A stretch of 64,000 bases of DNA from Gemmatimonadota bacterium. Its GTDB lineage: Bacteria > Gemmatimonadota > Gemmatimonadetes > Gemmatimonadales > GWC2-71-9. Location of the stretch: assembly GCA_040388535.1 (NCBI GenBank), contig JAZKBR010000002.1, forward strand, positions 1-64,000, given 5' to 3'. Shown one piece after another: positions 1-64,000 of this stretch. Numbering within the stretch: the first letter of the stretch is position 1; each line of letters begins with the position of its first letter. The notes under the pieces were generated by a model that saw only the letters and a list, made by a program, of their open reading frames with translations, was not told the origin of the DNA and ran no database searches. A program made the position numbers and the translations under genes.

Positions 1-3
1 GGT

Positions 4-90
4 CGCGACCGAATCGCGGACGCGCGGATCCTGATCCGACGACCGCGGCTCCTGCACCGAGCACCCACCACGAATATTCGCGGATTCGCC
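4..90. repeat. Direct repeat, copy 1 (87 bp)
   Basis: Matches 242-328 at a constant offset of 238 bases. The first 52 bases are identical, followed by a few mismatches, then an identical block containing the self-complementary core CGAATATTCG (one end base differs in copy 2). It also contains GGATC-CT-GATCC, a small dyad. This copy lies close to the window edge, so more copies could lie upstream. Confidence 0.85.
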
Positions 91-241
91 ACCGTTGCTC
101 GTGGGCATCCTCTCAGTGGGGCTCGGTGCGGGGGCCGCGGGAGGAGTATCAGTAGGGAGCGCGTCCATAGCCGGCGCTCTGTGCGCCGGCGAGCGATTCG
201 CAGGCGCGTTCGCCGAGCGGGCGGGCGCGCCCGCCGCCGGG
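91..241. other. Non-coding spacer with strong palindromes
   Basis: No convincing gene is seen here. The spacer holds a hairpin at 170-190 (GCCGGCGC, loop TCTGT, GCGCCGGC) and a 16-base GC palindrome at 220-235. Both are downstream of the minus-strand esterase, so they may act in transcription termination, but neither has a T tract. Confidence 0.5.
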
Positions 242-328
242 CGCGACCGAATCGCGGACGCGCGGATCCTGATCCGACGACCGCGGCTCCTGCGCTGAGC
301 ACCGGCCAGGAATATTCGCGGATTCGCC
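242..328. repeat. Direct repeat, copy 2 (87 bp)
   Basis: Second copy of the repeat at 4-90. It ends ten bases before the stop codon of the minus-strand esterase (stop at 339), so it lies in that gene's 3' flank. The pair could reflect a local tandem duplication of 238 bp or two members of a dispersed family. Confidence 0.85.
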
Positions 329-338
329 AGTGTGGTGG

Positions 339-1160
339 CTACCGCAGCGCCCTCGCCAGCGCTGCTGGCCCCTGGCCCAGATAGATGGTGCCATGCTCGA
401 GATCGGGGCGCGGTACGTACCACCAGATGAGTCCGGTGGGTGGCTTCGCCTTGAGCAGCGCCGCGATTGTTGCGGTGCCGGTCGAGATCCCCTGTTCGTT
501 GGCAGCCGTGAGATAGAGGCGCCGCCCCTGCATTCCGCCCACGGCGAGACGCGCTTCGGCGGTTCCGACCAGTTCATCGCGGTTCCACCAGACGCTTGGC
601 GAGATCGCGATATAGCGGCGGAAGAGTGACGGCTCGTACAGGAAGGTCTCGACAATGAACAGTCCGGCGAGCGACTCGCCCACAATCGCGGTCTCGTCGG
701 TGGTGCGATACCGATGCTTCACTTCAGGAATCAGCTCATCACGAATGAAGCTCCGGAAGGCGGCGGAGCCACCCACGCGCGGGGCAATCGCACTGTCGCT
801 GGTCACCGTGGTCGGTCCGGTCATGTCACGACGACGCTGCGTGTTCTCGATTCCGACCACGAGCGTCGGCGGAATTTTCCGATGCCGAATCAGCGAGTCG
901 ACCGAGATCACCACGTGAGGGAAATCTTCGGCGACTCCGCCGTCGGGCATGTAGAGGACCGCGTATCGGGTCTGCTTCCCTGCGTCATAGCCAGGCGGGG
1001 TATAGACATTGATCGTGCGCGTTTCCCCCACCGCATGCGAGAGGATTGTAAAGGTACTGTGCGCGGGCATCGCGGGCGCTTGAGCGGCCAGCGTCGAAGT
1101 CAGGGCGACAGCGAGGCACCCGGCCGCCCGGAATGCCGAGCGTGCGGATTGCATAGTCAC
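339..1160 (-). CDS. Secreted esterase, Fes/IroE-like alpha/beta hydrolase
   Basis: A 273-residue protein with an N-terminal signal peptide (about residues 1-26). The nucleophile elbow GESLAG is at 161-166 with Ser163, and the likely catalytic His is His256 in LEHGTIY. The order of features fits the putative esterase family that includes enterochelin esterase and esterase D, but the substrate cannot be told. The GTG start at 1160 has GGAG nine bases upstream; an ATG lies two codons in. It is followed within about 15 bases upstream by the stop of the P-loop kinase gene, so the two are probably co-transcribed. Confidence 0.8.
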   Translation of the reverse strand: MTMQSARSAFRAAGCLAVALTSTLAAQAPAMPAHSTFTILSHAVGETRTINVYTPPGYDAGKQTRYAVLYMPDGGVAEDFPHVVISVDSLIRHRKIPPTLVVGIENTQRRRDMTGPTTVTSDSAIAPRVGGSAAFRSFIRDELIPEVKHRYRTTDETAIVGESLAGLFIVETFLYEPSLFRRYIAISPSVWWNRDELVGTAEARLAVGGMQGRRLYLTAANEQGISTGTATIAALLKAKPPTGLIWWYVPRPDLEHGTIYLGQGPAALARALR

Positions 1161-1175
1161 GAGTGGATGCTCCGG

Positions 1176-1751
1176 TTACGGATTCTGTACCACCAGATCG
1201 AACGACGCCGGCGGGCGGATCTGCTGGAAGAAGTGCCGCTCGGCGGGCATCCAGCGTCGCTGCCATTCGGAAAGTGTAGCGGCCTCTTCGCGGGCGGCGA
1301 GTCGCTCGCGAATCACGACGTCTGGGGCCTGTACCAGGATAGTGAGCCCAGCGAGGTCAGCCAGTTCGGGGCGCGAAGCGTATACCCCTTCCATCAGGAT
1401 GATCGGCCGCGGCTCGACGCGGATCTGATCCCACTCGGCCGCGTTGCCATCGAGCAGCGGCAGCAGCGCCTCGCTCCGCAGCCGGCGCCAGTCGAGACAG
1501 TCGCGAGCTCGCTCGATGGCTGTCCGCGCATCCCATTCGACTGCCGTGACCGTGGCACTGAAGAAGTCGTCGGAATGAACGAGCGCGGCACCGAACGATT
1601 CGGCGACTCGGGCACTGATCAGTGACTTGCCCGTCCCGCTGCGTCCGTCGATCGCGACCAGCAGCGGCGTGTGGAACGCCTCAAGCCAACGGTCGATCGC
1701 CTCGACGATTTCGGCAACTGCAATCTCAAGCGTCGGGGAAGGCATCGTCAC
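1176..1751 (-). CDS. Uridine kinase-like P-loop NTPase
   Basis: A 191-residue cytosolic protein with a Walker A motif GRSGTGKS at 36-43, followed by an HSDDFF segment typical of uridine/cytidine kinase-like P-loop phosphotransferases. The family phosphorylates nucleosides or small hydroxylated metabolites; no substrate can be assigned. The GTG at 1751 is three bases after the PhzF stop codon, and an ATG at 1745 is an equally good start. Confidence 0.8.
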   Translation of the reverse strand: MTMPSPTLEIAVAEIVEAIDRWLEAFHTPLLVAIDGRSGTGKSLISARVAESFGAALVHSDDFFSATVTAVEWDARTAIERARDCLDWRRLRSEALLPLLDGNAAEWDQIRVEPRPIILMEGVYASRPELADLAGLTILVQAPDVVIRERLAAREEAATLSEWQRRWMPAERHFFQQIRPPASFDLVVQNP

Positions 1752-1754
1752 GGC

Positions 1755-2597
1755 TCAGAGGTGCACAGCCGTGCCGGTCACGATGATGCCACCGTGCTCC
1801 GGAATCTCGACCGCGAGCAGGCTCGGTCGACCCATCGCCTCTCCCTGCCGGATGCTGATTCTCGCCGGAGCGCGCACGAGCCCGGCATCCCGGAGATATC
1901 CGCCGAGCGCCGCGGCGGCGGCGCCGGTAGCCGGATCCTCCACGACCCCACCGACGGGAAAGGGGTTGCGGGCGTGGAAGCAGTCGGCACTCTCGCGCCA
2001 CACCACTTGAAGAGTCGTGAGGTTCTCGCGTTCCATGATCGCCTTGAGTCCGTCGAAGTCGTACTCGAGATCGTCGAGGCGGGCCTTTGTGTCGGCAGCG
2101 ATGATCAGGTGGTAGGCGCCGGCGTACGCCCGCGCCGGCGGGAGATCGGTGTCGAGTTCGTCGCTGGTCCAGCCGAGCGTCGCGAGCACCTCGTCCACCA
2201 GTTCATCCGGCGCCGGCAGGTGACTCGGCTCGACCGAGGTCAAGGACGCTTCGCGTTGGTGGCCGAGACTCTGCACAACGACTGGCACATCACCGGCCAT
2301 CGTGCTCAGCAGGTAGCGACCATCGCCGGACAGCTCGCCCAGAACAACCCCGGTCGCAATTGTTGCGTGGCCACAGAAGGTCACCTCGGCAAGCGCGGAA
2401 TAATACCGGATGATGCGCTCGCTCCCGGTGGTTGGTGCGACGAACGCCGTCTCGGAATAGCCGACCTCGCGGGCGATGCGTAGCATTTCCTCCGGCTCGG
2501 GGAGCAGGTCGCCGACCCAGACGCCGGCCGGGTTGCCGCCAGACGGCGTCGTCGTGAAGGCCGCGAGACGGAAGAGCTGTCCGGACGGTGCCGTCAC
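1755..2597 (-). CDS. PhzF-family isomerase/epimerase-like protein
   Basis: A 280-residue protein with the PhzF fold signature: GNPAGV near residue 21, the conserved acid Glu49 in YSETAFV, and FCGHAT at about 74-79. The C-terminal half repeats the fold with EDPATGAAAAALGGYL. PhzF itself isomerises a phenazine precursor, but no other phenazine genes are present, so this is probably one of the many PhzF homologues of unknown substrate. GTG start; four bases separate it from the MATE stop. Confidence 0.88.
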   Translation of the reverse strand: MTAPSGQLFRLAAFTTTPSGGNPAGVWVGDLLPEPEEMLRIAREVGYSETAFVAPTTGSERIIRYYSALAEVTFCGHATIATGVVLGELSGDGRYLLSTMAGDVPVVVQSLGHQREASLTSVEPSHLPAPDELVDEVLATLGWTSDELDTDLPPARAYAGAYHLIIAADTKARLDDLEYDFDGLKAIMERENLTTLQVVWRESADCFHARNPFPVGGVVEDPATGAAAAALGGYLRDAGLVRAPARISIRQGEAMGRPSLLAVEIPEHGGIIVTGTAVHL

Positions 2598-2601
2598 CGG
2601 A

Positions 2602-4059
2602 TCAGACCTTCACCGCGATCGTGCGCCACTTCCCCTGGTTGAAGCGCCACATCCCGAGCATCGAGCGAGTGAAGTGCCCGGTGAGGATCGCGATCCAGAT
2701 GTGCATCGGCTGCAGCGTGGTGAAGTGGCGCACCGTGAAGCAGATGCCGAGGGGGATGATGATCTGCGACACAACGGAGATATAGAACGGGCTTCGGGTG
2801 TCGCCCGTCCCTTGCAAGCCGCCCGTGTAGGCGAGCGCCGTTGAAATGAAGATGCCGCTGACCGAGAGCACCCGCAGCAGATGTACACCGATCTCGACCG
2901 CCTCGGGATCATTCATTCCGAAGATGCCGAGCAGCTGTCGTGGAATCAGCAGGAAGGCCAGCCCGATGGTGCCGGCGCCCATGGCACCGAAGCGGGCGGC
3001 AACCTTGACGCCGGCGGCAGCACGATCGGGCTGGTGGGCACCGAGATTCTGGCCCGCCACGGCCGCGGCCGCACCCATCAGTCCGACAGACGTCCAGGTG
3101 ATAAAGGAGAAGAGCTGCGAATACGACACGGCATACGCAGCCTGGGCTGCAGCACTCGCAGCCAACGAGCCGATGAAGCCGAGCATCAGAACACCGCCGA
3201 TGTTCATCGCAATGCCCTGAAATCCTGCCGGCAGCCCGAAGCGGAAGAGCTCGCGAATGATGGCCCAGTCAGGGCGATACCCCATCCCCTTCGGAAACGA
3301 CACCACCCAGCCGCCGTGGTAGAGCTTCCAGATGCCGTACGCACCCACGAGGCCCGAGGCGATTGCGGTTCCCATCGCCGAACCCTTCACGCCGTACGCG
3401 GGGATGGGACCCCAGCCTTGAATCAGGATGATGTTGAGAATGATGTTCCCGATTGTCATTGAGATGCCAAGGATCATTGGGGTCCGCGCGTCGCCGGCGC
3501 TACGCAGCGCGCCACCGAGCATGTAGAAGAGCAGCATCCCCATACTGTAGACGAACATGATCCGGAGGTACGGCAGCGCAAGCGCCTGCACGCCCGGTGC
3601 AGCATTCACGAAGTTGAGCAACACGGGTGACAGGAAGTACCCCAGCGGCGCCAGTACGCCCAGGGAGAGCAGGATCGCCGTGAGGAAGGCCTGATAGACG
3701 GTGCGATCGGCATTGAGATGATCGTTGGCGCCAGCAAAGCGCGCGACCAGCACGCTCATTCCGGTGAAGAGCGACATGATGAACGAGACGACCATGATGA
3801 AGATCTGGTTCGAGACACCGATGGCCGCATTGCCCTGGTACCCGACATAGTGGCCGACCAGGATATGGTCGATCATCCCCTGCATCCCGCCGATGATGTT
3901 GGTGATCATCGCTGGCCACGCCAGCTTCCAGATCGCCGCGGGGAGTGGCCCTTCGATGATCGACCGATCGAACTTCCGGTCGGGTCGCGCCGTGGGTACG
4001 GCCGCGGCCGACGGAACGGCGAGCGCTGGGGCGACGGCGGAAGCAGCGGGTTCAGTCAC
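2602..4059 (-). CDS. MATE-family multidrug/cation efflux transporter
   Basis: A 485-residue inner-membrane protein with about 12 hydrophobic segments after a 45-residue Ala/Pro-rich cytosolic tail. Duplicated halves show the MATE pattern, with WPAMITNIIGGMQGMIDH in the first helix and a related helix in the second half. MATE proteins export drugs or metabolites using a Na+ or H+ gradient. The start is GTG at 4059. It is downstream of an AraC regulator (43-base gap) that could control it. Confidence 0.9.
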   Translation of the reverse strand: MTEPAASAVAPALAVPSAAAVPTARPDRKFDRSIIEGPLPAAIWKLAWPAMITNIIGGMQGMIDHILVGHYVGYQGNAAIGVSNQIFIMVVSFIMSLFTGMSVLVARFAGANDHLNADRTVYQAFLTAILLSLGVLAPLGYFLSPVLLNFVNAAPGVQALALPYLRIMFVYSMGMLLFYMLGGALRSAGDARTPMILGISMTIGNIILNIILIQGWGPIPAYGVKGSAMGTAIASGLVGAYGIWKLYHGGWVVSFPKGMGYRPDWAIIRELFRFGLPAGFQGIAMNIGGVLMLGFIGSLAASAAAQAAYAVSYSQLFSFITWTSVGLMGAAAAVAGQNLGAHQPDRAAAGVKVAARFGAMGAGTIGLAFLLIPRQLLGIFGMNDPEAVEIGVHLLRVLSVSGIFISTALAYTGGLQGTGDTRSPFYISVVSQIIIPLGICFTVRHFTTLQPMHIWIAILTGHFTRSMLGMWRFNQGKWRTIAVKV

Positions 4060-4102
4060 GGGTTCAATCTACTCGTCCCCTCGCAGGGGAGGCTTGGGGA
4101 GA

Positions 4103-4909
4103 TCATTGGTTGAGCCAGAATCCGGTAAGCTCCGGCAGGGCCGCCAGTAATTCGGCCGGGGGCATCCCCGCAAAATCGTGGAAATCGCGGACCAGGTGCG
4201 ACTGATCAGCATAGCCGCACTGCGCTGCCACCCGGGCGAAGCTCCCCGGGTCGTCGCGACGAGCGGCGAAGACGCGCTGGAATCGCGCGATCCGTGTCAG
4301 CAGCTTGGGACTGACCCCCACCTCACGCGCGAAGAGGCGCTGCAACGAACGGAGCGTCAGGCCCTGCGCAAGCGCCAGTTCGTCGCAGCGGAGATTGCCG
4401 TGCGCCAGGAATATCGCGCGGACAGCGGCAACGACCCGGGCATCCGGCATCGGGGCATCTGTCGCGAGGGTCGTGATCGCCGCATCCAGTATCGCCACAC
4501 GTTCGCTCGCGGAATCGGCGGCGGCCAGCTGCTCGGCGACCGGGAGCAGTACGCCATCGCGCAGGGAATTGATTCCCACCCACTGGTCGGTCAGCTCCGC
4601 CATGCAGTCGTGCAGTATGGCCGCACCATAGGGCTCGAAGCGCACCGCGATGAGGTCGCTCCGTCCGGTAGCACGCACCAGCATCGGTCGGGTGATCTGC
4701 CCCACCAGGAACGCCGCCGGCTGGCGGACAGTTCGTCCATCCGGCTCAAGGTGGTCGAACGAATCGCCGAGATTGAAGATCAACTCGGGCGAGCCATCAG
4801 GGAGGGCCGGATCGGCACTCTCGCCGACACTCTCGCCCCGCAGCTGCCAGTAGCAGCGAACGAACGACCGCGGTACCGGACTGGGCAGGAACTCCTGATA
4901 CTCCATCAT
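4103..4909 (-). CDS. AraC-family transcriptional regulator
   Basis: A 268-residue protein. The N-terminal about 150 residues form a cupin-like ligand domain of the type seen with AraC regulators, opening with EYQEFLPSP and RSFVRCYWQL. The C-terminal 100 residues carry two helix-turn-helix units, including LTLRSLQRLFAREVGVSPK and the AraC signature segment CGYADQSHLVRDF. It reads into the MATE pump and diverges from the DUF6265 gene. Confidence 0.88.
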   Translation of the reverse strand: MMEYQEFLPSPVPRSFVRCYWQLRGESVGESADPALPDGSPELIFNLGDSFDHLEPDGRTVRQPAAFLVGQITRPMLVRATGRSDLIAVRFEPYGAAILHDCMAELTDQWVGINSLRDGVLLPVAEQLAAADSASERVAILDAAITTLATDAPMPDARVVAAVRAIFLAHGNLRCDELALAQGLTLRSLQRLFAREVGVSPKLLTRIARFQRVFAARRDDPGSFARVAAQCGYADQSHLVRDFHDFAGMPPAELLAALPELTGFWLNQ

Positions 4910-5009
4910 CAGGATGCCTTCCGCGGCTGTCGCAATTGTCCAAGCCGCTGCGCCGAAGCGCCACTATGCTTGCTCCGGTTCACTTCGTCACCCCAGACAC
5001 GGCGAAAAC

Positions 5010-5483
5010 ATGAAATCGATGCTCGTAACATCCCTGCTCCTCGGCACCCTGGTCCACTCCGCTCGTGCCCAGGGGAGCGCGGATGTCGCCCGCCTCGGCT
5101 GGATCGCGGGCTGCTGGGAACAGCGCTCTGGCACGCGCGTCTCCCACGAACAGTGGATGGCACCGCTCGGCGGCATGATGATGGGGATGAATCGCACGGT
5201 CGCCGGCAATGTGGTCCGCTCCTGGGAACAGCTGCGAATCGAGGTACTCAACGGCAAGGCCGCGTATGTGTCGCAGCCCTCGGGGCAGACGCTTGCGTCC
5301 TTTCCCGCAACGTACGTGAGCGACACGATGGCGGTGTTCGAGAACCCGCAGCACGACTTCCCCACGAAGATCATCTACCGGAAGGCGGGCGCAGACTCGT
5401 TGCGCGCCCGCATCGAGGGCCCGCAAGGCGGCACCACGCGCGGCATCGATTTCCCGATGAAGCGAGTGCGCTGCGGCACCTAG
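5010..5483 (+). CDS. Secreted DUF6265-family protein
   Basis: A 157-residue protein with a cleavable signal peptide (MKSMLVTSLLLGTLVHSARA). The body has the family landmarks GWIAGCWEQ, GGMMMGMNRT, and FENPQHDFPTKIIYR. Function is unknown; the pattern suggests a small extracytoplasmic beta-barrel binding protein. The ATG at 5010 was chosen over an upstream ATG because it directly precedes the signal peptide. It converges on the B3 lactamase gene with a 4-base overlap. Confidence 0.8.
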   Translation: MKSMLVTSLLLGTLVHSARAQGSADVARLGWIAGCWEQRSGTRVSHEQWMAPLGGMMMGMNRTVAGNVVRSWEQLRIEVLNGKAAYVSQPSGQTLASFPATYVSDTMAVFENPQHDFPTKIIYRKAGADSLRARIEGPQGGTTRGIDFPMKRVRCGT

Positions 5484-7000
5484 TTGCCGCGCTCGGTTGC
5501 GATGCGTTTGGCGACGGCAGCGCGGGCCGTGACTACATACCGTCGACAGGCCTCGGCGTCCACCAGCCGGTTGCCAGCAACACGCTCCCAGAGCATCGAC
5601 GCCGAGGGATGCGGCGTGATCAGGACGTCGCACCGCAACCGTTCGAGCACCCGGAACCCACGCTCGAAATCCGCCAGTGCCTCGGGATAGCTCGTGTTGT
5701 TGGTGAAGTGAAAGTCGTCGGCCGAGACCGGTGTTTCACTGTCGGCATAGACAAGGTCACGGCAGATCGCTCCCTCACACGAGCGCCACGACCAGCTGGT
5801 GCCTCCAGGCGTGTGCCCGGGAGTGGCGTGCGCGATGATCTCGAGGGTCCCGACGCGCAGCGTATCGCCGTCGGCAAAGGTGCGAACCTCAGTCACCGGC
5901 GGATACGGCAACGCTGTTCCGAACTGGGGATCGTCCGGATTCGGCAGCCCCCGACGGAGCACAGCTGCGGAGGCCGCGCTCGCGGCTACTGAAGCCCCCG
6001 ACACGCGCTGAATTGCGGCGATGCCACCCGCGTGATCGGAGTGCGCGTGGGAATTCAGGATGAGCTTGATATCGCTCACGTTGAAACCCAGCTGTTTGAC
6101 GTTTGCCAGAATCTGCGACGCCGATTCCGGCAGCCCGCCATCGATCAGGATATGTCCCGCCGGCCCCGTGATCAGGATCGCACTCAGCCCGCGAGTGCCG
6201 ACGTACCAACTGTTGCCGGTGAGCTTGAACGGCGCGGTCGGAATATTCCAGGTGGCGCAATTGGCACAGAGCGCGGGTGGATATGGCGTCGGTGGAGTCA
6301 GCAGCGTGGCCACCAGCGGCAGTGACACCACGCGATAGGCGGGACGGTACGCCGCCTCGAATCGAGGGGAGTGATCCACCGCCGGGAAATGCGCCGCCTC
6401 CCACCGCCGTCCCTGCGCAGTGACGCTGTCGGCATCCCACCTGACCTGGCCGTCGTGCGCCAGCGCGACCACCGCACGAATCGCGCAGCGGAGCGCGGTA
6501 GTATCCGCCGTCGCCGTCCGCGCGGTCGCGACGAATGCCGTCACGACCTCGGAGGGAGCTCTGCCGGTGGCGCGCCACGGTCGCAGGTGAATCCGGGCGA
6601 ACGCCCCATTCGCGCCAAGTGTATCGACCAGCGGCTCCGCGGGGCCGTCGCCGAGCGAGGCCCATTCGCGCGTCATCCAGCGGGCTGGCTCGAGCGGGTC
6701 ACGCACCGCGTGTTCACTCCCCAGCGTGGCCTGCTGCAGGAGCTTGAACGCATCGACCGGTTCCATTGCCGGATACCGCGCCAGGTGGGCCAGCGTCAGG
6801 GCGGCCCATCGGCTGTCGGGGCCGCAATCGACGGAGCGACTGCAGGCGGTGATGAGCAGCGTGAGGCACCATGGTGCGCATCGGCGAAGCGCGCGGCGAG
6901 TACGATCGAGGGCGCCCAGAGTGTACTCACGGCTGAAGTAGAGAGAGGAGCGGTTCGCAACACGGAGATGCGCGGGCGTACCTGACGACCCGACACCCAT
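5480..7000 (-). CDS. Lipoprotein-type fusion: unknown domain plus subclass B3 metallo-beta-lactamase
   Basis: A 506-residue open frame from ATG 7000. Residues 245-506 are a complete subclass B3 metallo-beta-lactamase: zinc ligands His318, His320, Asp322, His323 (HAHSDH), His396 (TPGHTPG) and His464 (TPHPS), and the B3-like tail from YPEALADF onward. Residues about 60-235 are a separate domain I do not recognise, preceded by a lipobox LITAC with Cys53. The start is uncertain because 50 residues precede the lipobox. An internal GTG-GTG pair just before the lactamase (about 6330) could start a shorter enzyme. Family knowledge predicts beta-lactam hydrolysis, but B3 relatives with other roles exist. 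Confidence 0.82.
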   Translation of the reverse strand: MGVGSSGTPAHLRVANRSSLYFSREYTLGALDRTRRALRRCAPWCLTLLITACSRSVDCGPDSRWAALTLAHLARYPAMEPVDAFKLLQQATLGSEHAVRDPLEPARWMTREWASLGDGPAEPLVDTLGANGAFARIHLRPWRATGRAPSEVVTAFVATARTATADTTALRCAIRAVVALAHDGQVRWDADSVTAQGRRWEAAHFPAVDHSPRFEAAYRPAYRVVSLPLVATLLTPPTPYPPALCANCATWNIPTAPFKLTGNSWYVGTRGLSAILITGPAGHILIDGGLPESASQILANVKQLGFNVSDIKLILNSHAHSDHAGGIAAIQRVSGASVAASAASAAVLRRGLPNPDDPQFGTALPYPPVTEVRTFADGDTLRVGTLEIIAHATPGHTPGGTSWSWRSCEGAICRDLVYADSETPVSADDFHFTNNTSYPEALADFERGFRVLERLRCDVLITPHPSASMLWERVAGNRLVDAEACRRYVVTARAAVAKRIATERGN

Positions 7001-7094
7001 GATACCTGAAGGCGCCCGACGAGCGAAAAGGCTTCTTACGGCTCGCTGACCAGGAGGAACGGATGCAACCCCCAGCGGGCGCCACGCCTGGCCC

Positions 7095-8309
7095 TCACGG
7101 CCTGGGAAGAACGCCAGCCCGTCGGTTGTCGATGAAGCGATGGAATCGAATGTGGCGGAAGCCCTGGCTATCGACCACAGTACCGAGCAGGCCATCTGCG
7201 TCAATCTGATTGATTTCGAATCCGGGCGGGAGCGCAACATCCCCTTCCCAATGGCCCGCGGAGTCAAAGACACTCGCCTGAACCCGCTCTCCGATGTCAT
7301 TCTCGCCAAATGTCGCCCAGAGTCTGCCGTCACCGGCCAGCCATACACCCGAGACCGGCGGTCGCACGCGCGATGTCGACGTCTCGAGCAGGCGGGCACG
7401 AAATCGGTCTCGCGTCGCGGCCGGCCGCAGGCTCAGGAAGGCGGCAGCGGCCTTGTCGAATTCCGCTGATGAAATCGTTCGGGGTAACGTCGAACGCCGC
7501 ACGATCTGCTGCAGGATCCCATTCGCAGAGTAGATCCGAACCTCGAAGCGATCGCCCGCAGCGAACGCGATCCGACCGGCACGCTGATGGTAGCCTGGGA
7601 CTGGCGTGAACAACGGGTTCCCGAATGTCCAGGTTGGTTCGATCGGATGCCGCATGCGAAGCACCCCCGGGTAGCTGAAGAGGGAGTCCCACTTGCCGCC
7701 GCCGACGGGCGCTCGAAATAACGTCACCTGGGAACGAATGGCCGGCTGCGTATCATCTCGGTGGTCGGACCTTGAAGACTCGATGAGAAGCGAGCCATCG
7801 TCGAACACACCGGTGATCCAGCCGCCCGGTCGCCCGGGAGCTTGGGCGAAATGGGAGAAGGAGAGGAAGGCTCCGTCCGGGTGCCAGCGCTGCACCCGTT
7901 CCGTGCCGGGTTCATAGGTCACGAGGGTATCGCCCGGTCCCTGGAAGACAAAGCCCAATCCCTCGAATTCCCCCGGGCCGGACCCGCGACGGCCGACGGT
8001 GCGAATCCAGCGTCCCGCTCCATCGAACAGCCGCATCTCCGTCGTCGCCCAGCCCGCCGCTACAAGAGCACCATTCGCCAGCCTGATCACCGAGAGCGGT
8101 GACGTGGCGAACTCACTACTGGAGCCGGCGGCAGGGCCGACATCGAGAGTCGGCGCGGAATCGATTGAAAATGCAATTCCAGCGGGCGACCGGCTCTCGG
8201 CAATGCTGATTCCTGCACTATCGTGGACCACGCTGGTGGCACCTCGGGATCCACCACACCCGGCCACGCAGATCGCCGCGACGAGGCGCGTGCCGACATG
8301 GTATCTCAT
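7095..8309 (-). CDS. Six-bladed beta-propeller lipoprotein
   Basis: A 404-residue protein with a lipoprotein signal (lipobox AAICVAGC) and NHL-like propeller repeats, including RRGSGPGEFEGLGF, a phrase typical of 6-bladed propeller lipoproteins. No catalytic residues are apparent; the likely role is binding at the outer or inner membrane surface. The ATG at 8309 is used; a GTG at 8318 lies three bases after the SH3 gene stop. It is the last gene of the run starting at 10934. Confidence 0.75.
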   Translation of the reverse strand: MRYHVGTRLVAAICVAGCGGSRGATSVVHDSAGISIAESRSPAGIAFSIDSAPTLDVGPAAGSSSEFATSPLSVIRLANGALVAAGWATTEMRLFDGAGRWIRTVGRRGSGPGEFEGLGFVFQGPGDTLVTYEPGTERVQRWHPDGAFLSFSHFAQAPGRPGGWITGVFDDGSLLIESSRSDHRDDTQPAIRSQVTLFRAPVGGGKWDSLFSYPGVLRMRHPIEPTWTFGNPLFTPVPGYHQRAGRIAFAAGDRFEVRIYSANGILQQIVRRSTLPRTISSAEFDKAAAAFLSLRPAATRDRFRARLLETSTSRVRPPVSGVWLAGDGRLWATFGENDIGERVQASVFDSAGHWEGDVALPPGFEINQIDADGLLGTVVDSQGFRHIRFHRFIDNRRAGVLPRP

Positions 8310-8321
8310 CGACCCCACGGC

Positions 8322-9161
8322 TTACGGCTCCGTTACCGTGAACACCGGATGCAACTCCCAGCGCGCCCCGGGGCTCGAGTTGCATCGGCCATGGTCGTTG
8401 GAGTTGCGGTGCCAGCCATCGTAGAACGCGGCACCGACGAACCTCACCCTCACGGCAGGAGTGACATCGCCGTTCGACGCCAGATTCGAGGCATCGAGCA
8501 AGACCTCGAGCGCTGCCCGCGCGTCGGCGTATTCGCCACCGTGCTCGGGATCGGGAATCTCGGCGATGATGCAATTCCCGACCGCCGCACTCTTCGTCGC
8601 GGTAAACTCGATGTGCCAGTCGCCGTCCTCCTCGTGTTTCTTGACGCGGCGAACCCAGCCCGTCACCTCGTAGGCGCGCAGTTCCCTGCCACCACGATCC
8701 GCGCACAACGACCCGAGATCGCGACCGATCTCCGCACCAGGCCAGCCGAGCATCGTCGTCACAGTGGTGTGAGTCGGAGGCTCGGTGACATCGGAATGAT
8801 CGACCTTCGCGGCCCAGCGGTAGTACTTCTCGCCGCCGCAGAGCGGATGTCCGGTGGATCCGTCGGCGGGGTGAAAATCGAGCGCTGGTTCATCGGGGTC
8901 ACTCAGGACGAGATAGTGACCGTGCACCCAACCTTCATCGCCCGAGGGAAGCGCCACGTGAAAGAAGCCGGCGGCAGCGACCTCGGTCGAGAGGAGCGAC
9001 ACGTGGGCGTTCTTCGCGAGCACTTTGAGGATGCTGTCGTCGAGCGTCGGGCCGGCACGGAGGCGCACGCGCTCGGTGGTGCGAGCCTCCTGTGGCAGAA
9101 GCCGTGCTGTGCCGGCGCAGAGTGCCAGCACGAGCAGCGATGACACCCTTCGCGCGATCAC
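8322..9161 (-). CDS. Secreted bacterial SH3-domain protein
   Basis: A 279-residue protein with an N-terminal signal peptide, then a bacterial SH3-like domain at about 30-90 (VRLRAGPTLDDSILKVL to EGWVHGHYL). The remaining 190 residues form a Cys- and Trp-containing domain that I do not recognise. Bacterial SH3 domains usually bind peptidoglycan or peptides. The GTG start overlaps the RidA stop as GTGA, which indicates translational coupling. Confidence 0.78.
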   Translation of the reverse strand: MIARRVSSLLVLALCAGTARLLPQEARTTERVRLRAGPTLDDSILKVLAKNAHVSLLSTEVAAAGFFHVALPSGDEGWVHGHYLVLSDPDEPALDFHPADGSTGHPLCGGEKYYRWAAKVDHSDVTEPPTHTTVTTMLGWPGAEIGRDLGSLCADRGGRELRAYEVTGWVRRVKKHEEDGDWHIEFTATKSAAVGNCIIAEIPDPEHGGEYADARAALEVLLDASNLASNGDVTPAVRVRFVGAAFYDGWHRNSNDHGRCNSSPGARWELHPVFTVTEP

Positions 9162-9640
9162 CGGAACTCGACCTCGCCTTCGATTTCGACCGGAATCCGG
9201 AACGGCAGCTCGGCCATCCCGACTGCACTGCGCGCGTGGGCGCCAATCACCGGCCCGAAGAGTTCAAGAATGAGATCGGAGCAACCGTTGATCACGAGCG
9301 GCTGTGACGTAAACCCGGGGGCCGAGTTGACCATACCGAGGAGTCGCGTCCAGGCGGTGATGCGGTCGAGATCACCAAGCGCACGCTGCAGCGAGCCCAG
9401 CAGGGAGAGTGCGACGAGGCGCGCCGCGTGCTGTCCCTGTTCGAGGGTGAGATCGTGGCCGACTTTCCCCAGTGGTTCCGCGATCGAGCCATCGGGATTC
9501 TGGGGACCGTGACCGGAGATGATCGCGCGCTGGCCGACAATTCGCACCATCTCGAATGGCAGGACCACCCCGGGAGGTGGCGTGAGCGGCGCCGGGAGCA
9601 CCAGCCCCAGGGCGAGCAGGCGTTCCTCGATACGGCTCAC
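9158..9640 (-). CDS. RidA/YjgF-family enamine/imine deaminase
   Basis: A 160-residue cytosolic protein of the long RidA type, with segments VGQRAIISGHGP, LLGMVNSAPGFTSQP and the closing LPFRIPVEIEGEVEF. RidA proteins hydrolyse reactive enamines and imines released by PLP enzymes such as threonine dehydratase. Here the gene overlaps a threonine dehydratase-like gene by 4 bases (GTGA), so the pairing makes biochemical sense. GTG start. Confidence 0.88.
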   Translation of the reverse strand: MSRIEERLLALGLVLPAPLTPPPGVVLPFEMVRIVGQRAIISGHGPQNPDGSIAEPLGKVGHDLTLEQGQHAARLVALSLLGSLQRALGDLDRITAWTRLLGMVNSAPGFTSQPLVINGCSDLILELFGPVIGAHARSAVGMAELPFRIPVEIEGEVEFR

Positions 9641-10617
9641 GAGTTACTCCCGGCGCTGATGAGGGTGGCGAACTTTTCCAGGTCGATATTGCCGCCTGAG
9701 ACAATCACGGCGATCGGCCCGTTGCCCGCCTTCCCGGTGAGCGCGGCGGCAAGGGCGAGTGCGCCCGCTCCCTCGGAGACCACGCGTGCGCGCGATGCCA
9801 GGAGGCGCATCGCTGCGCGCGTCTCTTCGAGCGTGACCACCACATACTGATTGACCAGCGGCGCGATCCGCTGCCACATCCGCGGCAGCATTGACTTCCC
9901 TCCCGCGCCATCCACGAATGATGCGCGCCAGCCGGGAAATGGCTGGGGTATCCCGGTGGCTGCGGTGAGCGCGGCGGGAGATCCGGTCTCCGGCTCCGAA
10001 CCGACCAGGGCGATCTCCGGTCGCAGCGTCTTGAGGACGCTGCCGATCCCGGCGATGAGTCCGCCACCACCGATCGGTGCGATCACGGTCGCGATATCGG
10101 GCGCATCCTCGAGAATTTCGAGGGCGATCGTCCCGTGCCCGGCGATGAAGTCGTGATGATCGAAGGGATGGATGAAGGTGCCCGCGATCCCCTCGAACTG
10201 GTGCTCTTCCATCGCCTGCCACGCGACATCAAACGGCACCGGTACGACCCGGGCGCCCAGCTCCCGCATCCGGTCGAGCTTCGCCACCGGTGCCGACTCG
10301 ACTGCGACCACGGTGCAGGGAATTCCGGCGGCACGCGCCGCCCAGGCGACTCCCTGCCCCGCGTTCCCGGCACTCACCGTCCAGACACCGCGATCTCGCT
10401 CCGCCGGAGAGAGGAGGGCCACCGCATTTGCGGCGCCGCGCAGCTTGTAGGAGTTGATCGGTTGCAACGTCTCGAGCTTCACGAGGATCTCGGGGAAGCC
10501 GGGGCCGAGATCGAGTGGCACCAGCGGCGTCCGGAAAACGGTGCCGGCGATCCGGTCGCGGGCGGCAAGGATCTCATCCAGCGAAATCGGTCGCACGGCG
10601 GGGAGCGCGTGGCTCAC
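9637..10617 (-). CDS. Threonine/serine dehydratase-like PLP enzyme
   Basis: A 326-residue fold-type II PLP protein. The Schiff-base lysine is Lys58 in NSYKLRGA, the substrate loop is SAGNAGQG at 82-89, and the phosphate-binding glycine loop GGGG is at 183-186. It lacks the C-terminal regulatory ACT domain of long IlvA, so it resembles catabolic threonine/serine dehydratases. The start is GTG 10617, overlapping the upstream stop as GTGA. It is coupled to RidA downstream, which would clear its enamine product. Confidence 0.87.
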   Translation of the reverse strand: MSHALPAVRPISLDEILAARDRIAGTVFRTPLVPLDLGPGFPEILVKLETLQPINSYKLRGAANAVALLSPAERDRGVWTVSAGNAGQGVAWAARAAGIPCTVVAVESAPVAKLDRMRELGARVVPVPFDVAWQAMEEHQFEGIAGTFIHPFDHHDFIAGHGTIALEILEDAPDIATVIAPIGGGGLIAGIGSVLKTLRPEIALVGSEPETGSPAALTAATGIPQPFPGWRASFVDGAGGKSMLPRMWQRIAPLVNQYVVVTLEETRAAMRLLASRARVVSEGAGALALAAALTGKAGNGPIAVIVSGGNIDLEKFATLISAGSNS

Positions 10618-10934
10618 AGTTGCGGTCCAGCGGTAGAGAGGCCTCGCCCGACCAGGTAGCCGATTCCCGCGCCGAGGAGTGCGAATCCCACCGCAGCAAT
10701 CGAGGCATACGAACCGGTCGCCATCACATTCATCACCAGCACGGGCACGCCCACCCCGAGTCCGATGAGCCAGGCCCACCGCGGCTGCATTGCCGCGAGC
10801 ACCAGCGACGAGAGGAGCACCGCGCCGACAGTGACGCCGGTGTCGTCCCAGGTCGGCTGCGAATCGAAATGGCCGATCACGCTGCCAGCCGCAATGGCAC
10901 AGGCAACACCCAACCACACCGGGAGTTTGCGCAT
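10614..10934 (-). CDS. Small four-helix membrane protein
   Basis: A 106-residue inner-membrane protein with about four hydrophobic segments and glycine-rich helices (GLGVGVPVLVMNVMATG). No family recognised. Its stop codon overlaps the start of the dehydratase-like gene by 4 bases, so it heads a coupled run of five genes ending at 7095. Confidence 0.65.
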   Translation of the reverse strand: MRKLPVWLGVACAIAAGSVIGHFDSQPTWDDTGVTVGAVLLSSLVLAAMQPRWAWLIGLGVGVPVLVMNVMATGSYASIAAVGFALLGAGIGYLVGRGLSTAGPQL

Positions 10935-10970
10935 CAGTGAGCCCGCTTGGCGGCGGCCAGGGTGAGCGAT

Positions 10971-11471
10971 CTAACTCGCAAACGGATTCTCATCGGCGCT
11001 CGGCCCATAGATCCCCGGGACCGGCACATCGAGCAGCCGGAGGTAGACAATCAATTCGCCACGATGATGATACCAGTGATTCAGCATGATCGACCGGATC
11101 ATCTGATAGCGCGGCATCGTGAGCAGCGTCTGGCCGTTCATCGTCATTCGCCACTCGGCATCGAGCCCGGCATCACCCCACTCATTCAGGAAATTGATGG
11201 CCGTGGCCGCACTCTGCTCCAGTACCGCAAACAACTCTTCGCGCGAGGTGGCCTCGTGCAGCGGGACCACCGGCACCTCCGCCACCAGCTGACTCGCCAG
11301 CGTAGCCACGCCACCCGGAACATTGGCAACGTGCATTGCGAGCTGTCCCAGCGACATCGACTTCGGGTGTGGCTTCCAGCTGAGTTTCTCTTCGGGCACC
11401 CGCTCGAGCACCCGCTTCGTGGAGCCGACTTCCTGGGTGAATTCGGCAATCAGTCGTTCGTGCAATTGCAT
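10971..11471 (-). CDS. DinB-family metal-dependent protein
   Basis: A 166-residue four-helix-bundle protein of the DinB/YfiT type. The metal-ligand pattern is His47 (LAMHVAN), His132 and His136 (NHWYHHRGE). Family members are thiol transferases or detoxification enzymes; the substrate is unknown. The ATG at 11471 was chosen because the family starts close to this point (LHERLIAEF). Confidence 0.87.
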   Translation of the reverse strand: MQLHERLIAEFTQEVGSTKRVLERVPEEKLSWKPHPKSMSLGQLAMHVANVPGGVATLASQLVAEVPVVPLHEATSREELFAVLEQSAATAINFLNEWGDAGLDAEWRMTMNGQTLLTMPRYQMIRSIMLNHWYHHRGELIVYLRLLDVPVPGIYGPSADENPFAS

Positions 11472-11497
11472 CAGCCCTGTTCTCACTCTGTAAAAGG

Positions 11498-11995
11498 TTA
11501 CTTGCTGGTGGCCAGTGGATGGTCGACGCCCCAGGCATCGCGAGAGACGCGCCACTTTCCGTCGGCATCGTGGTGGTAGAGGATGAGGCCCCAGCCGGTG
11601 TCTTCCATCGGCGTGCCACCGGCAATCGGGGTATCCACCGACTTGTAGTTGTAGCGCTCGATGGCCCAGTCGCCAGCGACCTTGAACTCCTGCGACGGCT
11701 TGTCCCAGTGCGTCTTGTACGCCTTGAGATAGCCACCGACCCAGGCCATCGCGGCCGCCTTGCCGACCACTGGCGGCAGGTTTCCGGTCATGAACACCAC
11801 ATCCTCGGCCAGCATCGCGCCGAGCGAGTCGATGTTGTTCGAGTTGATCGCGTTGATGTAGGCGTCGTGCGTCTGCTGCTTGATGGCGATCGTATCGACG
11901 GCAGCCGCGCCAGTGCCGGCAGCCGGCCCGGGGGCCGGTGCGGCGCAGGCGGCCAGGGAAGCAACGAGGAAAAGCGAACCAGGGATAAGGCGCAT
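11498..11995 (-). CDS. SnoaL/NTF2-like lipoprotein
   Basis: A 165-residue protein with a lipoprotein signal (lipobox SLAAC) and an Ala/Pro-rich linker, then a DUF4440/SnoaL-like domain: AYINAINSNNIDSLGAMLAEDVVFM is the usual opening helix and strand. Such alpha+beta barrels bind small ligands; no catalytic role can be assigned. It sits downstream of the ECF42 sigma gene with a 46-base gap, so co-transcription is possible. Confidence 0.78.
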   Translation of the reverse strand: MRLIPGSLFLVASLAACAAPAPGPAAGTGAAAVDTIAIKQQTHDAYINAINSNNIDSLGAMLAEDVVFMTGNLPPVVGKAAAMAWVGGYLKAYKTHWDKPSQEFKVAGDWAIERYNYKSVDTPIAGGTPMEDTGWGLILYHHDADGKWRVSRDAWGVDHPLATSK

Positions 11996-12041
11996 TGAGG
12001 CATCCTCAAATCAGGGTCTTTCGGACTTGTCTTGGGAGAAG

Positions 12042-13271
12042 TCAGCCGCGCCCGTTCAGGCTCGCAGCCTTGGTTTGAAGGTACTCCCTCTCCGGTAGAC
12101 TCGTGGTGCGCTCGGCCGCCCTGCGGTAGCAGTCTACCGCTCCGGCCACGTCCCCGGCGCGCTCGAGCAGATGGCCCCGGACGGCGTCGAGGCGATAGTG
12201 CCCCGCCACGCGTGGGTCGCCTGCGACCTCATCGAGTTCTTGCAGCCCTGCCGCGACACCCTCCACCATCGCGAGCGCGATCGCGCGATTCAGCGCGACC
12301 ATCGGATTGTCGGCCAGTCGCATCAGCACGGTGTAGAGCGCGAGGATCTGGGGCCAGTCGGTGACCTCGACCCGCTCCGCCTCGTCGTGGAGCAGGGCAA
12401 TCGCGGCCTGCAGCTGATATGGCCCGACCTGCCCCCGCGCAAACGCCGTCGTGACCAGCGCACTGCCCTCGGCAATCTGCGCCCGATTCCAGAGCGCCCG
12501 ATCCTGTACGTCGAGCGGAATCAGTTCGCCGAGTGGTCCGGTGCGCGCTGCACGCCGCGCATCGGTGAGCAGCATCAACGCCAGCATTCCGGCAACCTCG
12601 GCATCATCGGGCAGCAGCTGGTGCAGCGCCCGCGTCAGCCGGATCGCTTCATTGGAAAGGTCCGTTCGCTGCAGCTCCGCCCCGATGCTGCTGCTGTATC
12701 CCTCGCTGAAGAGCAGATAGAGCACGTGCAGCACGGCGCCGAGTCGGGCGGCGCGTTCGCCATCCGTCGGCAACGAAAAGCCCGCGCCCGAGAGCCGGAT
12801 GCTCTGCTTGGCGCGGGAAATCCGTTGGGCCATCGTCGCTTCGGGCACGAGGAACGCCTTGGCAATTTCGGCGGTCGTCAGCCCGCCCACGGCCCGCAGG
12901 GTAAGCGCGATAGCCGACGACGATGAGAGCGCCGGATGACAGCTCATGAAGAGCAGAATCAGGGTGTCGTCCTGCTCGACGCCAAGACTCTCGTCTGGCG
13001 GCGGCGCAAACGGCTCGAGCGCGGCCTGCTCGCGCGCGACAATCCCCTCCCGCCGTCGACGTGACGACTCGCTCCGCAGCTGATCCGCGAGTCGTCGCAT
13101 CGCGACGTGGTAGAGCCAGCCGCGGGGATTGTCGGGGACTCCGGCCACCGGCCACTGCGACGCAGCTGCAATGAGTGCCTCCTGCACGGCATCCTCCGCC
13201 GCCGCGAAGTCGCCGTGACGGCGGGCCACCACACCAAGCACCTGCGGTGCAAGCTCCCGCAGGAGTTCCAT
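12042..13271 (-). CDS. ECF42-type sigma factor with C-terminal TPR-like extension
   Basis: A 409-residue protein. Region sigma2 covers about residues 8-80 (AAEDAVQEALIAA, GWLYHVAMRRLAD), sigma4 about 110-170 (LTTAEIAKAFLVPEATMAQRISRAK), and the remaining about 240 residues are a helical, TPR-like extension. This architecture and the adjacent YciI gene are diagnostic of ECF42, a group known for linkage to DGPF/YciI proteins and absence of a classical anti-sigma. Start ATG 13271 shares one base with the YciI stop (TGATG), indicating translational coupling. Confidence 0.9.
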   Translation of the reverse strand: MELLRELAPQVLGVVARRHGDFAAAEDAVQEALIAAASQWPVAGVPDNPRGWLYHVAMRRLADQLRSESSRRRREGIVAREQAALEPFAPPPDESLGVEQDDTLILLFMSCHPALSSSSAIALTLRAVGGLTTAEIAKAFLVPEATMAQRISRAKQSIRLSGAGFSLPTDGERAARLGAVLHVLYLLFSEGYSSSIGAELQRTDLSNEAIRLTRALHQLLPDDAEVAGMLALMLLTDARRAARTGPLGELIPLDVQDRALWNRAQIAEGSALVTTAFARGQVGPYQLQAAIALLHDEAERVEVTDWPQILALYTVLMRLADNPMVALNRAIALAMVEGVAAGLQELDEVAGDPRVAGHYRLDAVRGHLLERAGDVAGAVDCYRRAAERTTSLPEREYLQTKAASLNGRG

Positions 13272-13669
13272 CAGGCGTCCGTGGGCGGACCGCTCATGAC
13301 CTGGCGCACTTCGACGGCCATGTTCAACGGAGCGCCGCCTGGGCCAGGGGCCGCCGAGATCTGCGCCGCCAGTTGCCACGCCCGCTCGGGGGTGTCGACC
13401 TCAACGATCCAGAAACCAGCGAGGTATTCCTTCGATTCCGGAAAGACCCCATCGGTAATCGGGGAACCATCGCTCGCCGCGCGAATCACCCTGGCCTCCG
13501 CGGGTGAGGCCAGCCCTTCCCCAGCGATCATTTCGCCGGCGGCCGTCAGTGTCTTGTTGAACGACATCATGAAGGCGATGTGGGCCTTGAAGTCTTCGGG
13601 CGACCAGTTGTTGATATGCCATCCCTCGGTGCCCCCCTTGGGGGCATTCATCATCAGCATGAACCGCAT
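13271..13669 (-). CDS. YciI/DGPF-family protein linked to ECF42
   Basis: A 132-residue ferredoxin-like protein of the YciI family. The usual DGPF motif appears as Asp-Gly-Val-Phe at 73-76, followed by SKEYLAGFWIVEV. It is the first gene of a two-gene operon with the ECF42 sigma factor and is preceded by a strong ECF42-like promoter. The function in ECF42 systems is unknown; catalytic and sensory roles have both been considered. Confidence 0.9.
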   Translation of the reverse strand: MRFMLMMNAPKGGTEGWHINNWSPEDFKAHIAFMMSFNKTLTAAGEMIAGEGLASPAEARVIRAASDGSPITDGVFPESKEYLAGFWIVEVDTPERAWQLAAQISAAPGPGGAPLNMAVEVRQVMSGPPTDA

Positions 13670-13718
13670 CTTCGGGTCTCCTGTGGGTTTCGGCGCCGGT
13701 GGTGGCGCTGGTATGGAG

Positions 13719-13747
13719 GAGTCGGAGCTGTCGCGGACTTCTCGACA
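13719..13747 (-). promoter_or_regulatory. Predicted ECF42 promoter of the YciI-sigma operon
   Basis: On the minus strand, TGTCGA (-35, 13742-13747) and CGACTC (-10, 13719-13724) are separated by exactly 17 bases. As I recall, published ECF42 promoters carry TGTCGA and a CGA(C/T)C-like -10. The -10 starts 50 bases before the YciI ATG. The leader contains a GCGCC...GGCGCC dyad. The same arrangement precedes the VOC gene at 29470. Confidence 0.7.
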
Positions 13748-13861
13748 TCACCCCGGAAGCTACCGGGTCCCCACTGGCTCCCGCCTCTTGTTCCCGGGTT
13801 GCGGCCGTCTCATACTTGATCAGTCAGACTCTGCGCAGACTCCCCACCCCCGGCGGCTCCA

Positions 13862-15166
13862 ATGAAGAATCGTGACGGCAAGACGGCCTGGCCGATGATC
13901 CTCGGACTCGTGGTCCTGGTCGCGGCGGGGAGCTACCTCCTCGGCCAGAAGCGGATCAATCCGCTCGACTGGTTCAGCCGCCCGGCTGCCGCCGAGGAAC
14001 CCGCCGCGATCGCTGCGAAGTTCAAGGCCCGCTGCGCGGCCGACGGGGCGAAGAAGATCAGCTGCTACTCCGCCGGCTTCGACTCGCTCGCCGTGGCCGG
14101 CAAGGTCAAGCTCGCGATGCAGTCGCTGGAGCGCCTCAAGACGATCGACCCCGATGCCGCCCCCAACGGGCACGTCTTTGCCCACGGCATCGGCATCTCG
14201 GCCGAGAAGGGCGGCGGCGAGATCACCACGATCTTCGGGCAGTGTGACGAGAGCAACGAGTCCGGCTGCTACCACGGCGTGCTGCAGGCCTACTTCAGCG
14301 CCGCGAAGTCGGTGACTGCCGTCGAGGTCAACGCCGTCTGCGCGCCGTTCCGCATCAAGGAATCCGATCGTTGGCTGCTCTTCCAGTGCGTCCACGGTGC
14401 GGGGCACGGGCTCACGATGTATTACGGTCACGATGTCCCGCGCGCCCTCAAGGACTGCGACTACATGCCGGACGAGTGGGGGCGTCGCTCGTGCTACGCC
14501 GGCGTCTTCATGGAAAACATCGTCAATCAGCAGTCGAAGACGGCCGAATCGCACGGCCTGATGTCGCACGAAGGAATGCATATGGAAGGGATGGCGGGCG
14601 GCGCGAGCGAACCGTTCAAGGCGCTCGACAAGAACGACCTCCTCTACCCCTGCTCGGTGATGGCGGAGCGATACCTCTTCTCCTGCTACGAAATGCAGAC
14701 GGCGGCGATCCTCTACCAGAATGGCGGCAACATCGGCAGTGCCGCGAAGACCTGTGACACCGCGCCCAAGGCGATGCGCTACGTCTGTTACCAGAGCCTC
14801 GGTCGCGATATCAGCGCGTTTGCCCTCAACGACAACGCCCGCGCGATCTCGATGTGCAATCTCGGCACCGACAGCTATCGCCCCTGGTGCTTCTTCGGGC
14901 TCGCCAAGAGCTACGTCAACAAGAATGCCAAGCCCGACGACGGGATCGCGCTCTGCAAGGCAGTGACTGAGGTCAATGCGAAGCTCAAGTGCTACGAGGC
15001 CGTGGGCGAGATGATCGGCACGCTGCGCGCCGAAACGGCGCAGCGGCAGGCAGCTTGTGATACTGGTGAGGCGGCCTACCGCGAGGCGTGTCTCTACGGT
15101 GCCCGCGTGGCATATCAGCCACCCGACGCACTCGCCAAGTTGAACAGCGCCGCAGCGGCCGACTGA
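13862..15166 (+). CDS. Membrane-anchored nine-cysteine-pair repeat protein
   Basis: A 434-residue protein with one N-terminal membrane anchor (about 11-28) and a large exported part. It holds exactly 18 cysteines in nine pairs, each of the form Cys, usually 8-12 residues (17 in one), Cys then Tyr/Phe/Val/Leu. They occur in helical repeats of roughly 30-45 residues. Extra motifs are CYHG, CVHGAGHG and a Met/His-rich loop at 231-244 (HGLMSHEGMHMEGM). There is no CxxCH haem site. The pattern suggests one disulfide per repeat and possibly a metal site. I do not recognise a characterised family. Eleven bases separate it from the glycosyltransferase gene. Confidence 0.75.
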   Translation: MKNRDGKTAWPMILGLVVLVAAGSYLLGQKRINPLDWFSRPAAAEEPAAIAAKFKARCAADGAKKISCYSAGFDSLAVAGKVKLAMQSLERLKTIDPDAAPNGHVFAHGIGISAEKGGGEITTIFGQCDESNESGCYHGVLQAYFSAAKSVTAVEVNAVCAPFRIKESDRWLLFQCVHGAGHGLTMYYGHDVPRALKDCDYMPDEWGRRSCYAGVFMENIVNQQSKTAESHGLMSHEGMHMEGMAGGASEPFKALDKNDLLYPCSVMAERYLFSCYEMQTAAILYQNGGNIGSAAKTCDTAPKAMRYVCYQSLGRDISAFALNDNARAISMCNLGTDSYRPWCFFGLAKSYVNKNAKPDDGIALCKAVTEVNAKLKCYEAVGEMIGTLRAETAQRQAACDTGEAAYREACLYGARVAYQPPDALAKLNSAAAAD

Positions 15167-15177
15167 CGGCGCCCGCG

Positions 15178-16962
15178 ATGCGCGGTGCTCGCTCGCGGGC
15201 GCTGGCGCTCGGAGCCATCGGCGCGATTACCGCCGTCGCGGTGTCGGCGCGCTATGCCGTCTCGGGATATCACGCCGCGCTGCCGCTCCTCCTCGTGGGC
15301 GCGGTGGCGCTGGTCGCGGCGGCACTACGCACCAGCACACCGGCGCAGCCGAGGGTCACTCCGCTCCGCCACGACATCATCGCCATTGCCCTCGTCACCC
15401 TCATCGTGCTCCCGCTCTACTGCTGGCGGCTCTACACCACGCCGTGGCAGGTCAACACCGATGAAGTCACCATCATGTACGTCGCGCGTCAGCTCCTCCA
15501 CGCACGCGACACCGACCCGCTCGGACTGAGCTGGTACTTCGGTTTTCCGGCCGGCATCTTCGTGGTGTTCGGCTGGCTGGCCGAGCGGCTCGGCGGCATC
15601 GACCTCTATCATTTCCGGGTAATTCACTCGCTCTTCGGGGTCGGCTCGGTGCTGCTGGCCTATGGACTCTGCCGCCAGTTCACCACCCCGCTGCGCTCGG
15701 CCACGGTTGCCCTCATCCTGGGAGCCAATCATTCGCTGATCGGCATCAGCCGGATGGCGATGCGCGACAACACCGGACTCTTCCTCGAACTGCTGTCGCT
15801 GCTCCTGTTCGTGCACGGCTTTGTCCGGCGTTCCAGCGGCTGGCTCTTCCTCGGTGGTGCCGCAGCGGGACTCACCTTCTACACCTACTTCCCTTCGCGC
15901 ATCACGCTGGTGATCTGGGGTGCCACGCTTGGTGCTGCCTGGCTCGTGCGACCGAACCGCGCATTGTTCCGGCGCGTGCTGATCGCGGGTCTCGTCTCGG
16001 TGGCGGGGTGGGCAGTTGTGGCGGCGCCGGTGCTGATCGCCAGCAACAAGCATCAGGCCCAGGCCTACGGCTACCAGCGGCAGCAATTTCTCTTCTACCC
16101 AGAAGGCCGCCTGCTGGAACAGCAGTGGACCGGAACCCCAACGCCGGCCGCCGCGTGGAAAGCCAACATCCGTCAGGGGCTCGGCACCTTCAACGGCAAA
16201 GTGCATGACCAGGGCTACATCTATCCCAACCTTGGCCACGGCTTCACTGACCGGATCACTGGTGTGCTGCTTTGGGTCGGCGTCGTGGTCGCCGTCGGCA
16301 CGCTCTATCGTCGGCGAGATGAAGCGCTCGCTGAACTGCTTGCGCTCACCGGTTTCCTCTCGCTCTACCTCGCCTTCGCCTTCGTGATCACCAAGGCACC
16401 GAACTACACCCGGCTGCTCGTGATCCTCCCGTTCGTCGCGTGGCTCGCGGGGAGCGGTCTCTGGTGGCTCGCCGAATGGGTGAGTCGGCGGGTAGGCGCC
16501 GATGGAGCGGGACGCACGCGGGTCGCGAATGCAGTTGCGATGCTGGCGGTGGCCACGATTCTCGTGGTCAACGCGCGGATCTTTGGCGACTTCGCCGCGC
16601 GCGGCGTGGCCGAGGGAAATGATGTCGGGAGTACCGGCAGACTGGTCGCGGCGCGGCGGGGCCAGCCGGGACAAGCGTGGATTCTCGCGGCGGACAAAGC
16701 CCATCCCTACTACAGCTGGGGTGAGAGCTGGCAGTGGCAGAGCTGGCTCGCGTTCTTTGCCGATAGCAGTCAGCTGGTACGGGTTGTCTCGCCCGACTCA
16801 CTCAACGGGCCGGCCCTGCCGCCGCGATTCACGCTGCTGCTCTCACAGGGCGCGTGGGCCGAACAGGAGTTGCGCTTCCGGGCAACCCATCGCGTCGATT
16901 CAGTCGTGTCGGTGCTCCCCGGCGGACGGCTGCTCGCCGTCGAGGTCACCCCCGCGCAGTAG
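15178..16962 (+). CDS. GT39/ArnT-like membrane glycosyltransferase
   Basis: A 594-residue multi-spanning protein of the GT-C fold. The catalytic acidic pair is probably Asp95-Glu96 in QVNTDEVTIMY, in the first extracytoplasmic loop as in PMT/ArnT enzymes. About 11-12 membrane helices are followed by a soluble C-terminal domain. Such enzymes move a sugar from a polyprenyl phosphate donor to protein or lipid outside the inner membrane. The acceptor could be the upstream cysteine-repeat protein (inference from adjacency only). Its 3' end overlaps the convergent sigma gene by 63 bases. Confidence 0.83.
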   Translation: MRGARSRALALGAIGAITAVAVSARYAVSGYHAALPLLLVGAVALVAAALRTSTPAQPRVTPLRHDIIAIALVTLIVLPLYCWRLYTTPWQVNTDEVTIMYVARQLLHARDTDPLGLSWYFGFPAGIFVVFGWLAERLGGIDLYHFRVIHSLFGVGSVLLAYGLCRQFTTPLRSATVALILGANHSLIGISRMAMRDNTGLFLELLSLLLFVHGFVRRSSGWLFLGGAAAGLTFYTYFPSRITLVIWGATLGAAWLVRPNRALFRRVLIAGLVSVAGWAVVAAPVLIASNKHQAQAYGYQRQQFLFYPEGRLLEQQWTGTPTPAAAWKANIRQGLGTFNGKVHDQGYIYPNLGHGFTDRITGVLLWVGVVVAVGTLYRRRDEALAELLALTGFLSLYLAFAFVITKAPNYTRLLVILPFVAWLAGSGLWWLAEWVSRRVGADGAGRTRVANAVAMLAVATILVVNARIFGDFAARGVAEGNDVGSTGRLVAARRGQPGQAWILAADKAHPYYSWGESWQWQSWLAFFADSSQLVRVVSPDSLNGPALPPRFTLLLSQGAWAEQELRFRATHRVDSVVSVLPGGRLLAVEVTPAQ

Positions 16963-18201
16963 TTCAGCTTTCCGGCGCAGCAGGTAGCGTCGGACCGCCG
17001 GGTCATGCGCGAGTCCGATGGCGTTGTCATACGCTGTCGCTGCACGCTCGACCCGCCCGATCCGACCCAGCAATTCAGCCCGAGTCGCCCAGTAGGGCTG
17101 GTATTCCGCCAGTCTGCGGTCGCTGCTCGCATCGGGCATCGCACTCAGCCCTGCTTCGCCCCCATCCACTTCAGCGACCGCCAGCGCACGGTTGATGGCG
17201 ACGACAGGAGAAGGGTGCAGCGCGAACAGTGCGTCGTAGAGCTGCAAGGCTTCGATACGGTTGTCCACGCGTGCAATCCTGCGAGTCGCGTGGGCCGACT
17301 GGAGCGCGGCCTCGAGTTGATACCGTCCGGTGTTGCCGCACGACGCAGCGTGACGAAGTGTCGCCTCGGCCTCCCGCATCAACACCAGATTCCAGCGAGT
17401 GGCATCTTGTGCCGCGAGCGGCACGAAATCGCCGACTCCGTCGCGCCTTGCCAGACGCCTCGCGTCCACATGCAGCAGGAGCGCGAGCAGCCCGAGCGCC
17501 TCCGGCTCATCGGGAAGCAGGTCGGTCACGATGCGGGCAAGAAAGAGGGCCTCATCCATCAGGTCCCGACGCACCGGATCCGATCCTTCGGGATCGCCCC
17601 ATCCCTCGGAGAACGCCGCATAGATCGCGTCGAGGACGCTCTCAAGCCGCGCGGGGAGTTCCTCGCGTTCAGGAATGGCGAATGGAATCCCGGCGTGCCG
17701 AAGTTTCTCCTTGGCCCGTACCAGCCGCTTCGCCATCGCAGCGGGTGAGGTCAGGAAGGCGGAGGCGATGGTGCGCGCCTCGAGCCCGAGCACCACTTGC
17801 AGCATCAGCGGCGCGCGAATCCCCGGCTCGATGGCAGGATGCGCGGCGGCAAAGAGGAGCGCGAGGCGGCAATCGGGAATCTCCTGAGCGTCCTGGTGCT
17901 GCAGCAGTTCTTCGGTGAGCAGCAGCAACTGCGGGGAGGCCAGCGTCCCGGTCTGCTCCCGCCGCACGGCATCGATTGCCTTGCGCCGTGCCACCGTAAG
18001 CAGCCATGCCTCGGGATTGTTCGGCACGCCGTGCTGCGGCCAATCGACCAGCGCGGCGGCGAACGCATCGGCGAGCGCGTCTTCCGCGGCCGGGAGATCG
18101 TGGCCGCGTGCGACGAGCAAGGCGACCAGTTTGCCATAACTGCGCCTGGCGACTGCGTCGGCGGCATGATGCGCCTGCCGATCGCCTTGCTCGGGAATCA
18201 C
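16900..18201 (-). CDS. Second ECF42-type sigma factor
   Basis: A 433-residue protein with sigma2 at about 15-85 (LPAAEDALADAFAAAL, AWLLTVARRKAIDAVR), sigma4 at about 115-175 (ARTIASAFLTSPAAMAKRLVRAK), and a TPR-like C-terminal extension ending in LRRKAELLRGG. Same architecture as the 12042 gene but clearly diverged. GTG start four bases after the RibD-like gene stop; it is the last gene of a YciI, DHFR-like, sigma operon. Its last 63 bases overlap the opposing glycosyltransferase gene. Confidence 0.9.
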   Translation of the reverse strand: MIPEQGDRQAHHAADAVARRSYGKLVALLVARGHDLPAAEDALADAFAAALVDWPQHGVPNNPEAWLLTVARRKAIDAVRREQTGTLASPQLLLLTEELLQHQDAQEIPDCRLALLFAAAHPAIEPGIRAPLMLQVVLGLEARTIASAFLTSPAAMAKRLVRAKEKLRHAGIPFAIPEREELPARLESVLDAIYAAFSEGWGDPEGSDPVRRDLMDEALFLARIVTDLLPDEPEALGLLALLLHVDARRLARRDGVGDFVPLAAQDATRWNLVLMREAEATLRHAASCGNTGRYQLEAALQSAHATRRIARVDNRIEALQLYDALFALHPSPVVAINRALAVAEVDGGEAGLSAMPDASSDRRLAEYQPYWATRAELLGRIGRVERAATAYDNAIGLAHDPAVRRYLLRRKAELLRGGDLDGEQPSAGEHRHD

Positions 18202-18205
18202 GGAG

Positions 18206-18772
18206 TTACCGCGACGGCTCGTAGCAGTTGAAAAGCTTTCCGCTCGCGAAGGCCCGGGTACTCGCGAGTTTCAACTGCCGGGGCGACGAAAGGCCATCGA
18301 ACATCGTCCGCCCGCTGCCGATCGCGATTGGATTCACGACCAGCTGGTATTCGTCGATCAGCGATTCCTGCGCGAGTTGCGCGACGAGCGTGCCGCTCCC
18401 GAGGATCACGAGATCGGGGCCGATCTCGCTCTTCATCTGGCGGACCGCCGTGGCCAGCCCGCCGCGAATCACCCGGGTGTTGTGCCACTCGGCCCGCTCG
18501 AGCGTGCTCGAGAAGACGATCTTCGGCATGCTGTTCATCCCCGCGGCCACCACCGGATTCATCTGCGCTGCGGCTGGTGTCGGCCAGAAGGCGGCCATCA
18601 GCTGATAGGTCACTCGCCCGAAGAGCAGCTCACCATTGCTCTCGGCATTGCCGGCAACGAAGGCATCGAACTCCGGATCGGGGGGGCCGCTGTGTGCCCA
18701 GGAGAAGTCACCATTGGCGCCGGTGAAATAGCCGTCGATGGTCACATTGTTGAATACGCTCAGTTTCCGCAT
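18206..18772 (-). CDS. DHFR/RibD-like reductase family protein
   Basis: A 188-residue protein of the dihydrofolate reductase-like RibD C-terminal family: opens MRKLSVFNNVTIDGYFTG, has LLFGRVTYQLMAAFWP, and an NADP-site-like VILGSGTLVAQL. Family members reduce pteridine- or flavin-precursor-like substrates; many are uncharacterised. It is located between the second YciI gene and the second ECF42 sigma, a common ECF42 neighbour. Confidence 0.87.
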   Translation of the reverse strand: MRKLSVFNNVTIDGYFTGANGDFSWAHSGPPDPEFDAFVAGNAESNGELLFGRVTYQLMAAFWPTPAAAQMNPVVAAGMNSMPKIVFSSTLERAEWHNTRVIRGGLATAVRQMKSEIGPDLVILGSGTLVAQLAQESLIDEYQLVVNPIAIGSGRTMFDGLSSPRQLKLASTRAFASGKLFNCYEPSR

Positions 18773-18800
18773 GGTGTCTCCGCAAGACGGCCGGTCGGTT

Positions 18801-19199
18801 TCACCCTGACACCGGTTCGCCATCGATGAAGCGCTGGACTACCGGATTTTCCGATCGTTCCATCAGGGGCCGGACTTCCACGACACCGTGAATCGAGGTG
18901 GGCGAGCGCGCGGCCCAGAGCAGCGCGGCATCGAGGTCAGCCACCTCGATGATGTGGAAACCCGCGAGCTGCTCCTTCGCCTCGGCATACGGCCCATCCA
19001 GCACGCGATGCTTGCCATCGACCGTGCGCACCGTGGTCGCCGAATTCGTGGGCTGCAACCCGCCGCTGCTCTTGAGCACACCGGCCGTCGTCATCGCGCC
19101 GACGAAGGCCTGATACGCGCCCAGCCACCGCGTCTGCTCCTCGGGCGATAACTCCGGCCAGCCGCCCTCGGAGACGTAGTCCAGCAAGATGTACTTCAT
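18801..19199 (-). CDS. YciI/DGPF-family protein of the second ECF42 cluster
   Basis: A 132-residue YciI-family protein with the motif Asp-Gly-Pro-Tyr at 68-71 followed by AKEQLAGFHIIEV. It probably heads the operon with the DHFR-like gene (28-base gap) and the second ECF42 sigma factor. Unlike the first cluster, I see no TGTCGA-type promoter upstream. Confidence 0.9.
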   Translation of the reverse strand: MKYILLDYVSEGGWPELSPEEQTRWLGAYQAFVGAMTTAGVLKSSGGLQPTNSATTVRTVDGKHRVLDGPYAEAKEQLAGFHIIEVADLDAALLWAARSPTSIHGVVEVRPLMERSENPVVQRFIDGEPVSG

Positions 19200-19217
19200 C
19201 GAAAATCCCTCTCAGTC

Positions 19218-19243
19218 GCGGACGGGCACGCTGCACCGTCCGC
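19218..19243. terminator. GC-rich hairpin between topoisomerase IB and YciI
   Basis: Perfect 8-base arms GCGGACGG and CCGTCCGC around a 10-base loop. It is 50 bases past the topoisomerase stop and 19 bases before the YciI start on the same strand. There is no T tract, so it may be a weak terminator or an operator/leader element. Confidence 0.35.
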
Positions 19244-19292
19244 ATCATGACGGCCGGGGATGGTGCCAATGGACATCTGGAAGAACGGGGCT

Positions 19293-20354
19293 TCAGCCCG
19301 GGGCGATCGCCTCGAGAAAGCGGAGCACCGCACTCTCCTCCCCGCTGAGCCCGTCGCGCACGGCACCGGACTTTGCGGCACCCAGCCACTGCCGGTACAG
19401 GTCATCATCCTCAAAGGCACCGAGCACGGCGGGGTGGACATAACTGCGGCGACAAACCGCCGGCGTGTTGCCGAGCTGTTCGGACACTGCCTTCACGGCG
19501 GCAACCAGCGCGCTCCGCCCCGGTGGCGCGGGAGTCTCGCGATGTTCGTCGAGTGCCCGTGCAGCCAGCACGGTGCCGGCCCAGGTGCGAAAATCCTTCG
19601 CCGTGAACTCCTGGCCTGCTATCTCTCGAATGTAACCGTTGACGTCGCTCGACTCGATCGTCTGGGCGTCGCCGTTTTCGTCGAGATACTGGAAGAGATC
19701 CTGCCCGGGGAGATCGCGGCACTGCTGCACCAGTCGCGCCAGCTGACGACTGCGGTGTGAAATGGCGTGGGGCTTGCCGCTCTTGCCGCGAAAGCGGAAC
19801 TGGATCGTGCTCCCGCTGACTTCGACGTGACGATCCTGCAAGGTGGTGAGGCCATACGACCGGTTGGTACGGGCATACTCCTCGTTGCCGATGCGGATGA
19901 AGGTGGCCTCGAGTAACTGGACGATCAGCGCCAGCACCTTCTCGCGCGGAATGCCGTTGCGGCCGAGGTCACGCGAGAGTGCCGCGCGGATTCGGGCGAG
20001 GGTGCCGCCAAACGCCAGGGTACGCTCGTACTTGGTGGCATCGCGCACTTCGCGCCAACGAGTGTGGTAGCGCGACTGCTTTCTGCCACGCGCATCACGC
20101 CCGGTCGCCTGCAGATGTCCGTTGGGCTGCGGACAGATCCAGACAGCGGTCCAGGCGGGAGGAATTGCGAGGGCCCGGATTCGTTCGAGCGTACTCCGGT
20201 CGCGAATCGTCTGCCCCGCAGCATCACGATAGCTGAAGCCGCGGCCACTGCGATGCCTGGTAAGGCCGGGGCGGTCGTCGAGCTGATAGCGCAGCGAGCC
20301 GGCCTTCGCCGAGGCTTCGGGTGGATGGAACGGATCGACTGCAGGTGCGGCCAT
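19293..20354 (-). CDS. Type IB DNA topoisomerase, poxvirus-like
   Basis: A 353-residue enzyme of the short bacterial topoisomerase IB group, which relaxes supercoils through a 3'-phosphotyrosyl intermediate. Visible landmarks: a small N-terminal domain to about residue 90, RIGNEEYA, the catalytic-strand KSGK region, KDFRTWAGT, and the nucleophile Tyr305 in CRRSYVHP. Length is normal for the group. ATG start with GGGAG upstream. It is often carried with DNA repair genes, but here it stands alone. Confidence 0.93.
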   Translation of the reverse strand: MAAPAVDPFHPPEASAKAGSLRYQLDDRPGLTRHRSGRGFSYRDAAGQTIRDRSTLERIRALAIPPAWTAVWICPQPNGHLQATGRDARGRKQSRYHTRWREVRDATKYERTLAFGGTLARIRAALSRDLGRNGIPREKVLALIVQLLEATFIRIGNEEYARTNRSYGLTTLQDRHVEVSGSTIQFRFRGKSGKPHAISHRSRQLARLVQQCRDLPGQDLFQYLDENGDAQTIESSDVNGYIREIAGQEFTAKDFRTWAGTVLAARALDEHRETPAPPGRSALVAAVKAVSEQLGNTPAVCRRSYVHPAVLGAFEDDDLYRQWLGAAKSGAVRDGLSGEESAVLRFLEAIAPG

Positions 20355-20422
20355 CGGAGACTCCCGCCGAGGAACTGATGGCCGGGGGACGCGCTACCGA
20401 CCTTGGCGTTGCACCTCAGCAC

Positions 20423-20803
20423 TCAGTGGCTGCGCCGCGGCCGCTGGCGTACCAGCAGTCCCACCACCGCGCCGATCACCATCGCGAGCAAGGTCACCAT
20501 CGCAATCGCCACGGCCGCACCGGCAATTGAGAAGGTCTCGGTCCTGCCTGGACCAATCTGCCACGAGATCCACCAGCCCACCGTCGCTTCGACCAGTCCC
20601 ACCACTCCCGCTGCCAGCGCCGCACTTCCTACCGAATTCATCGCCCGCCCCGCGACAAGGGCCACGCCGGCGTAGATGAGCCAGGTGCCATAGATGGCGC
20701 GGTAATAGGGAATGCCTAGCGGGCCAGAGCCGAGCGAGGCGGCGAGCTCATAGAGCAGGACAATCACGATGCCGATCACGACGATGCGCTGCCAACGACT
20801 CAC
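20423..20803 (-). CDS. Small four-helix membrane protein
   Basis: A 126-residue protein with four hydrophobic segments, beginning VSRWQRIVVIGIVIVLLYEL and ending in a basic RQRPRRSH tail. No family recognised. GTG 20803 is preferred because GGAG precedes it and residues upstream of it in the frame look non-coding. It follows the TauE-like gene by 34 bases on the same strand. Confidence 0.6.
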   Translation of the reverse strand: MSRWQRIVVIGIVIVLLYELAASLGSGPLGIPYYRAIYGTWLIYAGVALVAGRAMNSVGSAALAAGVVGLVEATVGWWISWQIGPGRTETFSIAGAAVAIAMVTLLAMVIGAVVGLLVRQRPRRSH

Positions 20804-20837
20804 GTCTGCCACTCCTCGCGAAGAAGATCCGTACCCA

Positions 20838-21566
20838 TCACGCGACGCCGAACAACAGCCAGATGCCGAGTACTCCGATGGCCCAAGCCACCACCTGCGC
20901 AAACTTCGCCACCGGCATCCCCAGCACGATCCGTTCGCCGACCAGCGTCCCGACGAGCACACCGATGGTCGCGATGCCAGTCGGCAACCAGTGCGGAACG
21001 AGTGCGCCGCCGGTCGACCAGAGATATACCGGCATGCGTGCGGCGTCCACCATCAAACCGGTGGCGGTGGCTGTCGCCACGAACGCTGCTGGCGATAGAT
21101 CGAACGCCATCAGCGCCGCAGCACGCATTCCACCCTGATTGCCGGCGACACCACCGAAGAGTCCGGACGTGAGACCGAACACCCCGACCAGGATCCCGCG
21201 CGGATGCCACCGCCGCGACCAGCCACTGAGCTGCGCGACCGCCGTCAGCAGCAATAGCGAACCAAGCACCTTCGTGAGTGCGCTCGGCCCGAGGCGCGTG
21301 TAGAGCAGTGCGCCCAGCAATCCCCCGATCGCACTCAGCAGGCCGAATCCCCGCACCACGCGCCAGTCGATTCGCTGCCGCAACCGCCAGCAGCGAAGCG
21401 CGGTGGCGAGCGCGTGGGGAATCGTGACGGCCGCAACGGCGACTCCGGCGCCGAGTCGCGTCGCGAGGAGTGGCGTCATCAGGGAACCGATACCGAATCC
21501 CACGACGCTCGCCGTCGCACCGGAGAAGATCGCCGCGAGCAGCACGAGCAGGAGAAACCAGGTCAT
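20838..21566 (-). CDS. TauE/SafE-family anion permease
   Basis: A 242-residue inner-membrane protein with about eight hydrophobic helices in two homologous halves: SGATASVVGFGIGSLMTPLL in the first and FGGVAGNQGGMRAAAL in the second. Family members are linked to export or uptake of sulfite, sulfoacetate or other organic anions; the substrate is unknown. Its ATG overlaps the GNAT stop as ATGA, so the two are translationally coupled. Confidence 0.85.
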   Translation of the reverse strand: MTWFLLLVLLAAIFSGATASVVGFGIGSLMTPLLATRLGAGVAVAAVTIPHALATALRCWRLRQRIDWRVVRGFGLLSAIGGLLGALLYTRLGPSALTKVLGSLLLLTAVAQLSGWSRRWHPRGILVGVFGLTSGLFGGVAGNQGGMRAAALMAFDLSPAAFVATATATGLMVDAARMPVYLWSTGGALVPHWLPTGIATIGVLVGTLVGERIVLGMPVAKFAQVVAWAIGVLGIWLLFGVA

Positions 21567-22078
21567 GCCGACGGACCCCTGTCGCTCTCGGGCTTCAGCT
21601 TCAATTGCCAGTATCCCACATCGATCCATGTGCCGAACTTGATTCCCACTTCCTTGAACTGCGCGACCTTTTCGAAACCGAGTCGCTCGTGCAACGCCAC
21701 ACTCGCAGGGTTGGGAAGTCCGATGCCGCCGATCACCAGATGCGTCGGCCCTTCGCGCAGCAGATCCAGGAGCGACTGGTAGAGCGCGGTTCCGATCCCC
21801 TTCCCCGTCGCCGCCTGGGCGAGATAGATGGTGCTCTCGACCGAGAAGCGGTAGCCGACACGCGCCTTCCACCGGCTGGCATAGGCATACCCCACCACCA
21901 CGCCACCCTCCTCGGCCACAATCCACGGCAGCCTCGCGGCGACAACGTCGGCGAGCCGCGCGGCCATCTCGGCGCCGTCGATCGGCTCCTCCTCGAAGGT
22001 CACGATGGTGTCGGTGATGTAGTGATTGTAGATCCGCGCCAGCGCGTCAGCATCGGCGAGGGTGGCGGTGCGAATCAT
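21563..22078 (-). CDS. GNAT acetyltransferase, phosphinothricin/methionine-sulfoximine type
   Basis: A 171-residue enzyme opening MIRTATLADADALARIYNHYI, with FEEEPID, a coenzyme A loop around AATGKGIGTAL and the closing GLPNPASVALHERLGFEKV. This matches the acetyltransferase group that acts on phosphinothricin or methionine sulfoximine and on other amino acid-like amines. It overlaps the TauE-like permease by 4 bases. A detoxification pair is plausible (inference). Confidence 0.87.
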   Translation of the reverse strand: MIRTATLADADALARIYNHYITDTIVTFEEEPIDGAEMAARLADVVAARLPWIVAEEGGVVVGYAYASRWKARVGYRFSVESTIYLAQAATGKGIGTALYQSLLDLLREGPTHLVIGGIGLPNPASVALHERLGFEKVAQFKEVGIKFGTWIDVGYWQLKLKPESDRGPSA

Positions 22079-22100
22079 CGTGGTACTCGCTCGTGCATCG

Positions 22101-22796
22101 TCAGACGACAGCCCCGAAGAGCCGCCCGACTCCCGCCGTACACGCCATCGCGACCGCGCCCCAGAAGGCCACCCGGAGTGCGCCGCGCCAGCGCGAGGCA
22201 CCACCGAGTCCCGCCGCCACGCTGCCGAGAATCACCAGCAAGACGATGGTGCTGGCCACGACGCTGGGGGTGAGCCATTTAAGGGGGACCAGTGCAGTGA
22301 GAATCGTTGGGGCGGCGGCGCCTGTCGCGAACGCCGCGGCGGAGGAGAGCGCCGCCTGAATGGGGCGGGCACGCGTGAGCTCGTGGATGCCCAGCTCGTC
22401 GCGAGCGTGCGCGCCAAGGGCGTCGTGTGCCATCAGCTGCTGCGCGACCTGAGCAGCGAGTGCCGGCGTGAGGCCACGCTGCTCATAGATGCCGGCGAGT
22501 TCGGCAGCCTCGAATTCGGGCGACGTGGCAAGCTCGCCGCGCTCGCGTGCGAGATCGGCCAGCTCCGTGTCGGATTGCGATGACACCGAGACGTACTCCC
22601 CGGCGGCCATCGAGAGCGCCCCGGCGGCCAGCCCCGCCACGGCAGCGACCAGCACGGCGGCGGCATCCGGTTGAGCGGCCGCGACCCCGACCACGAGACT
22701 GCTGGTAGAGATCAGACCGTCATTCGCGCCGAGTACGGCCGCACGGAGCCAGCCGATCCGGTCACTGCGGTGGGATTCGGGGTGCATTGTGCGCAT
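22101..22796 (-). CDS. VIT1/CCC1-type Fe2+/Mn2+ transporter
   Basis: A 231-residue membrane protein of the VIT family: DRIGWLRAAVLGANDGLISTSSLVVGVAAA, then AAGEYVSVSSQSDTELAD, a cytosolic Glu-rich helix, and three C-terminal membrane helices. Family members export or sequester iron or manganese. The conserved Asp and Met/Glu positions of helices 1 and 2 are present. An extended -10 and a dyad lie just upstream. Confidence 0.9.
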   Translation of the reverse strand: MRTMHPESHRSDRIGWLRAAVLGANDGLISTSSLVVGVAAAQPDAAAVLVAAVAGLAAGALSMAAGEYVSVSSQSDTELADLARERGELATSPEFEAAELAGIYEQRGLTPALAAQVAQQLMAHDALGAHARDELGIHELTRARPIQAALSSAAAFATGAAAPTILTALVPLKWLTPSVVASTIVLLVILGSVAAGLGGASRWRGALRVAFWGAVAMACTAGVGRLFGAVV

Positions 22797-22803
22797 CGCC
22801 CTC

Positions 22804-22824
22804 GGTACGGGAGTACCAAGGATA
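22804..22824 (-). promoter_or_regulatory. Possible promoter and operator of the VIT transporter gene
   Basis: On the minus strand, TGCTATCCT (an extended -10; TATCCT at 22819-22824) is followed at once by a dyad GGTAC-TCCC-GTACC (22804-22817), seven bases before the ATG. The dyad lies at the expected transcription start, where a metal-sensing repressor could bind. No clear -35 is seen. Confidence 0.35.
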
Positions 22825-22859
22825 GCACGCCACCACCGATCCGCCGACGCTCCTGAGCG

Positions 22860-23009
22860 CTAGTGCCGCTTGAAGTACTGCACTTCCCGTTCGTGCTTCT
22901 CGGCTGCCGCGCGGGTGGCGAAGGTGCCTAGGTTGCGGCGCTTCCCGGTTTTCGGGTTCTTGCGTCGGGAATACAATCGATACTCCCCCGATGCGAGCTT
23001 GCGAATCAT
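22860..23009 (-). CDS. Conserved 49-residue basic small protein
   Basis: Short reading frame starting MIRKLASGEYRLYSRRKN, with KTGKRRNLGTF in the middle and HEREVQYFKRH at the end. It is very basic and has no membrane segment or Cys pair. The wording matches, from memory, a widespread small protein family of unknown function. It is flanked by VIT and cysteine synthase genes on the same strand and is probably its own unit. Confidence 0.82.
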   Translation of the reverse strand: MIRKLASGEYRLYSRRKNPKTGKRRNLGTFATRAAAEKHEREVQYFKRH

Positions 23010-23111
23010 CACGGGCCTCCGTCATTCCTCGACCTCCCCCCGATGGGGAGTCCATGCTGGGGTGACGATGCCACCCCAGCCGGTTGCACCCGGGCGCTCA
23101 ACCCAGCTGAA

Positions 23112-24059
23112 CTACGCTCCCGGCACCTCGTCGGTCCCTTCGTTGATCCCTTCAAACAGAATGGTCGAGAGGTACCGTTCACCGGTATCGGGAAGCATCG
23201 CCAGGAGCACGGTGCCCTTCGGTGACTTCTCGGCGACCTTGCGTGCCGCCGCGAAGGTACCGCCGGAGGAGATACCACAGAAGATCCCTTCCTTCATCGC
23301 GAGCTCGCGCGCAGTGTCGCGCGCCTCGATGTCGGCGACCGTAACGATTTCGTCGTACACCGAGCGATTGAGCACGGCGCCCACGAAGTCCGGAGTCCAG
23401 CCCTGGATCTTGTGCGGCGCCCACTCCTTCCCCGACAGCAGCGCGGCACCTTCCGGCTCGGTCACGACGATCCGGATCCCTGGACGCGCCAGCTTGAGGA
23501 TCTCGCCGGCACCCGTCAGCGTCCCGCCGGTGCCGTACCCGGTAACCCAGACATCGAGCGGCTGACCGGCAAAGTCGCGCAGGATTTCCGGACCGGTGGT
23601 GTTGCGATGGTATTCCGGGTTCGCGGGATTCTCGAACTGCCGGGTCAGGAACCACCCGTTCTTTGCGGCAAGCTCTTCGGCGCGCCGCACCATCCCGCTT
23701 CCTCGTTCGGCCGCCGGCGTCAGCACGACCTTGGCGCCGAGAATCCGCATCAACTTCCGGCGCTCGATCGAGAACGAATCGGACATGACGGCAACGAAGG
23801 GGTATCCCTTGGCGGCGCACACCATGGCGAGCGCGATGCCGGTATTCCCCGACGTCGCCTCGATGACGGTCTGGCCGCGACGCAGCGTACCACGACGCTC
23901 GGCGTCCTCGATGATCGCCACTGCGAGACGGTCTTTCACCGAGGAAAGCGGGTTGAAGGCCTCGCACTTGACGTACATCGTAACGTGCGATGGAGCGAGC
24001 CGGTTGATCCGCACCACAGGGGTGTTGCCGATGGTGCCAAGGATGCTCTGGTGAATCAC
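23112..24059 (-). CDS. cysK: Cysteine synthase (O-acetylserine sulfhydrylase)
   Basis: A 315-residue fold-type II PLP enzyme. The Schiff-base lysine is Lys42 in SSVKDRLA, followed by the substrate loop EATSGNTGIALA and the PLP-phosphate loop GTGGTLTGAG. The C-terminus has CGISSGGTFAAA. It makes cysteine from O-acetylserine and sulfide. The GTG start has a good GGAG four bases upstream. No serine acetyltransferase is nearby. Confidence 0.93.
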   Translation of the reverse strand: MIHQSILGTIGNTPVVRINRLAPSHVTMYVKCEAFNPLSSVKDRLAVAIIEDAERRGTLRRGQTVIEATSGNTGIALAMVCAAKGYPFVAVMSDSFSIERRKLMRILGAKVVLTPAAERGSGMVRRAEELAAKNGWFLTRQFENPANPEYHRNTTGPEILRDFAGQPLDVWVTGYGTGGTLTGAGEILKLARPGIRIVVTEPEGAALLSGKEWAPHKIQGWTPDFVGAVLNRSVYDEIVTVADIEARDTARELAMKEGIFCGISSGGTFAAARKVAEKSPKGTVLLAMLPDTGERYLSTILFEGINEGTDEVPGA

Positions 24060-24151
24060 ACGTACTCCAGATTGTTGGTGGTGAACAGGGGGTGCTTCAC
24101 TCTGCGTGGCACCCGATGGGTCGCCGACATCGAGGCGGGACCCGCTCAGCT

Positions 24152-24754
24152 TCAGGGCGAACTCGATCCCCCGATAGTTCCGCTCACAATGGTGATCGGC
24201 GACGGATAGCTGATGGGTCCGATCGGCGTGTTGATCGTTGGTGTGGCCTTGATGGTGACCCGGGTCGGGTCCGCCCGCACCCCGGCCACCCCCGCCGCGA
24301 GATCGACCAGACTCTCGATCGGGCCGCTGAAAAACTGACGCAGGTTCAGTCGCATTTGCAATGGAATCACCACAGTCTGGCCGGCGGGCAGGGTCAGGCT
24401 CGAGTCGAGTGAACCGTTGATCGTTTCCCGGTTATCGAGCAACAGCGTCCAGGCGAGCCGCACCATCGTGGCGGTGGTCCGGTTCTCGGCGGGGTTCTGC
24501 GCCCGTACCTCGACCTGGAATTCCAGCGGCACGTTGTTGCTCGCCACGGCCAGGGCAATCCGGCCAACGTCAACCGCGGTGAGGTCGCGGTAGCCGGCGA
24601 TCCGGCTGAGCGCGACGCCCGCGATCCGCCCATTTCGTACGCCACCAAGTGCGAAGGCGACCCGCCTGAGCGCGGCAATCTGCTGCAACGTGGCGCAGGC
24701 GCAGAGCGCGAGCAGGCCGCCGGCCAGCCAGTAGCGGCGCAGTGTTCTTGTCAT
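24152..24754 (-). CDS. LEA type 2-like lipoprotein
   Basis: A 200-residue protein with a lipoprotein signal (lipobox LLALCAC). The body resembles water-stress/LEA-2 domains: strand-rich, with LEFQVEVRAQNPAENRTTATMVRLAWTLLLD and a repeating conserved Asn-Pro. Such domains bind lipids or stabilise membranes. ATG 24754 directly precedes the signal. It is followed by cysK after 92 bases. Confidence 0.7.
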   Translation of the reverse strand: MTRTLRRYWLAGGLLALCACATLQQIAALRRVAFALGGVRNGRIAGVALSRIAGYRDLTAVDVGRIALAVASNNVPLEFQVEVRAQNPAENRTTATMVRLAWTLLLDNRETINGSLDSSLTLPAGQTVVIPLQMRLNLRQFFSGPIESLVDLAAGVAGVRADPTRVTIKATPTINTPIGPISYPSPITIVSGTIGGSSSP

Positions 24755-24780
24755 CGAACGGCTCCGAAGTTTGATCCCGG

Positions 24781-25284
24781 TCAGGGTCGCCGGAAATGCA
24801 TGTACCAGTTGGTTTCCCAGTTCACGCCACCGTCCGGCGAAAACGCCTGCTTCCACACCGGACGCGAAGGATCAGTACGATCCCACTGGAAGGTGACGCG
24901 CACCGGCGCCCCGGCATGACTGTCTTCTCCCCGGAAGGTGCCGATGGCCCCCTCGAACCGCCCGGCGACCGGAGGACAGAGGCGCCCCGTGCTCGTGTCG
25001 ACCCAGTAGATCTGCCACTGCTCGTCGGCGAGGTCGAAGAAGCGCATCGAGACACCCTCGTAGAACGGCTCCCCCGCGGTCTGACACTGATCGATGTTCC
25101 CCAGCCCGCCGAGGAGCGCCTGCATCACGAAAGGCGTCTCGAACTCGATCCATTCGGTCGATCCGACCAGCCGCTCCCGCAGTCGGCGGTGGTGAATGAT
25201 CCAGTCACCCTGCAGGAAATCGAAGTCACGTGCGCCGGCTGGCCAGCCGGAGCGGACCTGGTCGGCAATGGGGAAGAGGGGCAT
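24781..25284 (-). CDS. DUF1579-like cytosolic protein
   Basis: A 167-residue protein, Trp- and Phe-rich, with RDFDFLQGDWIIHHRRL near the start and the closing VNWETNWYMHFRR, typical of a calycin-like small beta-barrel seen in DUF1579-type proteins. No signal peptide. Function unknown. It diverges from the RCC1 gene. Confidence 0.7.
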   Translation of the reverse strand: MPLFPIADQVRSGWPAGARDFDFLQGDWIIHHRRLRERLVGSTEWIEFETPFVMQALLGGLGNIDQCQTAGEPFYEGVSMRFFDLADEQWQIYWVDTSTGRLCPPVAGRFEGAIGTFRGEDSHAGAPVRVTFQWDRTDPSRPVWKQAFSPDGGVNWETNWYMHFRRP

Positions 25285-25378
25285 CGGCGGGTCCGGCGTG
25301 TCGGGGTTCGGGGAGAAATGCCGCTTTCTGGGGTATTGGCGGCAGCAGGCTCCTCAACTCCCGGGATGATAGCACCAA

Positions 25379-26875
25379 ATGCGGCTACCGACTCTTCGAT
25401 CGTTCTACCGCGGCCTTGGTTTCGTGGCCATCGCGCTGACCTTGGCAGGGTGCGACACAACCCTGACTGCGGGGGGCGGCCATCCCGAGTTCACCATTGC
25501 GGTCGGGACGGCAGCCACCGCCGTCACCCAGAGTGGGTCGGTCAGTACCTCCATCAAGGCGACCAGGCTCGATGGGCTGACTGCTGCCATCGGGTACACG
25601 GTCACTGGTGCACCGAATGGATTGGCGGCCACCATCGTGACCACGGGTGTCGCCGACAGCCTCACCCTCACGATGACCGCATCGGCCACCGTGACACCGG
25701 GCGAGTACGTTCTCGTCGTTCGCGCCACGGCCGGGGATTTCGTCCACGTGAAGGCGATCCGGGTCACCGTCATCCAGGCAGTCACCCCGCCCAACGACAA
25801 CCCGCCCGCAATCGTCTTCGTCGCGGTGGGGGCCCACACCTGTGCCATCGACGTCGCAGGCAAAGCCTATTGCTGGGGCTACAATGGCAATGGCCAACTC
25901 GGCAACAACACCACGTCGCTGGTGAACCCGACGCCAGTGGCCGTGCATGGCGGGATTTCCTTCAAGGAGATTTCCGTATCGCGGGTCGCCGACGTCAGCT
26001 GCGGACTCACGTTCGCTGGGGCGGCCTATTGCTGGGGCAGCAACGAAAGCGGGCAACTGGGTGACGGCACGAAGATTCGTCGCCTCGTCCCGACGCCAGT
26101 GGCGGGGGGACGGATCTTCAAGAGCCTCGCGGTCGGGAGCACTCACGTCTGCGCCGTCTCCATCGAGGGCACAGCTTGGTGCTGGGGCACCTCCCCGGCA
26201 GGGGCCTTCGGCGATGGCAGCACCGGTGAACACCTCACCGCCGTGCCCGTTCTAGGGCTGACGTTCCGGAACATCGTTGCCGGCACCGATTTCACCTGCG
26301 GTCTCACCACCACCAACCTCGTGTACTGCTGGGGCCTTGGGCCGAGCGGGCAGCTTGGCAACGGCCTGGCCACGACCAGCACGACGCCGGTGGCGGTATC
26401 GGGTGGCAGGGTCTTCCGCACGATCACGGCTGGCATCCAGGCGGTGTGCGGAGTGGACTTTGCGAGCGCCGCCTATTGCTGGGGACTCAACAGCTTCGGC
26501 ACCCTCGGCGAAGGCTCGAGTGAGACGACGGGCGGACCGGGGAAGCGCGCCGAACCGACAGCGGTCCTCGGGGGACACGCCTTCGTAGACCTGTCAGTTG
26601 GTGTCCAGACAAGTTGTGGCGCCGAGGCCGACGGAAAGGGCTTCTGTTGGGGATACAACTTTGGGGCGGTGGGCGACGGAACCGACGAACACCGCTCGAC
26701 GCCAACCGCAATCGTTGGCGCACTCGCCTTCCGGTCAGTCGTCGCCGGTAGCGGTTTCAGTTGCGGCCTGACTGCTGGAAATGCGGTCTACTGCTGGGGC
26801 GACAACACCAGTGGCTCCCTCGGCAATGGCACCACGGCGCCCACGAAGGTCCCGGTGGCGGTGCGCTGGCCCTGA
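25379..26875 (+). CDS. RCC1-repeat lipoprotein (seven-bladed propeller)
   Basis: A 498-residue protein with a lipobox (TLAGC) and an Ig-like N-terminal domain (about 25-140). Seven RCC1-type repeats follow, each with CWG and a later GxLGxG variant (YCWGYNGNGQLGNN first, YCWGDNTSGSLGNG last). Paired cysteines in each blade could form disulfides. Predicted to bind a partner at the cell surface; the ligand is unknown. A hairpin at 26951-26996 follows it. Confidence 0.88.
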   Translation: MRLPTLRSFYRGLGFVAIALTLAGCDTTLTAGGGHPEFTIAVGTAATAVTQSGSVSTSIKATRLDGLTAAIGYTVTGAPNGLAATIVTTGVADSLTLTMTASATVTPGEYVLVVRATAGDFVHVKAIRVTVIQAVTPPNDNPPAIVFVAVGAHTCAIDVAGKAYCWGYNGNGQLGNNTTSLVNPTPVAVHGGISFKEISVSRVADVSCGLTFAGAAYCWGSNESGQLGDGTKIRRLVPTPVAGGRIFKSLAVGSTHVCAVSIEGTAWCWGTSPAGAFGDGSTGEHLTAVPVLGLTFRNIVAGTDFTCGLTTTNLVYCWGLGPSGQLGNGLATTSTTPVAVSGGRVFRTITAGIQAVCGVDFASAAYCWGLNSFGTLGEGSSETTGGPGKRAEPTAVLGGHAFVDLSVGVQTSCGAEADGKGFCWGYNFGAVGDGTDEHRSTPTAIVGALAFRSVVAGSGFSCGLTAGNAVYCWGDNTSGSLGNGTTAPTKVPVAVRWP

Positions 26876-26950
26876 CGAGTGTCAGGGGGGCGTTACAGCA
26901 CGTCGGGCGCGCAATATTGTTCAAGGCCGACCATTCCTCCTAACCCTACC

Positions 26951-26996
26951 CTTCGCCCCGGCAGCTCAGTCTGGTCTGACTCAACCCGGGGCGAAG
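26951..26996 (+). promoter_or_regulatory. 11-bp stem-loop immediately upstream of the next start codon
   Basis: CTTCGCCCCGG (26951-26961) pairs perfectly with CCGGGGCGAAG (26986-26996) around a 24-base loop that contains a short AGTC/GACT dyad. It ends two bases before the ATG at 26999. It could terminate RCC1 transcription or, as a leader hairpin, control initiation of the next gene. There is no T tract. Confidence 0.55.
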
Positions 26997-26998
26997 TG

Positions 26999-27712
26999 AT
27001 GCGCAGCAACCCAGCACCCTGGCAGGCGTCACTCGCCTCGCTCGTCCTGTTGCCAGCCGCGCTCCTCGCGCAGCAGGCCAAACCCGCGATCACCCTGGAT
27101 CCCTCCACTCGACTGCAGCTTGAGAACGCGCGAGCTGTCTGGGGTGAGTATCGCGGGCGACACGCCTTCAAGCTGGCGCCGCTCGAGGGACACGAGCACG
27201 ATACCGACCAGGAAATGATGGCCACGCTGGTCGGGTCGGATTTCAGGAATGGCGTGATCGAAGTCGACGTCTCCGGCGCACGTCGCGACGGTTATTCCAA
27301 GGCGACCGATGTGAGCGGTTTCAAGGGGATCATCGGCATCACCTTCCGCATTCACGGCGACTCGGCCGAACGATTCTACATCCGCCCCGAAAACTCTCGC
27401 GGCCCCGACCAGCTCTTCCGCAACCGCTCGACCCAGTACGAATCTTCCCCGGACTTCCCCTGGCAGCGGCTGCGGCAGGAGCAGCCCGGCGTCTATGAGT
27501 CGTATGTCGACATCGAATCTGGCGCGTGGACCAGATTGCGCATCGAAGTCTCCGGCGCCACGGCCCGTCTCTATGTCAACGGCGCGCCACAGCCGGTGCT
27601 CATCGTGAACGACCTGCGGCACGGCGAGAGTCACGGTGCCATCGCGCTCTGGGGTCGGATCAGCACTGAGGCGTACTTCTCCAATCTCCGGGTAGAGCCG
27701 CGCGACAAATGA
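26999..27712 (+). CDS. Secreted concanavalin-like (LamG/DUF1080-like) protein
   Basis: A 237-residue protein with a signal peptide (to about LLAQQ) and a jelly-roll-like domain: GVIEVDVSGARR, GIIGITFRIH, FYIRPENS, YVDIESGAWTRLRIEVSGATARLYVNGAPQPVLIVNDL. No catalytic residues are visible. It is a paralogue of the next gene, which it overlaps by 4 bases (ATGA). The start is directly below a strong hairpin. Confidence 0.75.
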   Translation: MRSNPAPWQASLASLVLLPAALLAQQAKPAITLDPSTRLQLENARAVWGEYRGRHAFKLAPLEGHEHDTDQEMMATLVGSDFRNGVIEVDVSGARRDGYSKATDVSGFKGIIGITFRIHGDSAERFYIRPENSRGPDQLFRNRSTQYESSPDFPWQRLRQEQPGVYESYVDIESGAWTRLRIEVSGATARLYVNGAPQPVLIVNDLRHGESHGAIALWGRISTEAYFSNLRVEPRDK

Positions 27713-28392
27713 GCAGCGTCGGGATTGCGGCTGTCGCCGCCGCGCTGTCGTTCGCTCTGGTCACGCTCGGGAACGGCCAGGCAACAGGGCCCGCAGCGCT
27801 GCCGACCTTCTCGACGGTCCTCAACGGCCATGTCGAGCAGGTCAGCTACCGCGGCGTTCGAGCGTTGAAGCTCGTCCCGGCACCCGAGACCGCCGGGAAG
27901 GACGAGGACATGATGGCCATTCTCGATCAGCCGGAATTCAAGGATGGCAGCATCGCGCTCCAGCTCTCAGGCGCGCCGCGGCCGGGAATGCCGCCTGATT
28001 CGCGTGGATTCGTGGGAGTGAGTTTTCGCACCGGGGCGCACGGCGAATGGTCGGAGGTCTTCTATCTGAGGCCCACCAACGGCCGGGTAGATGACCAGCT
28101 GCGCCGGAATCACTCGGTGCAGTATGTCTCCCATCCGGAGTACCCGTGGAACCGACTCCGCTCGGAAAGCCCGGGTGTCTACGAGTCGTACGCCGACCTC
28201 GAACCTGGCGCCTGGACCGCTGTAACGATCGAAGTGTCGGGCACGAGCGCGCGTCTCTATGTGAATGGTGCGACGCAGCCGACCCTGATCGTGAATGACC
28301 TCAAGCACGGCAGCGCGCCGGGGCGCATCGCCCTCTGGGCCCACGTCGAAACCGACGCGTACTTCGGACCACTCACGATCACGCCACGCTGA
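27709..28392 (+). CDS. Secreted concanavalin-like protein, paralogue of preceding gene
   Basis: A 227-residue protein with a signal peptide and the same core as its neighbour: DGSIALQLSGAPR, GVSFRTGAHGEW, FYLRPTNG, YPWNRLRSESPGVYESYADLEPGAW, LYVNGATQPTLIVNDLKHG. The coupled pair suggests tandem duplication and perhaps a heteromer. Its last 136 bases overlap the opposing hydrolase gene. Confidence 0.75.
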   Translation: MSSVGIAAVAAALSFALVTLGNGQATGPAALPTFSTVLNGHVEQVSYRGVRALKLVPAPETAGKDEDMMAILDQPEFKDGSIALQLSGAPRPGMPPDSRGFVGVSFRTGAHGEWSEVFYLRPTNGRVDDQLRRNHSVQYVSHPEYPWNRLRSESPGVYESYADLEPGAWTAVTIEVSGTSARLYVNGATQPTLIVNDLKHGSAPGRIALWAHVETDAYFGPLTITPR

Positions 28393-29015
28393 GGGCCGCG
28401 AGCCCAGGCGATAGCAGGAGCGAGCCAGTCCTGCCGCGGTTGAAAGAAGGTCCCGTGCCCGAGGCCGAGACTGAGGGACTTCTCGCGAATAACCGAGCCC
28501 TTCCCTCGCCGGGCGGAAAGTGGAGCACATGATACGCCAAGCGTGTCGCTCGTTTCGTAGAGCGAAAGGATCCTGCCGGTAATCCGTAGCTCCGGTCGGT
28601 CGAATGCCCAGCTGCCGCAGCCGGCCATGAAGACAAAGCCGACTGCCGGATTCTTCAGCCGTGACGATGCCAGCATCGCGATCGCGGCACCCTTCGAAAA
28701 TCCCATCACCGTGATGCGTTGCGGTGCGACTCGGCGGCGGATGAGCGAATCCACCTGCTGCACCACTCGCGTCGCGAACGAATCGGCGCCGATTCCCGCC
28801 GGACGCTGATCACTCAGCACGACGAACCCTGCCTGTCGCAGTGAGTCGAGAATGCCATCGTATTCGTACACCCCAAACTCGGGACTCGTCGGTCGACGTC
28901 CCGCCTCCTCGACGATCCGGCCGTGGAGGTAGATGACATAGCGCGCCGGAGCCTGCGCTTGGGCCGCACCCCACGGGGCGAGCGCGAATAGCAGGACGAG
29001 TTTGGGGTACCCCAT
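28257..29015 (-). CDS. Secreted alpha/beta hydrolase with extended C-terminus
   Basis: A 252-residue protein with a signal peptide (MGYPKLVLLFALAPWGAAQA) and the hydrolase elbow GFSKGAA; the catalytic His is likely in GLGHGTFFQ. The conserved fold seems to end at about WLAPAIAWARG. The last 40-odd residues are antisense to the neighbouring gene, so they look like read-through after loss of an original stop. ATG 29015 is chosen because it precedes the signal. Confidence 0.72.
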   Translation of the reverse strand: MGYPKLVLLFALAPWGAAQAQAPARYVIYLHGRIVEEAGRRPTSPEFGVYEYDGILDSLRQAGFVVLSDQRPAGIGADSFATRVVQQVDSLIRRRVAPQRITVMGFSKGAAIAMLASSRLKNPAVGFVFMAGCGSWAFDRPELRITGRILSLYETSDTLGVSCAPLSARRGKGSVIREKSLSLGLGHGTFFQPRQDWLAPAIAWARGPQRGVIVSGPKYASVSTWAQRAMRPGALPCLRSFTIRVGCVAPFT

Positions 29016-29144
29016 CTGGCCTCCCTCGGGTTGGTGCTTCGCTGTGCGCACTGGAACGCGGCCGTCGTCCCTCAGATTGCGGTGTTCCGGATCGGCGTGG
29101 CTGGTCACGCTCCGCGGCGCCGCACCACTCTTCCGGAGGGACCA

Positions 29145-29402
29145 ATGCGCGTACTCAAGACGATGCTGGCCTCGTTCAGCATGTTGATGCTTTCCGCCGC
29201 AGTCGCTGTCGCAGCACCAATGGCTGCGTTACAGGATGCACCGGCGCCGGCTTCCGTCGATGTTCACACGACCACCACCACGACGACCTGGTACACCGAT
29301 CCGATGTGGATCGGCATCGGTGCCGTTGCGGTCATCGTGGTGATCGTGCTGATCGTCATGGCCGCACGCGGAAAGGACAGCACCACGACCGTCATCCGCT
29401 AG
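29145..29402 (+). CDS. Small membrane protein with Thr-rich stretch
   Basis: An 85-residue protein: N-terminal signal (MRVLKTMLASFSMLMLSAAVAVAAP), a Thr-rich segment of eight Thr in ten residues, one membrane helix (about 52-70), and a short charged tail. GGAGGG precedes the ATG. Proteins of this design are common in such genomes, but no function is known. Confidence 0.7.
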   Translation: MRVLKTMLASFSMLMLSAAVAVAAPMAALQDAPAPASVDVHTTTTTTTWYTDPMWIGIGAVAVIVVIVLIVMAARGKDSTTTVIR

Positions 29403-29423
29403 CCAGGCCCGACGCGTCCCGGT

Positions 29424-29453
29424 GGTGTCGCTATCACTCCCGATAGCGACACC
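29424..29453. terminator. Strong hairpin between convergent genes
   Basis: GGTGTCGCTATC (29424-29435) and GATAGCGACACC (29442-29453) form a perfect 12-base stem with a 6-base loop. It lies between a plus-strand gene ending at 29402 and a minus-strand gene ending at 29470, so it can serve both as a bidirectional terminator. No T tract follows on either strand. Confidence 0.65.
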
Positions 29454-29469
29454 CCGGTCGCTCTGCGAG

Positions 29470-29925
29470 CTACACTCCTGCGAAAGCACGCTCGAGCGCG
29501 GCGATGTCGATCTTCTGCATCTTCAGCATCGCCTGCAATGCCCGCCCCGCCTTTTCGCGGTCGGGATCGCCAAGCAGCTTCGGCAAGACCGACGGAATGA
29601 TCTGCCACGACAGCCCGAATCGATCCTTCAGCCACCCACACTGACTCTCGGCGCCACCTTCGCTCAGTCGAGCCCAGAGGTCATCCACCTCGGCCTGACT
29701 CTCGCAGCTCACGAGCATCGAGAACGCCGGCGTGAACTTCAGGTGAGGCCCGCCGTTGAACGCGATGAACTGCTGACCTTCGAGTTCGAACGTCGCGCTC
29801 ATCAAGGTGCCGTCTGGCCCAGGTGACGAGGCAATGACACGTGAATTCGGGAAGATCGAGCGATAGAGTGCCATCGCTTCGTCGATTTTACCATCATACC
29901 ACAGGAACGGGGTGATCTTCGGCAT
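29470..29925 (-). CDS. VOC/PhnB-like protein under an ECF42-type promoter
   Basis: A 151-residue protein of the PhnB-like (3-demethylubiquinone methyltransferase-like) VOC group: MPKITPFLWYDGKIDEAMALYRSIF, FNGGPHLKFTPAFS, and GWLKDRFGLSWQIIP. It probably lacks enzymatic metal ligands or uses few. Its promoter region is nearly identical in layout to that of the ECF42 YciI operon, which suggests regulation by ECF42 (inference). Confidence 0.85.
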   Translation of the reverse strand: MPKITPFLWYDGKIDEAMALYRSIFPNSRVIASSPGPDGTLMSATFELEGQQFIAFNGGPHLKFTPAFSMLVSCESQAEVDDLWARLSEGGAESQCGWLKDRFGLSWQIIPSVLPKLLGDPDREKAGRALQAMLKMQKIDIAALERAFAGV

Positions 29926-29974
29926 GGGGAGCTCCGGTCGGTTGAGGGCGCCGGCTCGTGGCGCCAGTACCAGG

Positions 29975-30003
29975 GAGTCGGAGCCCGTCGCGATTTCTCG
30001 ACA
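29975..30003 (-). promoter_or_regulatory. Second copy of the ECF42-type promoter
   Basis: Minus strand TGTCGA (29998-30003), 17-base spacer, CGACTC (29975-29980), again 50 bases from the -10 to the ATG. The spacer also resembles that at 13725-13741 (GAA-TC-GCGAC-G-CTC pattern), and the leader holds GGCGCC-N7-GGCGCC. Confidence 0.7.
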
Positions 30004-30018
30004 GACCCCGCGACACGG

Positions 30019-31227
30019 TCAGATTGGTCGGCCGTAGGTCAGCCGTCGCCAGATCCACTCCACTGGTCCGAAACGATAGCGGGAGAGCCACCAGGCGCTC
30101 AACGGGAGCTGGACGACGATGATGGCCGCGGCAATCTCCATCGCACGCGCGGTGCCGATCCGCCACCAGAGCCCATATCCGAAGCCGCGCGACAGCACCA
30201 CGCAGATGACCGAATGCATCAGGTAGTTGGTCAGTGCCATCCGCCCGAGCGGAGCGAAGATCGTGATGAACCGTACGCCAGCGGTCACCAGCAGCGCGAC
30301 GGAGGTGGCATAGCCGATCGCCAGCAGCGGGACACCAACCGCCGAGGCGACCACACTGATGAGGCCGCCAGGCGATGGTGGCAGGTTACCCCATCGCGCG
30401 TCCGCCCAGGTCGCCACGAGGTTTGCGCTCAGCCCCACCGCCCAGCCGATCCCGCACCAGCGCAGCAACAAGGCCCGGTAGTTCGCGGGAGCCAGCGCTA
30501 TGCCCGCACGGACACTCCAGAGTCCGAGCACGAACATTCCGAGCACCTTGGGAAAGCGCACCGTAACGAAAAGGTCGCCCCAGCGGAGCAGCACGTTGAT
30601 CAGATTTCCGACGAATGCCTCTTTCACACCGCCGGTGCCCATCGCCGCGATCTTCGCCAGGAGATCCGCCGGCAACCCCGCCGCAGGCCCTGCGGGAGGT
30701 CCGGAAGGCACCGGCAACCCGAGAGCGAGCCATATCCCAAGCGCAACCAGGTACAGCACCGTTGGCGTCGTGAGCAGACCGACCGTCCAGCGCAGCAGCG
30801 TGCGCTGCGACCGCCTCGCGAACCACGGCAGCGTGAAGCCGAGGAGCGCGTAGAGCATCAGGATGTCCCCGGACCAGATCAGGAAGGCGTGGATCGCCCC
30901 GATGCCAAGAAGAATGCGCAGCCGTCGCCGGAATCGCGGCAGCGCCGCATCGCCGCCGCGAGAGAGCTGCACGCCAAAGCCGATGCCGAAGAGCAACGAG
31001 AAGACCGAGTAGAACTTGCCATCGACGAAAGTGTGTTCCAGGAACGCGACGACCGCATCGGCTGCCGCAGTCGGGAATGCAGCACGTTGATCGGCGGAGA
31101 GGAAGATGATGCCGAAGAAGACCAGTACATTGGCGAGGAGAATGCCCGCGACCGCCAGGCCACGGAGGACATCGAGTGCCTGAATCCGTTCACGGGTCGG
31201 GAGCGCTCCAGCGATCGATTCGCTCAC
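30019..31227 (-). CDS. DUF418-family membrane protein (YeiB-like)
   Basis: A 402-residue multi-spanning protein with the family start RIQALDVLRGLAVAGILLANV and the later FSLLFGIGFGVQL and LGRMALTNYLMHS, as in YeiB/DUF418 proteins. The family is related to membrane acyltransferases; the substrate is unknown. GTG start overlaps the VOC stop as GTGA. Confidence 0.87.
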   Translation of the reverse strand: MSESIAGALPTRERIQALDVLRGLAVAGILLANVLVFFGIIFLSADQRAAFPTAAADAVVAFLEHTFVDGKFYSVFSLLFGIGFGVQLSRGGDAALPRFRRRLRILLGIGAIHAFLIWSGDILMLYALLGFTLPWFARRSQRTLLRWTVGLLTTPTVLYLVALGIWLALGLPVPSGPPAGPAAGLPADLLAKIAAMGTGGVKEAFVGNLINVLLRWGDLFVTVRFPKVLGMFVLGLWSVRAGIALAPANYRALLLRWCGIGWAVGLSANLVATWADARWGNLPPSPGGLISVVASAVGVPLLAIGYATSVALLVTAGVRFITIFAPLGRMALTNYLMHSVICVVLSRGFGYGLWWRIGTARAMEIAAAIIVVQLPLSAWWLSRYRFGPVEWIWRRLTYGRPI

Positions 31228-31991
31228 TCGCCGATCAACCCCATGTGCGTCCCCGACGGATCAGTGAAGTAGCCGAAGCACGCCATCCCGGGAACCGCCA
31301 TGGCGTCGGCACTCCGCTTTCCCCCTGCGCCATCGATGGCATCGAGCGTCGCACGGACATCCTGCACGTAGATGTACGCCACTGCCGGAAGCGACGGTGT
31401 ATGCGACTGGAAGACACCGCCGATCCCGGCACCCGGATCAAAGGCGAGGAACTGCGGCATCGTAACCGCGCTGCCCCAGCCATACAGATCGCCGAAGAAC
31501 TTCGCCGTCACCGCCTGATCGGCACCAAACATCTCCAGACTGCAGATCGACCCGATGACGGGCTTGGGATTCGGGCCGAAGGGCATCGGGATGCGGGGGA
31601 CGGCCCCGGGAGTCATCGTGTCGGTGACGCCGTAGATCGTCCCCGAAGGATCCCGGTATCGCGCGAGCATGCCCACCATCGGTACGCTCCACGGCTCCCG
31701 CTCGATGCTTCCTCCGGCAGCGACTGCGGCCGCTAGCCCCGCCTTCACGTCGACCACACCGATATACGGCACCAGCCCGGGAAAGCCTGCTGGAATGTTG
31801 CCGCGGAGCGCGATCGTTGGCCCGCCAGGCGGGACAATCGCCGTCAACTCGGCCGACAGTGGCTGCGCCTGCCAGCCGAAGAGCCGGCTGTAGAACGCGG
31901 TCGACGCCGCCAGCTCGTTGGCGGAAATCACGACCAGAAGAACCGGGTGCTTCCCGCTTCCGACTGGCACCGCTGGCATCTCGACTCCCAT
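31224..31991 (-). CDS. Two-domain VOC/glyoxalase-like protein
   Basis: A 255-residue protein of two VOC modules, about 15-125 (VLLVVISANELAASTAFYSRLFGWQ) and about 145-255 (ICSLEMFGADQAVTAKFFGDLYGWG). It ends FGYFTDPSGTHMGLIG, the usual last strand. Likely an uncharacterised ligand-binding or lyase-type enzyme. It is translationally coupled to the DUF418 gene. Confidence 0.83.
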   Translation of the reverse strand: MGVEMPAVPVGSGKHPVLLVVISANELAASTAFYSRLFGWQAQPLSAELTAIVPPGGPTIALRGNIPAGFPGLVPYIGVVDVKAGLAAAVAAGGSIEREPWSVPMVGMLARYRDPSGTIYGVTDTMTPGAVPRIPMPFGPNPKPVIGSICSLEMFGADQAVTAKFFGDLYGWGSAVTMPQFLAFDPGAGIGGVFQSHTPSLPAVAYIYVQDVRATLDAIDGAGGKRSADAMAVPGMACFGYFTDPSGTHMGLIGE

Positions 31992-32021
31992 GTTGCATAC
32001 TCCTGAAGGCAGTTCGGAAGG

Positions 32022-32549
32022 TCAGGCAATCTCGCGCTTCGGCTTGCGGCTCAGAACCCCGGCGGTCACCAGGGTGAGGATCAATCCTACCGGCAGCGGC
32101 TCGAGCAACGTGTAGGCGACATTCACCAGCGGATTGCGGTAGCTCTCCTGGAACTCCGCCATCTTCTTCATCTCGGCCGCGATCCCGGCCTCCGACTTGC
32201 CCGCGGCCCTCGCCTGCTCGACCTGGTACGCGGCGTACTTCTCCATGAAATCGGGCGCCATCTTGTAGTAGATGACCTCCCAGCTCGCCACGTAGCAGAC
32301 GCTTGCAAGCGCCATGATGAGGAACCCGACCTTGAAGGCCCGGCCGAAACTGATACTCCCCCCAGCCACATTGTCACGGTACGAGCGCACCCCGAAGTAG
32401 ATCATGAGAAAAGCCAGCACCATCGTCGTGTAACCGATGATGGCGCCCTTGTCGTATCCGATCTCGTCGTGGAAGGAGAAGGTGATGAACATCATCACCG
32501 AGAGGATGGCGCCGGCAATGAGCCCGAAGGTCAGCACAATCTTCCGCAT
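32022..32549 (-). CDS. DUF4199-family membrane protein
   Basis: A 175-residue protein with four membrane helices: two at the N-terminus (MRKIVLTFGLIAGAILSVMMF, IIGYTTMVLAFLMIYFGV), one near 75-95, and one at 145-165. A charged amphipathic helix sits between. This is the typical DUF4199 pattern. It lies 113 bases below a membrane-bound LuxR gene with a perfect dyad between them. Confidence 0.85.
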   Translation of the reverse strand: MRKIVLTFGLIAGAILSVMMFITFSFHDEIGYDKGAIIGYTTMVLAFLMIYFGVRSYRDNVAGGSISFGRAFKVGFLIMALASVCYVASWEVIYYKMAPDFMEKYAAYQVEQARAAGKSEAGIAAEMKKMAEFQESYRNPLVNVAYTLLEPLPVGLILTLVTAGVLSRKPKREIA

Positions 32550-32616
32550 GGCAGTCCCGATTGGTTGAAGGTCGCCGATTCTACCACTCGGCGCGGTCCC
32601 CGCGCGTCACCCGAAT

Positions 32617-32650
32617 GGATGATTTCGGCGATTCAGCCCCGAAATCATCC
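32617..32650. promoter_or_regulatory. Perfect 12-base dyad between LuxR-type gene and DUF4199 gene
   Basis: GGATGATTTCGG (32617-32628) and CCGAAATCATCC (32639-32650), 10-base loop. It is 12 bases past the LuxR stop and about 67 bases before the DUF4199 start on the same strand. It is A/T-rich in the arms and lacks a T tract, so it may be an operator for the neighbouring LuxR-type protein or a terminator. Confidence 0.5.
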
Positions 32651-32662
32651 GAAAGTGTCAGG

Positions 32663-33109
32663 TCAGGGAATCAACCGGAGCGCTTTGCCGAGCTGCACGG
32701 CCTGGGTCCGGCGCCGCGCCCCGAGCTTGGCAAAGACCCGGCTCGAATGCGTCTTGACGGTGTTCTCGCTGACGTGCGCGCGCTCGGCGATGTCGCGATT
32801 GCTCATCCCGGCGGCGATCAGCTCGAGTATTTCGAGTTCGCGGGGGGTCAGGCCGAGGGAATCGACCTTCGCCACGTCCCGGACGAAATTCACTGGCGCC
32901 GGCACCATCACTTCGCGGACCACCACCGTTTCCCGGGGCCGCGTCAGTTTGAGTCCGAGCCAGATTCCGAGGGCGGCGAAGACCGCCGCGACGAGCCCGC
33001 CGTAGATCTCCACTGAATGTTCCACGACCAGCCAGCGGTACTCGATGAGCTTGAGACCAGCGATGAGCACGCCGCCGAGGAGCCCGTAGAGGAGGACGTG
33101 TCGGCGCAT
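32663..33109 (-). CDS. Membrane-anchored LuxR/NarL-type HTH regulator
   Basis: A 148-residue protein: two membrane helices (about 5-20 and 36-55), a short linker, and a LuxR-type HTH at about 85-148 (LTPRELEILELIAAGMSNRDIAERAHVSENTVKTHSSRVFAKL). There is no receiver domain, so it is not a standard response regulator. It reads toward DUF4199, which is a recurrent partner of such regulators as I recall. AlkD upstream is two bases away. Confidence 0.85.
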   Translation of the reverse strand: MRRHVLLYGLLGGVLIAGLKLIEYRWLVVEHSVEIYGGLVAAVFAALGIWLGLKLTRPRETVVVREVMVPAPVNFVRDVAKVDSLGLTPRELEILELIAAGMSNRDIAERAHVSENTVKTHSSRVFAKLGARRRTQAVQLGKALRLIP

Positions 33110-33111
33110 CG

Positions 33112-33783
33112 TCAGCGCTGCCGCGCCACGGCCTTCTCGATGTACGAAAGGGCGTCGGGGGTCTTGCAGCCGGTCTCGCCGTGGTCCACTTCAACCACGC
33201 CAATTCGCCTGGCGGCGGCGACTACATCCTTGCGCAGCGCGGGTCGGTAGACCCCGATGCTGATGAGCGAGCCGTTCATTGCCCGGCGCGACCAGTTCGG
33301 CGAGCGGTGGATCTCTTTCTCGATGGTTGCCAGTACCTTGGCCGCGTCGGCGTCCGAAATCGTGTCGGGATCGTCCTTGAGGAGCGCGCCGAAGATCTGG
33401 TAGCCGATTTCGCGCTCCGCGTCGTCCTTCGACTTCATCCAGCTGCGCATCGTCGCGAGGGCGATCGGGCTGCGCGCCAGCAGTCCGGAAAGGTATCCGC
33501 CGAGGAAACGCGCCGGCCCTTCCGTGATGAACCGCTCAGCATCCGCCGCCGTGACCCTGGCTGGATCGGCGATCTGCAGCGCCAGGATACGTGCCTCGCA
33601 ATTCCCGGTCTGCCAGAGCTCCATAGCGAGGGCGTGATCGACCTTGATCTTCTTCTGGAGCTTGCCGATCTCGGAGGTGAGCGTCCCGAAGACGTTGGCA
33701 CTGGCGCCGTGCCGCCGGTAGATCGCGGCGGTCTGGGGCTTTCCGAGCTTCTTGAGTGTGGCGAGAATTTCCTTGGCCGTCAT
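33112..33783 (-). CDS. AlkD-like DNA alkylation repair protein
   Basis: A 223-residue all-helical HEAT-like protein of the DNA alkylation repair family: IYRRHGASANVFGTLTSEIGKL, LWQTGNCEARILALQIADP, and MKSKDDAEREIGYQIFG. AlkD excises alkylated bases; whether this variant is a glycosylase is unclear. Its stop is two bases before the LuxR-type ATG, suggesting co-transcription with that regulator. Confidence 0.83.
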   Translation of the reverse strand: MTAKEILATLKKLGKPQTAAIYRRHGASANVFGTLTSEIGKLQKKIKVDHALAMELWQTGNCEARILALQIADPARVTAADAERFITEGPARFLGGYLSGLLARSPIALATMRSWMKSKDDAEREIGYQIFGALLKDDPDTISDADAAKVLATIEKEIHRSPNWSRRAMNGSLISIGVYRPALRKDVVAAARRIGVVEVDHGETGCKTPDALSYIEKAVARQR

Positions 33784-33856
33784 GCATCACTCCTGGGACG
33801 GGTCCTGACGGAAGCATAACGCGCTTCGCGCGCCGGTCGCCAAGGCCGGGCCGACC

Positions 33857-34549
33857 TCACTCCCCTCCAAGCCGTGCCACAATCGCCGCCACGTGCAGCG
33901 CAGTCGTGTCGAGCACCGGCAAACCGGCGATCGTGGCGCCCGGCAGCAACAATGGCAGTTCGGTGCCACCGAGAATCACCCCGTCGGCGCCCGCGGCGTC
34001 ACGAAGTCGCAAGACCAGCGCCTCGACTTCGCCTCGCGTCGACTCCCGGAACTCCCCGTTCAGCAATTCGCCGACGTAGCGCGCGTGCACCCATTCCTGG
34101 TCGGCCTCGTCGGGGCGGATCACGGTCATTCCGCGTCGCGCAAAGACCGTGGGAAAGAATGAGGCCGCCATGGTGAAGCGGGTGCCGAGCAGGAGGAGGC
34201 GACGCAGCCCCTGAAGTTCTGCCGCATCGGCGCAGACTTCGACGATGCTCACCAGTGGCACCGGCGAGAGCCGGACGAGATCGTCGAACACGATGTGGGG
34301 GGTGTTGGCGGTGATAGCGATGAAATCCGCACCCGCCGCGGCAAGGCGCGTCAGCGAAGCATGGAGATAGGCAATCAGTTCGCCCCGGTCGCCCGCGACC
34401 AGACGAAGCCCGAGTTGGACATCGAGACTGTCGATGAGGATCGCCGGGGCCGAATCCGGAGCCTCGCGTTGCCAAAGGCCAAGAATCCGGCGGTAGTAAT
34501 CGATCGTGGATTCCGGGCCGAGGCCGCCTACGAGTCCCACCCTCCTCAT
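33857..34549 (-). CDS. Aspartate/glutamate racemase-family protein lacking catalytic cysteines
   Basis: A 230-residue protein with both family signatures: ANTPH (81-85) and LGGTELP (193-199). The residues usually occupied by the catalytic cysteines are Ala81 and Gly195. The protein is otherwise complete, opening MRRVGLVGGLGPESTIDYYRR. It may bind a substrate without racemising it or use another mechanism. The ATG at 34549 begins the fold, and the gene follows the amidase by 20 bases. Confidence 0.8.
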   Translation of the reverse strand: MRRVGLVGGLGPESTIDYYRRILGLWQREAPDSAPAILIDSLDVQLGLRLVAGDRGELIAYLHASLTRLAAAGADFIAITANTPHIVFDDLVRLSPVPLVSIVEVCADAAELQGLRRLLLLGTRFTMAASFFPTVFARRGMTVIRPDEADQEWVHARYVGELLNGEFRESTRGEVEALVLRLRDAAGADGVILGGTELPLLLPGATIAGLPVLDTTALHVAAIVARLGGE

Positions 34550-34569
34550 GCGCCCTCGCGAGACGATTG

Positions 34570-36153
34570 CTAGCCCGGCACCGGCGGAGCGACAAACCGC
34601 TTCGACCGCTGCTGGTATGAATGCGCCAGGGCGAGCAACTGTGCGTCGCTGCCGGGCAGGCCCACAAACGAGAGATTCCCTGCCGGCATCCCGTCGACGC
34701 CAAGCCCGGTCGGCACCGAGACTTCGGGGAGACCAAGCCAGTTGCCATAGCCGAGCGTGGTGCGGATATCCGGCCATGGGTCTACCGCGCGGGGAGCCGG
34801 GAATGGCATGGTCGGGTAGATCATCGCGTCGAGATGCTGCGTGCGGAATGTCTCGGCGAGTTGTGCCACGACCGTGGCGCGCGACCTCGCAAACGACACG
34901 CTCGCCGGATCGTGTTCGTATGGTTGCACGATCAGTTTCGACATCTCCTCCCACTCTTTCGGGAGAACGTCGTAGAAAGCACGGAAGGCGGCCAGCCCGC
35001 GCGCCACATCGTCACGGGGCTGGCCACCGTGCCTGCCGAAATACCGGAACAGCGCGTTGGCGGTCGCCGCCGGCGAATTGTGGTTGATCGCCACGTCACC
35101 GCGCGCCTTGGCCGCTTCAGCGAAAAGCGAGCGCACGTTGACACGGGTGACTGCAGGGGCGCACGCCTCCACCACGGCGCCGCCCGCGACCAGATCGGCC
35201 ACCGCACGATCGAAGACGGCGAGTGACTCCGCGCTCATCTGCGCACGCGGGACGTGCACATCCACCAGGCCGAGTCGCGCACCGGCAAGGGCGTCATCAC
35301 GGAGCGCCGCGAGAGCGCCGCGCCGATAGCGTGCCGTGAGCGCCAGGCCATCGGAAGCATCGGGGCCGGCGATTGCGTCGAGCAGGAGCGCCGCATCGGC
35401 CACGTTGCGGGCGAGCGGGCCGTGCGTGTCGAGGTACGGCCAGGTGGGGATCACCCCGGTGCGCGGCACCAGGCCGAAGGTCGGCTTCATGCCGACGACC
35501 CCGCAGAACTGTGCCGGAATCCGGTTGGATCCACCGTCGTCGGTGCCGAGGGCCGCGAATGCGATCCCGCATGCCACGGAGACCGCTGACCCGGCACTCG
35601 ACCCGCCAGGCGTCTTGATGCCGGCCGGATCGTAGGGATTGCGCACCTGCCCGGTGAGCGAGCTCGTGCCATTGCCGTGATAGGCAAAATCGTCGGCGGC
35701 CGTCTTGCCAAGCACGACAGCGCCGGCGGCTCGCATGCGCTGCACCTCGAGTGCGTCGCGATGCACCGGCGTCGGAAACAACTGTGCCCACTCTCGGCTC
35801 GATCCGGTCGTGGGGAGCCCCTGCATGTCGTAAATCGCTTTCGCGAAGAGCGGCACCCCATCGAGCGGACCGCGGAGAGCCCCGCGACGCGCCCGCGCAT
35901 CGGAGGCACGCGCCTCGTCGAGCGCGGTGGTCGAGAACAGGTCGATAGCGTGAAGCGTGGCGTTGAGCGCGTTGCCCCGATCGAGCGCGAGCTGCGTCAC
36001 CTCGGCGGCGGTCCACGCCCCGCGCGCACGCCCGGCCTGGTATTCCACGATGGTACCGGAGAGCGGATCGACACCGGGCTCGGGCCAGCGGAGCAGCGGC
36101 AAGGCGAAGAGCGCGCTCAATTCGAGCAGCGCTTCGCGTCGGGAAATGGTCAC
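34570..36153 (-). CDS. Amidase-signature hydrolase with possible Tat signal
   Basis: A 527-residue amidase-signature enzyme with the Ser-cisSer-Lys triad Lys105 (FAKAIYD), Ser185 (GGSSAGS) and nucleophile Ser209 (DDGGSNRIP). The N-terminus SRREALLELSALFALPLL resembles a Tat signal. It would hydrolyse a carboxylic amide outside the cytoplasm; the substrate is unknown. It is 7 bases below the PilT stop and above the racemase homologue. Confidence 0.87.
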   Translation of the reverse strand: MTISRREALLELSALFALPLLRWPEPGVDPLSGTIVEYQAGRARGAWTAAEVTQLALDRGNALNATLHAIDLFSTTALDEARASDARARRGALRGPLDGVPLFAKAIYDMQGLPTTGSSREWAQLFPTPVHRDALEVQRMRAAGAVVLGKTAADDFAYHGNGTSSLTGQVRNPYDPAGIKTPGGSSAGSAVSVACGIAFAALGTDDGGSNRIPAQFCGVVGMKPTFGLVPRTGVIPTWPYLDTHGPLARNVADAALLLDAIAGPDASDGLALTARYRRGALAALRDDALAGARLGLVDVHVPRAQMSAESLAVFDRAVADLVAGGAVVEACAPAVTRVNVRSLFAEAAKARGDVAINHNSPAATANALFRYFGRHGGQPRDDVARGLAAFRAFYDVLPKEWEEMSKLIVQPYEHDPASVSFARSRATVVAQLAETFRTQHLDAMIYPTMPFPAPRAVDPWPDIRTTLGYGNWLGLPEVSVPTGLGVDGMPAGNLSFVGLPGSDAQLLALAHSYQQRSKRFVAPPVPG

Positions 36154-36160
36154 GATCGGC

Positions 36161-37294
36161 TCAGCGCGGGGCCATTCTGCGATCCGTCACATCATCAAGC
36201 TCGGCCAGGGACCGCGCTTCGTCGAAGCGGATTCTTCCCTGCTCGAACTTCTTGACCAGCTCGATCTTGTTCACCGACTTGAGATACGCCTCCATCGGCT
36301 CGACATCGCCGCTCTGCACCAGCTCGAAGAGCGCGTCGTTGAGGAGTTTCATGCCCAGCTGCCCGCCGGTCTGCATCGCGGACATGATCTGATGGGTCTT
36401 CCCTTCGCGAATCAGGTTTGCAACAGCGTTGTTCACCATCAGGATTTCCAGCGCCGCGACCCGTCCCTTCAGCTTGCGCTTGCAGAGCGTCATCGCGATC
36501 ACGCCCTTGAGCGACGAGGCCAGCATCATCCGGATCTGCCCCTGCCGATCGGCGGGGAACTGGTCGATGATCCGATCGATGGTCGAGATGGCGGTCGAGG
36601 TGTGCAGCGTCGCGAACACCATGTGCCCGGTCTCGGCCGTCTCGAGCGCGATCTCGATCGTCTCGAGATCGCGCATCTCGCCGACCAGCACCACATCGGG
36701 ATCCTCACGCAAGGCGGCGCGGAGCGCTCGCTTGAAAGAGCCGGTGTGACGGTGCACTTCACGCTGATTGATGAGGCAGCCCTTCTGGGAATGCACGAAC
36801 TCGATCGGATCCTCGATCGTGATGATATGATCGGCGCGAACCGTGTTCACGTAGTCGATCATCGCGGCGAGGGTGGTCGACTTGCCGCTGCCGGTCGGGC
36901 CGGTCACGAGGATCATCCCTTTCGGGAGTCGGCAGAGATCGGTGACCACCTTGGGCAGCCCCAGCTGGGTCGCGGTCAGCACCTCGGTCGGAATGACCCG
37001 GAACACCGCCGCGGGCCCATTCTGATCGACGAAATAGTTGGCGCGGAATCGGGCGAGGCCGGGCACGGCGTAGGCAAAGTCGGTGTCCCACTCTTCCTCG
37101 AACTGCTGCCGGTTTCGCTCCGGGGCGATCTCGGCGAGAATCTCGAGCATCCGTTCGGGGGTGGTGGGCTCCCCCCCCTCGACCGGAAGAATCCCGCCAT
37201 CGACCCGGAACATCGGCCGGAGTGTCGAACTGAGGTGCAGGTCCGACGCACCGGCATCCACCATCTTCTGGAAGAGGGAGTCGAGCCAGGCCAT
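36161..37294 (-). CDS. pilT: PilT-family twitching motility/retraction ATPase
   Basis: A 377-residue hexameric secretion-type ATPase. It has the N-terminal PAS-like domain (ASDLHLSS), Walker A GPTGSGKS at 132-139, Asp box ITIEDPIEF, Walker B and VGEMRDLET, His box HLTHST-like ATLHTSTA, and AIRNLIREGK-like AVANLIREGKTHQI. PilT powers pilus retraction. No other pil gene is in the window. Upstream lie a GC-rich hairpin (37350-37364) and a small hairpin (37322-37337). Confidence 0.93.
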   Translation of the reverse strand: MAWLDSLFQKMVDAGASDLHLSSTLRPMFRVDGGILPVEGGEPTTPERMLEILAEIAPERNRQQFEEEWDTDFAYAVPGLARFRANYFVDQNGPAAVFRVIPTEVLTATQLGLPKVVTDLCRLPKGMILVTGPTGSGKSTTLAAMIDYVNTVRADHIITIEDPIEFVHSQKGCLINQREVHRHTGSFKRALRAALREDPDVVLVGEMRDLETIEIALETAETGHMVFATLHTSTAISTIDRIIDQFPADRQGQIRMMLASSLKGVIAMTLCKRKLKGRVAALEILMVNNAVANLIREGKTHQIMSAMQTGGQLGMKLLNDALFELVQSGDVEPMEAYLKSVNKIELVKKFEQGRIRFDEARSLAELDDVTDRRMAPR

Positions 37295-37382
37295 GGGTAT
37301 GTCCGGGGGTGGGAGGCGGGATCCATCGAAAGATGGAAGAAGTATGCGCGGGGCCCCGGGCCCCTGCCACCCCCCGGGCCGA

Positions 37383-38324
37383 TTAGCGCTCCTCCGGCCG
37401 CGGCGTGCGCTTCATCTCCGCCATCACCCGCTTCAATTCAGCCTCACGCTCCATGATCTCGAGTTCGGCCCGCTTCGCCTCGTAGACGGTGGTGGTGCCG
37501 CTCTTGAAGCGTTCCTGCATCAGCGTATTCCGCGACGTGGCCAGGTCGAGTAGTTGCTTCGCACGCGCCAGGTCGACTTCCATCTGCACTTGCTGCAGTC
37601 GGCGGCTCACCTCGACCGGCTCGAGACGCTCAGTCAGGAACTGCTCGCGCAGCTTCGACTTCATCGCCAGCAGCCGCAGCTCACGCTCCCGTTCCGCCAC
37701 TTGCAGTTCGGCCTCGCGCAGCGAACCGACGAGTTCCGTCCCGGCCTTCACATTGCGTTCGACCGCCACCTCGTCGGCTTCCGCGCTCTTCAGTCGCTCC
37801 TCGACCAGTGCGGCAGAGGCGAGCAACCGTTCCTTCACGAAATCACGCTGCCCCACGAGCGGCGCCCAGAGTTCGTTGCGGGGATTCGCACGGGAGGCGC
37901 GCACCTCGGCGAGATCGAGGTTGCGCTGCAGCAAGGCGATTTCGCTCTCGCGCTGCGCGAGCGTCGCCTCACGAACCGTCTGCTCCGACGCCGCACCAAC
38001 GGCACGAGCACTCCGGACTCGCTCGAGTTCACGTTTCGCGAGCTCGAGTCGATATGCAATCAGTTCGCGCTCGACCTCGATCGTGCGGGAGACCTCCACC
38101 GCCTCCTTCGACTCGCGCACCTGTGCCGATGCGAATTGCGCGCCGATCCCGAAGGCGATTCCCACCGCGATCATCGCGGCAACCCGGAATCGCTCGCGCC
38201 AGCGCGGCCGCAGGACGACTACCCCGGAAGTGGCTCCGTCGCGGCGATAGGCGCGAAGCAGTTCCTGCTCCAGTTCGCCGACGAATTCCGGTGTCGGCGT
38301 GTGACGATCTTCCGTGGCGCTCAT
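37383..38324 (-). CDS. Membrane-anchored long coiled-coil protein, likely sigma partner
   Basis: A 313-residue protein: about 45-residue N-terminal cytosolic part (GELEQELLRAYRR), one membrane helix (47-65), and a long Glu/Arg/Leu-rich coiled coil (about 70-305) recalling TolC-type or adaptor hairpins. Start ATGA overlaps the ECF sigma stop. It is therefore probably its anti-sigma or membrane partner, although it has no anti-sigma zinc motif. Confidence 0.72.
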   Translation of the reverse strand: MSATEDRHTPTPEFVGELEQELLRAYRRDGATSGVVVLRPRWRERFRVAAMIAVGIAFGIGAQFASAQVRESKEAVEVSRTIEVERELIAYRLELAKRELERVRSARAVGAASEQTVREATLAQRESEIALLQRNLDLAEVRASRANPRNELWAPLVGQRDFVKERLLASAALVEERLKSAEADEVAVERNVKAGTELVGSLREAELQVAERERELRLLAMKSKLREQFLTERLEPVEVSRRLQQVQMEVDLARAKQLLDLATSRNTLMQERFKSGTTTVYEAKRAELEIMEREAELKRVMAEMKRTPRPEER

Positions 38325-38860
38325 GGCAGCCCTCCTTCGGTGGATGGCACAATGTGGGTGAGTTCGAGACGCAACCGTTCGCGGGCTCGGCGCAGTCGAC
38401 CCTCGACCGCACGTTCGGTTATTCCCATGACTTCGGCGAGCCGCGCGACGCGCAAGTGCTCGAAGTGAAATGCTTCCAGCAACTGGGCTTCTGCGAGAGG
38501 AATCCGCGCCAGCGCATCTGTCACGGCGGTCGCGATCTCGCGGGTGTCATCGGTGGCGTCGCGTTCGAGTGCCGCGAGGATCACGTCGGGAGCCACTGCA
38601 TCGAAATCGACCGGCGCCCGGCGGCGGAGATGGTTGAGCAGCAGGTTCCGCGAAACGGTGGTCAGCCATGCGAGCGGCACCTCAGGCATCCCCGTGCGTC
38701 GCCATTCGCGCACCGCGCGCAGCCAGGCCTCCTGGGTGATGTCCTCGGCCAGCTGACGCTCGCCACCGCAGCGACGGGAGACAAAGCCGTAGAGCGCCAC
38801 CACCGTCTCACGGTAGACGGCACTGATCTGGGCTTCGGTCGGTGGCTGCAGCATCGGCAT
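38321..38860 (-). CDS. ECF-type RNA polymerase sigma factor
   Basis: A 179-residue sigma factor with sigma2 (about 10-80: LYGFVSRRCGGERQLAEDITQEAWLRAV, WLTTVSRNLLLNHLR) and sigma4 (about 105-165: IPLAEAQLLEAFHFEHLRVARLAEVMGITERAVEGRLRRAR). ATG 38860 is used; a GTG at 38920 in frame would overlap the ArsR promoter and adds unconserved sequence. It is coupled to the coiled-coil gene and diverges from the ArsR gene. Confidence 0.87.
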   Translation of the reverse strand: MPMLQPPTEAQISAVYRETVVALYGFVSRRCGGERQLAEDITQEAWLRAVREWRRTGMPEVPLAWLTTVSRNLLLNHLRRRAPVDFDAVAPDVILAALERDATDDTREIATAVTDALARIPLAEAQLLEAFHFEHLRVARLAEVMGITERAVEGRLRRARERLRLELTHIVPSTEGGLP

Positions 38861-38922
38861 CCAGGTGGAGGTCACTAACCATGACACTCGGGACCCCAAA
38901 AACCCACGCGGGAGGGGCACTC

Positions 38923-38952
38923 TTGACAGGTGACCATTTGGTCACGTATTCT
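38923..38952 (+). promoter_or_regulatory. Promoter of ArsR gene with overlapping operator
   Basis: TTGACA (38923-38928), 18-base spacer, TATTCT (38947-38952), then ATG five bases later. The spacer holds a perfect dyad GTGACCA-TT-TGGTCAC (38930-38945), typical of an ArsR-family operator. The short distance implies a leaderless mRNA. Confidence 0.8.
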
Positions 38953-38957
38953 CTGTC

Positions 38958-39272
38958 ATGACATCGGACGATCGGGTCTTCAAGGCACTCGCCGATCCCT
39001 CGCGACGCATTCTCCTCGACCGGCTCTTCACCCGGGACGGACGAACGCTGACCGAGCTCGAGGCGGAACTCGAGATGACCCGCTTCGGTGTCATGAAGCA
39101 CCTCCGCGTCCTCGAGGATGCGGGACTGGTCGTGACGCAGCGGGTCGGCCGCGAGAAGCAGCACTTTCTCAATCCGGTCCCGATCCGGCTCATCCACGAC
39201 CGCTGGATCGACAAATTCACCGAGCGTCGAGTGTCGGCGCTCACCGAGCTCAAGCGCCAACTCGAGGAGTAG
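38958..39272 (+). CDS. ArsR-family repressor of the SRPBCC type
   Basis: A 104-residue winged-helix protein: DDRVFKALADPSRRILLDRLF, ELEAELEMTRFGVMKHLRVLEDAGLV as recognition helix, and a basic GREKQHFLNP wing. Family members that pair with SRPBCC genes lack a metal site. Probable autorepressor at 38930-38945. It is five bases above the SRPBCC gene. Confidence 0.9.
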   Translation: MTSDDRVFKALADPSRRILLDRLFTRDGRTLTELEAELEMTRFGVMKHLRVLEDAGLVVTQRVGREKQHFLNPVPIRLIHDRWIDKFTERRVSALTELKRQLEE

Positions 39273-39277
39273 ACGAC

Positions 39278-39778
39278 ATGACGGGCAGTACCGCAGCGGA
39301 GACGACCCAGATCTATCGCATCTTCATCAAGGCCACGCCGCAGGCGATCTGGGATGCGATCACGAACCCCGAATTCACCCAGAAGTGGGGCTACGGCCTG
39401 CACGAGGAGTACGACCTCCGCCCCGGCGGTCAGTACCGCGGCATGGCCAGCGAAGGGATGAAGGCGATGGGAATGTCTGGCGTTATTGTCGATGGCGAGG
39501 TGATCTCGGCCGACCCGCCGCACAAGCTGGTGGTGACCTGGCGGATGGCGATCAACCCCGAAATGGCGAGCGAGGGCTTCACCAAACTCACCTACGAGAT
39601 TGTCGCCGGGCGCGAAGGCGTGAGTCGCCTCAGCGTGATCCACGACGTCTCCGGTCGCCCCGGCCACGGCGCCATGATTGCCGGCGATCAGCAGGGCCCT
39701 GGCGCAGGTGGTGGCTGGCTCTGGATCCTCAGCGACCTCAAGTCATTGCTGGAGCGCGGCACCGCAATGGCTCAGTAG
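39278..39778 (+). CDS. AHSA1/SRPBCC-family protein
   Basis: A 166-residue START-like fold protein with IYRIFIKATPQAIWDAITNPEFTQKWGYG and LRPGGQYRGM, and the closing helix WILSDLKSLLERG. It binds a hydrophobic ligand or has a chaperone-like role. Forms an operon with the ArsR-type repressor, a recurring pair. Confidence 0.87.
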   Translation: MTGSTAAETTQIYRIFIKATPQAIWDAITNPEFTQKWGYGLHEEYDLRPGGQYRGMASEGMKAMGMSGVIVDGEVISADPPHKLVVTWRMAINPEMASEGFTKLTYEIVAGREGVSRLSVIHDVSGRPGHGAMIAGDQQGPGAGGGWLWILSDLKSLLERGTAMAQ

Positions 39779-39796
39779 CAAAGAGGGGCCATCGAC

Positions 39797-42225
39797 CTAC
39801 TCCCCGCGCAGCGCCTGCGCCGGATCCGCCTGCGACGCACGCCGCACGGGGAGGAGGGTCGCGACCACCGCCGTGAGTACGATCCCCAGCGTGGCCGCTC
39901 CGAAGGTGAACGGGTCGAGCGGTGCGACCCCGTAGAGCATCGAGGCCAGCATCCGGACGGCGACCAGCGCACCGGGAATGCCGATCAACAGGCCGAGGCC
40001 GATCAGCCGCAGCCCGCGCTGAGCAATCAGACTGCGAAGCTGCCGTGCGCGCGCACCAAGCGCGGCCCTGATCGCCAGTTCCCGCCGTTGCTCACCCACC
40101 TCGTGCGAAAGCACCGCGTATAGGCCCAGTGCGGCGAGCAGCACGGCCAGCAGCGAAAAGGCCGTGAGGATGAGCATCGCGAATCGCTGCCCGGCAATGG
40201 AGGCCGCGACCGCCTCATCCATCGTGCGAACGTCGATCAGCGGTTGTTCGGCGTCCGCACCGCGCACCGCACTCCGGATCGCGGGAACCAGCGACCCGGG
40301 GTCAGCCTTTGTCCGGACCACCAATGCGCCCCCCGATGCCGGGCCCTGAGCGTAGGGGAGATAGAGCTCCGGGATCGGAGCCGACACGAGTGCGTCGTGA
40401 CTGACATCGCCCACGACCCCGACCACCTGCACTGCAACGCCATCACCACCAGCAAAGCGGATCCGTTGCCCAACCGCGCGCTCGCCAGGCCAGAATTGCC
40501 GGGCCATCGCGCGATTGATCATCACAACCTGCGGTGCCCTGGGGTCATCCGTCGCTGCAAAGCTGCGGCCATCGATCACCGGGATCCCAAGCGTCGCGAA
40601 GTACGCCGTGCTCACCACGCGCGCGCCGACCGATGGTGCCTGTTCTGGCGGTTGCGGATGCGCCACAATCTGGATGACCGACATCCCGTACGCCGGATCG
40701 AGCGGCAATCGGCTCGAGAAGGCGACCGATGTCACGCCAGGTACGGCACCGAGTTGCGCCTCGATTCGACCGAGATACTCGGCCTGCTTCTCGGGGGTCG
40801 GGTAGCGCGTGGGAAGCATCCCGAACCGCATGGTGACCAGATGATCCGGACGGAAGCCGGGTCGATCCGGTCGAGGTTGAGCAGAGTCCGCACCATCAGC
40901 CCCGCGCCGACCGTCAGCACAAAGGCCAGCGCCACCTGTGCCGAGGCCACCGCACGCCTCGCGCGTGACGAAGCCGAGCCGGCGGTGGTCCGACGGGTGC
41001 CTGAGCGCAGCAGCTCCGACGATCGCGCGCCCATTCCGCGACCTGCCGACACCACGGCCAGCGCTGCGCCGAGGGTGAGCGCGATCAATACCGTGAAGAG
41101 GGCGACCCCGGCGTCGAGCCGAATCTGATCGAGGCGCGATGTCGTCGGTGGCGCGATCGCGACGAGGAGTGCGTGCCCCCACTGGGCGAGCGCCAGACCG
41201 AGGATTGTGCTTGTCATCACGAGCAACAGGCTGTCCCAGAGCGCTTCGCGCAGCAGCGCCAGCGTGGAGGCCCCGAGCGCTCGCCGGATTGCGATCTCCC
41301 CCTGGCGCGAGACGGCCCGTGTGAGGAAGAGGTTCGACACATTGGCAACTGCGACGAGCAGCAACAGCACCACCGCGGCAAACATCGCCTCGAGAATCGG
41401 CTTCACCCCGCCGATGATCTGCTCCGGGAGCGGGACGACATCGAAACTGACGTTGGTGTTGCTCGCGGGATACTCGGCGGCGAGCCGTGCCCCGAGCTGG
41501 CGCACGGACCTGCGAGCGCCATCGGCATCAACGCCGTTGCGCAACCGGCCGATCACCTGCAGCATTGCGGCGTTGCGAGTCTGCAATGCCACGGGGAGGT
41601 CGAGCGGCGCCCAGAGTTCGGCACGCTGATGTGCGGCCTTGAAAAAGGCAGGCGTGCTGAACTCGCGCGCCATCACCCCGACCACCGTGTACGGCTCACC
41701 GTCGATGTCGAGCACGGTGCCGATCACGGCCGGGTCGGCGTGAAGCCGGGATCGCCACATCGCGTCGCTCAGCACGACGACCCGGCGACTCCCGGCGATG
41801 GTGTCGCCCGGACCGAGCACCCGGCCAAGGGCAGCGCGGGCCCCAAGCAGGGCGAAGTAGTTGCCGGTGACCTGCGCTCCGCGGGCGAGCTCGGGGGTGT
41901 CACCGACCCTGACGGTCATTCCGCTGCCGAGCTGGGCCGCCGCGTCCTCAAAGGCACTACCGTGCTGGCGGATGTCCTCGTAGTTGAGGAGCGAGACGCT
42001 GAACCGGTTGTTATTGGACTTGGTGAGATCTTCCCAGACCATCACGAGGCGATCGGCCCGGACATAGGGGAGCGAGTGGATCAGGACGCCTTCGACTGCG
42101 GAGAATACGGTCGCCGTTGCGCCAATCGCCAGAGTCAGCGTCACAATCACGGCCACGGTGAAGCCTCTGGCCCGCAACAACCGGCGCAGCGCGTGCGTGG
42201 CCGACTGGCGAAACGTGTCGAGCAT
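39797..42225 (-). pseudogene. ADOP-type FtsX/MacB permease disrupted by one-base frameshift
   Basis: Two overlapping frames together encode one ADOP permease of about 810 residues. The upstream part has the MacB core and FtsX domain 1 up to LLNLDRIDP; the downstream part resumes with FRPDHLVTMRFGMLP. One G is missing at about 40857-40862 (CCGG run), where an extra G would restore the frame. The C-terminal half then has SRLPLDPAYGMS and the FtsX domain 2. It may be a true mutation or a sequencing error. No ATPase gene is nearby. Confidence 0.82.
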
Positions 42226-42251
42226 GGCGTTCACTCCTGGTCATTGGGGCG

Positions 42252-42653
42252 TCAGGTGCGGGGCGGCCCGAGCAGATCCCACCGATTCCCTTCAACATCG
42301 AGGAAGACGGCCACCTCCCCGTACCCTTCGACTCGCGGCTCCGTGAGGAAAGTGACACCGGCGGCAATCATCCGCGTGTAAGCATTCAGAAAATCATCGA
42401 CCCGAAGAAAGAGGCCGACCCGCCCGGCAAACTGGTCACCCGCGGCCGCCGCCTGACGCTCTCCATCGGCTTGTGCCAGCAGGATTCCGGTGGCGGCGCC
42501 ACGCGGCCGCACCACGACCCAGCGCTTCGGTCGGCCATCGTTGGTCTGTGCCGGGGTGTCTTCCACCAGGTCGAAGTCCAGCACCCGCACAAAGAAGTCG
42601 ATGGCGCGGTCGTACTCCTTGACGACCAGGGCGACCAGTTCCAGATGGGACAA
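42252..42653 (-). CDS. VOC-family protein
   Basis: A 133-residue VOC protein from the TTG codon at 42653: SHLELVALVVKEYDRAIDFFVRVL, WVVVRPRGA, and GVTFLTEPRVEGYGEVAVFLDVEGNRWDLLG. The TTG is preferred because GGAGG lies 6 bases upstream; an ATG at 42692 gives a longer form. Family members bind metal and small molecules; target unknown. Confidence 0.78.
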   Translation of the reverse strand: MSHLELVALVVKEYDRAIDFFVRVLDFDLVEDTPAQTNDGRPKRWVVVRPRGAATGILLAQADGERQAAAAGDQFAGRVGLFLRVDDFLNAYTRMIAAGVTFLTEPRVEGYGEVAVFLDVEGNRWDLLGPPRT

Positions 42654-42735
42654 GCTCCACCTCCCGCGCGGGTGACCAAGCAGATATGCCATCGACGTTA
42701 GATTTTCCCGAGAGACTTCCGCACCGGAGGCAACG

Positions 42736-43287
42736 ATGAAGAAGCTACAGGTCCAGGGCGTCCACCATATCACCCTGGTCGGGTCAACCCGGCAGAGCGC
42801 CATCGACTTCTGGCAGGGGCTCCTCGGCATGCCGTTCGTGATCGAACAGCCCAACCTCGGCAAGCCCGATGAAAACCATCTCTACTTCGACCCGGGCGAT
42901 GGCCGGCTGCTCACCGTCTTCACCAACGAGTCCACGCCGGATGCTCGCCGGCACGCGCCACGCGAACCAGGTTGCGTGGAGCACATCGCCTTCAATGTCT
43001 CGCGCGCCACCCACCAGCAGGTGCCGGCACGGCTGCGCGAACGCGGCATCGAATTCCTCGAGCGCGATCGCGGCTTCATGGATTCGATCTATTTCCGTGA
43101 CGAGAACGGACTCAAGATCGAACTCGCCTGCTACAAGTTCGAGACACCGGCAGGTTTCCGCGATGTCGACGTGCTGATGCGGGCCCAGCGACTCCGGGAG
43201 GCGCGCGGAGACCACCATATCACGGCCGAACATCTCGCCGATGCCATCGAGGAGTTGATGGCTAGCCGGGATCGCTTGCCGGTCTAG
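42736..43287 (+). CDS. VOC-family dioxygenase-like protein
   Basis: A 183-residue protein of the extradiol dioxygenase/glyoxalase type: VHHITLVGSTRQSAIDFWQGLLGMPF, NHLYFDPGDGRLLTVFT, HIAFNV, FMDSIYFRDENGLKIELACY. The His-His-Glu set suggests metal binding. GGAGG precedes the ATG. It diverges from the 42653 VOC and converges on the next VOC by 26 bases. Confidence 0.83.
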   Translation: MKKLQVQGVHHITLVGSTRQSAIDFWQGLLGMPFVIEQPNLGKPDENHLYFDPGDGRLLTVFTNESTPDARRHAPREPGCVEHIAFNVSRATHQQVPARLRERGIEFLERDRGFMDSIYFRDENGLKIELACYKFETPAGFRDVDVLMRAQRLREARGDHHITAEHLADAIEELMASRDRLPV

Positions 43288-43699
43288 CACCATTGGTCGG
43301 CGCTGCGGGCCACTGCTGTCCGAAGCCGAGCACATGCCCGTCCAGGTCCCGGAGAGCAAACTCCTTCACGCCGTACGGCTGCACCACGAGGCCATAAACG
43401 AAAGTTGCTCCGCGGGCGAGGAATTCGGCCGCAAGTTCTTCGGCATCGCGGACCCAGAAGAACGCGTCCCAGGTGCCGCCCTGGGACTCCATCGGCCGAA
43501 TCCGGCTCGGCTCTGTACTGCGCCGAAGCATTACACCACAGCCATCGCGACTGCAGATCGCGAACTCCGGTGGCGACCCGGCGCGGTACTCCTCACGGAA
43601 GCCCACCACCTCCTGGTAGTAGCTCAGCGTCGCCGCGACATCCGTCACTGGGAAGTATGGCGCACCGCGGAGTAGCGCCGGACGCAGGTCTACGGACAT
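43262..43699 (-). CDS. VOC-family bleomycin-resistance-like protein
   Basis: A 145-residue VOC protein: RGAPYFPVTDVAATLSYYQEVVGFREEY, WDAFFWVRDAEELAAEF, and GVKEFALRDLDGHVLGFGQ. Small single-domain form, resembling drug-binding VOC proteins. A dyad at 43720-43741 lies 20 bases upstream of its ATG. Its 3' end overlaps the neighbouring VOC gene. Confidence 0.8.
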   Translation of the reverse strand: MSVDLRPALLRGAPYFPVTDVAATLSYYQEVVGFREEYRAGSPPEFAICSRDGCGVMLRRSTEPSRIRPMESQGGTWDAFFWVRDAEELAAEFLARGATFVYGLVVQPYGVKEFALRDLDGHVLGFGQQWPAAPTNGARPASDPG

Positions 43700-43719
43700 C
43701 TGACCTCCATTGAAGGGGC

Positions 43720-43741
43720 AGTGCAGGAGTTCAACTGCACT
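43720..43741. promoter_or_regulatory. Dyad upstream of VOC gene
   Basis: AGTGCAG and CTGCACT, 7-base arms around 8 bases. It sits 21 bases before the VOC ATG at 43699, where an operator would be expected. No promoter boxes are clear. Confidence 0.35.
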
Positions 43742-43889
43742 CCACAACGCTGCTTTCCCGCGAACCGGCTAGCAAGATCTTGCGACGCCTCGGTGGAACG
43801 AATTCATCCTTGCCACCGCGCGGACGCTATGGCTCAATTCGGTCATGCCGAACGCCGGTATCGAAATCTCTGCTGGGGGGCCCTCTGCG

Positions 43890-45197
43890 ATGACGCTGCG
43901 ACCGATCCTGCTGATCTGGAGCCTTACCTTCGTCCTCCCCCGCAGCGTCGCCGCGCAGGACGCGATGTTCCGCGGTGGCCCGACCCACGAGGGGGTCTAC
44001 GCCTCACCGTCTCCCACGCTCGCCACACTGGCGTGGAAGTTGAAAGTCGGCGGACGTGTCATCTCGTCACCGGTCGTGAGCGGCGATCGGCTGTTTGTCG
44101 GAAGCACCAACGGTCGCCTCATCGCCATCGATCGAAAGGCCGGGACGCGGCTCTGGCAGTTTGCCTCCGAGGGGCCGATCGCCTCCTCACCAGCGGTGCA
44201 CGGCGATCTGGTCTACATCAGCAGCACCGACGGCAAGATCTACGCAGTCGAGGCCGCCACCGGCAAGCAGCGGTGGGCGTTCGCCACCAAGGGAGAGCGC
44301 CGCTTCACGGCCCCCGGCATCCATGGCGCCATTCCGAGCACCGAGCGGATGCCCGACCCGTTCGATGTCTTTCTCTCCTCGCCCACGATCGTCGGCAACA
44401 CCCTGTACATCGGGAGCGGCGATCAGCACGTCTATGCCCTGAACACCGAGACAGGAGCACTGCGCTGGCAGTTCGCTGCGCGGGACGTGATCCATGCATC
44501 GCCGGCAGTGGCCAACGGCCTGGTCTATATCGGAAGCTGGGACCGGAATCTCTACGCCCTCGATGCCGCAACCGGCCGCGAGCGCTGGCACTACACCACG
44601 GGCAATGACACCACCGAGTACAACCAGATCGGCATCGCGAGTTCGGCTGCCGTGGCCGGTGGCCTCGTCTTCGTCGGAGCGCGCGATGGCCATTTTCATG
44701 TGGTCGATGCCCGCACCGGGGCACTGAAGTGGAAGCACGACAACCACGGCGGCTGGACCATCGGTTCCCCCGCCGTCCGGGATGGCGTGGTCTATTTCGC
44801 CACGTCGGACGGCCGCCGCTTCAAGGCTCTCGACGCAGCCACTGGCGCGGTACGCTTTGATCTCGAGAATATGGCGATCTCGTTCTCCTCCCCTGCCCTC
44901 GCCGGGGACGTGGTCTACTACGGCACCTCCGATGGCTGGCTCCACTCCGTCGACATCCATACCGGGAAGTTCCTCGCCCATTTCCAGACGGACGGCTCCA
45001 GGGAAAACCTCGCCAAGTGGACCGACTCCAACGGCGTCTTCAATTCCGGCCGGATGTACCCCGACCGAACCCTCGATGGGCTCATGGTCGGTATGCGGAC
45101 GATGTTCACGGTGGGGTCGATACTCTCCTCACCCACGATCGCCGATGGCGTGCTCTATGTAGGGAGTACCGATGGGAACGTGTACGCGCTGCGCTGA
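43890..45197 (+). CDS. Secreted PQQ-binding-like (BamB-type) beta-propeller
   Basis: A 435-residue protein with a signal peptide and PQQ-like repeats, each with a pattern such as VYIGSWDRNLYALDAATGRERW and VYISSTDGKIYAVEAATGKQRW. About seven blades. It lacks dehydrogenase catalytic residues, so it is likely a scaffold or binding propeller, similar to BamB. ATG 43890 precedes the signal. It converges on the aminotransferase (6-base gap). Confidence 0.83.
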   Translation: MTLRPILLIWSLTFVLPRSVAAQDAMFRGGPTHEGVYASPSPTLATLAWKLKVGGRVISSPVVSGDRLFVGSTNGRLIAIDRKAGTRLWQFASEGPIASSPAVHGDLVYISSTDGKIYAVEAATGKQRWAFATKGERRFTAPGIHGAIPSTERMPDPFDVFLSSPTIVGNTLYIGSGDQHVYALNTETGALRWQFAARDVIHASPAVANGLVYIGSWDRNLYALDAATGRERWHYTTGNDTTEYNQIGIASSAAVAGGLVFVGARDGHFHVVDARTGALKWKHDNHGGWTIGSPAVRDGVVYFATSDGRRFKALDAATGAVRFDLENMAISFSSPALAGDVVYYGTSDGWLHSVDIHTGKFLAHFQTDGSRENLAKWTDSNGVFNSGRMYPDRTLDGLMVGMRTMFTVGSILSSPTIADGVLYVGSTDGNVYALR

Positions 45198-45203
45198 GGC
45201 GAA

Positions 45204-46406
45204 TCAGGCCAGCTCGTGTTTCAGCGCCGCCACGAGCGCATCGACGTCACGTCCGGAATTGAAGAGATGCGTCGACACCCGATTGCCATTGAGCCACGTC
45301 TTCGGAACGACCTTGAGTTCGATCCGGTACTTCGTGCGGATCAACTTCTGGAACGTCGCACTATCGATGGCGTCGGGAAGGGTGTACGTCAGGAGCGGTG
45401 ACGCCAGCGGGCCGGGTGGCGGACTCACGACGCGCAGCTTGGGCACATCCTGCAAGGCGTGATAGAGTCGGTCGCGGAGCGCGAGGTTGTGGCGCTCGAT
45501 CTCGCGAATCCCGATCGCGCTGATGTACTCCAGGGCCGCACCGAGGCCGAGGATGCTCGGAATGCTGCTGACCCCGGAGGAATTGGAGTAGGCGCTGCGA
45601 CCGCCCTGCAGCGCAATCGGGTCAACACGATTCGCCACGTCCTCGCTCAGATAGAGCAAGCCCGTCCCCTTGGGGCCGAGCAGCCATTTGTGCCCACTGG
45701 TGGCGTAGACGTGGCAGCCGAGCGCCTTCACATCCACCGCAATGCCGCCCACTGCCTGCGCACCATCAACAACAGCGATGCAGCCGCGTGAGCGCGCCAG
45801 TGCCGAGAGTTCCGCGACCGGCATCCGCAATCCCGTGGAACTGAGCACGTGGGAGAACGAGAAGGCGCGCGTGCGTGGCGTGACCGCCTGCGCGAAGCGG
45901 TCAACAATGGCCCGTGCGTCGTTTTCTCCCGGAGGGATCGCCACCACGTCGAGCTCGACGCCAGAGCGCCGCACCACGTAGTCCCAGCAAGCGCGCCCAC
46001 CGGGATGCTCCTGATCGGTGGTCAGGATCCGGTCGCCCGCCACGAGCTGCATCCCCTGCGCCGTCCAGTTCATTCCTTCGGTTGTGCAGTTGGTCAGCAC
46101 GAGTTCTCCGGTCGCACATCCGATGAACGTCGCAGCTTGCGCGCGAACCTCATCCATCGCCCTTTCCAGTCGACCATAGCCGTTCGCCACGGGATCGCGT
46201 TCGAGCTCCCGCCACGCCGCGATGGTGCGCTCCATCACTGGGCGTGGCGTTGGGCCTAACGATCCCGTTTGGAGAAAGATGAGGCCGGGAAGGAAGGCGA
46301 AGTCGCCCCGGGTGCTGGCCGCATCGCGATGAGGCGGAATCAAAGGTGCCGCGGAGAGTGCGCCGAGCGCGGCGAGAAAGTCCCGGCGTGAGGGGTCGTC
46401 GGCCAT
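45204..46406 (-). CDS. Tat-exported class V aminotransferase
   Basis: A 400-residue fold-type I PLP enzyme with a Tat signal (SRRDFLAALGALSAAP). PLP residues: Asp214 (VVDGAQAVGG) and Lys240 (SGHKWLLGPKG). It resembles isopenicillin-N epimerase/cysteine desulfurase-like enzymes; the reaction cannot be told. It begins three bases after the membrane protein gene of the CHAT cassette, so it is likely co-transcribed. Confidence 0.85.
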   Translation of the reverse strand: MADDPSRRDFLAALGALSAAPLIPPHRDAASTRGDFAFLPGLIFLQTGSLGPTPRPVMERTIAAWRELERDPVANGYGRLERAMDEVRAQAATFIGCATGELVLTNCTTEGMNWTAQGMQLVAGDRILTTDQEHPGGRACWDYVVRRSGVELDVVAIPPGENDARAIVDRFAQAVTPRTRAFSFSHVLSSTGLRMPVAELSALARSRGCIAVVDGAQAVGGIAVDVKALGCHVYATSGHKWLLGPKGTGLLYLSEDVANRVDPIALQGGRSAYSNSSGVSSIPSILGLGAALEYISAIGIREIERHNLALRDRLYHALQDVPKLRVVSPPPGPLASPLLTYTLPDAIDSATFQKLIRTKYRIELKVVPKTWLNGNRVSTHLFNSGRDVDALVAALKHELA

Positions 46407-46409
46407 GGA

Positions 46410-46949
46410 TTACTGGCCACCTTTCGGCGCGTCGATGATCGTCGCCTGACAGAGGTCCTGGAGATATATCCGGGTAGAGTCGTTCGCCAGCTGCACCGTC
46501 ACGATGGTCGAATCAGGACAATGTGCCGGTGGCGCCCTCACGAAGACCGCGAAGCCTGCTCGGGGATCCCGGGAGGTCTGCACCGAGTCCTTCCAGCGGC
46601 GGAAATCATATTGCACCTGACGGATCGACATCGCGGCACGCTGGCTGGCATCGACCCAGAGAAAGTAGTCGTATAACTCCGACGTGATGTTGGCGACCCG
46701 GCGCCGCGCCGTCCGCACGCCGCCATCCGGCGCGTCAACCAGGGTGTGGACCATTCGGCTGAGACTCGCCTTCTGCTGCGCGAGCGCGCTGAGGGTATCG
46801 CGCTGCTCCGCGAGTCGAGCTTCAATCTGCCCGATCCGATAGCTGCTCCAGCCGATCGCACTGGCCAGCATGGCAAGCAGGGCGACCGTTCCGATCAGGG
46901 CCCGCCGTGATGCAGATCGTGCGTCATGCAGGAACCCGTCGTGGGTCAC
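46410..46949 (-). CDS. Membrane coiled-coil protein, CHAT cassette (2)
   Basis: A 179-residue protein from GTG 46949: short cytosolic part, one membrane helix (about 15-35), a coiled coil (QIEARLAEQRDTLSALAQQKASLSRMV), then a soluble domain of about 110 residues with two cysteines. GTGA overlap with the upstream gene. It has the same plan as its neighbour but no obvious sequence match. No family recognised. Confidence 0.68.
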   Translation of the reverse strand: MTHDGFLHDARSASRRALIGTVALLAMLASAIGWSSYRIGQIEARLAEQRDTLSALAQQKASLSRMVHTLVDAPDGGVRTARRRVANITSELYDYFLWVDASQRAAMSIRQVQYDFRRWKDSVQTSRDPRAGFAVFVRAPPAHCPDSTIVTVQLANDSTRIYLQDLCQATIIDAPKGGQ

Positions 46950-47497
46950 GATCCCCCCTTCCAACCCGCATCCCGGACGATCTCCTCCATCGGGAAATCG
47001 AACGAGAATTTCGTCCCGGCCTTCATCTCAACGGTGACCGGAATCGTGACCCATGGCCACCAGCCGAGCCATCCCACGAGGAAGCCATTCGAGGCCTCAC
47101 TGGCGACTCGCACTGGTGTGGTCGTCTGGCCGGAGAAGTAGTACGACACCCGACGGATCTCTGGCCGCCGCGAGAAGGGAAATTCGAGCCAGAGGAGAAA
47201 GCCGTACCCGGGGCATTGCCCGTGGCTGTCACGTCCGAAGCCGTCGTAGGCGGGCGTGCACGCCACCTTCTGCGCCGGGACCGCAACCGCCCTGGGCGTC
47301 AGCAGCGACTCCAGTGGCCCGGTACGAATGTGATCGATCTCCCGCTGCAAGGAGTCTCCCTGGGCGCTCAGCGCGCGGAGCGAATCTGCCTTCAACGCAT
47401 AGGAGGCATCGAGGCGACGCACTTCTGCAGCGCCGTATGCAACGGCGGCCACCATGCCGATCAGTCCGACGGCGGAGAGTACACCGCTCGTGCTCAC
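46946..47497 (-). CDS. Membrane coiled-coil protein, CHAT cassette (1)
   Basis: A 183-residue protein from GTG 47497: membrane helix at about 5-23, a coiled coil (EVRRLDASYALKADSLRALSAQGDSLQREIDHI), and an exported aromatic-rich domain with two cysteines (KVACTPAYDGFGRDSHGQCPG). GTGA overlap with the CHAT gene. No family recognised. It may be the target or sensor of the CHAT protease (inference). Confidence 0.68.
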   Translation of the reverse strand: MSTSGVLSAVGLIGMVAAVAYGAAEVRRLDASYALKADSLRALSAQGDSLQREIDHIRTGPLESLLTPRAVAVPAQKVACTPAYDGFGRDSHGQCPGYGFLLWLEFPFSRRPEIRRVSYYFSGQTTTPVRVASEASNGFLVGWLGWWPWVTIPVTVEMKAGTKFSFDFPMEEIVRDAGWKGGS

Positions 47498-48954
47498 GAG
47501 GCCGACATCTCGCGCACCATCGCCACTGTTCGTTCGTTGATCTTGAGGAGGCGACTCACCAGAAAGAGGACCGCACTCCCCGAGGCACCGGTGACCGGGA
47601 TAATCCCGGCCTGCGGCGCCGAGTGCGCACTGCCCGATGGCACAAGGCTCCAGGCCGCAACCAGGAAGACCAGCGCAGACACGATGATCAACGCGAGCAT
47701 CGTGTATCGCTCCGGCGCGAAGGTCGCATTCAGTGCCTGCATCGCCTGTACTCGCGCTGCGAGCGCGTGCTGCCGGGCCCCGGTGCCTCCGGCGGTATTG
47801 CCTCCCTCTGCTTCCTCCCCACCAGCGGCTGCCGCCGTCTCGAAGAGTGCCCCGTCTTTCGATCGCATGAAGAGCACCGGCGTCGCCCACTCCCACGACT
47901 TCCGGTCGGCCATCCGAATTGCCTTCCGGGCCTCGGCGACCGCCGCGTCAACGGGAAAGCCCTCGACCAGGCGGGGATAGAAGGTGCTCGCAAATTCGAT
48001 CGCGGCATTGTCGGAAATCGGGAACTGCATCGCGACCACAGCCGGTACACCTGCCATCACCAGCGCACTGGCAACGCCAGCGAACGGATCGAGTCCCGGA
48101 CCGCTGCCGACCCTGGCCGTGTTACAGGCGTTCAGGAACACGAGCCGCATCGACGCCACGTCGCGAAGCAGCATCCCGAGAGTCGCTCCATCGATCGGAC
48201 TCGGCTGACCCGCGTCGTCCTCCAGCAGCAGGACGCCCGTTCCGCGGTCGGGATCGAAATCGCCGTGTCCCATGAAGTGCAACACGTGGTAGTGGCGGGC
48301 GGCGAGGCGGTCGGTGAGCTGACGACTCGTCACCCGGTCGAGGAAATCCACCGCGACATCGGCACGCTTGCCCCAGGTTGTCTCGATTGCCTTCCGTTCG
48401 TGCGCGAGATCGAGTGGCGGAGCGCCGGCGGGGCTCGAGACCGCCACCAGAATGCGGAGCGGTGGCGAGAAAGGCAGGAGCGCGAATGGCCGCTGCACGT
48501 CGAGATAGCGAACCAGTGGTGTCCCGCGCGAGAGCGAGAGGAAGTCGCGCGTCTCGGCCCGATACATCAACTCCCACGGAAGCGAGGCGAGCCCGGCGAG
48601 GTCGGGATCGTTCGGATCAATATGCAACTTGATCCGCAACCCGATCTCACGACCCTGAATGTGACCGAGGCTGGTGTTGAAGAGATCCCGACACGGGCCG
48701 GAGAAGAGCGCCTGGAACAGCATGTCGCCGAGTGTCGGCGGATGGTGGTGGGCGGCACCCTGCTCGGCGCGGATGATGATTTCTCGCGTGCCGCGTACCG
48801 CATGTCCAACCCCACCCAGCAAGGCCCCCACGTCGGCCGGCGCGAACGGCAGCCGGAGCTCTGAACTCCCTTCACCAGCCGGCGACTCGATCCCGACGAC
48901 GAAGAATTCGCCGCGTCGGGATTCGATCCGGATGATGAAGTCGAGGTATTCCAC
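47494..48954 (-). CDS. Membrane-anchored CHAT-domain (caspase-like) protease
   Basis: A 486-residue protein. Residues 1-150 form an N-terminal domain (VRGTREIIIRAEQ, LPWELMYRAE). The CHAT domain covers about 160-365, with catalytic His230 (HFMGHGDFD) and Cys277 (LNACNTARV). An Ala/Gly-rich linker is followed by two membrane helices (about 419-438 and 449-468). CHAT proteins are caspase-like cysteine peptidases, several of which act in immunity or cell death. It is coupled to two membrane genes. Confidence 0.87.
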   Translation of the reverse strand: MEYLDFIIRIESRRGEFFVVGIESPAGEGSSELRLPFAPADVGALLGGVGHAVRGTREIIIRAEQGAAHHHPPTLGDMLFQALFSGPCRDLFNTSLGHIQGREIGLRIKLHIDPNDPDLAGLASLPWELMYRAETRDFLSLSRGTPLVRYLDVQRPFALLPFSPPLRILVAVSSPAGAPPLDLAHERKAIETTWGKRADVAVDFLDRVTSRQLTDRLAARHYHVLHFMGHGDFDPDRGTGVLLLEDDAGQPSPIDGATLGMLLRDVASMRLVFLNACNTARVGSGPGLDPFAGVASALVMAGVPAVVAMQFPISDNAAIEFASTFYPRLVEGFPVDAAVAEARKAIRMADRKSWEWATPVLFMRSKDGALFETAAAAGGEEAEGGNTAGGTGARQHALAARVQAMQALNATFAPERYTMLALIIVSALVFLVAAWSLVPSGSAHSAPQAGIIPVTGASGSAVLFLVSRLLKINERTVAMVREMSAS

Positions 48955-49011
48955 GCTTGCGCTACATCGCCGGGTGCAGCGCGAGTGACTCTTCGGTGAA
49001 GCCGTGTCGGA

Positions 49012-49764
49012 TCATGACGTCGGGGCCTGCGGGGAAGGTGAGCCGAGAAAGCGAACCGGAAGGATCATCTCCGTTACAGTAGCTCCATTCCGCTCGACCC
49101 GATATGCACCGCCCTCAGGACGGGAGCTCACGATCTCGACCAGCTCGGTCCCCTTGAAGTGGTACGCCACCCCGTCATCGGCAGCGAAACCGCCCTGCAT
49201 CCCGCCCGCGACGGCGTTCTGGTAGACCGGTCGACGCTCGGCCTCGCCGTCGTAATGGGGGCAAGCCGTCGCATCGATGAAGCCCAGACCGTCGTTGAGT
49301 GGCGCCAGCCCGCCGAATGAGTCGGTGATCCCGCCGTTGAACCAGCAGAGCATCCCGGCGCTGGCACCGGCGAGCACGGCGCCATTCTCCCAGGCCCGAC
49401 GAAGTGCGGCGTCGATGCCGTGACAGCGCCAGAGCACCAGCATGTTCGCGGTGTCGCCGCCCCCCACGTAGATCACATCCTGGTCGGCAATGAAATCGGC
49501 CAGCTGCGACGTCAGTTCCGGCTGCCGCGGCAACGTTGGCGAGGCCCAGAGCGTCAGGTCGGTGGGAGTGCATCGCCCGGAGAAGGCGCGGTAGAACTTG
49601 ATGATGTAGGTCGCCGAATCGGCGCTCGCCGTCGGGAGAAAACAGACTCGGGCCGGTTGCCGTCGCGACAGCCCGAGTACAAAGTCGTCAAGCAGCGGGT
49701 TGTCCGGCTCCATCGCGAATCCACCACCGCCCATCGCGACAATGTGACCCTTGATTGATTCCAA
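49012..49764 (-). CDS. Peptidase E-like (S51) protein
   Basis: A 250-residue protein of the class I glutamine amidotransferase-like fold. The nucleophile is Ser135 in AGASAGML, with His170 in CPHYDGE; the N-terminus IVAMGGGGFAMEP and VIYVGGGDTANML are family hallmarks. Peptidase E cleaves Asp-X dipeptides in the cytosol. It lies 57 bases above the CHAT gene and 33 bases below the HExxH gene. Confidence 0.88.
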   Translation of the reverse strand: MESIKGHIVAMGGGGFAMEPDNPLLDDFVLGLSRRQPARVCFLPTASADSATYIIKFYRAFSGRCTPTDLTLWASPTLPRQPELTSQLADFIADQDVIYVGGGDTANMLVLWRCHGIDAALRRAWENGAVLAGASAGMLCWFNGGITDSFGGLAPLNDGLGFIDATACPHYDGEAERRPVYQNAVAGGMQGGFAADDGVAYHFKGTELVEIVSSRPEGGAYRVERNGATVTEMILPVRFLGSPSPQAPTS

Positions 49765-49797
49765 GCGCAGCCTCCGGCAGGGAAGTCGGGGAATCCT

Positions 49798-50922
49798 TCA
49801 AGGTATCACAGGCTTCGCCACTCTCGCCCGCCATTCGGCACGGATCCGCTCCCATGGCTCCCCGAGTTCACGGATCAATACGGCCCTGACCTCGGCCTGG
49901 CCGGGGCCGGCCTGGAGGAAACGCCTGAGCGCGGCCACTCCGCCGCGCCGATAGAGCAGCCCGCAGAGCACGGCCCCGGCGGTGTAGCTCTCGGTCTGGG
50001 GCATCGCCCCTGGGGTAATCGCGGAATCCAGTGAGGCACGCGGATGCTCAGTCAGGTAGCGATCGAGCGCCCTGACTGCACCACTGAGCGTCATCCCTGA
50101 GGTTCCACCCAGCCAAGTCGCGATCCCTTCGGATGCGATGATAGTGATCGAGCGCCCTTCGAGCAGCGGGCGCAACACGACATGCACCAGTTCGTGGCGG
50201 TAGTTCTCACCGAGGGATGGAATGGCACTGAAGATCTGATAATTCACCGGCTTCGCGAAGGCACCACCGGGGCCGAACTTCCGGTCGTATTCGACGCCAA
50301 GGGCCGCGAGCGCGGCATCGACCGTGGGCGTCACGTAATAATCGAGATGCGTCACTGGTGGAGTCGCGAACGCTGGGGCGAGCGAATCGACGAAGGCGAC
50401 CGCGGCTTCGGCACGTGCCCGGTTGAAGGTGAGCGTGGGCTCGATGTGATAACGGATCGGACCGACAGTTTCGCGTCGCCATGCTGCCACGCGGCGGTCG
50501 AGCACGTTCTGGAGCAACCAGCGGTCGCCAACCTTCACGACGCCCCAGCTCGCCCGCATCGTGCCGAAGCGGACCTGGATCTCGTAGCTGCCCGGCGCGA
50601 GTTGTCGAACCCCGACGATCGCTGGTGCCGACCCCCCTGGCACATAGGACCCGGCGAGATCGTACATCGGCCACTTGGCTTGCTCGTCGGCAACCCAGAG
50701 CGATGAGGCAACGCCGGCGAACCGGGCGAGCTGCTGCTCTTTCGAATTGAAATACGCCCACCAGGTGCGGTACACCACGGCCCGCTCACCCGTCGAGTCG
50801 GGGCGAAATGCCGCTGGCTCAGGTCCGGTGCCCAAGTAGAGGCCCGACGAACGTTCAGTCCCCCACGCACCCGCTGCGACCAGCAGAAATGTCATGACGG
50901 TCGCGTACGTCGACGATTGCAT
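49798..50922 (-). CDS. Secreted gluzincin-like metallopeptidase homologue
   Basis: A 374-residue protein with a signal peptide. The zinc motif HELVH is at 243-247 and the third ligand is likely Glu265 in SEGIATWLGG, as in gluzincins. The N-terminal 150 residues form an unrecognised domain. Spacing between HExxH and the Glu (18 residues) is normal. It is 33 bases above the peptidase E-like gene. Confidence 0.8.
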   Translation of the reverse strand: MQSSTYATVMTFLLVAAGAWGTERSSGLYLGTGPEPAAFRPDSTGERAVVYRTWWAYFNSKEQQLARFAGVASSLWVADEQAKWPMYDLAGSYVPGGSAPAIVGVRQLAPGSYEIQVRFGTMRASWGVVKVGDRWLLQNVLDRRVAAWRRETVGPIRYHIEPTLTFNRARAEAAVAFVDSLAPAFATPPVTHLDYYVTPTVDAALAALGVEYDRKFGPGGAFAKPVNYQIFSAIPSLGENYRHELVHVVLRPLLEGRSITIIASEGIATWLGGTSGMTLSGAVRALDRYLTEHPRASLDSAITPGAMPQTESYTAGAVLCGLLYRRGGVAALRRFLQAGPGQAEVRAVLIRELGEPWERIRAEWRARVAKPVIP

Positions 50923-50963
50923 TGCCCCTCCCGAACGGCGTGCGCCCTCGCAGTATCGGAAAG

Positions 50964-51404
50964 CTACTGCGCCCGCGGCGAGGCGCCTTCGAGCAGCCAG
51001 GCGCGCTGGATGAGTCCGCGACGGACGAGATACATCCAGGTCGTCTGGTTCTGCGATGGTGGCATTCCGGTGTAATGCTCCTGATCAATCACCAGTTGGC
51101 CTTCAACCGTCCGCGGCTGCACCGTAATCCGGAAATCGGCGGACAGCGTGGCAAGAATCCTGGCGTAGTAGGTCTGGATCGAATCCCGTCCTTGCACGAG
51201 CACTCCACCACCCGGAAATCGCTCGAAGCTGGCATCGGGTGCCACCAGCGCCGCGATAGCCCGCGCATCCCGGCTGTTGGCGGCATCGACGAAGCGCTGG
51301 ACGACGGCGGCCGGCATCGTGTCGGGCACCACGACCGTTGCCTGCGCACTCGCTATGCTGGTGACGGTGAGGAACAGGGTGCCGATGATCAGGACTCGCC
51401 GCAC
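50964..51404 (-). CDS. Secreted SnoaL/NTF2-like protein
   Basis: A 146-residue protein with a signal peptide (VRRVLIIGTLFLTVTSIASA) and a SnoaL-like domain (VVQRFVDAANSRDARAIAALVAPDASFERFPGG). GTG 51404 is chosen because GGAGGG precedes it and a signal follows directly. It is a relative in fold of the lipoprotein at 11498. It lies 41 bases above the gluzincin-like gene. Confidence 0.78.
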   Translation of the reverse strand: MRRVLIIGTLFLTVTSIASAQATVVVPDTMPAAVVQRFVDAANSRDARAIAALVAPDASFERFPGGGVLVQGRDSIQTYYARILATLSADFRITVQPRTVEGQLVIDQEHYTGMPPSQNQTTWMYLVRRGLIQRAWLLEGASPRAQ

Positions 51405-51542
51405 AGAACACCCTCCCGTGTGAGTTGCGAGAGGCTCCGACCGGAGCCTCCGTTCGCGACGAGGCGAACCTCGGGAAGATGGGCGACCGATTGACGCCGT
51501 CAATCGCGCTTACAGGATCGCCACGCGGTACGCACAACTTGA

Positions 51543-52031
51543 TCACATCGGAGGTTCCGGGTCGCCCTGTGGTATCAGGCGCGGCTCAGGAGCACCTTCC
51601 GGCAACGCGCCACGTCGGGCCACCCGCTGAATGGCGATGCCCGTCACGCCACCAATGGCACTGAACACCAGCAGCGGCGTCAGCAACCTGGTCGTGTTGA
51701 TCTCGCCGAGGCCAAGGGAAATCGCCAGGAAGACGAACCCGCCGCCCACTGCCCCAAAGATCACCGAGCGCAGCACGGAGAGCCCGTCCTGGCTGTCTTT
51801 GCGGGGTGCCATCGCGATCCCGACCGAATAGACGGCACCCGCTACGAAGCCGCAGAAGGCGAAGACAATCGCAGCTGTGACAAGGGAGATCGCGCTGAGG
51901 GAACGCCCGGCTTTGAGCGCGAAGACAATCGAGATCAGCACCGATCCGATGACCCACACCAGTGCCGATATTGCCGAAAAGACGAAGACCGCCCGAAGCC
52001 GCCGGAATGAAATCATGGTGCGCTCGCTCAT
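51543..52031 (-). CDS. Four-helix membrane protein
   Basis: A 162-residue membrane protein with four helices (about 12-35, 45-70, 83-107, 113-133) and a proline-rich tail. No family recognised. It is separate from both flanking genes by more than 70 bases. Confidence 0.65.
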   Translation of the reverse strand: MSERTMISFRRLRAVFVFSAISALVWVIGSVLISIVFALKAGRSLSAISLVTAAIVFAFCGFVAGAVYSVGIAMAPRKDSQDGLSVLRSVIFGAVGGGFVFLAISLGLGEINTTRLLTPLLVFSAIGGVTGIAIQRVARRGALPEGAPEPRLIPQGDPEPPM

Positions 52032-52108
52032 CGGATCACTCCAGGGAGACGTGTCGTCCGCAGGACCCCATCCGGCGCGGCTCCCTGAAGGTTACACCGA
52101 TGGGCGGC

Positions 52109-53602
52109 CTACTTCGCCGCCGCAGTGATTGCGTCGATCGTCGCGATGCTGCCATGACCGCCAACAACCTGCTTGAGCGTGAGACCCCGCTGCTCCGCGA
52201 TGGTGAGGATCTCCTTCGCAGCGACCTTCGGCAAGGGGAACTGCGGGTTGGCCGACGCAGTGAGTATGTCGCTCTGGAACAGCACACCTGCCGACGGGAC
52301 GAAGGCGACGAGGTGCAGGCCAGCATCCTGTGCCGTCGTCACGGCATAGAGCACCACCCGCGACTCCCGACTCCCGATCGTCATCGAATCGGTGAACCCG
52401 GTGATCGCCGGCATCTTCCGGCCCTTCGAGAGTGCATCCGGCTTCACAGTCTTCTTCGCGGCCCCGATCGAGCGGATGAAATCCACGTTTTCGGTGCGGG
52501 TCACGACCGGAATGCCGGCGGCGAGCACCGCCCGAATGCCCCCGGCGTGATCCCAGTGATGATGCGTGTTGACGGCAACGCCGACCCGCTTGGCAGGGAA
52601 TCGCGCCGTCAAGGTGTCGAGGAGTGCCTGCACGAAAGCGACCGACAACGGCGCTTCCACCAGGACGAGCTGATTGGGCTGTTCAACCACGAGGGCGTTG
52701 TACTGTCCTCCCGCGCGCCAGACCCCAGGGGCGAGCGAGGTGAGCGTGACCGCGGTGGCAGCTATTTGTGCGGGAGCCGCTGGCTGCTGACGGTACTTGG
52801 CGAGGGTGGAGTCGGGGATCGCGAACACTGAATCAGGGATCGGCTGGTTCAACGAGATCACCCGCTGGATCGTCTGTGTTTCTCCCCGTCCTCCCTCGCT
52901 CCGGATCTGACCGGGAATGCGCACCGTGCCGGTGCTCCAGTGACTGAACACGACTGTGGTTGTGTTGTCGCCGAGAATGCCGTCATCGGTGACGCTCTCC
53001 TGCAGGGCAGGCAGTCCGGTAATCCGGTCAAACCAGATCGTGGTCGGCACTCCGTTCGCAACAAAGCGCACGCCATCGTCCAGTTGACCTCCAATCCGCC
53101 GTGGCGGTGCGGCCGCGATGGAGTCGGGCCGGTCGAGCAGCTTCAGCAGCATCACCGGCACGAAGGTCTCGAGTCCGGCGAGTGCGGTCTGCTGCAATTG
53201 CGGCGGCGGCACAATCTGGTTGCCGTTCGGCGCCACAAGCATCGCGCCGTCGGGCGTCGCGATGTTGGTCTGGCGATTCACCGTTGTGCTTCCCGCGAAC
53301 CTTGATTCGACGTCGTTGCGGACCCGCCGGCCGGCGCGGTCGCGGGTCTGTCGCGTGACCAGGAAGCCGGCGCCGAGAATGCCGCCCGGAACGTCCTCCT
53401 GACCACGGGTACGGCTGAAGGTCGCGACGTCGAGAACAATTGTGCGCAGGTCCCGCAACGCCTGCTCACCACCAACCGCGTCAATGGCTCGGCGCACCAC
53501 TTCGACCGCACCTTGCCGTGGCTGGGGAGGAGTTGGACGAGGGGTGACCCTCCCCGGGTCAGGCAGGAAGGAGATCATGGTCATCAGGGCGACGAACCGC
53601 AT
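52109..53602 (-). CDS. Secreted metallo-beta-lactamase-fold hydrolase
   Basis: A 497-residue protein. The N-terminal 270 residues form an outer-membrane lipoprotein-sorting-like domain with a signal-like start (VEVVRRAIDAVGGEQALRDL). The MBL domain has HHHWDH at 347-352 (ligands His347, His349, Asp351, His352), His430 and His483 (GGHGS). Substrate unknown. ATG 53602 has GGAG upstream. A dyad lies upstream at 53617-53639. Confidence 0.83.
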   Translation of the reverse strand: MRFVALMTMISFLPDPGRVTPRPTPPQPRQGAVEVVRRAIDAVGGEQALRDLRTIVLDVATFSRTRGQEDVPGGILGAGFLVTRQTRDRAGRRVRNDVESRFAGSTTVNRQTNIATPDGAMLVAPNGNQIVPPPQLQQTALAGLETFVPVMLLKLLDRPDSIAAAPPRRIGGQLDDGVRFVANGVPTTIWFDRITGLPALQESVTDDGILGDNTTTVVFSHWSTGTVRIPGQIRSEGGRGETQTIQRVISLNQPIPDSVFAIPDSTLAKYRQQPAAPAQIAATAVTLTSLAPGVWRAGGQYNALVVEQPNQLVLVEAPLSVAFVQALLDTLTARFPAKRVGVAVNTHHHWDHAGGIRAVLAAGIPVVTRTENVDFIRSIGAAKKTVKPDALSKGRKMPAITGFTDSMTIGSRESRVVLYAVTTAQDAGLHLVAFVPSAGVLFQSDILTASANPQFPLPKVAAKEILTIAEQRGLTLKQVVGGHGSIATIDAITAAAK

Positions 53603-53616
53603 CGGAGGCTCCAGGT

Positions 53617-53639
53617 GGATGGACAGTGATGTTCCATCC
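53617..53639. promoter_or_regulatory. Dyad in leader of the MBL gene
   Basis: GGATGGA and TCCATCC, 7-base arms and a 9-base loop, 15 bases before the ATG at 53602. It could be an operator or an RNA leader hairpin. Confidence 0.35.
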
Positions 53640-53714
53640 TACGGACCCAGCGCTCCGGAGTGATCAGCAGCGTGTATGGCAGTCGTAAGTAAGTTGTAGC
53701 CTGCGGCGCTCCGC

Positions 53715-54392
53715 CTATCGGTCGAGGCGGTACCCGATCTTGTAGACCGTGATGATGTGCCGCGGATTCGCAGGATCCGCTTCCAGCTTGCGCCGCAACT
53801 CCGCCACGTGAATATCGACCGTACGCGAAACGATATCGGCCTGATAGGTCCACACCTCTCGCAGGAGTGCTGCGCGCGAGACCGCCGCACCCTTGTGGCG
53901 CAGCAGCGCCATCAGCAGGTCGAACTCGCGCGGCGCCAGCGCCACCGATTCACCAGCGCGATAGACGGTGCGCGATGCCGGATTGACCTCGATCTCGCCG
54001 AACCGTTCGACCTCCGTGGGGCGGGTCCCGTTTCCGTGCGCCCGCCGCAGCAACGCGCGAACGCGTGCCAGCAGTTCGAGGGTGCCGAACGGCTTGGTCA
54101 CGTAGTCATCGGCGCCCAGTCCGAACGCCTGGACCTTGTTCGCCTCCTCCCCGCGCGCCGTCAACACCAGCACAGGTACCTCGCTGCCGGCGTTGCGGAT
54201 TGCCTCCAATGCGCGATAGCCATCGAGACGCGGCAGCATCAGGTCGAGAATGACCAGATCAGCGGCCCCCGCCTCCAGGACCCCGGTCTCTCCGTCGGCA
54301 GCGAGTGCGACGATGAAGCCGTCGTTCTCGAGCGCGGTCCGAAGCCCGAACGCGAGGTCTTCGTTGTCCTCGACTACGAGTACGCGCGTCAC
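53715..54392 (-). CDS. OmpR-family response regulator
   Basis: A 225-residue protein: receiver (VLVVEDNEDL, phospho-acceptor Asp50, ...LTAR, KPF) and a winged-helix domain (VALAPREFDLLMALLRHKG, VDIHVAELRRKLE, GYRLDR). GTG start overlaps the kinase stop as GTGA. It is placed after the kinase gene, the reverse of the usual order. Confidence 0.92.
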   Translation of the reverse strand: MTRVLVVEDNEDLAFGLRTALENDGFIVALAADGETGVLEAGAADLVILDLMLPRLDGYRALEAIRNAGSEVPVLVLTARGEEANKVQAFGLGADDYVTKPFGTLELLARVRALLRRAHGNGTRPTEVERFGEIEVNPASRTVYRAGESVALAPREFDLLMALLRHKGAAVSRAALLREVWTYQADIVSRTVDIHVAELRRKLEADPANPRHIITVYKIGYRLDR

Positions 54393-56086
54393 GATCGCAC
54401 CAGGGGGAGCTCGACCACGAACCGTGCGCCGCCGCCGGGGCGATCCTCCACCCGGCAATGTCCCCCAACCGACGAGGCCAGGTCGGCGACCACGGCGAGA
54501 CCGAGTCCACTGCCGCCCCGCGCAGCGTTCTGGTCGCGCGCGAGCCGGTAGTACGGCTCCCAGATGCGGTTCCGCTCGGCCGTTGGAATTCCCGGACCCT
54601 CGTCCTCGACCGCCAGCGATGCGACGGCACCCGGCGCCGCCGTCGAGGGGTTTTCATCGATGGCGACCACGACGCGTTGCCCGCGCGGGCCGTACTTGAG
54701 CGCATTCTCAACCAGGTTGCAGATGATCTGTGTGACGGCATCGCGATCCGCCGCCACCATGACGTCACGCTGCACATCGGCAAGGAGCAGGGCCTCGCAC
54801 TCGACCGCGAGCGGCTGGAACATCTCGCAGACATCCCGCGCGATGTCACCCAGCGACAGCGGCGCAGCTGCGGCCGGGGCGCTGACCGGTCGCGGTCGTC
54901 CGAATCGGAGGACGTTATCGATGAGGTTCGTCATCCGCAGCGATTCCCGGTGCACCACCGCCATCGCTCGCTGACGCTCGGCCTCCGTCCGGAAACTGTT
55001 GTGGAGCAGCAGTTCGCTGTGCAGCCGGATCTGGGTGATCGGTGTCCGGAGTTCGTGCGACACCCCCGACACGAAATCCTGCCGCAGCCGCACGAGTTGT
55101 TGCTCGCGACGCAGCATCAGGAGCGAGCCTGCGCCGAGCCCGAGCGCCAGGACGAGCAGGCCCGCAACCGTCCACTCGTCAGGTCCGCCTCCACCGGTCA
55201 GCAAGACGGTCTCGGCGGTCGCCTTGTCGAGGGTCGCACTGGCGCGCAGACCTCCAAAGGCATCGCCTATTGTGTCACGCGCGGCGAACGCGCTGTCGGG
55301 GCGCGGCCCGGACTCGAACACCTTCATGCCGTTGGCGGCGGCCACATAGACGCGCACCAGGGAATTGCCACGCATGCGCTCCAGCAGCGAAGGAGCGAGC
55401 ACTTGTGCATCGCTCATGGCCGCGCGCAGCACCTTCTGGATCGGCACGGTATCGATCACCATGCCATACACGGCGCTCAGCGGCTCCTGCATCGCCGGCC
55501 CCTCACGACGCTGTCCCGGCGTTGGCAGTCGCAAACGAAAGAGCACCACGAAGTGGTCGGGCCACGGGAGTGCGGGCGCGCCGGCAGGAAGAATGCGCGA
55601 ACTGCGGCGTCCCCAGCCGGCCGAATCGCCAAGCGCCAGCGCTACCAGCGAACGGCGCGTGACTGCCGGCAGCGAATCACCCTCAACAGTGAAGCCGCCG
55701 TCCGGGGTGATCCGGAACACGGTGCGCGCATTGGTCGCGGTGAGACATTCGCAGGGGTCGGCGCCAAGTTGTCGTCGCAGCAGCCCGGCGCCCGGCAACT
55801 CGGTGGGGATGCTCAGTGACAGGATCCCGGCGCTGCCCCGTACGGGACGCAGAAAGGCGCGGGTGATGAATCCCTGTGAGCTCTGGAGTGCCGCGGCCAG
55901 TCCGGCCCGGCCAGCGCGGGCGTACTGCCAGGCCGCAATTTCCGCGTAGTTGCGAAGCGCCGTCTCGGCCGAGCGTCGCTGCGACTCCGCCGCGTGCACC
56001 GCGAGCCAGGCCAGTGCCACGGAGAGCACCAGCGTCCCCGACAGCAGCAGGGTTCCAGGGGCGACGCGGCGCGAGGTCGGTGCCAT
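54389..56086 (-). CDS. Membrane sensor histidine kinase
   Basis: A 565-residue kinase. Helices at about 10-30 and 306-325 enclose a large periplasmic sensor domain with a CEC motif (about 112-114). The HisKA His344 is in SHELRTPI; the ATPase domain has NLVENALKYG, DEGPGIP, and GGSGLGLAVV. Start ATG 56086. It pairs with the OmpR-type regulator. Confidence 0.9.
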   Translation of the reverse strand: MAPTSRRVAPGTLLLSGTLVLSVALAWLAVHAAESQRRSAETALRNYAEIAAWQYARAGRAGLAAALQSSQGFITRAFLRPVRGSAGILSLSIPTELPGAGLLRRQLGADPCECLTATNARTVFRITPDGGFTVEGDSLPAVTRRSLVALALGDSAGWGRRSSRILPAGAPALPWPDHFVVLFRLRLPTPGQRREGPAMQEPLSAVYGMVIDTVPIQKVLRAAMSDAQVLAPSLLERMRGNSLVRVYVAAANGMKVFESGPRPDSAFAARDTIGDAFGGLRASATLDKATAETVLLTGGGGPDEWTVAGLLVLALGLGAGSLLMLRREQQLVRLRQDFVSGVSHELRTPITQIRLHSELLLHNSFRTEAERQRAMAVVHRESLRMTNLIDNVLRFGRPRPVSAPAAAAPLSLGDIARDVCEMFQPLAVECEALLLADVQRDVMVAADRDAVTQIICNLVENALKYGPRGQRVVVAIDENPSTAAPGAVASLAVEDEGPGIPTAERNRIWEPYYRLARDQNAARGGSGLGLAVVADLASSVGGHCRVEDRPGGGARFVVELPLVRS

Positions 56087-56207
56087 TGCAGAAAGGTGGC
56101 GGAGAATTCCTTCACCCGGCACCCGGCGAGTTGTAAGGATCTTGCGTCTTGGTCGTTTTCCCTCGCGACTCTCCGGGCGCCCCTGGAACGGCGGCCGGCC
56201 CCGTCCG

Positions 56208-56990
56208 CTAACCAGCGTCGTGCAACGCCTCGAGTCGCCGCTCCAGCTCCTCCCGACGGGCGCGCATCACCTTCACGCGCGTGCCGCCCGTGAGCACCAC
56301 GACACCGTCCCCTCGCTCGCCGGCCTCGACCGCCTTGACCCGCGAGAGATTCACCAGCGCCGAACGATGCACCCGCAGGAAGCGGCTCGGATCAAGTCGC
56401 TCCTCGAGGGAGGCCAATGTTTCGCGCAACAGATGGACCTTGGGGCCCACGTGCAGTTTGGCGTAGTAGTCGGCACCCTCGATCCAGTCGACATCGCGCG
56501 TTGCCACCACGATCACCTGACCCACCTCGCGGACAATCAGGCGGCCGACGCCGCTGCTCCGCCCCGCGGGCATCGCCTCCATTACCGCCAGCAGCTTCTG
56601 GCGCACGCCACTCAGGTCTCGCGGAGATCCCTCCGCACGAAGTCGCGCAATCGTCTGCTGCAATCGCTCGAGCGTGGCCGGCTTGAGGAGATAGTCGGTC
56701 GCGTTGATTTCGAACGCCTTGATGGCATAGGCATCGTGCGCCGTCACGAAGACGACCTGGGGAAAGGGGTCGAGATCGAGCAGTTCAACCAGTTCGAACC
56801 CGGACATTCCCGGCATCTGGACATCCACGAAGAGCACGTCGACCTGCCGGCCTTCCAAGCCCTGGATCGCCGATTGGCCGTCGGCATAGGCGCCGACAAC
56901 CGTGACCTCGGGAATCATCTCGAGCAGCTCGGCTAGCCCCTCACGGGCGAGCGGCTCGTCATCAATCACCACGACACGCAGGGCACTCAC
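56208..56990 (-). CDS. LytTR-family response regulator
   Basis: A 260-residue protein: receiver with phospho-acceptor Asp56 (LFVDVQMPG) and a C-terminal LytTR DNA-binding domain (about 155-255: YYAKLHVGPKVHLLRETLASLEERL, RFLRVHRSALVNLSRV). It is coupled to the LytS-type kinase by ATGA. Typical targets of LytTR regulators are direct repeats, which I do not see nearby. Confidence 0.92.
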   Translation of the reverse strand: MSALRVVVIDDEPLAREGLAELLEMIPEVTVVGAYADGQSAIQGLEGRQVDVLFVDVQMPGMSGFELVELLDLDPFPQVVFVTAHDAYAIKAFEINATDYLLKPATLERLQQTIARLRAEGSPRDLSGVRQKLLAVMEAMPAGRSSGVGRLIVREVGQVIVVATRDVDWIEGADYYAKLHVGPKVHLLRETLASLEERLDPSRFLRVHRSALVNLSRVKAVEAGERGDGVVVLTGGTRVKVMRARREELERRLEALHDAG

Positions 56991-58126
56991 GGAGTGCCCG
57001 AAGCGTTCGGAGCATCCGGCAGGGTGATGAGCACCCGCGCGCCACGTCCATCGGTGCCGGGGCCGATCTCGAGCGTGGCGCGCGTGCCATAGAGCCCCGC
57101 GAGCCGCGCGCGAGTGTTGCCAAGGCCGACACCTTCCCGCTGTTGGCCGCTTCCCATTCCCGCGCCATCATCCAGCACCGTGAGTCGCAATCCGGCGCCC
57201 GAAGCCTCGGCCCGCACGAGCAGCGAGAAGGGCCGTGTCGGATCGGTGTAGCCATGCCGGATGGCGTTCTCGACCAGCGGCTGCAGCAGGAACGACGGTA
57301 CCAACCACGGGTGGAGTTCCTCCGGCACATCGACGTGAACACTCAGCCGCTCACCATGGCGTACCTGCTCGATCCGGAGGTAATGCTCGAGTGCACCGAG
57401 TTCCACGCCCAGGGTGACCACCTGCGCGCGCGAGGATTCGAGCGAGTGGCGCAGCAATCCCGCCAGCGCGTTGACCATCTGTTCGACCTGGGGGTTGCTC
57501 CCGCGTCGCGCGAGCACCGCAATACTGTTGAGGGCGTTGAAGAGAAAATGCGGGTCGAGTTGCGCGCGAAGGCTTTCGAGTTGTGCATCGGCGAGGCGCG
57601 CATTGAGCCGCTCGGCCGCGACTTCAAGCCGTCGGGCACGTCGCAGGCTCAGGTAACTGTAGGCCACACCGATGACGGTGACGCCGAGCATCAGATTGGT
57701 CAGGGCGTTGTGGCGCGCCATGTGCCGCCACGCATCAAGGAAACCGCCACCCTGATGGCCGAACGTGAACCGCAACACCGGCGCGGCCAGGAACGGCACC
57801 ACCAGCACCGGGGTGAGGACCAGCCCGATCAGGGAGAGTGTGGTGATGGTCCGTGAAGGCGGCCGCTCGACGAGCCGTCGCACCAGCGGAATCACCAGCC
57901 CGGCCCACAACGACCAGCCGAGCCAGATAGCAACTTCCGTGACGAAGAGCTTGCCCCACGGTACGGGAGTCTCCCCCGGCGACATCAGTGCCCCCCATTC
58001 CGCCGAGCGAATGGTGAGCACCGTTAGCGCGAGTCCCATCAGCATGGCCTGCAGCCGGAGCGAACCCTCGAGCGGTTCGATCGCAGCCGGTTCAGCCGCC
58101 CTGGTATCTTCGCGCAGGCCAGTCAT
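56987..58126 (-). CDS. LytS-like sensor histidine kinase (His_kinase family)
   Basis: A 379-residue protein with four membrane helices (about 28-40, 60-82, 95-118, 141-160), a coiled-coil, the phospho-acceptor His193 in QLDPHFLFNALNSI, and an ATPase domain with VENAIRHGY and GVGLGNTRARL. It overlaps the LytTR gene by 4 bases and follows the ADOP gene by 30 bases. Confidence 0.9.
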   Translation of the reverse strand: MTGLREDTRAAEPAAIEPLEGSLRLQAMLMGLALTVLTIRSAEWGALMSPGETPVPWGKLFVTEVAIWLGWSLWAGLVIPLVRRLVERPPSRTITTLSLIGLVLTPVLVVPFLAAPVLRFTFGHQGGGFLDAWRHMARHNALTNLMLGVTVIGVAYSYLSLRRARRLEVAAERLNARLADAQLESLRAQLDPHFLFNALNSIAVLARRGSNPQVEQMVNALAGLLRHSLESSRAQVVTLGVELGALEHYLRIEQVRHGERLSVHVDVPEELHPWLVPSFLLQPLVENAIRHGYTDPTRPFSLLVRAEASGAGLRLTVLDDGAGMGSGQQREGVGLGNTRARLAGLYGTRATLEIGPGTDGRGARVLITLPDAPNASGTP

Positions 58127-58156
58127 CGAGAAAAGATAGCCCGCGCCAGCCCCGGC

Positions 58157-60592
58157 TCAGCCACCACTGCGAAGCGCCGCGCTCGGATCGGCGCGCGATG
58201 CGCGTCTGGCAGGCACCAGCGTAGCGATGAAACCGGTGAGCACCGCCCCCATGACCACGAGCAGCACGGCGCCAGGGTCGAGCACGCCAACGCCGTAGAG
58301 CAGCCCGGAAAGCAGCCGCGCCGTTGCGATGGCTCCGATCAGCCCGAGTACCGCGCCGCCGCCGACCAGGACGACCGATTCGCGGGCAACGAGCGTGATG
58401 ATCGCGCGGGGCGATGCACCCAGCGCCATCCGTACCGCCAGCTCCTGCCGGCGCTGAGTGACGAGGTAGGAGAGCACCGCAAAGATTCCCGCAAGCGACA
58501 GCAGCAGCGCGGCGAATGCATACCCTGACATCAGCTGGGTCGTCACCGTCATCCGCGCCCGCGCATCGCGAACGATCTCGTCCATCGTGAACACATTGTA
58601 GATCGCGACATCCGGCGCGGCCGCCGTGACGATCCGCCGAATCGGATTCACCAGCGTAGCCGCATCGCCGCGCGTGCGGGCAACGATCGTGATCTCGGTC
58701 CGGAACGCGCGATCCGACCAGGTACTGAGGCCCGGAGTATAGAACTCAGGGCGGGCCTCGTCGGTGAGCGAGCGATTCTTCGCATCGCCAACCACCGCGA
58801 CGATCGGCATCCACGGGGAGAACGGTCCGAACTTGAGGCGAGTGCCGACCGGATCCTTGCCATCCGGAAAGAGTCGCTTCGCCAGCGCCGCGCTGATGAC
58901 GATCGGCGTGTTCCGTTCGTTGGCATCGTCATCGGTGAAGAGTCGGCCACGCAGGACGGGGATCTCCATGGCAGCGAAGTACCCGGTAGTGGCGACGCGA
59001 TAGTCGGCCATCGGATCGGTGCCGTCGGCCTTGAAGGGGCGCCCCTCCACGGCCATCGAGGCATCCTCCCGACCGCGCGTCAGCGGCAACGCGTTCACCA
59101 GCCCGACCGAGCTCACCCCCGGCTGCTGGCCAATCTCGGAGAGGAGTCGCCGTAGGAGCGTCTCACGTGCGACGCGATTGCGCAGCGTTGCATCCGGCAG
59201 GTTGATCCGCATCGTGAGTGTCGAACCGGCGTTGAAGCCGAGCCGGACATCACGCACCGCGCGCGCCGAGGCGATCAGCAGCACCGCGCTATGCAGCAGC
59301 AACACGGCCAGTGCGACCTGCCCGATGGCGAGCATTCGCCGCAGCCCATTCGCGGACGCGGGTGTCGCGCCGGCGGTGCGGTCGCGAAGGCCCTGCGCCG
59401 GGTCACGTCCCGCCACCACCATCACCGGTACCGCGCCAACGACAGCACCGATGATGAGCACAACGATCACGACTGCCACCAGCGCCCGAGTGCCGAGCAC
59501 CGCTCCATCGGCTGCAATGCCGGCCGGAAGCAGCGATGACAGTAGCCGTGCGCCGACGATAGCGATGCCATAGCCGAGTGCCGCGCCGAGCGAAGCGAGC
59601 AGGGTCCCCTCGATGAGTGCCCCTCGCACGAGGCGGGTGCGGGTCGCGCCCAGCGACGCTCGCACCGCGAGTTCTTCGCTGCGCACCAGGACGCTCGCGA
59701 GTTGCAGGTTGGCCACGTTCGCACAGGTGAGCGTCAGCAGCATCAGCACACCCGCGAGCAGCAGCACCACCACCGGCCGGACGTCGCCGACGATTGCGTC
59801 CGCCAACGGGCGAACGTGCGCCTGATACCCGGCGGCATCGAGCGCGGAACCGGCGTGCGGACCAGGAAACTCGCGTCCGACAGCGCGAAGCGGCGCCGTG
59901 ATGTCAGCGGCCGCACTCTCGCGAGAGATGCCCGGCTTCAGCCGGGCAATTACCGAATAGTTGTTGTTGGTCGGGTTGATGGCGGTGGGGCTCAGCCGCA
60001 GCGGCTCCCACGCCGCGATGTCGCGTGACGGGAACGAGACGCGCGGTCCGAGCACGCCCACCACCGTGAATGGTTCCCCTTCGAGATTCACTACACTGCC
60101 CGCGATCTTCGGATCGGCATTGAATGCCGAACGCCAGAGCCAGTCCGACAGCACTACCACGCGCTCGGCGCCGGGCCGATCCTCTTCTGCCGTGAAGACG
60201 CGACCGAGTTGCGGCTGCGCGCCCAGCACCGTGAAGAGGCTCGCCGTGACCGGCGCGAGCACCAGGCGACGTGCCTCACCCGTCCGCACCAGATTGGCGT
60301 CACGCGTCTGCCATGCCCCAACGGCCGCGAGGGTGTGGCCATCCGAGACCACTCGCCGGTAGCCCACGTCGGAGAGCGACAGCTCCGGAAAACCGGGCGC
60401 CGGAATGGTCTGCGTGATGCTGACCAGTCGGCCGGCATCGGGATACGGCAGTGGCCGCAAGATCACCGCATCGACCACCGCGAAGACCGCGAGCGACGCC
60501 CCGATCCCCAATGCCAGTGTCAGCACCACCACGGCGGAATGCAGCGGACGCAGCCGGATCCGTCTGAGTGCAAACCAGAGATCGTGCCGCAT
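58157..60592 (-). CDS. ADOP-type FtsX/MacB permease
   Basis: An intact 811-residue permease: helix at about 18-40, MacB-type periplasmic core, FtsX domain 1 (about 270-400), second MacB core, FtsX domain 2 (about 690-800) ending in VPARRASRADPSAALRS. ADOPs are known from Acidobacteria and relatives as permeases with no linked ATPase. It is next to LytS/LytTR, so the pair could regulate it, and three bases below a small secreted protein gene. Confidence 0.9.
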   Translation of the reverse strand: MRHDLWFALRRIRLRPLHSAVVVLTLALGIGASLAVFAVVDAVILRPLPYPDAGRLVSITQTIPAPGFPELSLSDVGYRRVVSDGHTLAAVGAWQTRDANLVRTGEARRLVLAPVTASLFTVLGAQPQLGRVFTAEEDRPGAERVVVLSDWLWRSAFNADPKIAGSVVNLEGEPFTVVGVLGPRVSFPSRDIAAWEPLRLSPTAINPTNNNYSVIARLKPGISRESAAADITAPLRAVGREFPGPHAGSALDAAGYQAHVRPLADAIVGDVRPVVVLLLAGVLMLLTLTCANVANLQLASVLVRSEELAVRASLGATRTRLVRGALIEGTLLASLGAALGYGIAIVGARLLSSLLPAGIAADGAVLGTRALVAVVIVVLIIGAVVGAVPVMVVAGRDPAQGLRDRTAGATPASANGLRRMLAIGQVALAVLLLHSAVLLIASARAVRDVRLGFNAGSTLTMRINLPDATLRNRVARETLLRRLLSEIGQQPGVSSVGLVNALPLTRGREDASMAVEGRPFKADGTDPMADYRVATTGYFAAMEIPVLRGRLFTDDDANERNTPIVISAALAKRLFPDGKDPVGTRLKFGPFSPWMPIVAVVGDAKNRSLTDEARPEFYTPGLSTWSDRAFRTEITIVARTRGDAATLVNPIRRIVTAAAPDVAIYNVFTMDEIVRDARARMTVTTQLMSGYAFAALLLSLAGIFAVLSYLVTQRRQELAVRMALGASPRAIITLVARESVVLVGGGAVLGLIGAIATARLLSGLLYGVGVLDPGAVLLVVMGAVLTGFIATLVPARRASRADPSAALRSGG

Positions 60593-60595
60593 GGC

Positions 60596-60985
60596 TTACT
60601 TGCCCGGCGCGCGGCGCCGGCCGGTGAGCGTGCCCTCGTTCTCACCAAAGGTGAAGGCGCCCTTCACCGTCTCGCCCTCGAACAGCAGCTCGTAGTGGAT
60701 CTTCTGGCTGGGAGTGTTGCTGTCGAGGACCAGCTGATTGCCGAGTCGTTTGGTCTGCTGTACTGGCGACTGGTGGCCACCGACCATCAGCACCAGCGTG
60801 GCGCTGTCCTTCGCCGCCGGCACCGTCAGCAGCCCTTCGAGTATTCCGCCGCCGAAAGCAATCTCGAGGGTGTAGCTGCCGGGAGTGACCGCGCCACTGG
60901 GACGGGCCGGGGAAGCCGGGTTCTGGGCCGCCGCAACCGAAACGAGGAGCAGGGTCGGGACAATCGTGCGAAGGATTCGCAACAT
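60596..60985 (-). CDS. Small secreted protein, ADOP neighbour
   Basis: A 129-residue protein with a signal peptide (MLRILRTIVPTLLLVSVAAAQ) and a small beta-rich domain (SYTLEIAFGGGILEGLLTVPAAKDSATLVLMVGG) ending in FTFGENEGTLTGRR. No family recognised. Three bases separate it from the ADOP gene, so it may be part of the same transport unit. Confidence 0.68.
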   Translation of the reverse strand: MLRILRTIVPTLLLVSVAAAQNPASPARPSGAVTPGSYTLEIAFGGGILEGLLTVPAAKDSATLVLMVGGHQSPVQQTKRLGNQLVLDSNTPSQKIHYELLFEGETVKGAFTFGENEGTLTGRRRAPGK

Positions 60986-61187
60986 GGTAATTCTCCAAGG
61001 GTGACTGACCCGCAGGGACAATGCAGTTCAGCCAAGCTAGAGAGCGCCATTGCGCGCCAGCAACGACGAAGCAGGGAATCCGACGAGCGGAGCAGTGAAA
61101 ACACGGAATCCCCCGTCCGCTATGGCGCCCGGCCGTACACCACGGCATAATCCCGGATGATCTCGATGCGCGGAAGGCTATACGCCA

Positions 61188-62168
61188 ATGACTGACGGCC
61201 AGAACGAGCCGCAGGCGAGCGCATCGGCGAAGTCAGCGGAAGCATTGGCTACCGACCCCGACTTCCAGCAATCGCTTCTCAACGCCATCAACGATGCTTC
61301 ACCCGAAGGAATCGTGGTGATCGATGGCAACGGGACCATCGTCTCGTACAATCAGCAGATTATCGATCTCTGGAGGATTCCACCGGGTCGGATGCGAGGC
61401 GTGCACGTGGGGAGCGCGATCGGCACCGTCGATGACCCGCTCCTCGCCGGCATCGCGAAGCAGCTCAAGGACCCCGTCGCCTTCCGGGACCGTGTCCGCG
61501 AGCTGCACTATTCTCCCGAACTCGATGATCACTGCGAGCTCGAGTTGAAGGACGGTCGGACCCTGGAACGCGACTCCACTGCGCTACGCGGCAAGCACGG
61601 TCAGTATCTGGGCCGCGTCTGGTTCTATCGCGACATTACGCCGTGGAAGGAGGCACAGGCCAAACTCGAGGCGCTCGCCCGACAGGATCCGCTCACCGGC
61701 GTGATGAATCGCCGCTATTTCGACGAACGAGCAAAGCTGGAGTTTGCCCGGGCCGTGCGCGAGCAGAAGCCGGTCGCGATCGTGGAATTCGATCTCGATT
61801 TCTTCAAGCAGGTCAACGATCGCCACGGCCACGCCACAGGTGACGAGCTGCTCAAGGTCGTGTGCGACACCTGTCGGGCGATCGTTCGCGAGACCTCGCT
61901 CTTCGCCCGGATTGGCGGCGAGGAGTTCGCCGTGCTGCTGGCCGGCGCGAACCTGAAGGGTGCCCTGATATTTGCCGAGCGCCTGCGTGAAGCCGTTGCG
62001 GCGGCGCGGCTGAACGTCAATGGCGAAATGATCGCCGCCACCATCAGTGTGGGGGTGGCGATGCGTCACGCCGCCGATACCACACCAGAGGAGTGCCTGC
62101 TGCGTGCCGATAAGGCGATGTACCTGGCGAAGTCCAGGGGTCGGAATCGCGTAGAGGTCGCCGATTGA
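61188..62168 (+). CDS. PAS-GGDEF diguanylate cyclase
   Basis: A 326-residue cytosolic protein: PAS domain at about 30-150 (EGIVVIDGNGTIVSYNQQIIDLW) and a GGDEF domain at about 165-325 with active-site GGEEF at 243-247 and metal Asp residues in DLDFFKQVND. The RxxD inhibitory site is not present (RETS at 234-237), so feedback by c-di-GMP may be absent. It should make c-di-GMP in response to a PAS signal. Confidence 0.92.
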   Translation: MTDGQNEPQASASAKSAEALATDPDFQQSLLNAINDASPEGIVVIDGNGTIVSYNQQIIDLWRIPPGRMRGVHVGSAIGTVDDPLLAGIAKQLKDPVAFRDRVRELHYSPELDDHCELELKDGRTLERDSTALRGKHGQYLGRVWFYRDITPWKEAQAKLEALARQDPLTGVMNRRYFDERAKLEFARAVREQKPVAIVEFDLDFFKQVNDRHGHATGDELLKVVCDTCRAIVRETSLFARIGGEEFAVLLAGANLKGALIFAERLREAVAAARLNVNGEMIAATISVGVAMRHAADTTPEECLLRADKAMYLAKSRGRNRVEVAD

Positions 62169-62204
62169 GTGCGTGACCCGCAGCGCGCGGGGTGAGCGCC
62201 GCTC

Positions 62205-64000
62205 CTACTCCGACCGGAGTGCCTCCATGGGGGCCACCCGCGCCGCCCGCCAGGCGGGCATCAGGCATGCGAACACCGCGGTCACGAGCAGCACGCCGGC
62301 CACCACCCCATAGACGACCGGATCGAGCGGATTGGTGTCGAAGAGCAGCGGCGCAATGGCCCGCCCAGCGGCAAGCGCAATGAGGAGGCCCACCACGAGC
62401 CCGACCACCACCAGGCGCATACCGGACGAGAGCACGAGGGCGATGACGTTGGGGACGCTTGCGCCAAGCGCCGTGCGGATGCCGAATTCACGGCGACGCC
62501 TGGCAACGGCGAAGGAGAGGACACTGTAAAGTCCGATGGCGGCGACCACGATCGCGAGCACGCCGAACAGTGTGAAGAGTGTCGCGCCAAGTTGCCACGA
62601 TCGAGTCTCGGGTGCCGCCAACTCCCAGAGTGGCTGCACGTCCACGACTGGCAGGTCCGGCGCCATCTCCTGCAGCGTACGGCGCACCGGCGTGGTGAGA
62701 AGCGCCGGATTCCCCGCCGTGCGGATGAAGAAGGCAGCATATGGCACGTCGGGTTGGTATTGCTCGGCCGGGACGTAGTACTGCGCGTTGGCGCGATCCA
62801 GCAGCGAGGAGCGAGGGGCGTCCTTCGCAACCCCCACGATCGTGGTGCACGGCATGGTGTCACCACCGATCTTCAGGCACTTCCCCAGCGGACTCTGTTT
62901 CGGCCAGATCAGTTCCGCCATCGTCTCGCCGACAATCGCCACGCGCGCACTCCCCTCGCGGTCGGTGCCATCGAAGGCACGACCGTCCCGGAGGCCGGTG
63001 CCGACGGTCCTGAAATAATCCTGGCCAACCATGTTGATGTAGGGGCCCCCGCTCCTCACCGACGGAATGGAATCGACACCAGGAATCGAGAGATCCTCGG
63101 CCCAGCTGGTATTGAATGGGATCGAGTTCGAGGCGGTGACGGCCGTGACGCCCGGCAGCTGCCGCAGCTTTTCCATCACCCGGAGCTGGGCATTCCGTTG
63201 CTGGATCGGCGTGAGGCCGGTGCCGCGCAGGTCCGCGCTCGCCATCATCAGGTGGTTGAGGTCGAGCCCGGCATCGAGGCCGCGAATCTGGCGCATGCTG
63301 CGGACGAAGAGCCCGGCACCAACCAGCAACACGACCGACAATGAGGCCTGGAATATCAGCAAGCCCGATTGAAGCACCGATCGCCCGCTGCGCGCACCAC
63401 CGCGTCCAACCTTGAGTGCCGTGATCAGGTCCGGCTTGCTCCCCCGCCAGGCCGGGACCACTCCAGCGAGCAGGCCGGCCACGAACGCCGTGACCAGCGT
63501 GAAGCCGATCACCCGTACGTCCGTCAGCGGTGACGCGAGGGCGACATCAGGGAGCAGGGTCCGCGCGAGGGCGATGCCGCCCCACTGAGCGAGGAAGAGG
63601 CCGACGAGTGCGGCCGCCAGCGAGAGTACCAGCGTCTCCACCACGATCTGACCAACCAGTCGGCCTCGACTCGCTCCGAGCGCTGCCCGGATGGCGAGTT
63701 CCGCATCGCGATGCGTCAGCCGGGTGAGCAGCAGATTCATGACATTGGCGCAAGCGATGATCAGCAGGATCAGCGAAACGCCACCAAGCCACAGCGACAC
63801 CTTGTGTTCCCGGCTGGCCTCTGGGCCCATCGCCACCAGCAGCGGTCCCGCGACCACCGCGGCCTTGGGGTCGGCGCGGCGCACCCCGGCCTGCGCCATC
63901 CGCAGCTGGGTAGTCGCCGCAGCTGTGGCCGCGAGCTCCGATGTGCCGGGGGCGAGGCGCGTCAATGCCCGCACCCACTGGATCCCGCGGCTGTGTTCCC
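62205..64000 (-). CDS. ADOP-type permease, 5' end beyond window
   Basis: At least 598 residues read to the window edge, where the frame continues (EHSRGIQWVRALTRLAPG). FtsX domain 1 is complete (NVMNLLLTRLTHRDAELAIRAALGAS), then the second MacB core and FtsX domain 2 ending AWRAARVAPMEALRSE. It is similar in plan to the other two ADOPs. The start is upstream of position 64000. Confidence 0.9.
   Translation of the reverse strand, partial: EHSRGIQWVRALTRLAPGTSELAATAAATTQLRMAQAGVRRADPKAAVVAGPLLVAMGPEASREHKVSLWLGGVSLILLIIACANVMNLLLTRLTHRDAELAIRAALGASRGRLVGQIVVETLVLSLAAALVGLFLAQWGGIALARTLLPDVALASPLTDVRVIGFTLVTAFVAGLLAGVVPAWRGSKPDLITALKVGRGGARSGRSVLQSGLLIFQASLSVVLLVGAGLFVRSMRQIRGLDAGLDLNHLMMASADLRGTGLTPIQQRNAQLRVMEKLRQLPGVTAVTASNSIPFNTSWAEDLSIPGVDSIPSVRSGGPYINMVGQDYFRTVGTGLRDGRAFDGTDREGSARVAIVGETMAELIWPKQSPLGKCLKIGGDTMPCTTIVGVAKDAPRSSLLDRANAQYYVPAEQYQPDVPYAAFFIRTAGNPALLTTPVRRTLQEMAPDLPVVDVQPLWELAAPETRSWQLGATLFTLFGVLAIVVAAIGLYSVLSFAVARRRREFGIRTALGASVPNVIALVLSSGMRLVVVGLVVGLLIALAAGRAIAPLLFDTNPLDPVVYGVVAGVLLVTAVFACLMPAWRAARVAPMEALRSE

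What the first reader, a model, noticed from the sequence alone, without database searches (positions are those of the whole stretch)
45204..50922. Multi-protease cassette: CHAT caspase-like protein with two membrane coiled-coil partners, peptidase E, HExxH protein and Tat aminotransferase
Six same-strand genes in 5.7 kb include three unrelated peptidase-type proteins (HELVH at 243-247, S51 Ser135, CHAT His230/Cys277). The CHAT protein has two C-terminal membrane helices and overlaps two single-helix coiled-coil proteins by GTGA. Known CHAT peptidases act in immunity, often by cleaving a membrane-active partner. A membrane-bound protease coupled to two unknown membrane proteins could be a cell-death or stress-response system. 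Operon membership of the aminotransferase and the gluzincin-like gene is inference.
Basis: partly seen in the sequence, partly recalled or inferred. Interest (0 to 1): 0.78.

Follow-up and report, generated by a model that had tools for sequence, protein, structure and literature searches.

The report
Membrane CHAT protease with two partners
A Gemmatimonadota-type bacterium carries a caspase-like protease gene overlapping two sister genes for small membrane proteins, probably a small membrane signalling or self-defence unit; the other enzymes beside it are ordinary neighbours and not part of a larger protease machine.

Summary
The 'multi-protease cassette' does not hold. In same-genus and same-family genomes the S51 gene, the HELVH gene and the aminotransferase each sit at unlinked places without CHAT.

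What remains is a three-gene unit joined by 4-bp GTGA overlaps: a CHAT peptidase with a C-terminal membrane hairpin, then two single-helix coiled-coil proteins. These two are tandem paralogues (28% identity). Both carry a weak, sub-threshold match to the prokaryotic YEATS domain (pYEATS), the only two in this genome. Elsewhere in the class pYEATS is fused to SIR2 or lies beside a SLATT-like membrane gene.

The His-Cys dyad is invariant in nine CHAT relatives, but none of 18 relative loci has the two partner genes; several carry their own membrane helix plus a variable tail, and six lie beside caspase genes. No other trio was found in 395 genomes of the phylum.

Best reading: a locally assembled, membrane-tethered CHAT signalling/conflict module in which the paired proteins are more likely sensors or regulators than substrates. 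New variant of a known kind, with a single example.

The parts
47494..48954 (-). CHAT (caspase-like) peptidase, 486 aa, GTG start; catalytic domain about residues 74-376, then an Ala/Gly-rich linker and a C-terminal two-helix membrane hairpin
   Evidence: Pfam CHAT E 1.6e-32; His230 and Cys277 invariant in 10 family members; hydrophobic segments 420-438 and 449-467
48265..48267 (-). codon of catalytic His230 (HFMGHGDF)
48124..48126 (-). codon of catalytic Cys277 (LNACNTA)
47554..47697 (-). two C-terminal membrane helices of the CHAT protein (residues 420-438 and 449-467) with a 10-residue loop
   Evidence: hydropathy scan
46946..47497 (-). partner 1: 183 aa, one N-terminal membrane helix (6-24), coiled-coil-like helix, C-terminal beta domain (99-166, pYEATS-like), two cysteines (80, 95)
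   Evidence: overlaps CHAT by GTGA; PF20305 E 0.0037, below cut-off; paralogue of partner 2, E 8e-6; AF2 model helix 3-59 then beta strands, pLDDT 60
46410..46949 (-). partner 2: 179 aa, one N-terminal membrane helix (17-35), coiled-coil-like helix, C-terminal beta domain (93-135, pYEATS-like), two cysteines (144, 167)
   Evidence: overlaps partner 1 by GTGA; PF20305 E 0.0021, below cut-off; AF2 model, pLDDT 62
49012..49764 (-). peptidase family S51 protein (peptidase E/cyanophycinase-like), TTG start; neighbour, not shown to belong
   Evidence: Pfam S51 E 7.9e-39; homologues 59-62% in G004 and G006, unlinked to CHAT
49798..50922 (-). gluzincin-like protein HELVH (243-247) plus Glu265; neighbour, not shown to belong
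   Evidence: no Pfam hit; 58% homologue in G006 on another contig without CHAT or S51
45204..46406 (-). class V aminotransferase with weak Tat signal, 3 bp downstream of partner 2; possibly co-transcribed, functionally separate
   Evidence: Pfam Aminotran_5 E 1.2e-52; homologues 68-74% in five related genomes; the four neighbourhoods read had no CHAT or partner gene

Best explanation
The real unit is three genes: a CHAT cysteine peptidase held at the membrane by a C-terminal hairpin, and two duplicated single-pass membrane proteins with a coiled-coil stalk and a small Ig-like, probably pYEATS-related, head domain. The most likely working: the two sister proteins form a membrane sensor or regulator that docks the peptidase through helices in or next to the membrane and keeps it off. 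A signal read by the head domains switches the peptidase on, and it then cuts one or a few cellular targets, in a defence, stress or cell-death response. Shown: the genes, overlaps, intact and conserved catalytic dyad, membrane helices, paralogy. Supported but below formal cut-offs: the pYEATS-like domain. Inferred: complex formation, direction of regulation, the signal, the target, the biological role.
For: CHAT domain with invariant His/Cys. GTGA overlaps at both junctions. The partners are paralogues (BLASTP E 8e-6) and the only two pYEATS-like matches in the genome. Their two-sequence profile matches a pYEATS profile at score 31.5 against a maximum of 19.1 in 200 column shuffles. In the same class pYEATS is fused to SIR2 (two genomes) or lies beside a SLATT/DUF4231-like membrane gene, which are conflict-type settings. 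CHAT relatives often have a C-terminal membrane helix plus a variable tail, and six lie beside caspase genes, one of them also beside an nSTAND1-WD40 gene, so sensor-like variation around a constant CHAT core is the family's pattern.
Against: One example only: no other locus has the trio. pYEATS matches are below the Pfam gathering cut-off. A four-sequence pYEATS HMM does not rank the two genes first among window ORFs. AF2 confidence is low and Foldseek gives only unspecific beta-sandwich hits, no YEATS structure in the listed top 50. Membrane topology cannot be fixed from charge distribution. No defence-island context was seen in the window. PADLOC matches are only to the shared CHAT domain.
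Confidence: 0.42

Rival explanations
1. The two membrane proteins are the substrates: activated CHAT cuts one or both, releasing a fragment that damages the membrane or signals (the first reader's idea, parallel to Csx29-Csx30 or protease-activated gasdermins).
For: CHAT peptidases do cleave a protein encoded beside them: Csx29 cuts Csx30, dependent on H615/C658 (PMC10028731). The trio has overlapping genes and so may be translationally coupled.
Against: The partners are single-helix coiled-coil proteins with a beta head, not recognisable pore formers. CHAT relatives have no such partners. No sensor would then be left in the unit.
Confidence: 0.25
2. A housekeeping or developmental membrane protease, like cyanobacterial HetF (CHAT plus membrane helix, divisome and heterocyst role), not a conflict system.
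For: HetF is the only NCBIfam match (E 7e-22, residues 74-376, far below its cut-off). HetF has a CHAT domain and one TM and acts in division (PMC8406250). Partner 1 has a faint DivIC-like match, and some of the best outside hits of the partners are FtsB/DivIC-type TM coiled coils.
Against: Not conserved in the genus, so not a core function. The DivIC-like similarity is confined to the TM coiled coil. HetF has no known pYEATS-like partners.
Confidence: 0.2
3. The six genes are one multi-protease operon with a joint function.
For: Same strand, gaps of 33, 57, -4, -4 and 3 bp; no terminator-like site beyond chance between them.
Against: Homologues of S51, HELVH and the aminotransferase occur separately, without CHAT, in related genomes. 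The same-strand run continues upstream into SnoaL, metallo-hydrolase and two-component genes with similar gaps.
Confidence: 0.05
4. Chance adjacency: CHAT and the two paralogues are unrelated lineage-specific genes.
For: Single example, no conserved linkage.
Against: Two successive GTGA overlaps, tandem paralogy, and a domain type (pYEATS) that keeps conflict-type company elsewhere.
Confidence: 0.15

Closest known systems
CHAT-TM proteins of Gemmatimonadota and others (L033, L043, L122, L123, L125, L127), some beside caspase genes
   Same: same N-terminal region and CHAT core, about 39-54% identity, conserved His/Cys, C-terminal membrane helix
   Different: one helix and a tail domain in cis; no paired TM coiled-coil genes; the window locus has no caspase neighbour
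Csx29 (TPR-CHAT, Craspase) with Csx30
   Same: CHAT cysteine peptidase acting on a protein encoded next to it (PMC10028731)
   Different: TPR repeats and activation by Cas7-11/target RNA; the window CHAT has no TPR domain, no CRISPR genes nearby, and a membrane hairpin
PDB 8tl0 CHAT domain-containing protein (nearest solved CHAT chain; from memory, the SAVED-CHAT type)
   Same: CHAT domain, detectable sequence similarity (E 4.8e-6; profile 6e-19)
   Different: no SAVED nucleotide sensor found in the window protein; membrane hairpin instead
Borvo (BovA) anti-phage protein
   Same: CHAT-type domain match (PADLOC E 3e-8)
   Different: match limited to part of the profile; no evidence of the rest of BovA
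HetF
   Same: membrane-associated CHAT protein
   Different: longer, TPR-containing; window protein far below the NCBIfam cut-off (77.5 against 1200 bits)
Prokaryotic YEATS (pYEATS, PF20305) proteins: SIR2-pYEATS, SLATT-neighbour pYEATS, TM-pYEATS
   Same: beta-rich domain with the same motif order, small and accessory, in predicted conflict settings
   Different: window proteins score below the family cut-off, and are a tandem TM coiled-coil pair coupled to CHAT

Membership tests
CHAT peptidase (PF12770) | significant CHAT domain match | tested here: met
   113.6 bits against cut-off 24
CHAT peptidase (PF12770) | catalytic His-Cys dyad | tested here: met
   H230 and C277, invariant in 10 aligned members
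CHAT peptidase (PF12770) | proteolytic activity | not testable with these tools
   needs biochemistry
pYEATS (PF20305), partners 1 and 2 | score above the gathering cut-off (26.9 bits) | tested here: not met
   17.6 and 18.4 bits in the protein scan, 19.5 and 19.4 in the genome scan
pYEATS (PF20305), partners 1 and 2 | remote homology by profile | tested here: inconclusive
   hhalign E 1.4e-4, probability 52%; 31.5 against at most 19.1 in 200 shuffles, but the 4-sequence HMM does not single them out
pYEATS (PF20305), partners 1 and 2 | YEATS fold | tested here: inconclusive
   beta-strand-rich heads at pLDDT about 60, built with pYEATS rows; Foldseek unspecific
Craspase / TPR-CHAT (Csx29) | TPR repeats and Cas7-11 locus | tested here: not met
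   no TPR domain; no such gene among those annotated nearby
SAVED-CHAT | SAVED domain | tested here: not met
   only the CHAT domain found by Pfam; PADLOC match covers profile 101-270 of 498
Borvo (BovA) | full-length BovA match | tested here: not met
   match covers profile 521-669 of 711 only
HetF | NCBIfam equivalog cut-off | tested here: not met
   77.5 against 1200 bits
   outer genes unlinked in G001, G002, G004, G006, G009, G010

The most novel reading that the evidence does not exclude
A caspase-like CHAT peptidase wired to a duplicated pair of membrane-anchored YEATS-type receptors: a transmembrane protease switch not described so far as I know, in which a split, two-component sensor replaces the tail domain that related CHAT proteins carry in cis.
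Probability: 0.25. Interest if true: 0.6.

Novelty: new variant of a known kind. Interest (0 to 1): 0.36.

Why it matters
CHAT peptidases are a widespread and mostly unexplored branch of the caspase superfamily. How they are switched on is known for only a few, mainly CRISPR-linked, cases. A compact three-gene membrane version with a likely sensor pair would be a tractable model for signal-controlled proteolysis at a bacterial membrane. Equally useful is the negative result: three protease-like genes side by side here are not a cassette.

Tried and rejected
Six-gene cassette: rejected on unlinked homologues of the outer genes. Full-length homologues of the partners in 151 relatives and, by the two-sequence profile, in 395 genomes of the phylum: none; most weak hits fall on the TM coiled coil, and two of them are FtsB/DivIC-like proteins beside enolase (L056, L060). 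pYEATS on plasmids: no match to one class member. PADLOC and NCBIfam gave nothing for the partners beyond weak TM coiled-coil matches. Fold searches of both AF2 models: only unspecific beta-sandwich matches. Literature searches for pYEATS found nothing in the held library. A pYEATS survey in another phylum was not possible because that option takes only G handles.

Full report
Observation. Pfam gives CHAT (1.6e-32), peptidase S51 (7.9e-39) and class V aminotransferase (1.2e-52); the HELVH protein has no Pfam hit. It has HELVH at 243-247 and Glu265 in SEGIA, and its homologues keep HE..H and the Glu, so gluzincin-like is fair. Gaps along the minus strand are 33 bp (HELVH to S51), 57 bp (S51 to CHAT), -4, -4 and 3 bp (to the aminotransferase). 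The same-strand run continues upstream with similar gaps into SnoaL, metallo-beta-lactamase-fold and two-component genes, so direction and spacing alone do not mark a cassette.

The cassette fails. In same-genus genome G006 the HELVH homologue (58%) is on contig 7 and the S51 homologue (59%) on contig 6; in G004 S51 (62%) is also elsewhere; none has CHAT or the small genes beside it. The aminotransferase has homologues at 68-74% in five genus or family members; the four neighbourhoods read (G001, G002, G009, G010) contain no CHAT, partner, S51 or HELVH gene. The three outer genes are therefore best read as independent genes that happen to be neighbours here.

The trio. CHAT, partner 1 and partner 2 are joined by two GTGA overlaps. 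CHAT has hydrophobic segments at 420-438 and 449-467 (a third, 291-309, lies inside the catalytic domain and is not counted as a membrane helix); each partner has one near its N-terminus. The partners are paralogues: 28% identity over the alignment, BLASTP E 8e-6 for the pair. Both have PF20305 (pYEATS) as best Pfam match, at E 0.0037 and 0.0021, below the cut-off. A scan of 295 genomes of the class finds these as the only two such matches in this genome, and over-cut-off pYEATS in just four genomes. A profile of the two partners against a profile of four class pYEATS domains gives hhalign E 1.4e-4, probability 52%; 200 column shuffles reach at most 19.1 against the real 31.5. Against this, either partner alone gives no significant profile match, a plain HMM of those four sequences does not single out the two genes, and AF2 models (pLDDT 60-62, with pYEATS rows in the alignment) show a long helix followed by beta strands but give no specific structural neighbour. 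I call the domain pYEATS-like, not a proven member.

Context of the parts elsewhere. pYEATS in this class occurs as SIR2-pYEATS fusions (L090, L091), as a standalone gene beside a DUF4231/SLATT-like two-helix gene and a hydrolase in a locus that also appears to hold DNA methyltransferase genes (L089), and as a TM protein (L092). Prokaryotic YEATS domains were proposed as sensors in immune systems by Burroughs and Aravind (J Bacteriol 2020); this is from my own knowledge, the paper is not in the held library. CHAT relatives were read at 18 loci, a few of them near contig ends. The dyad is invariant in the ten aligned sequences. None has the partner pair. Several have a single C-terminal helix and a variable tail, others a different tail without a helix, and six lie beside Peptidase_C14 genes (L035, L038, L041, L043, L122, L128), with an nSTAND1-WD40 gene next to L041. 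The own genome has such a caspase-CHAT locus too (L043). The family thus varies its C-terminal or partner part around a constant CHAT core.

Mechanism. I favour sensor/regulator partners controlling a tethered peptidase because the family varies its tail domain as sensor parts usually vary, because pYEATS is an accessory rather than a toxic domain elsewhere, and because the partners lack pore-former features. Substrate partners remain a serious rival, since Csx29 cleaves its neighbour Csx30 (PMC10028731), and a HetF-like division role a lesser one (PMC8406250; NCBIfam match at 77.5 against 1200 bits). Topology is unsettled: flanking charges are similar on both sides of the partner helices; the two cysteines in each partner would fit a disulphide in an exported domain, but that is a guess.

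Limits. The relatives are a sample, near-identical genomes may be left out by the tools, and the genome-contig scan reaches close relatives only. The trio is a single example, so its unity rests on gene overlap and paralogy, not on conservation. Nothing here was tested at the bench.

Noticed in passing
window 39797-42234, minus strand: Two overlapping ORFs in different frames (39797-41182 and 40732-42234) that together look like one MacB/FtsX-type permease, suggesting a frame break (pseudogene or assembly indel).
   Followed up: no
L043 (G000:C2:494000-512000), 1556-10028: Second CHAT locus of the same genome: Ser/Thr kinase, repeat ORF, caspase-DUF7379, CHAT with one membrane helix; closer to described caspase/CHAT conflict loci than the window trio.
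   Followed up: partly
L089 (G123:C1), 8219-10921: Standalone pYEATS gene (E 1e-23) next to a DUF4231/SLATT-like two-helix gene and a DUF676/DUF7379-like hydrolase, in a locus with DNA methyltransferase-like genes: possible pYEATS-SLATT defence unit.
   Followed up: partly
L090 7438-8898 and L091 6745-8406: SIR2_2-pYEATS fusion proteins in two Gemmatimonadota genomes.
   Followed up: partly
L043 4740-8246, L122 345-3389, L044 1-1170: DUF7379 recurs next to CHAT genes, fused to caspase in two cases, and weakly in the hydrolase beside the pYEATS gene of L089: a possible shared component of these systems.
   Followed up: no
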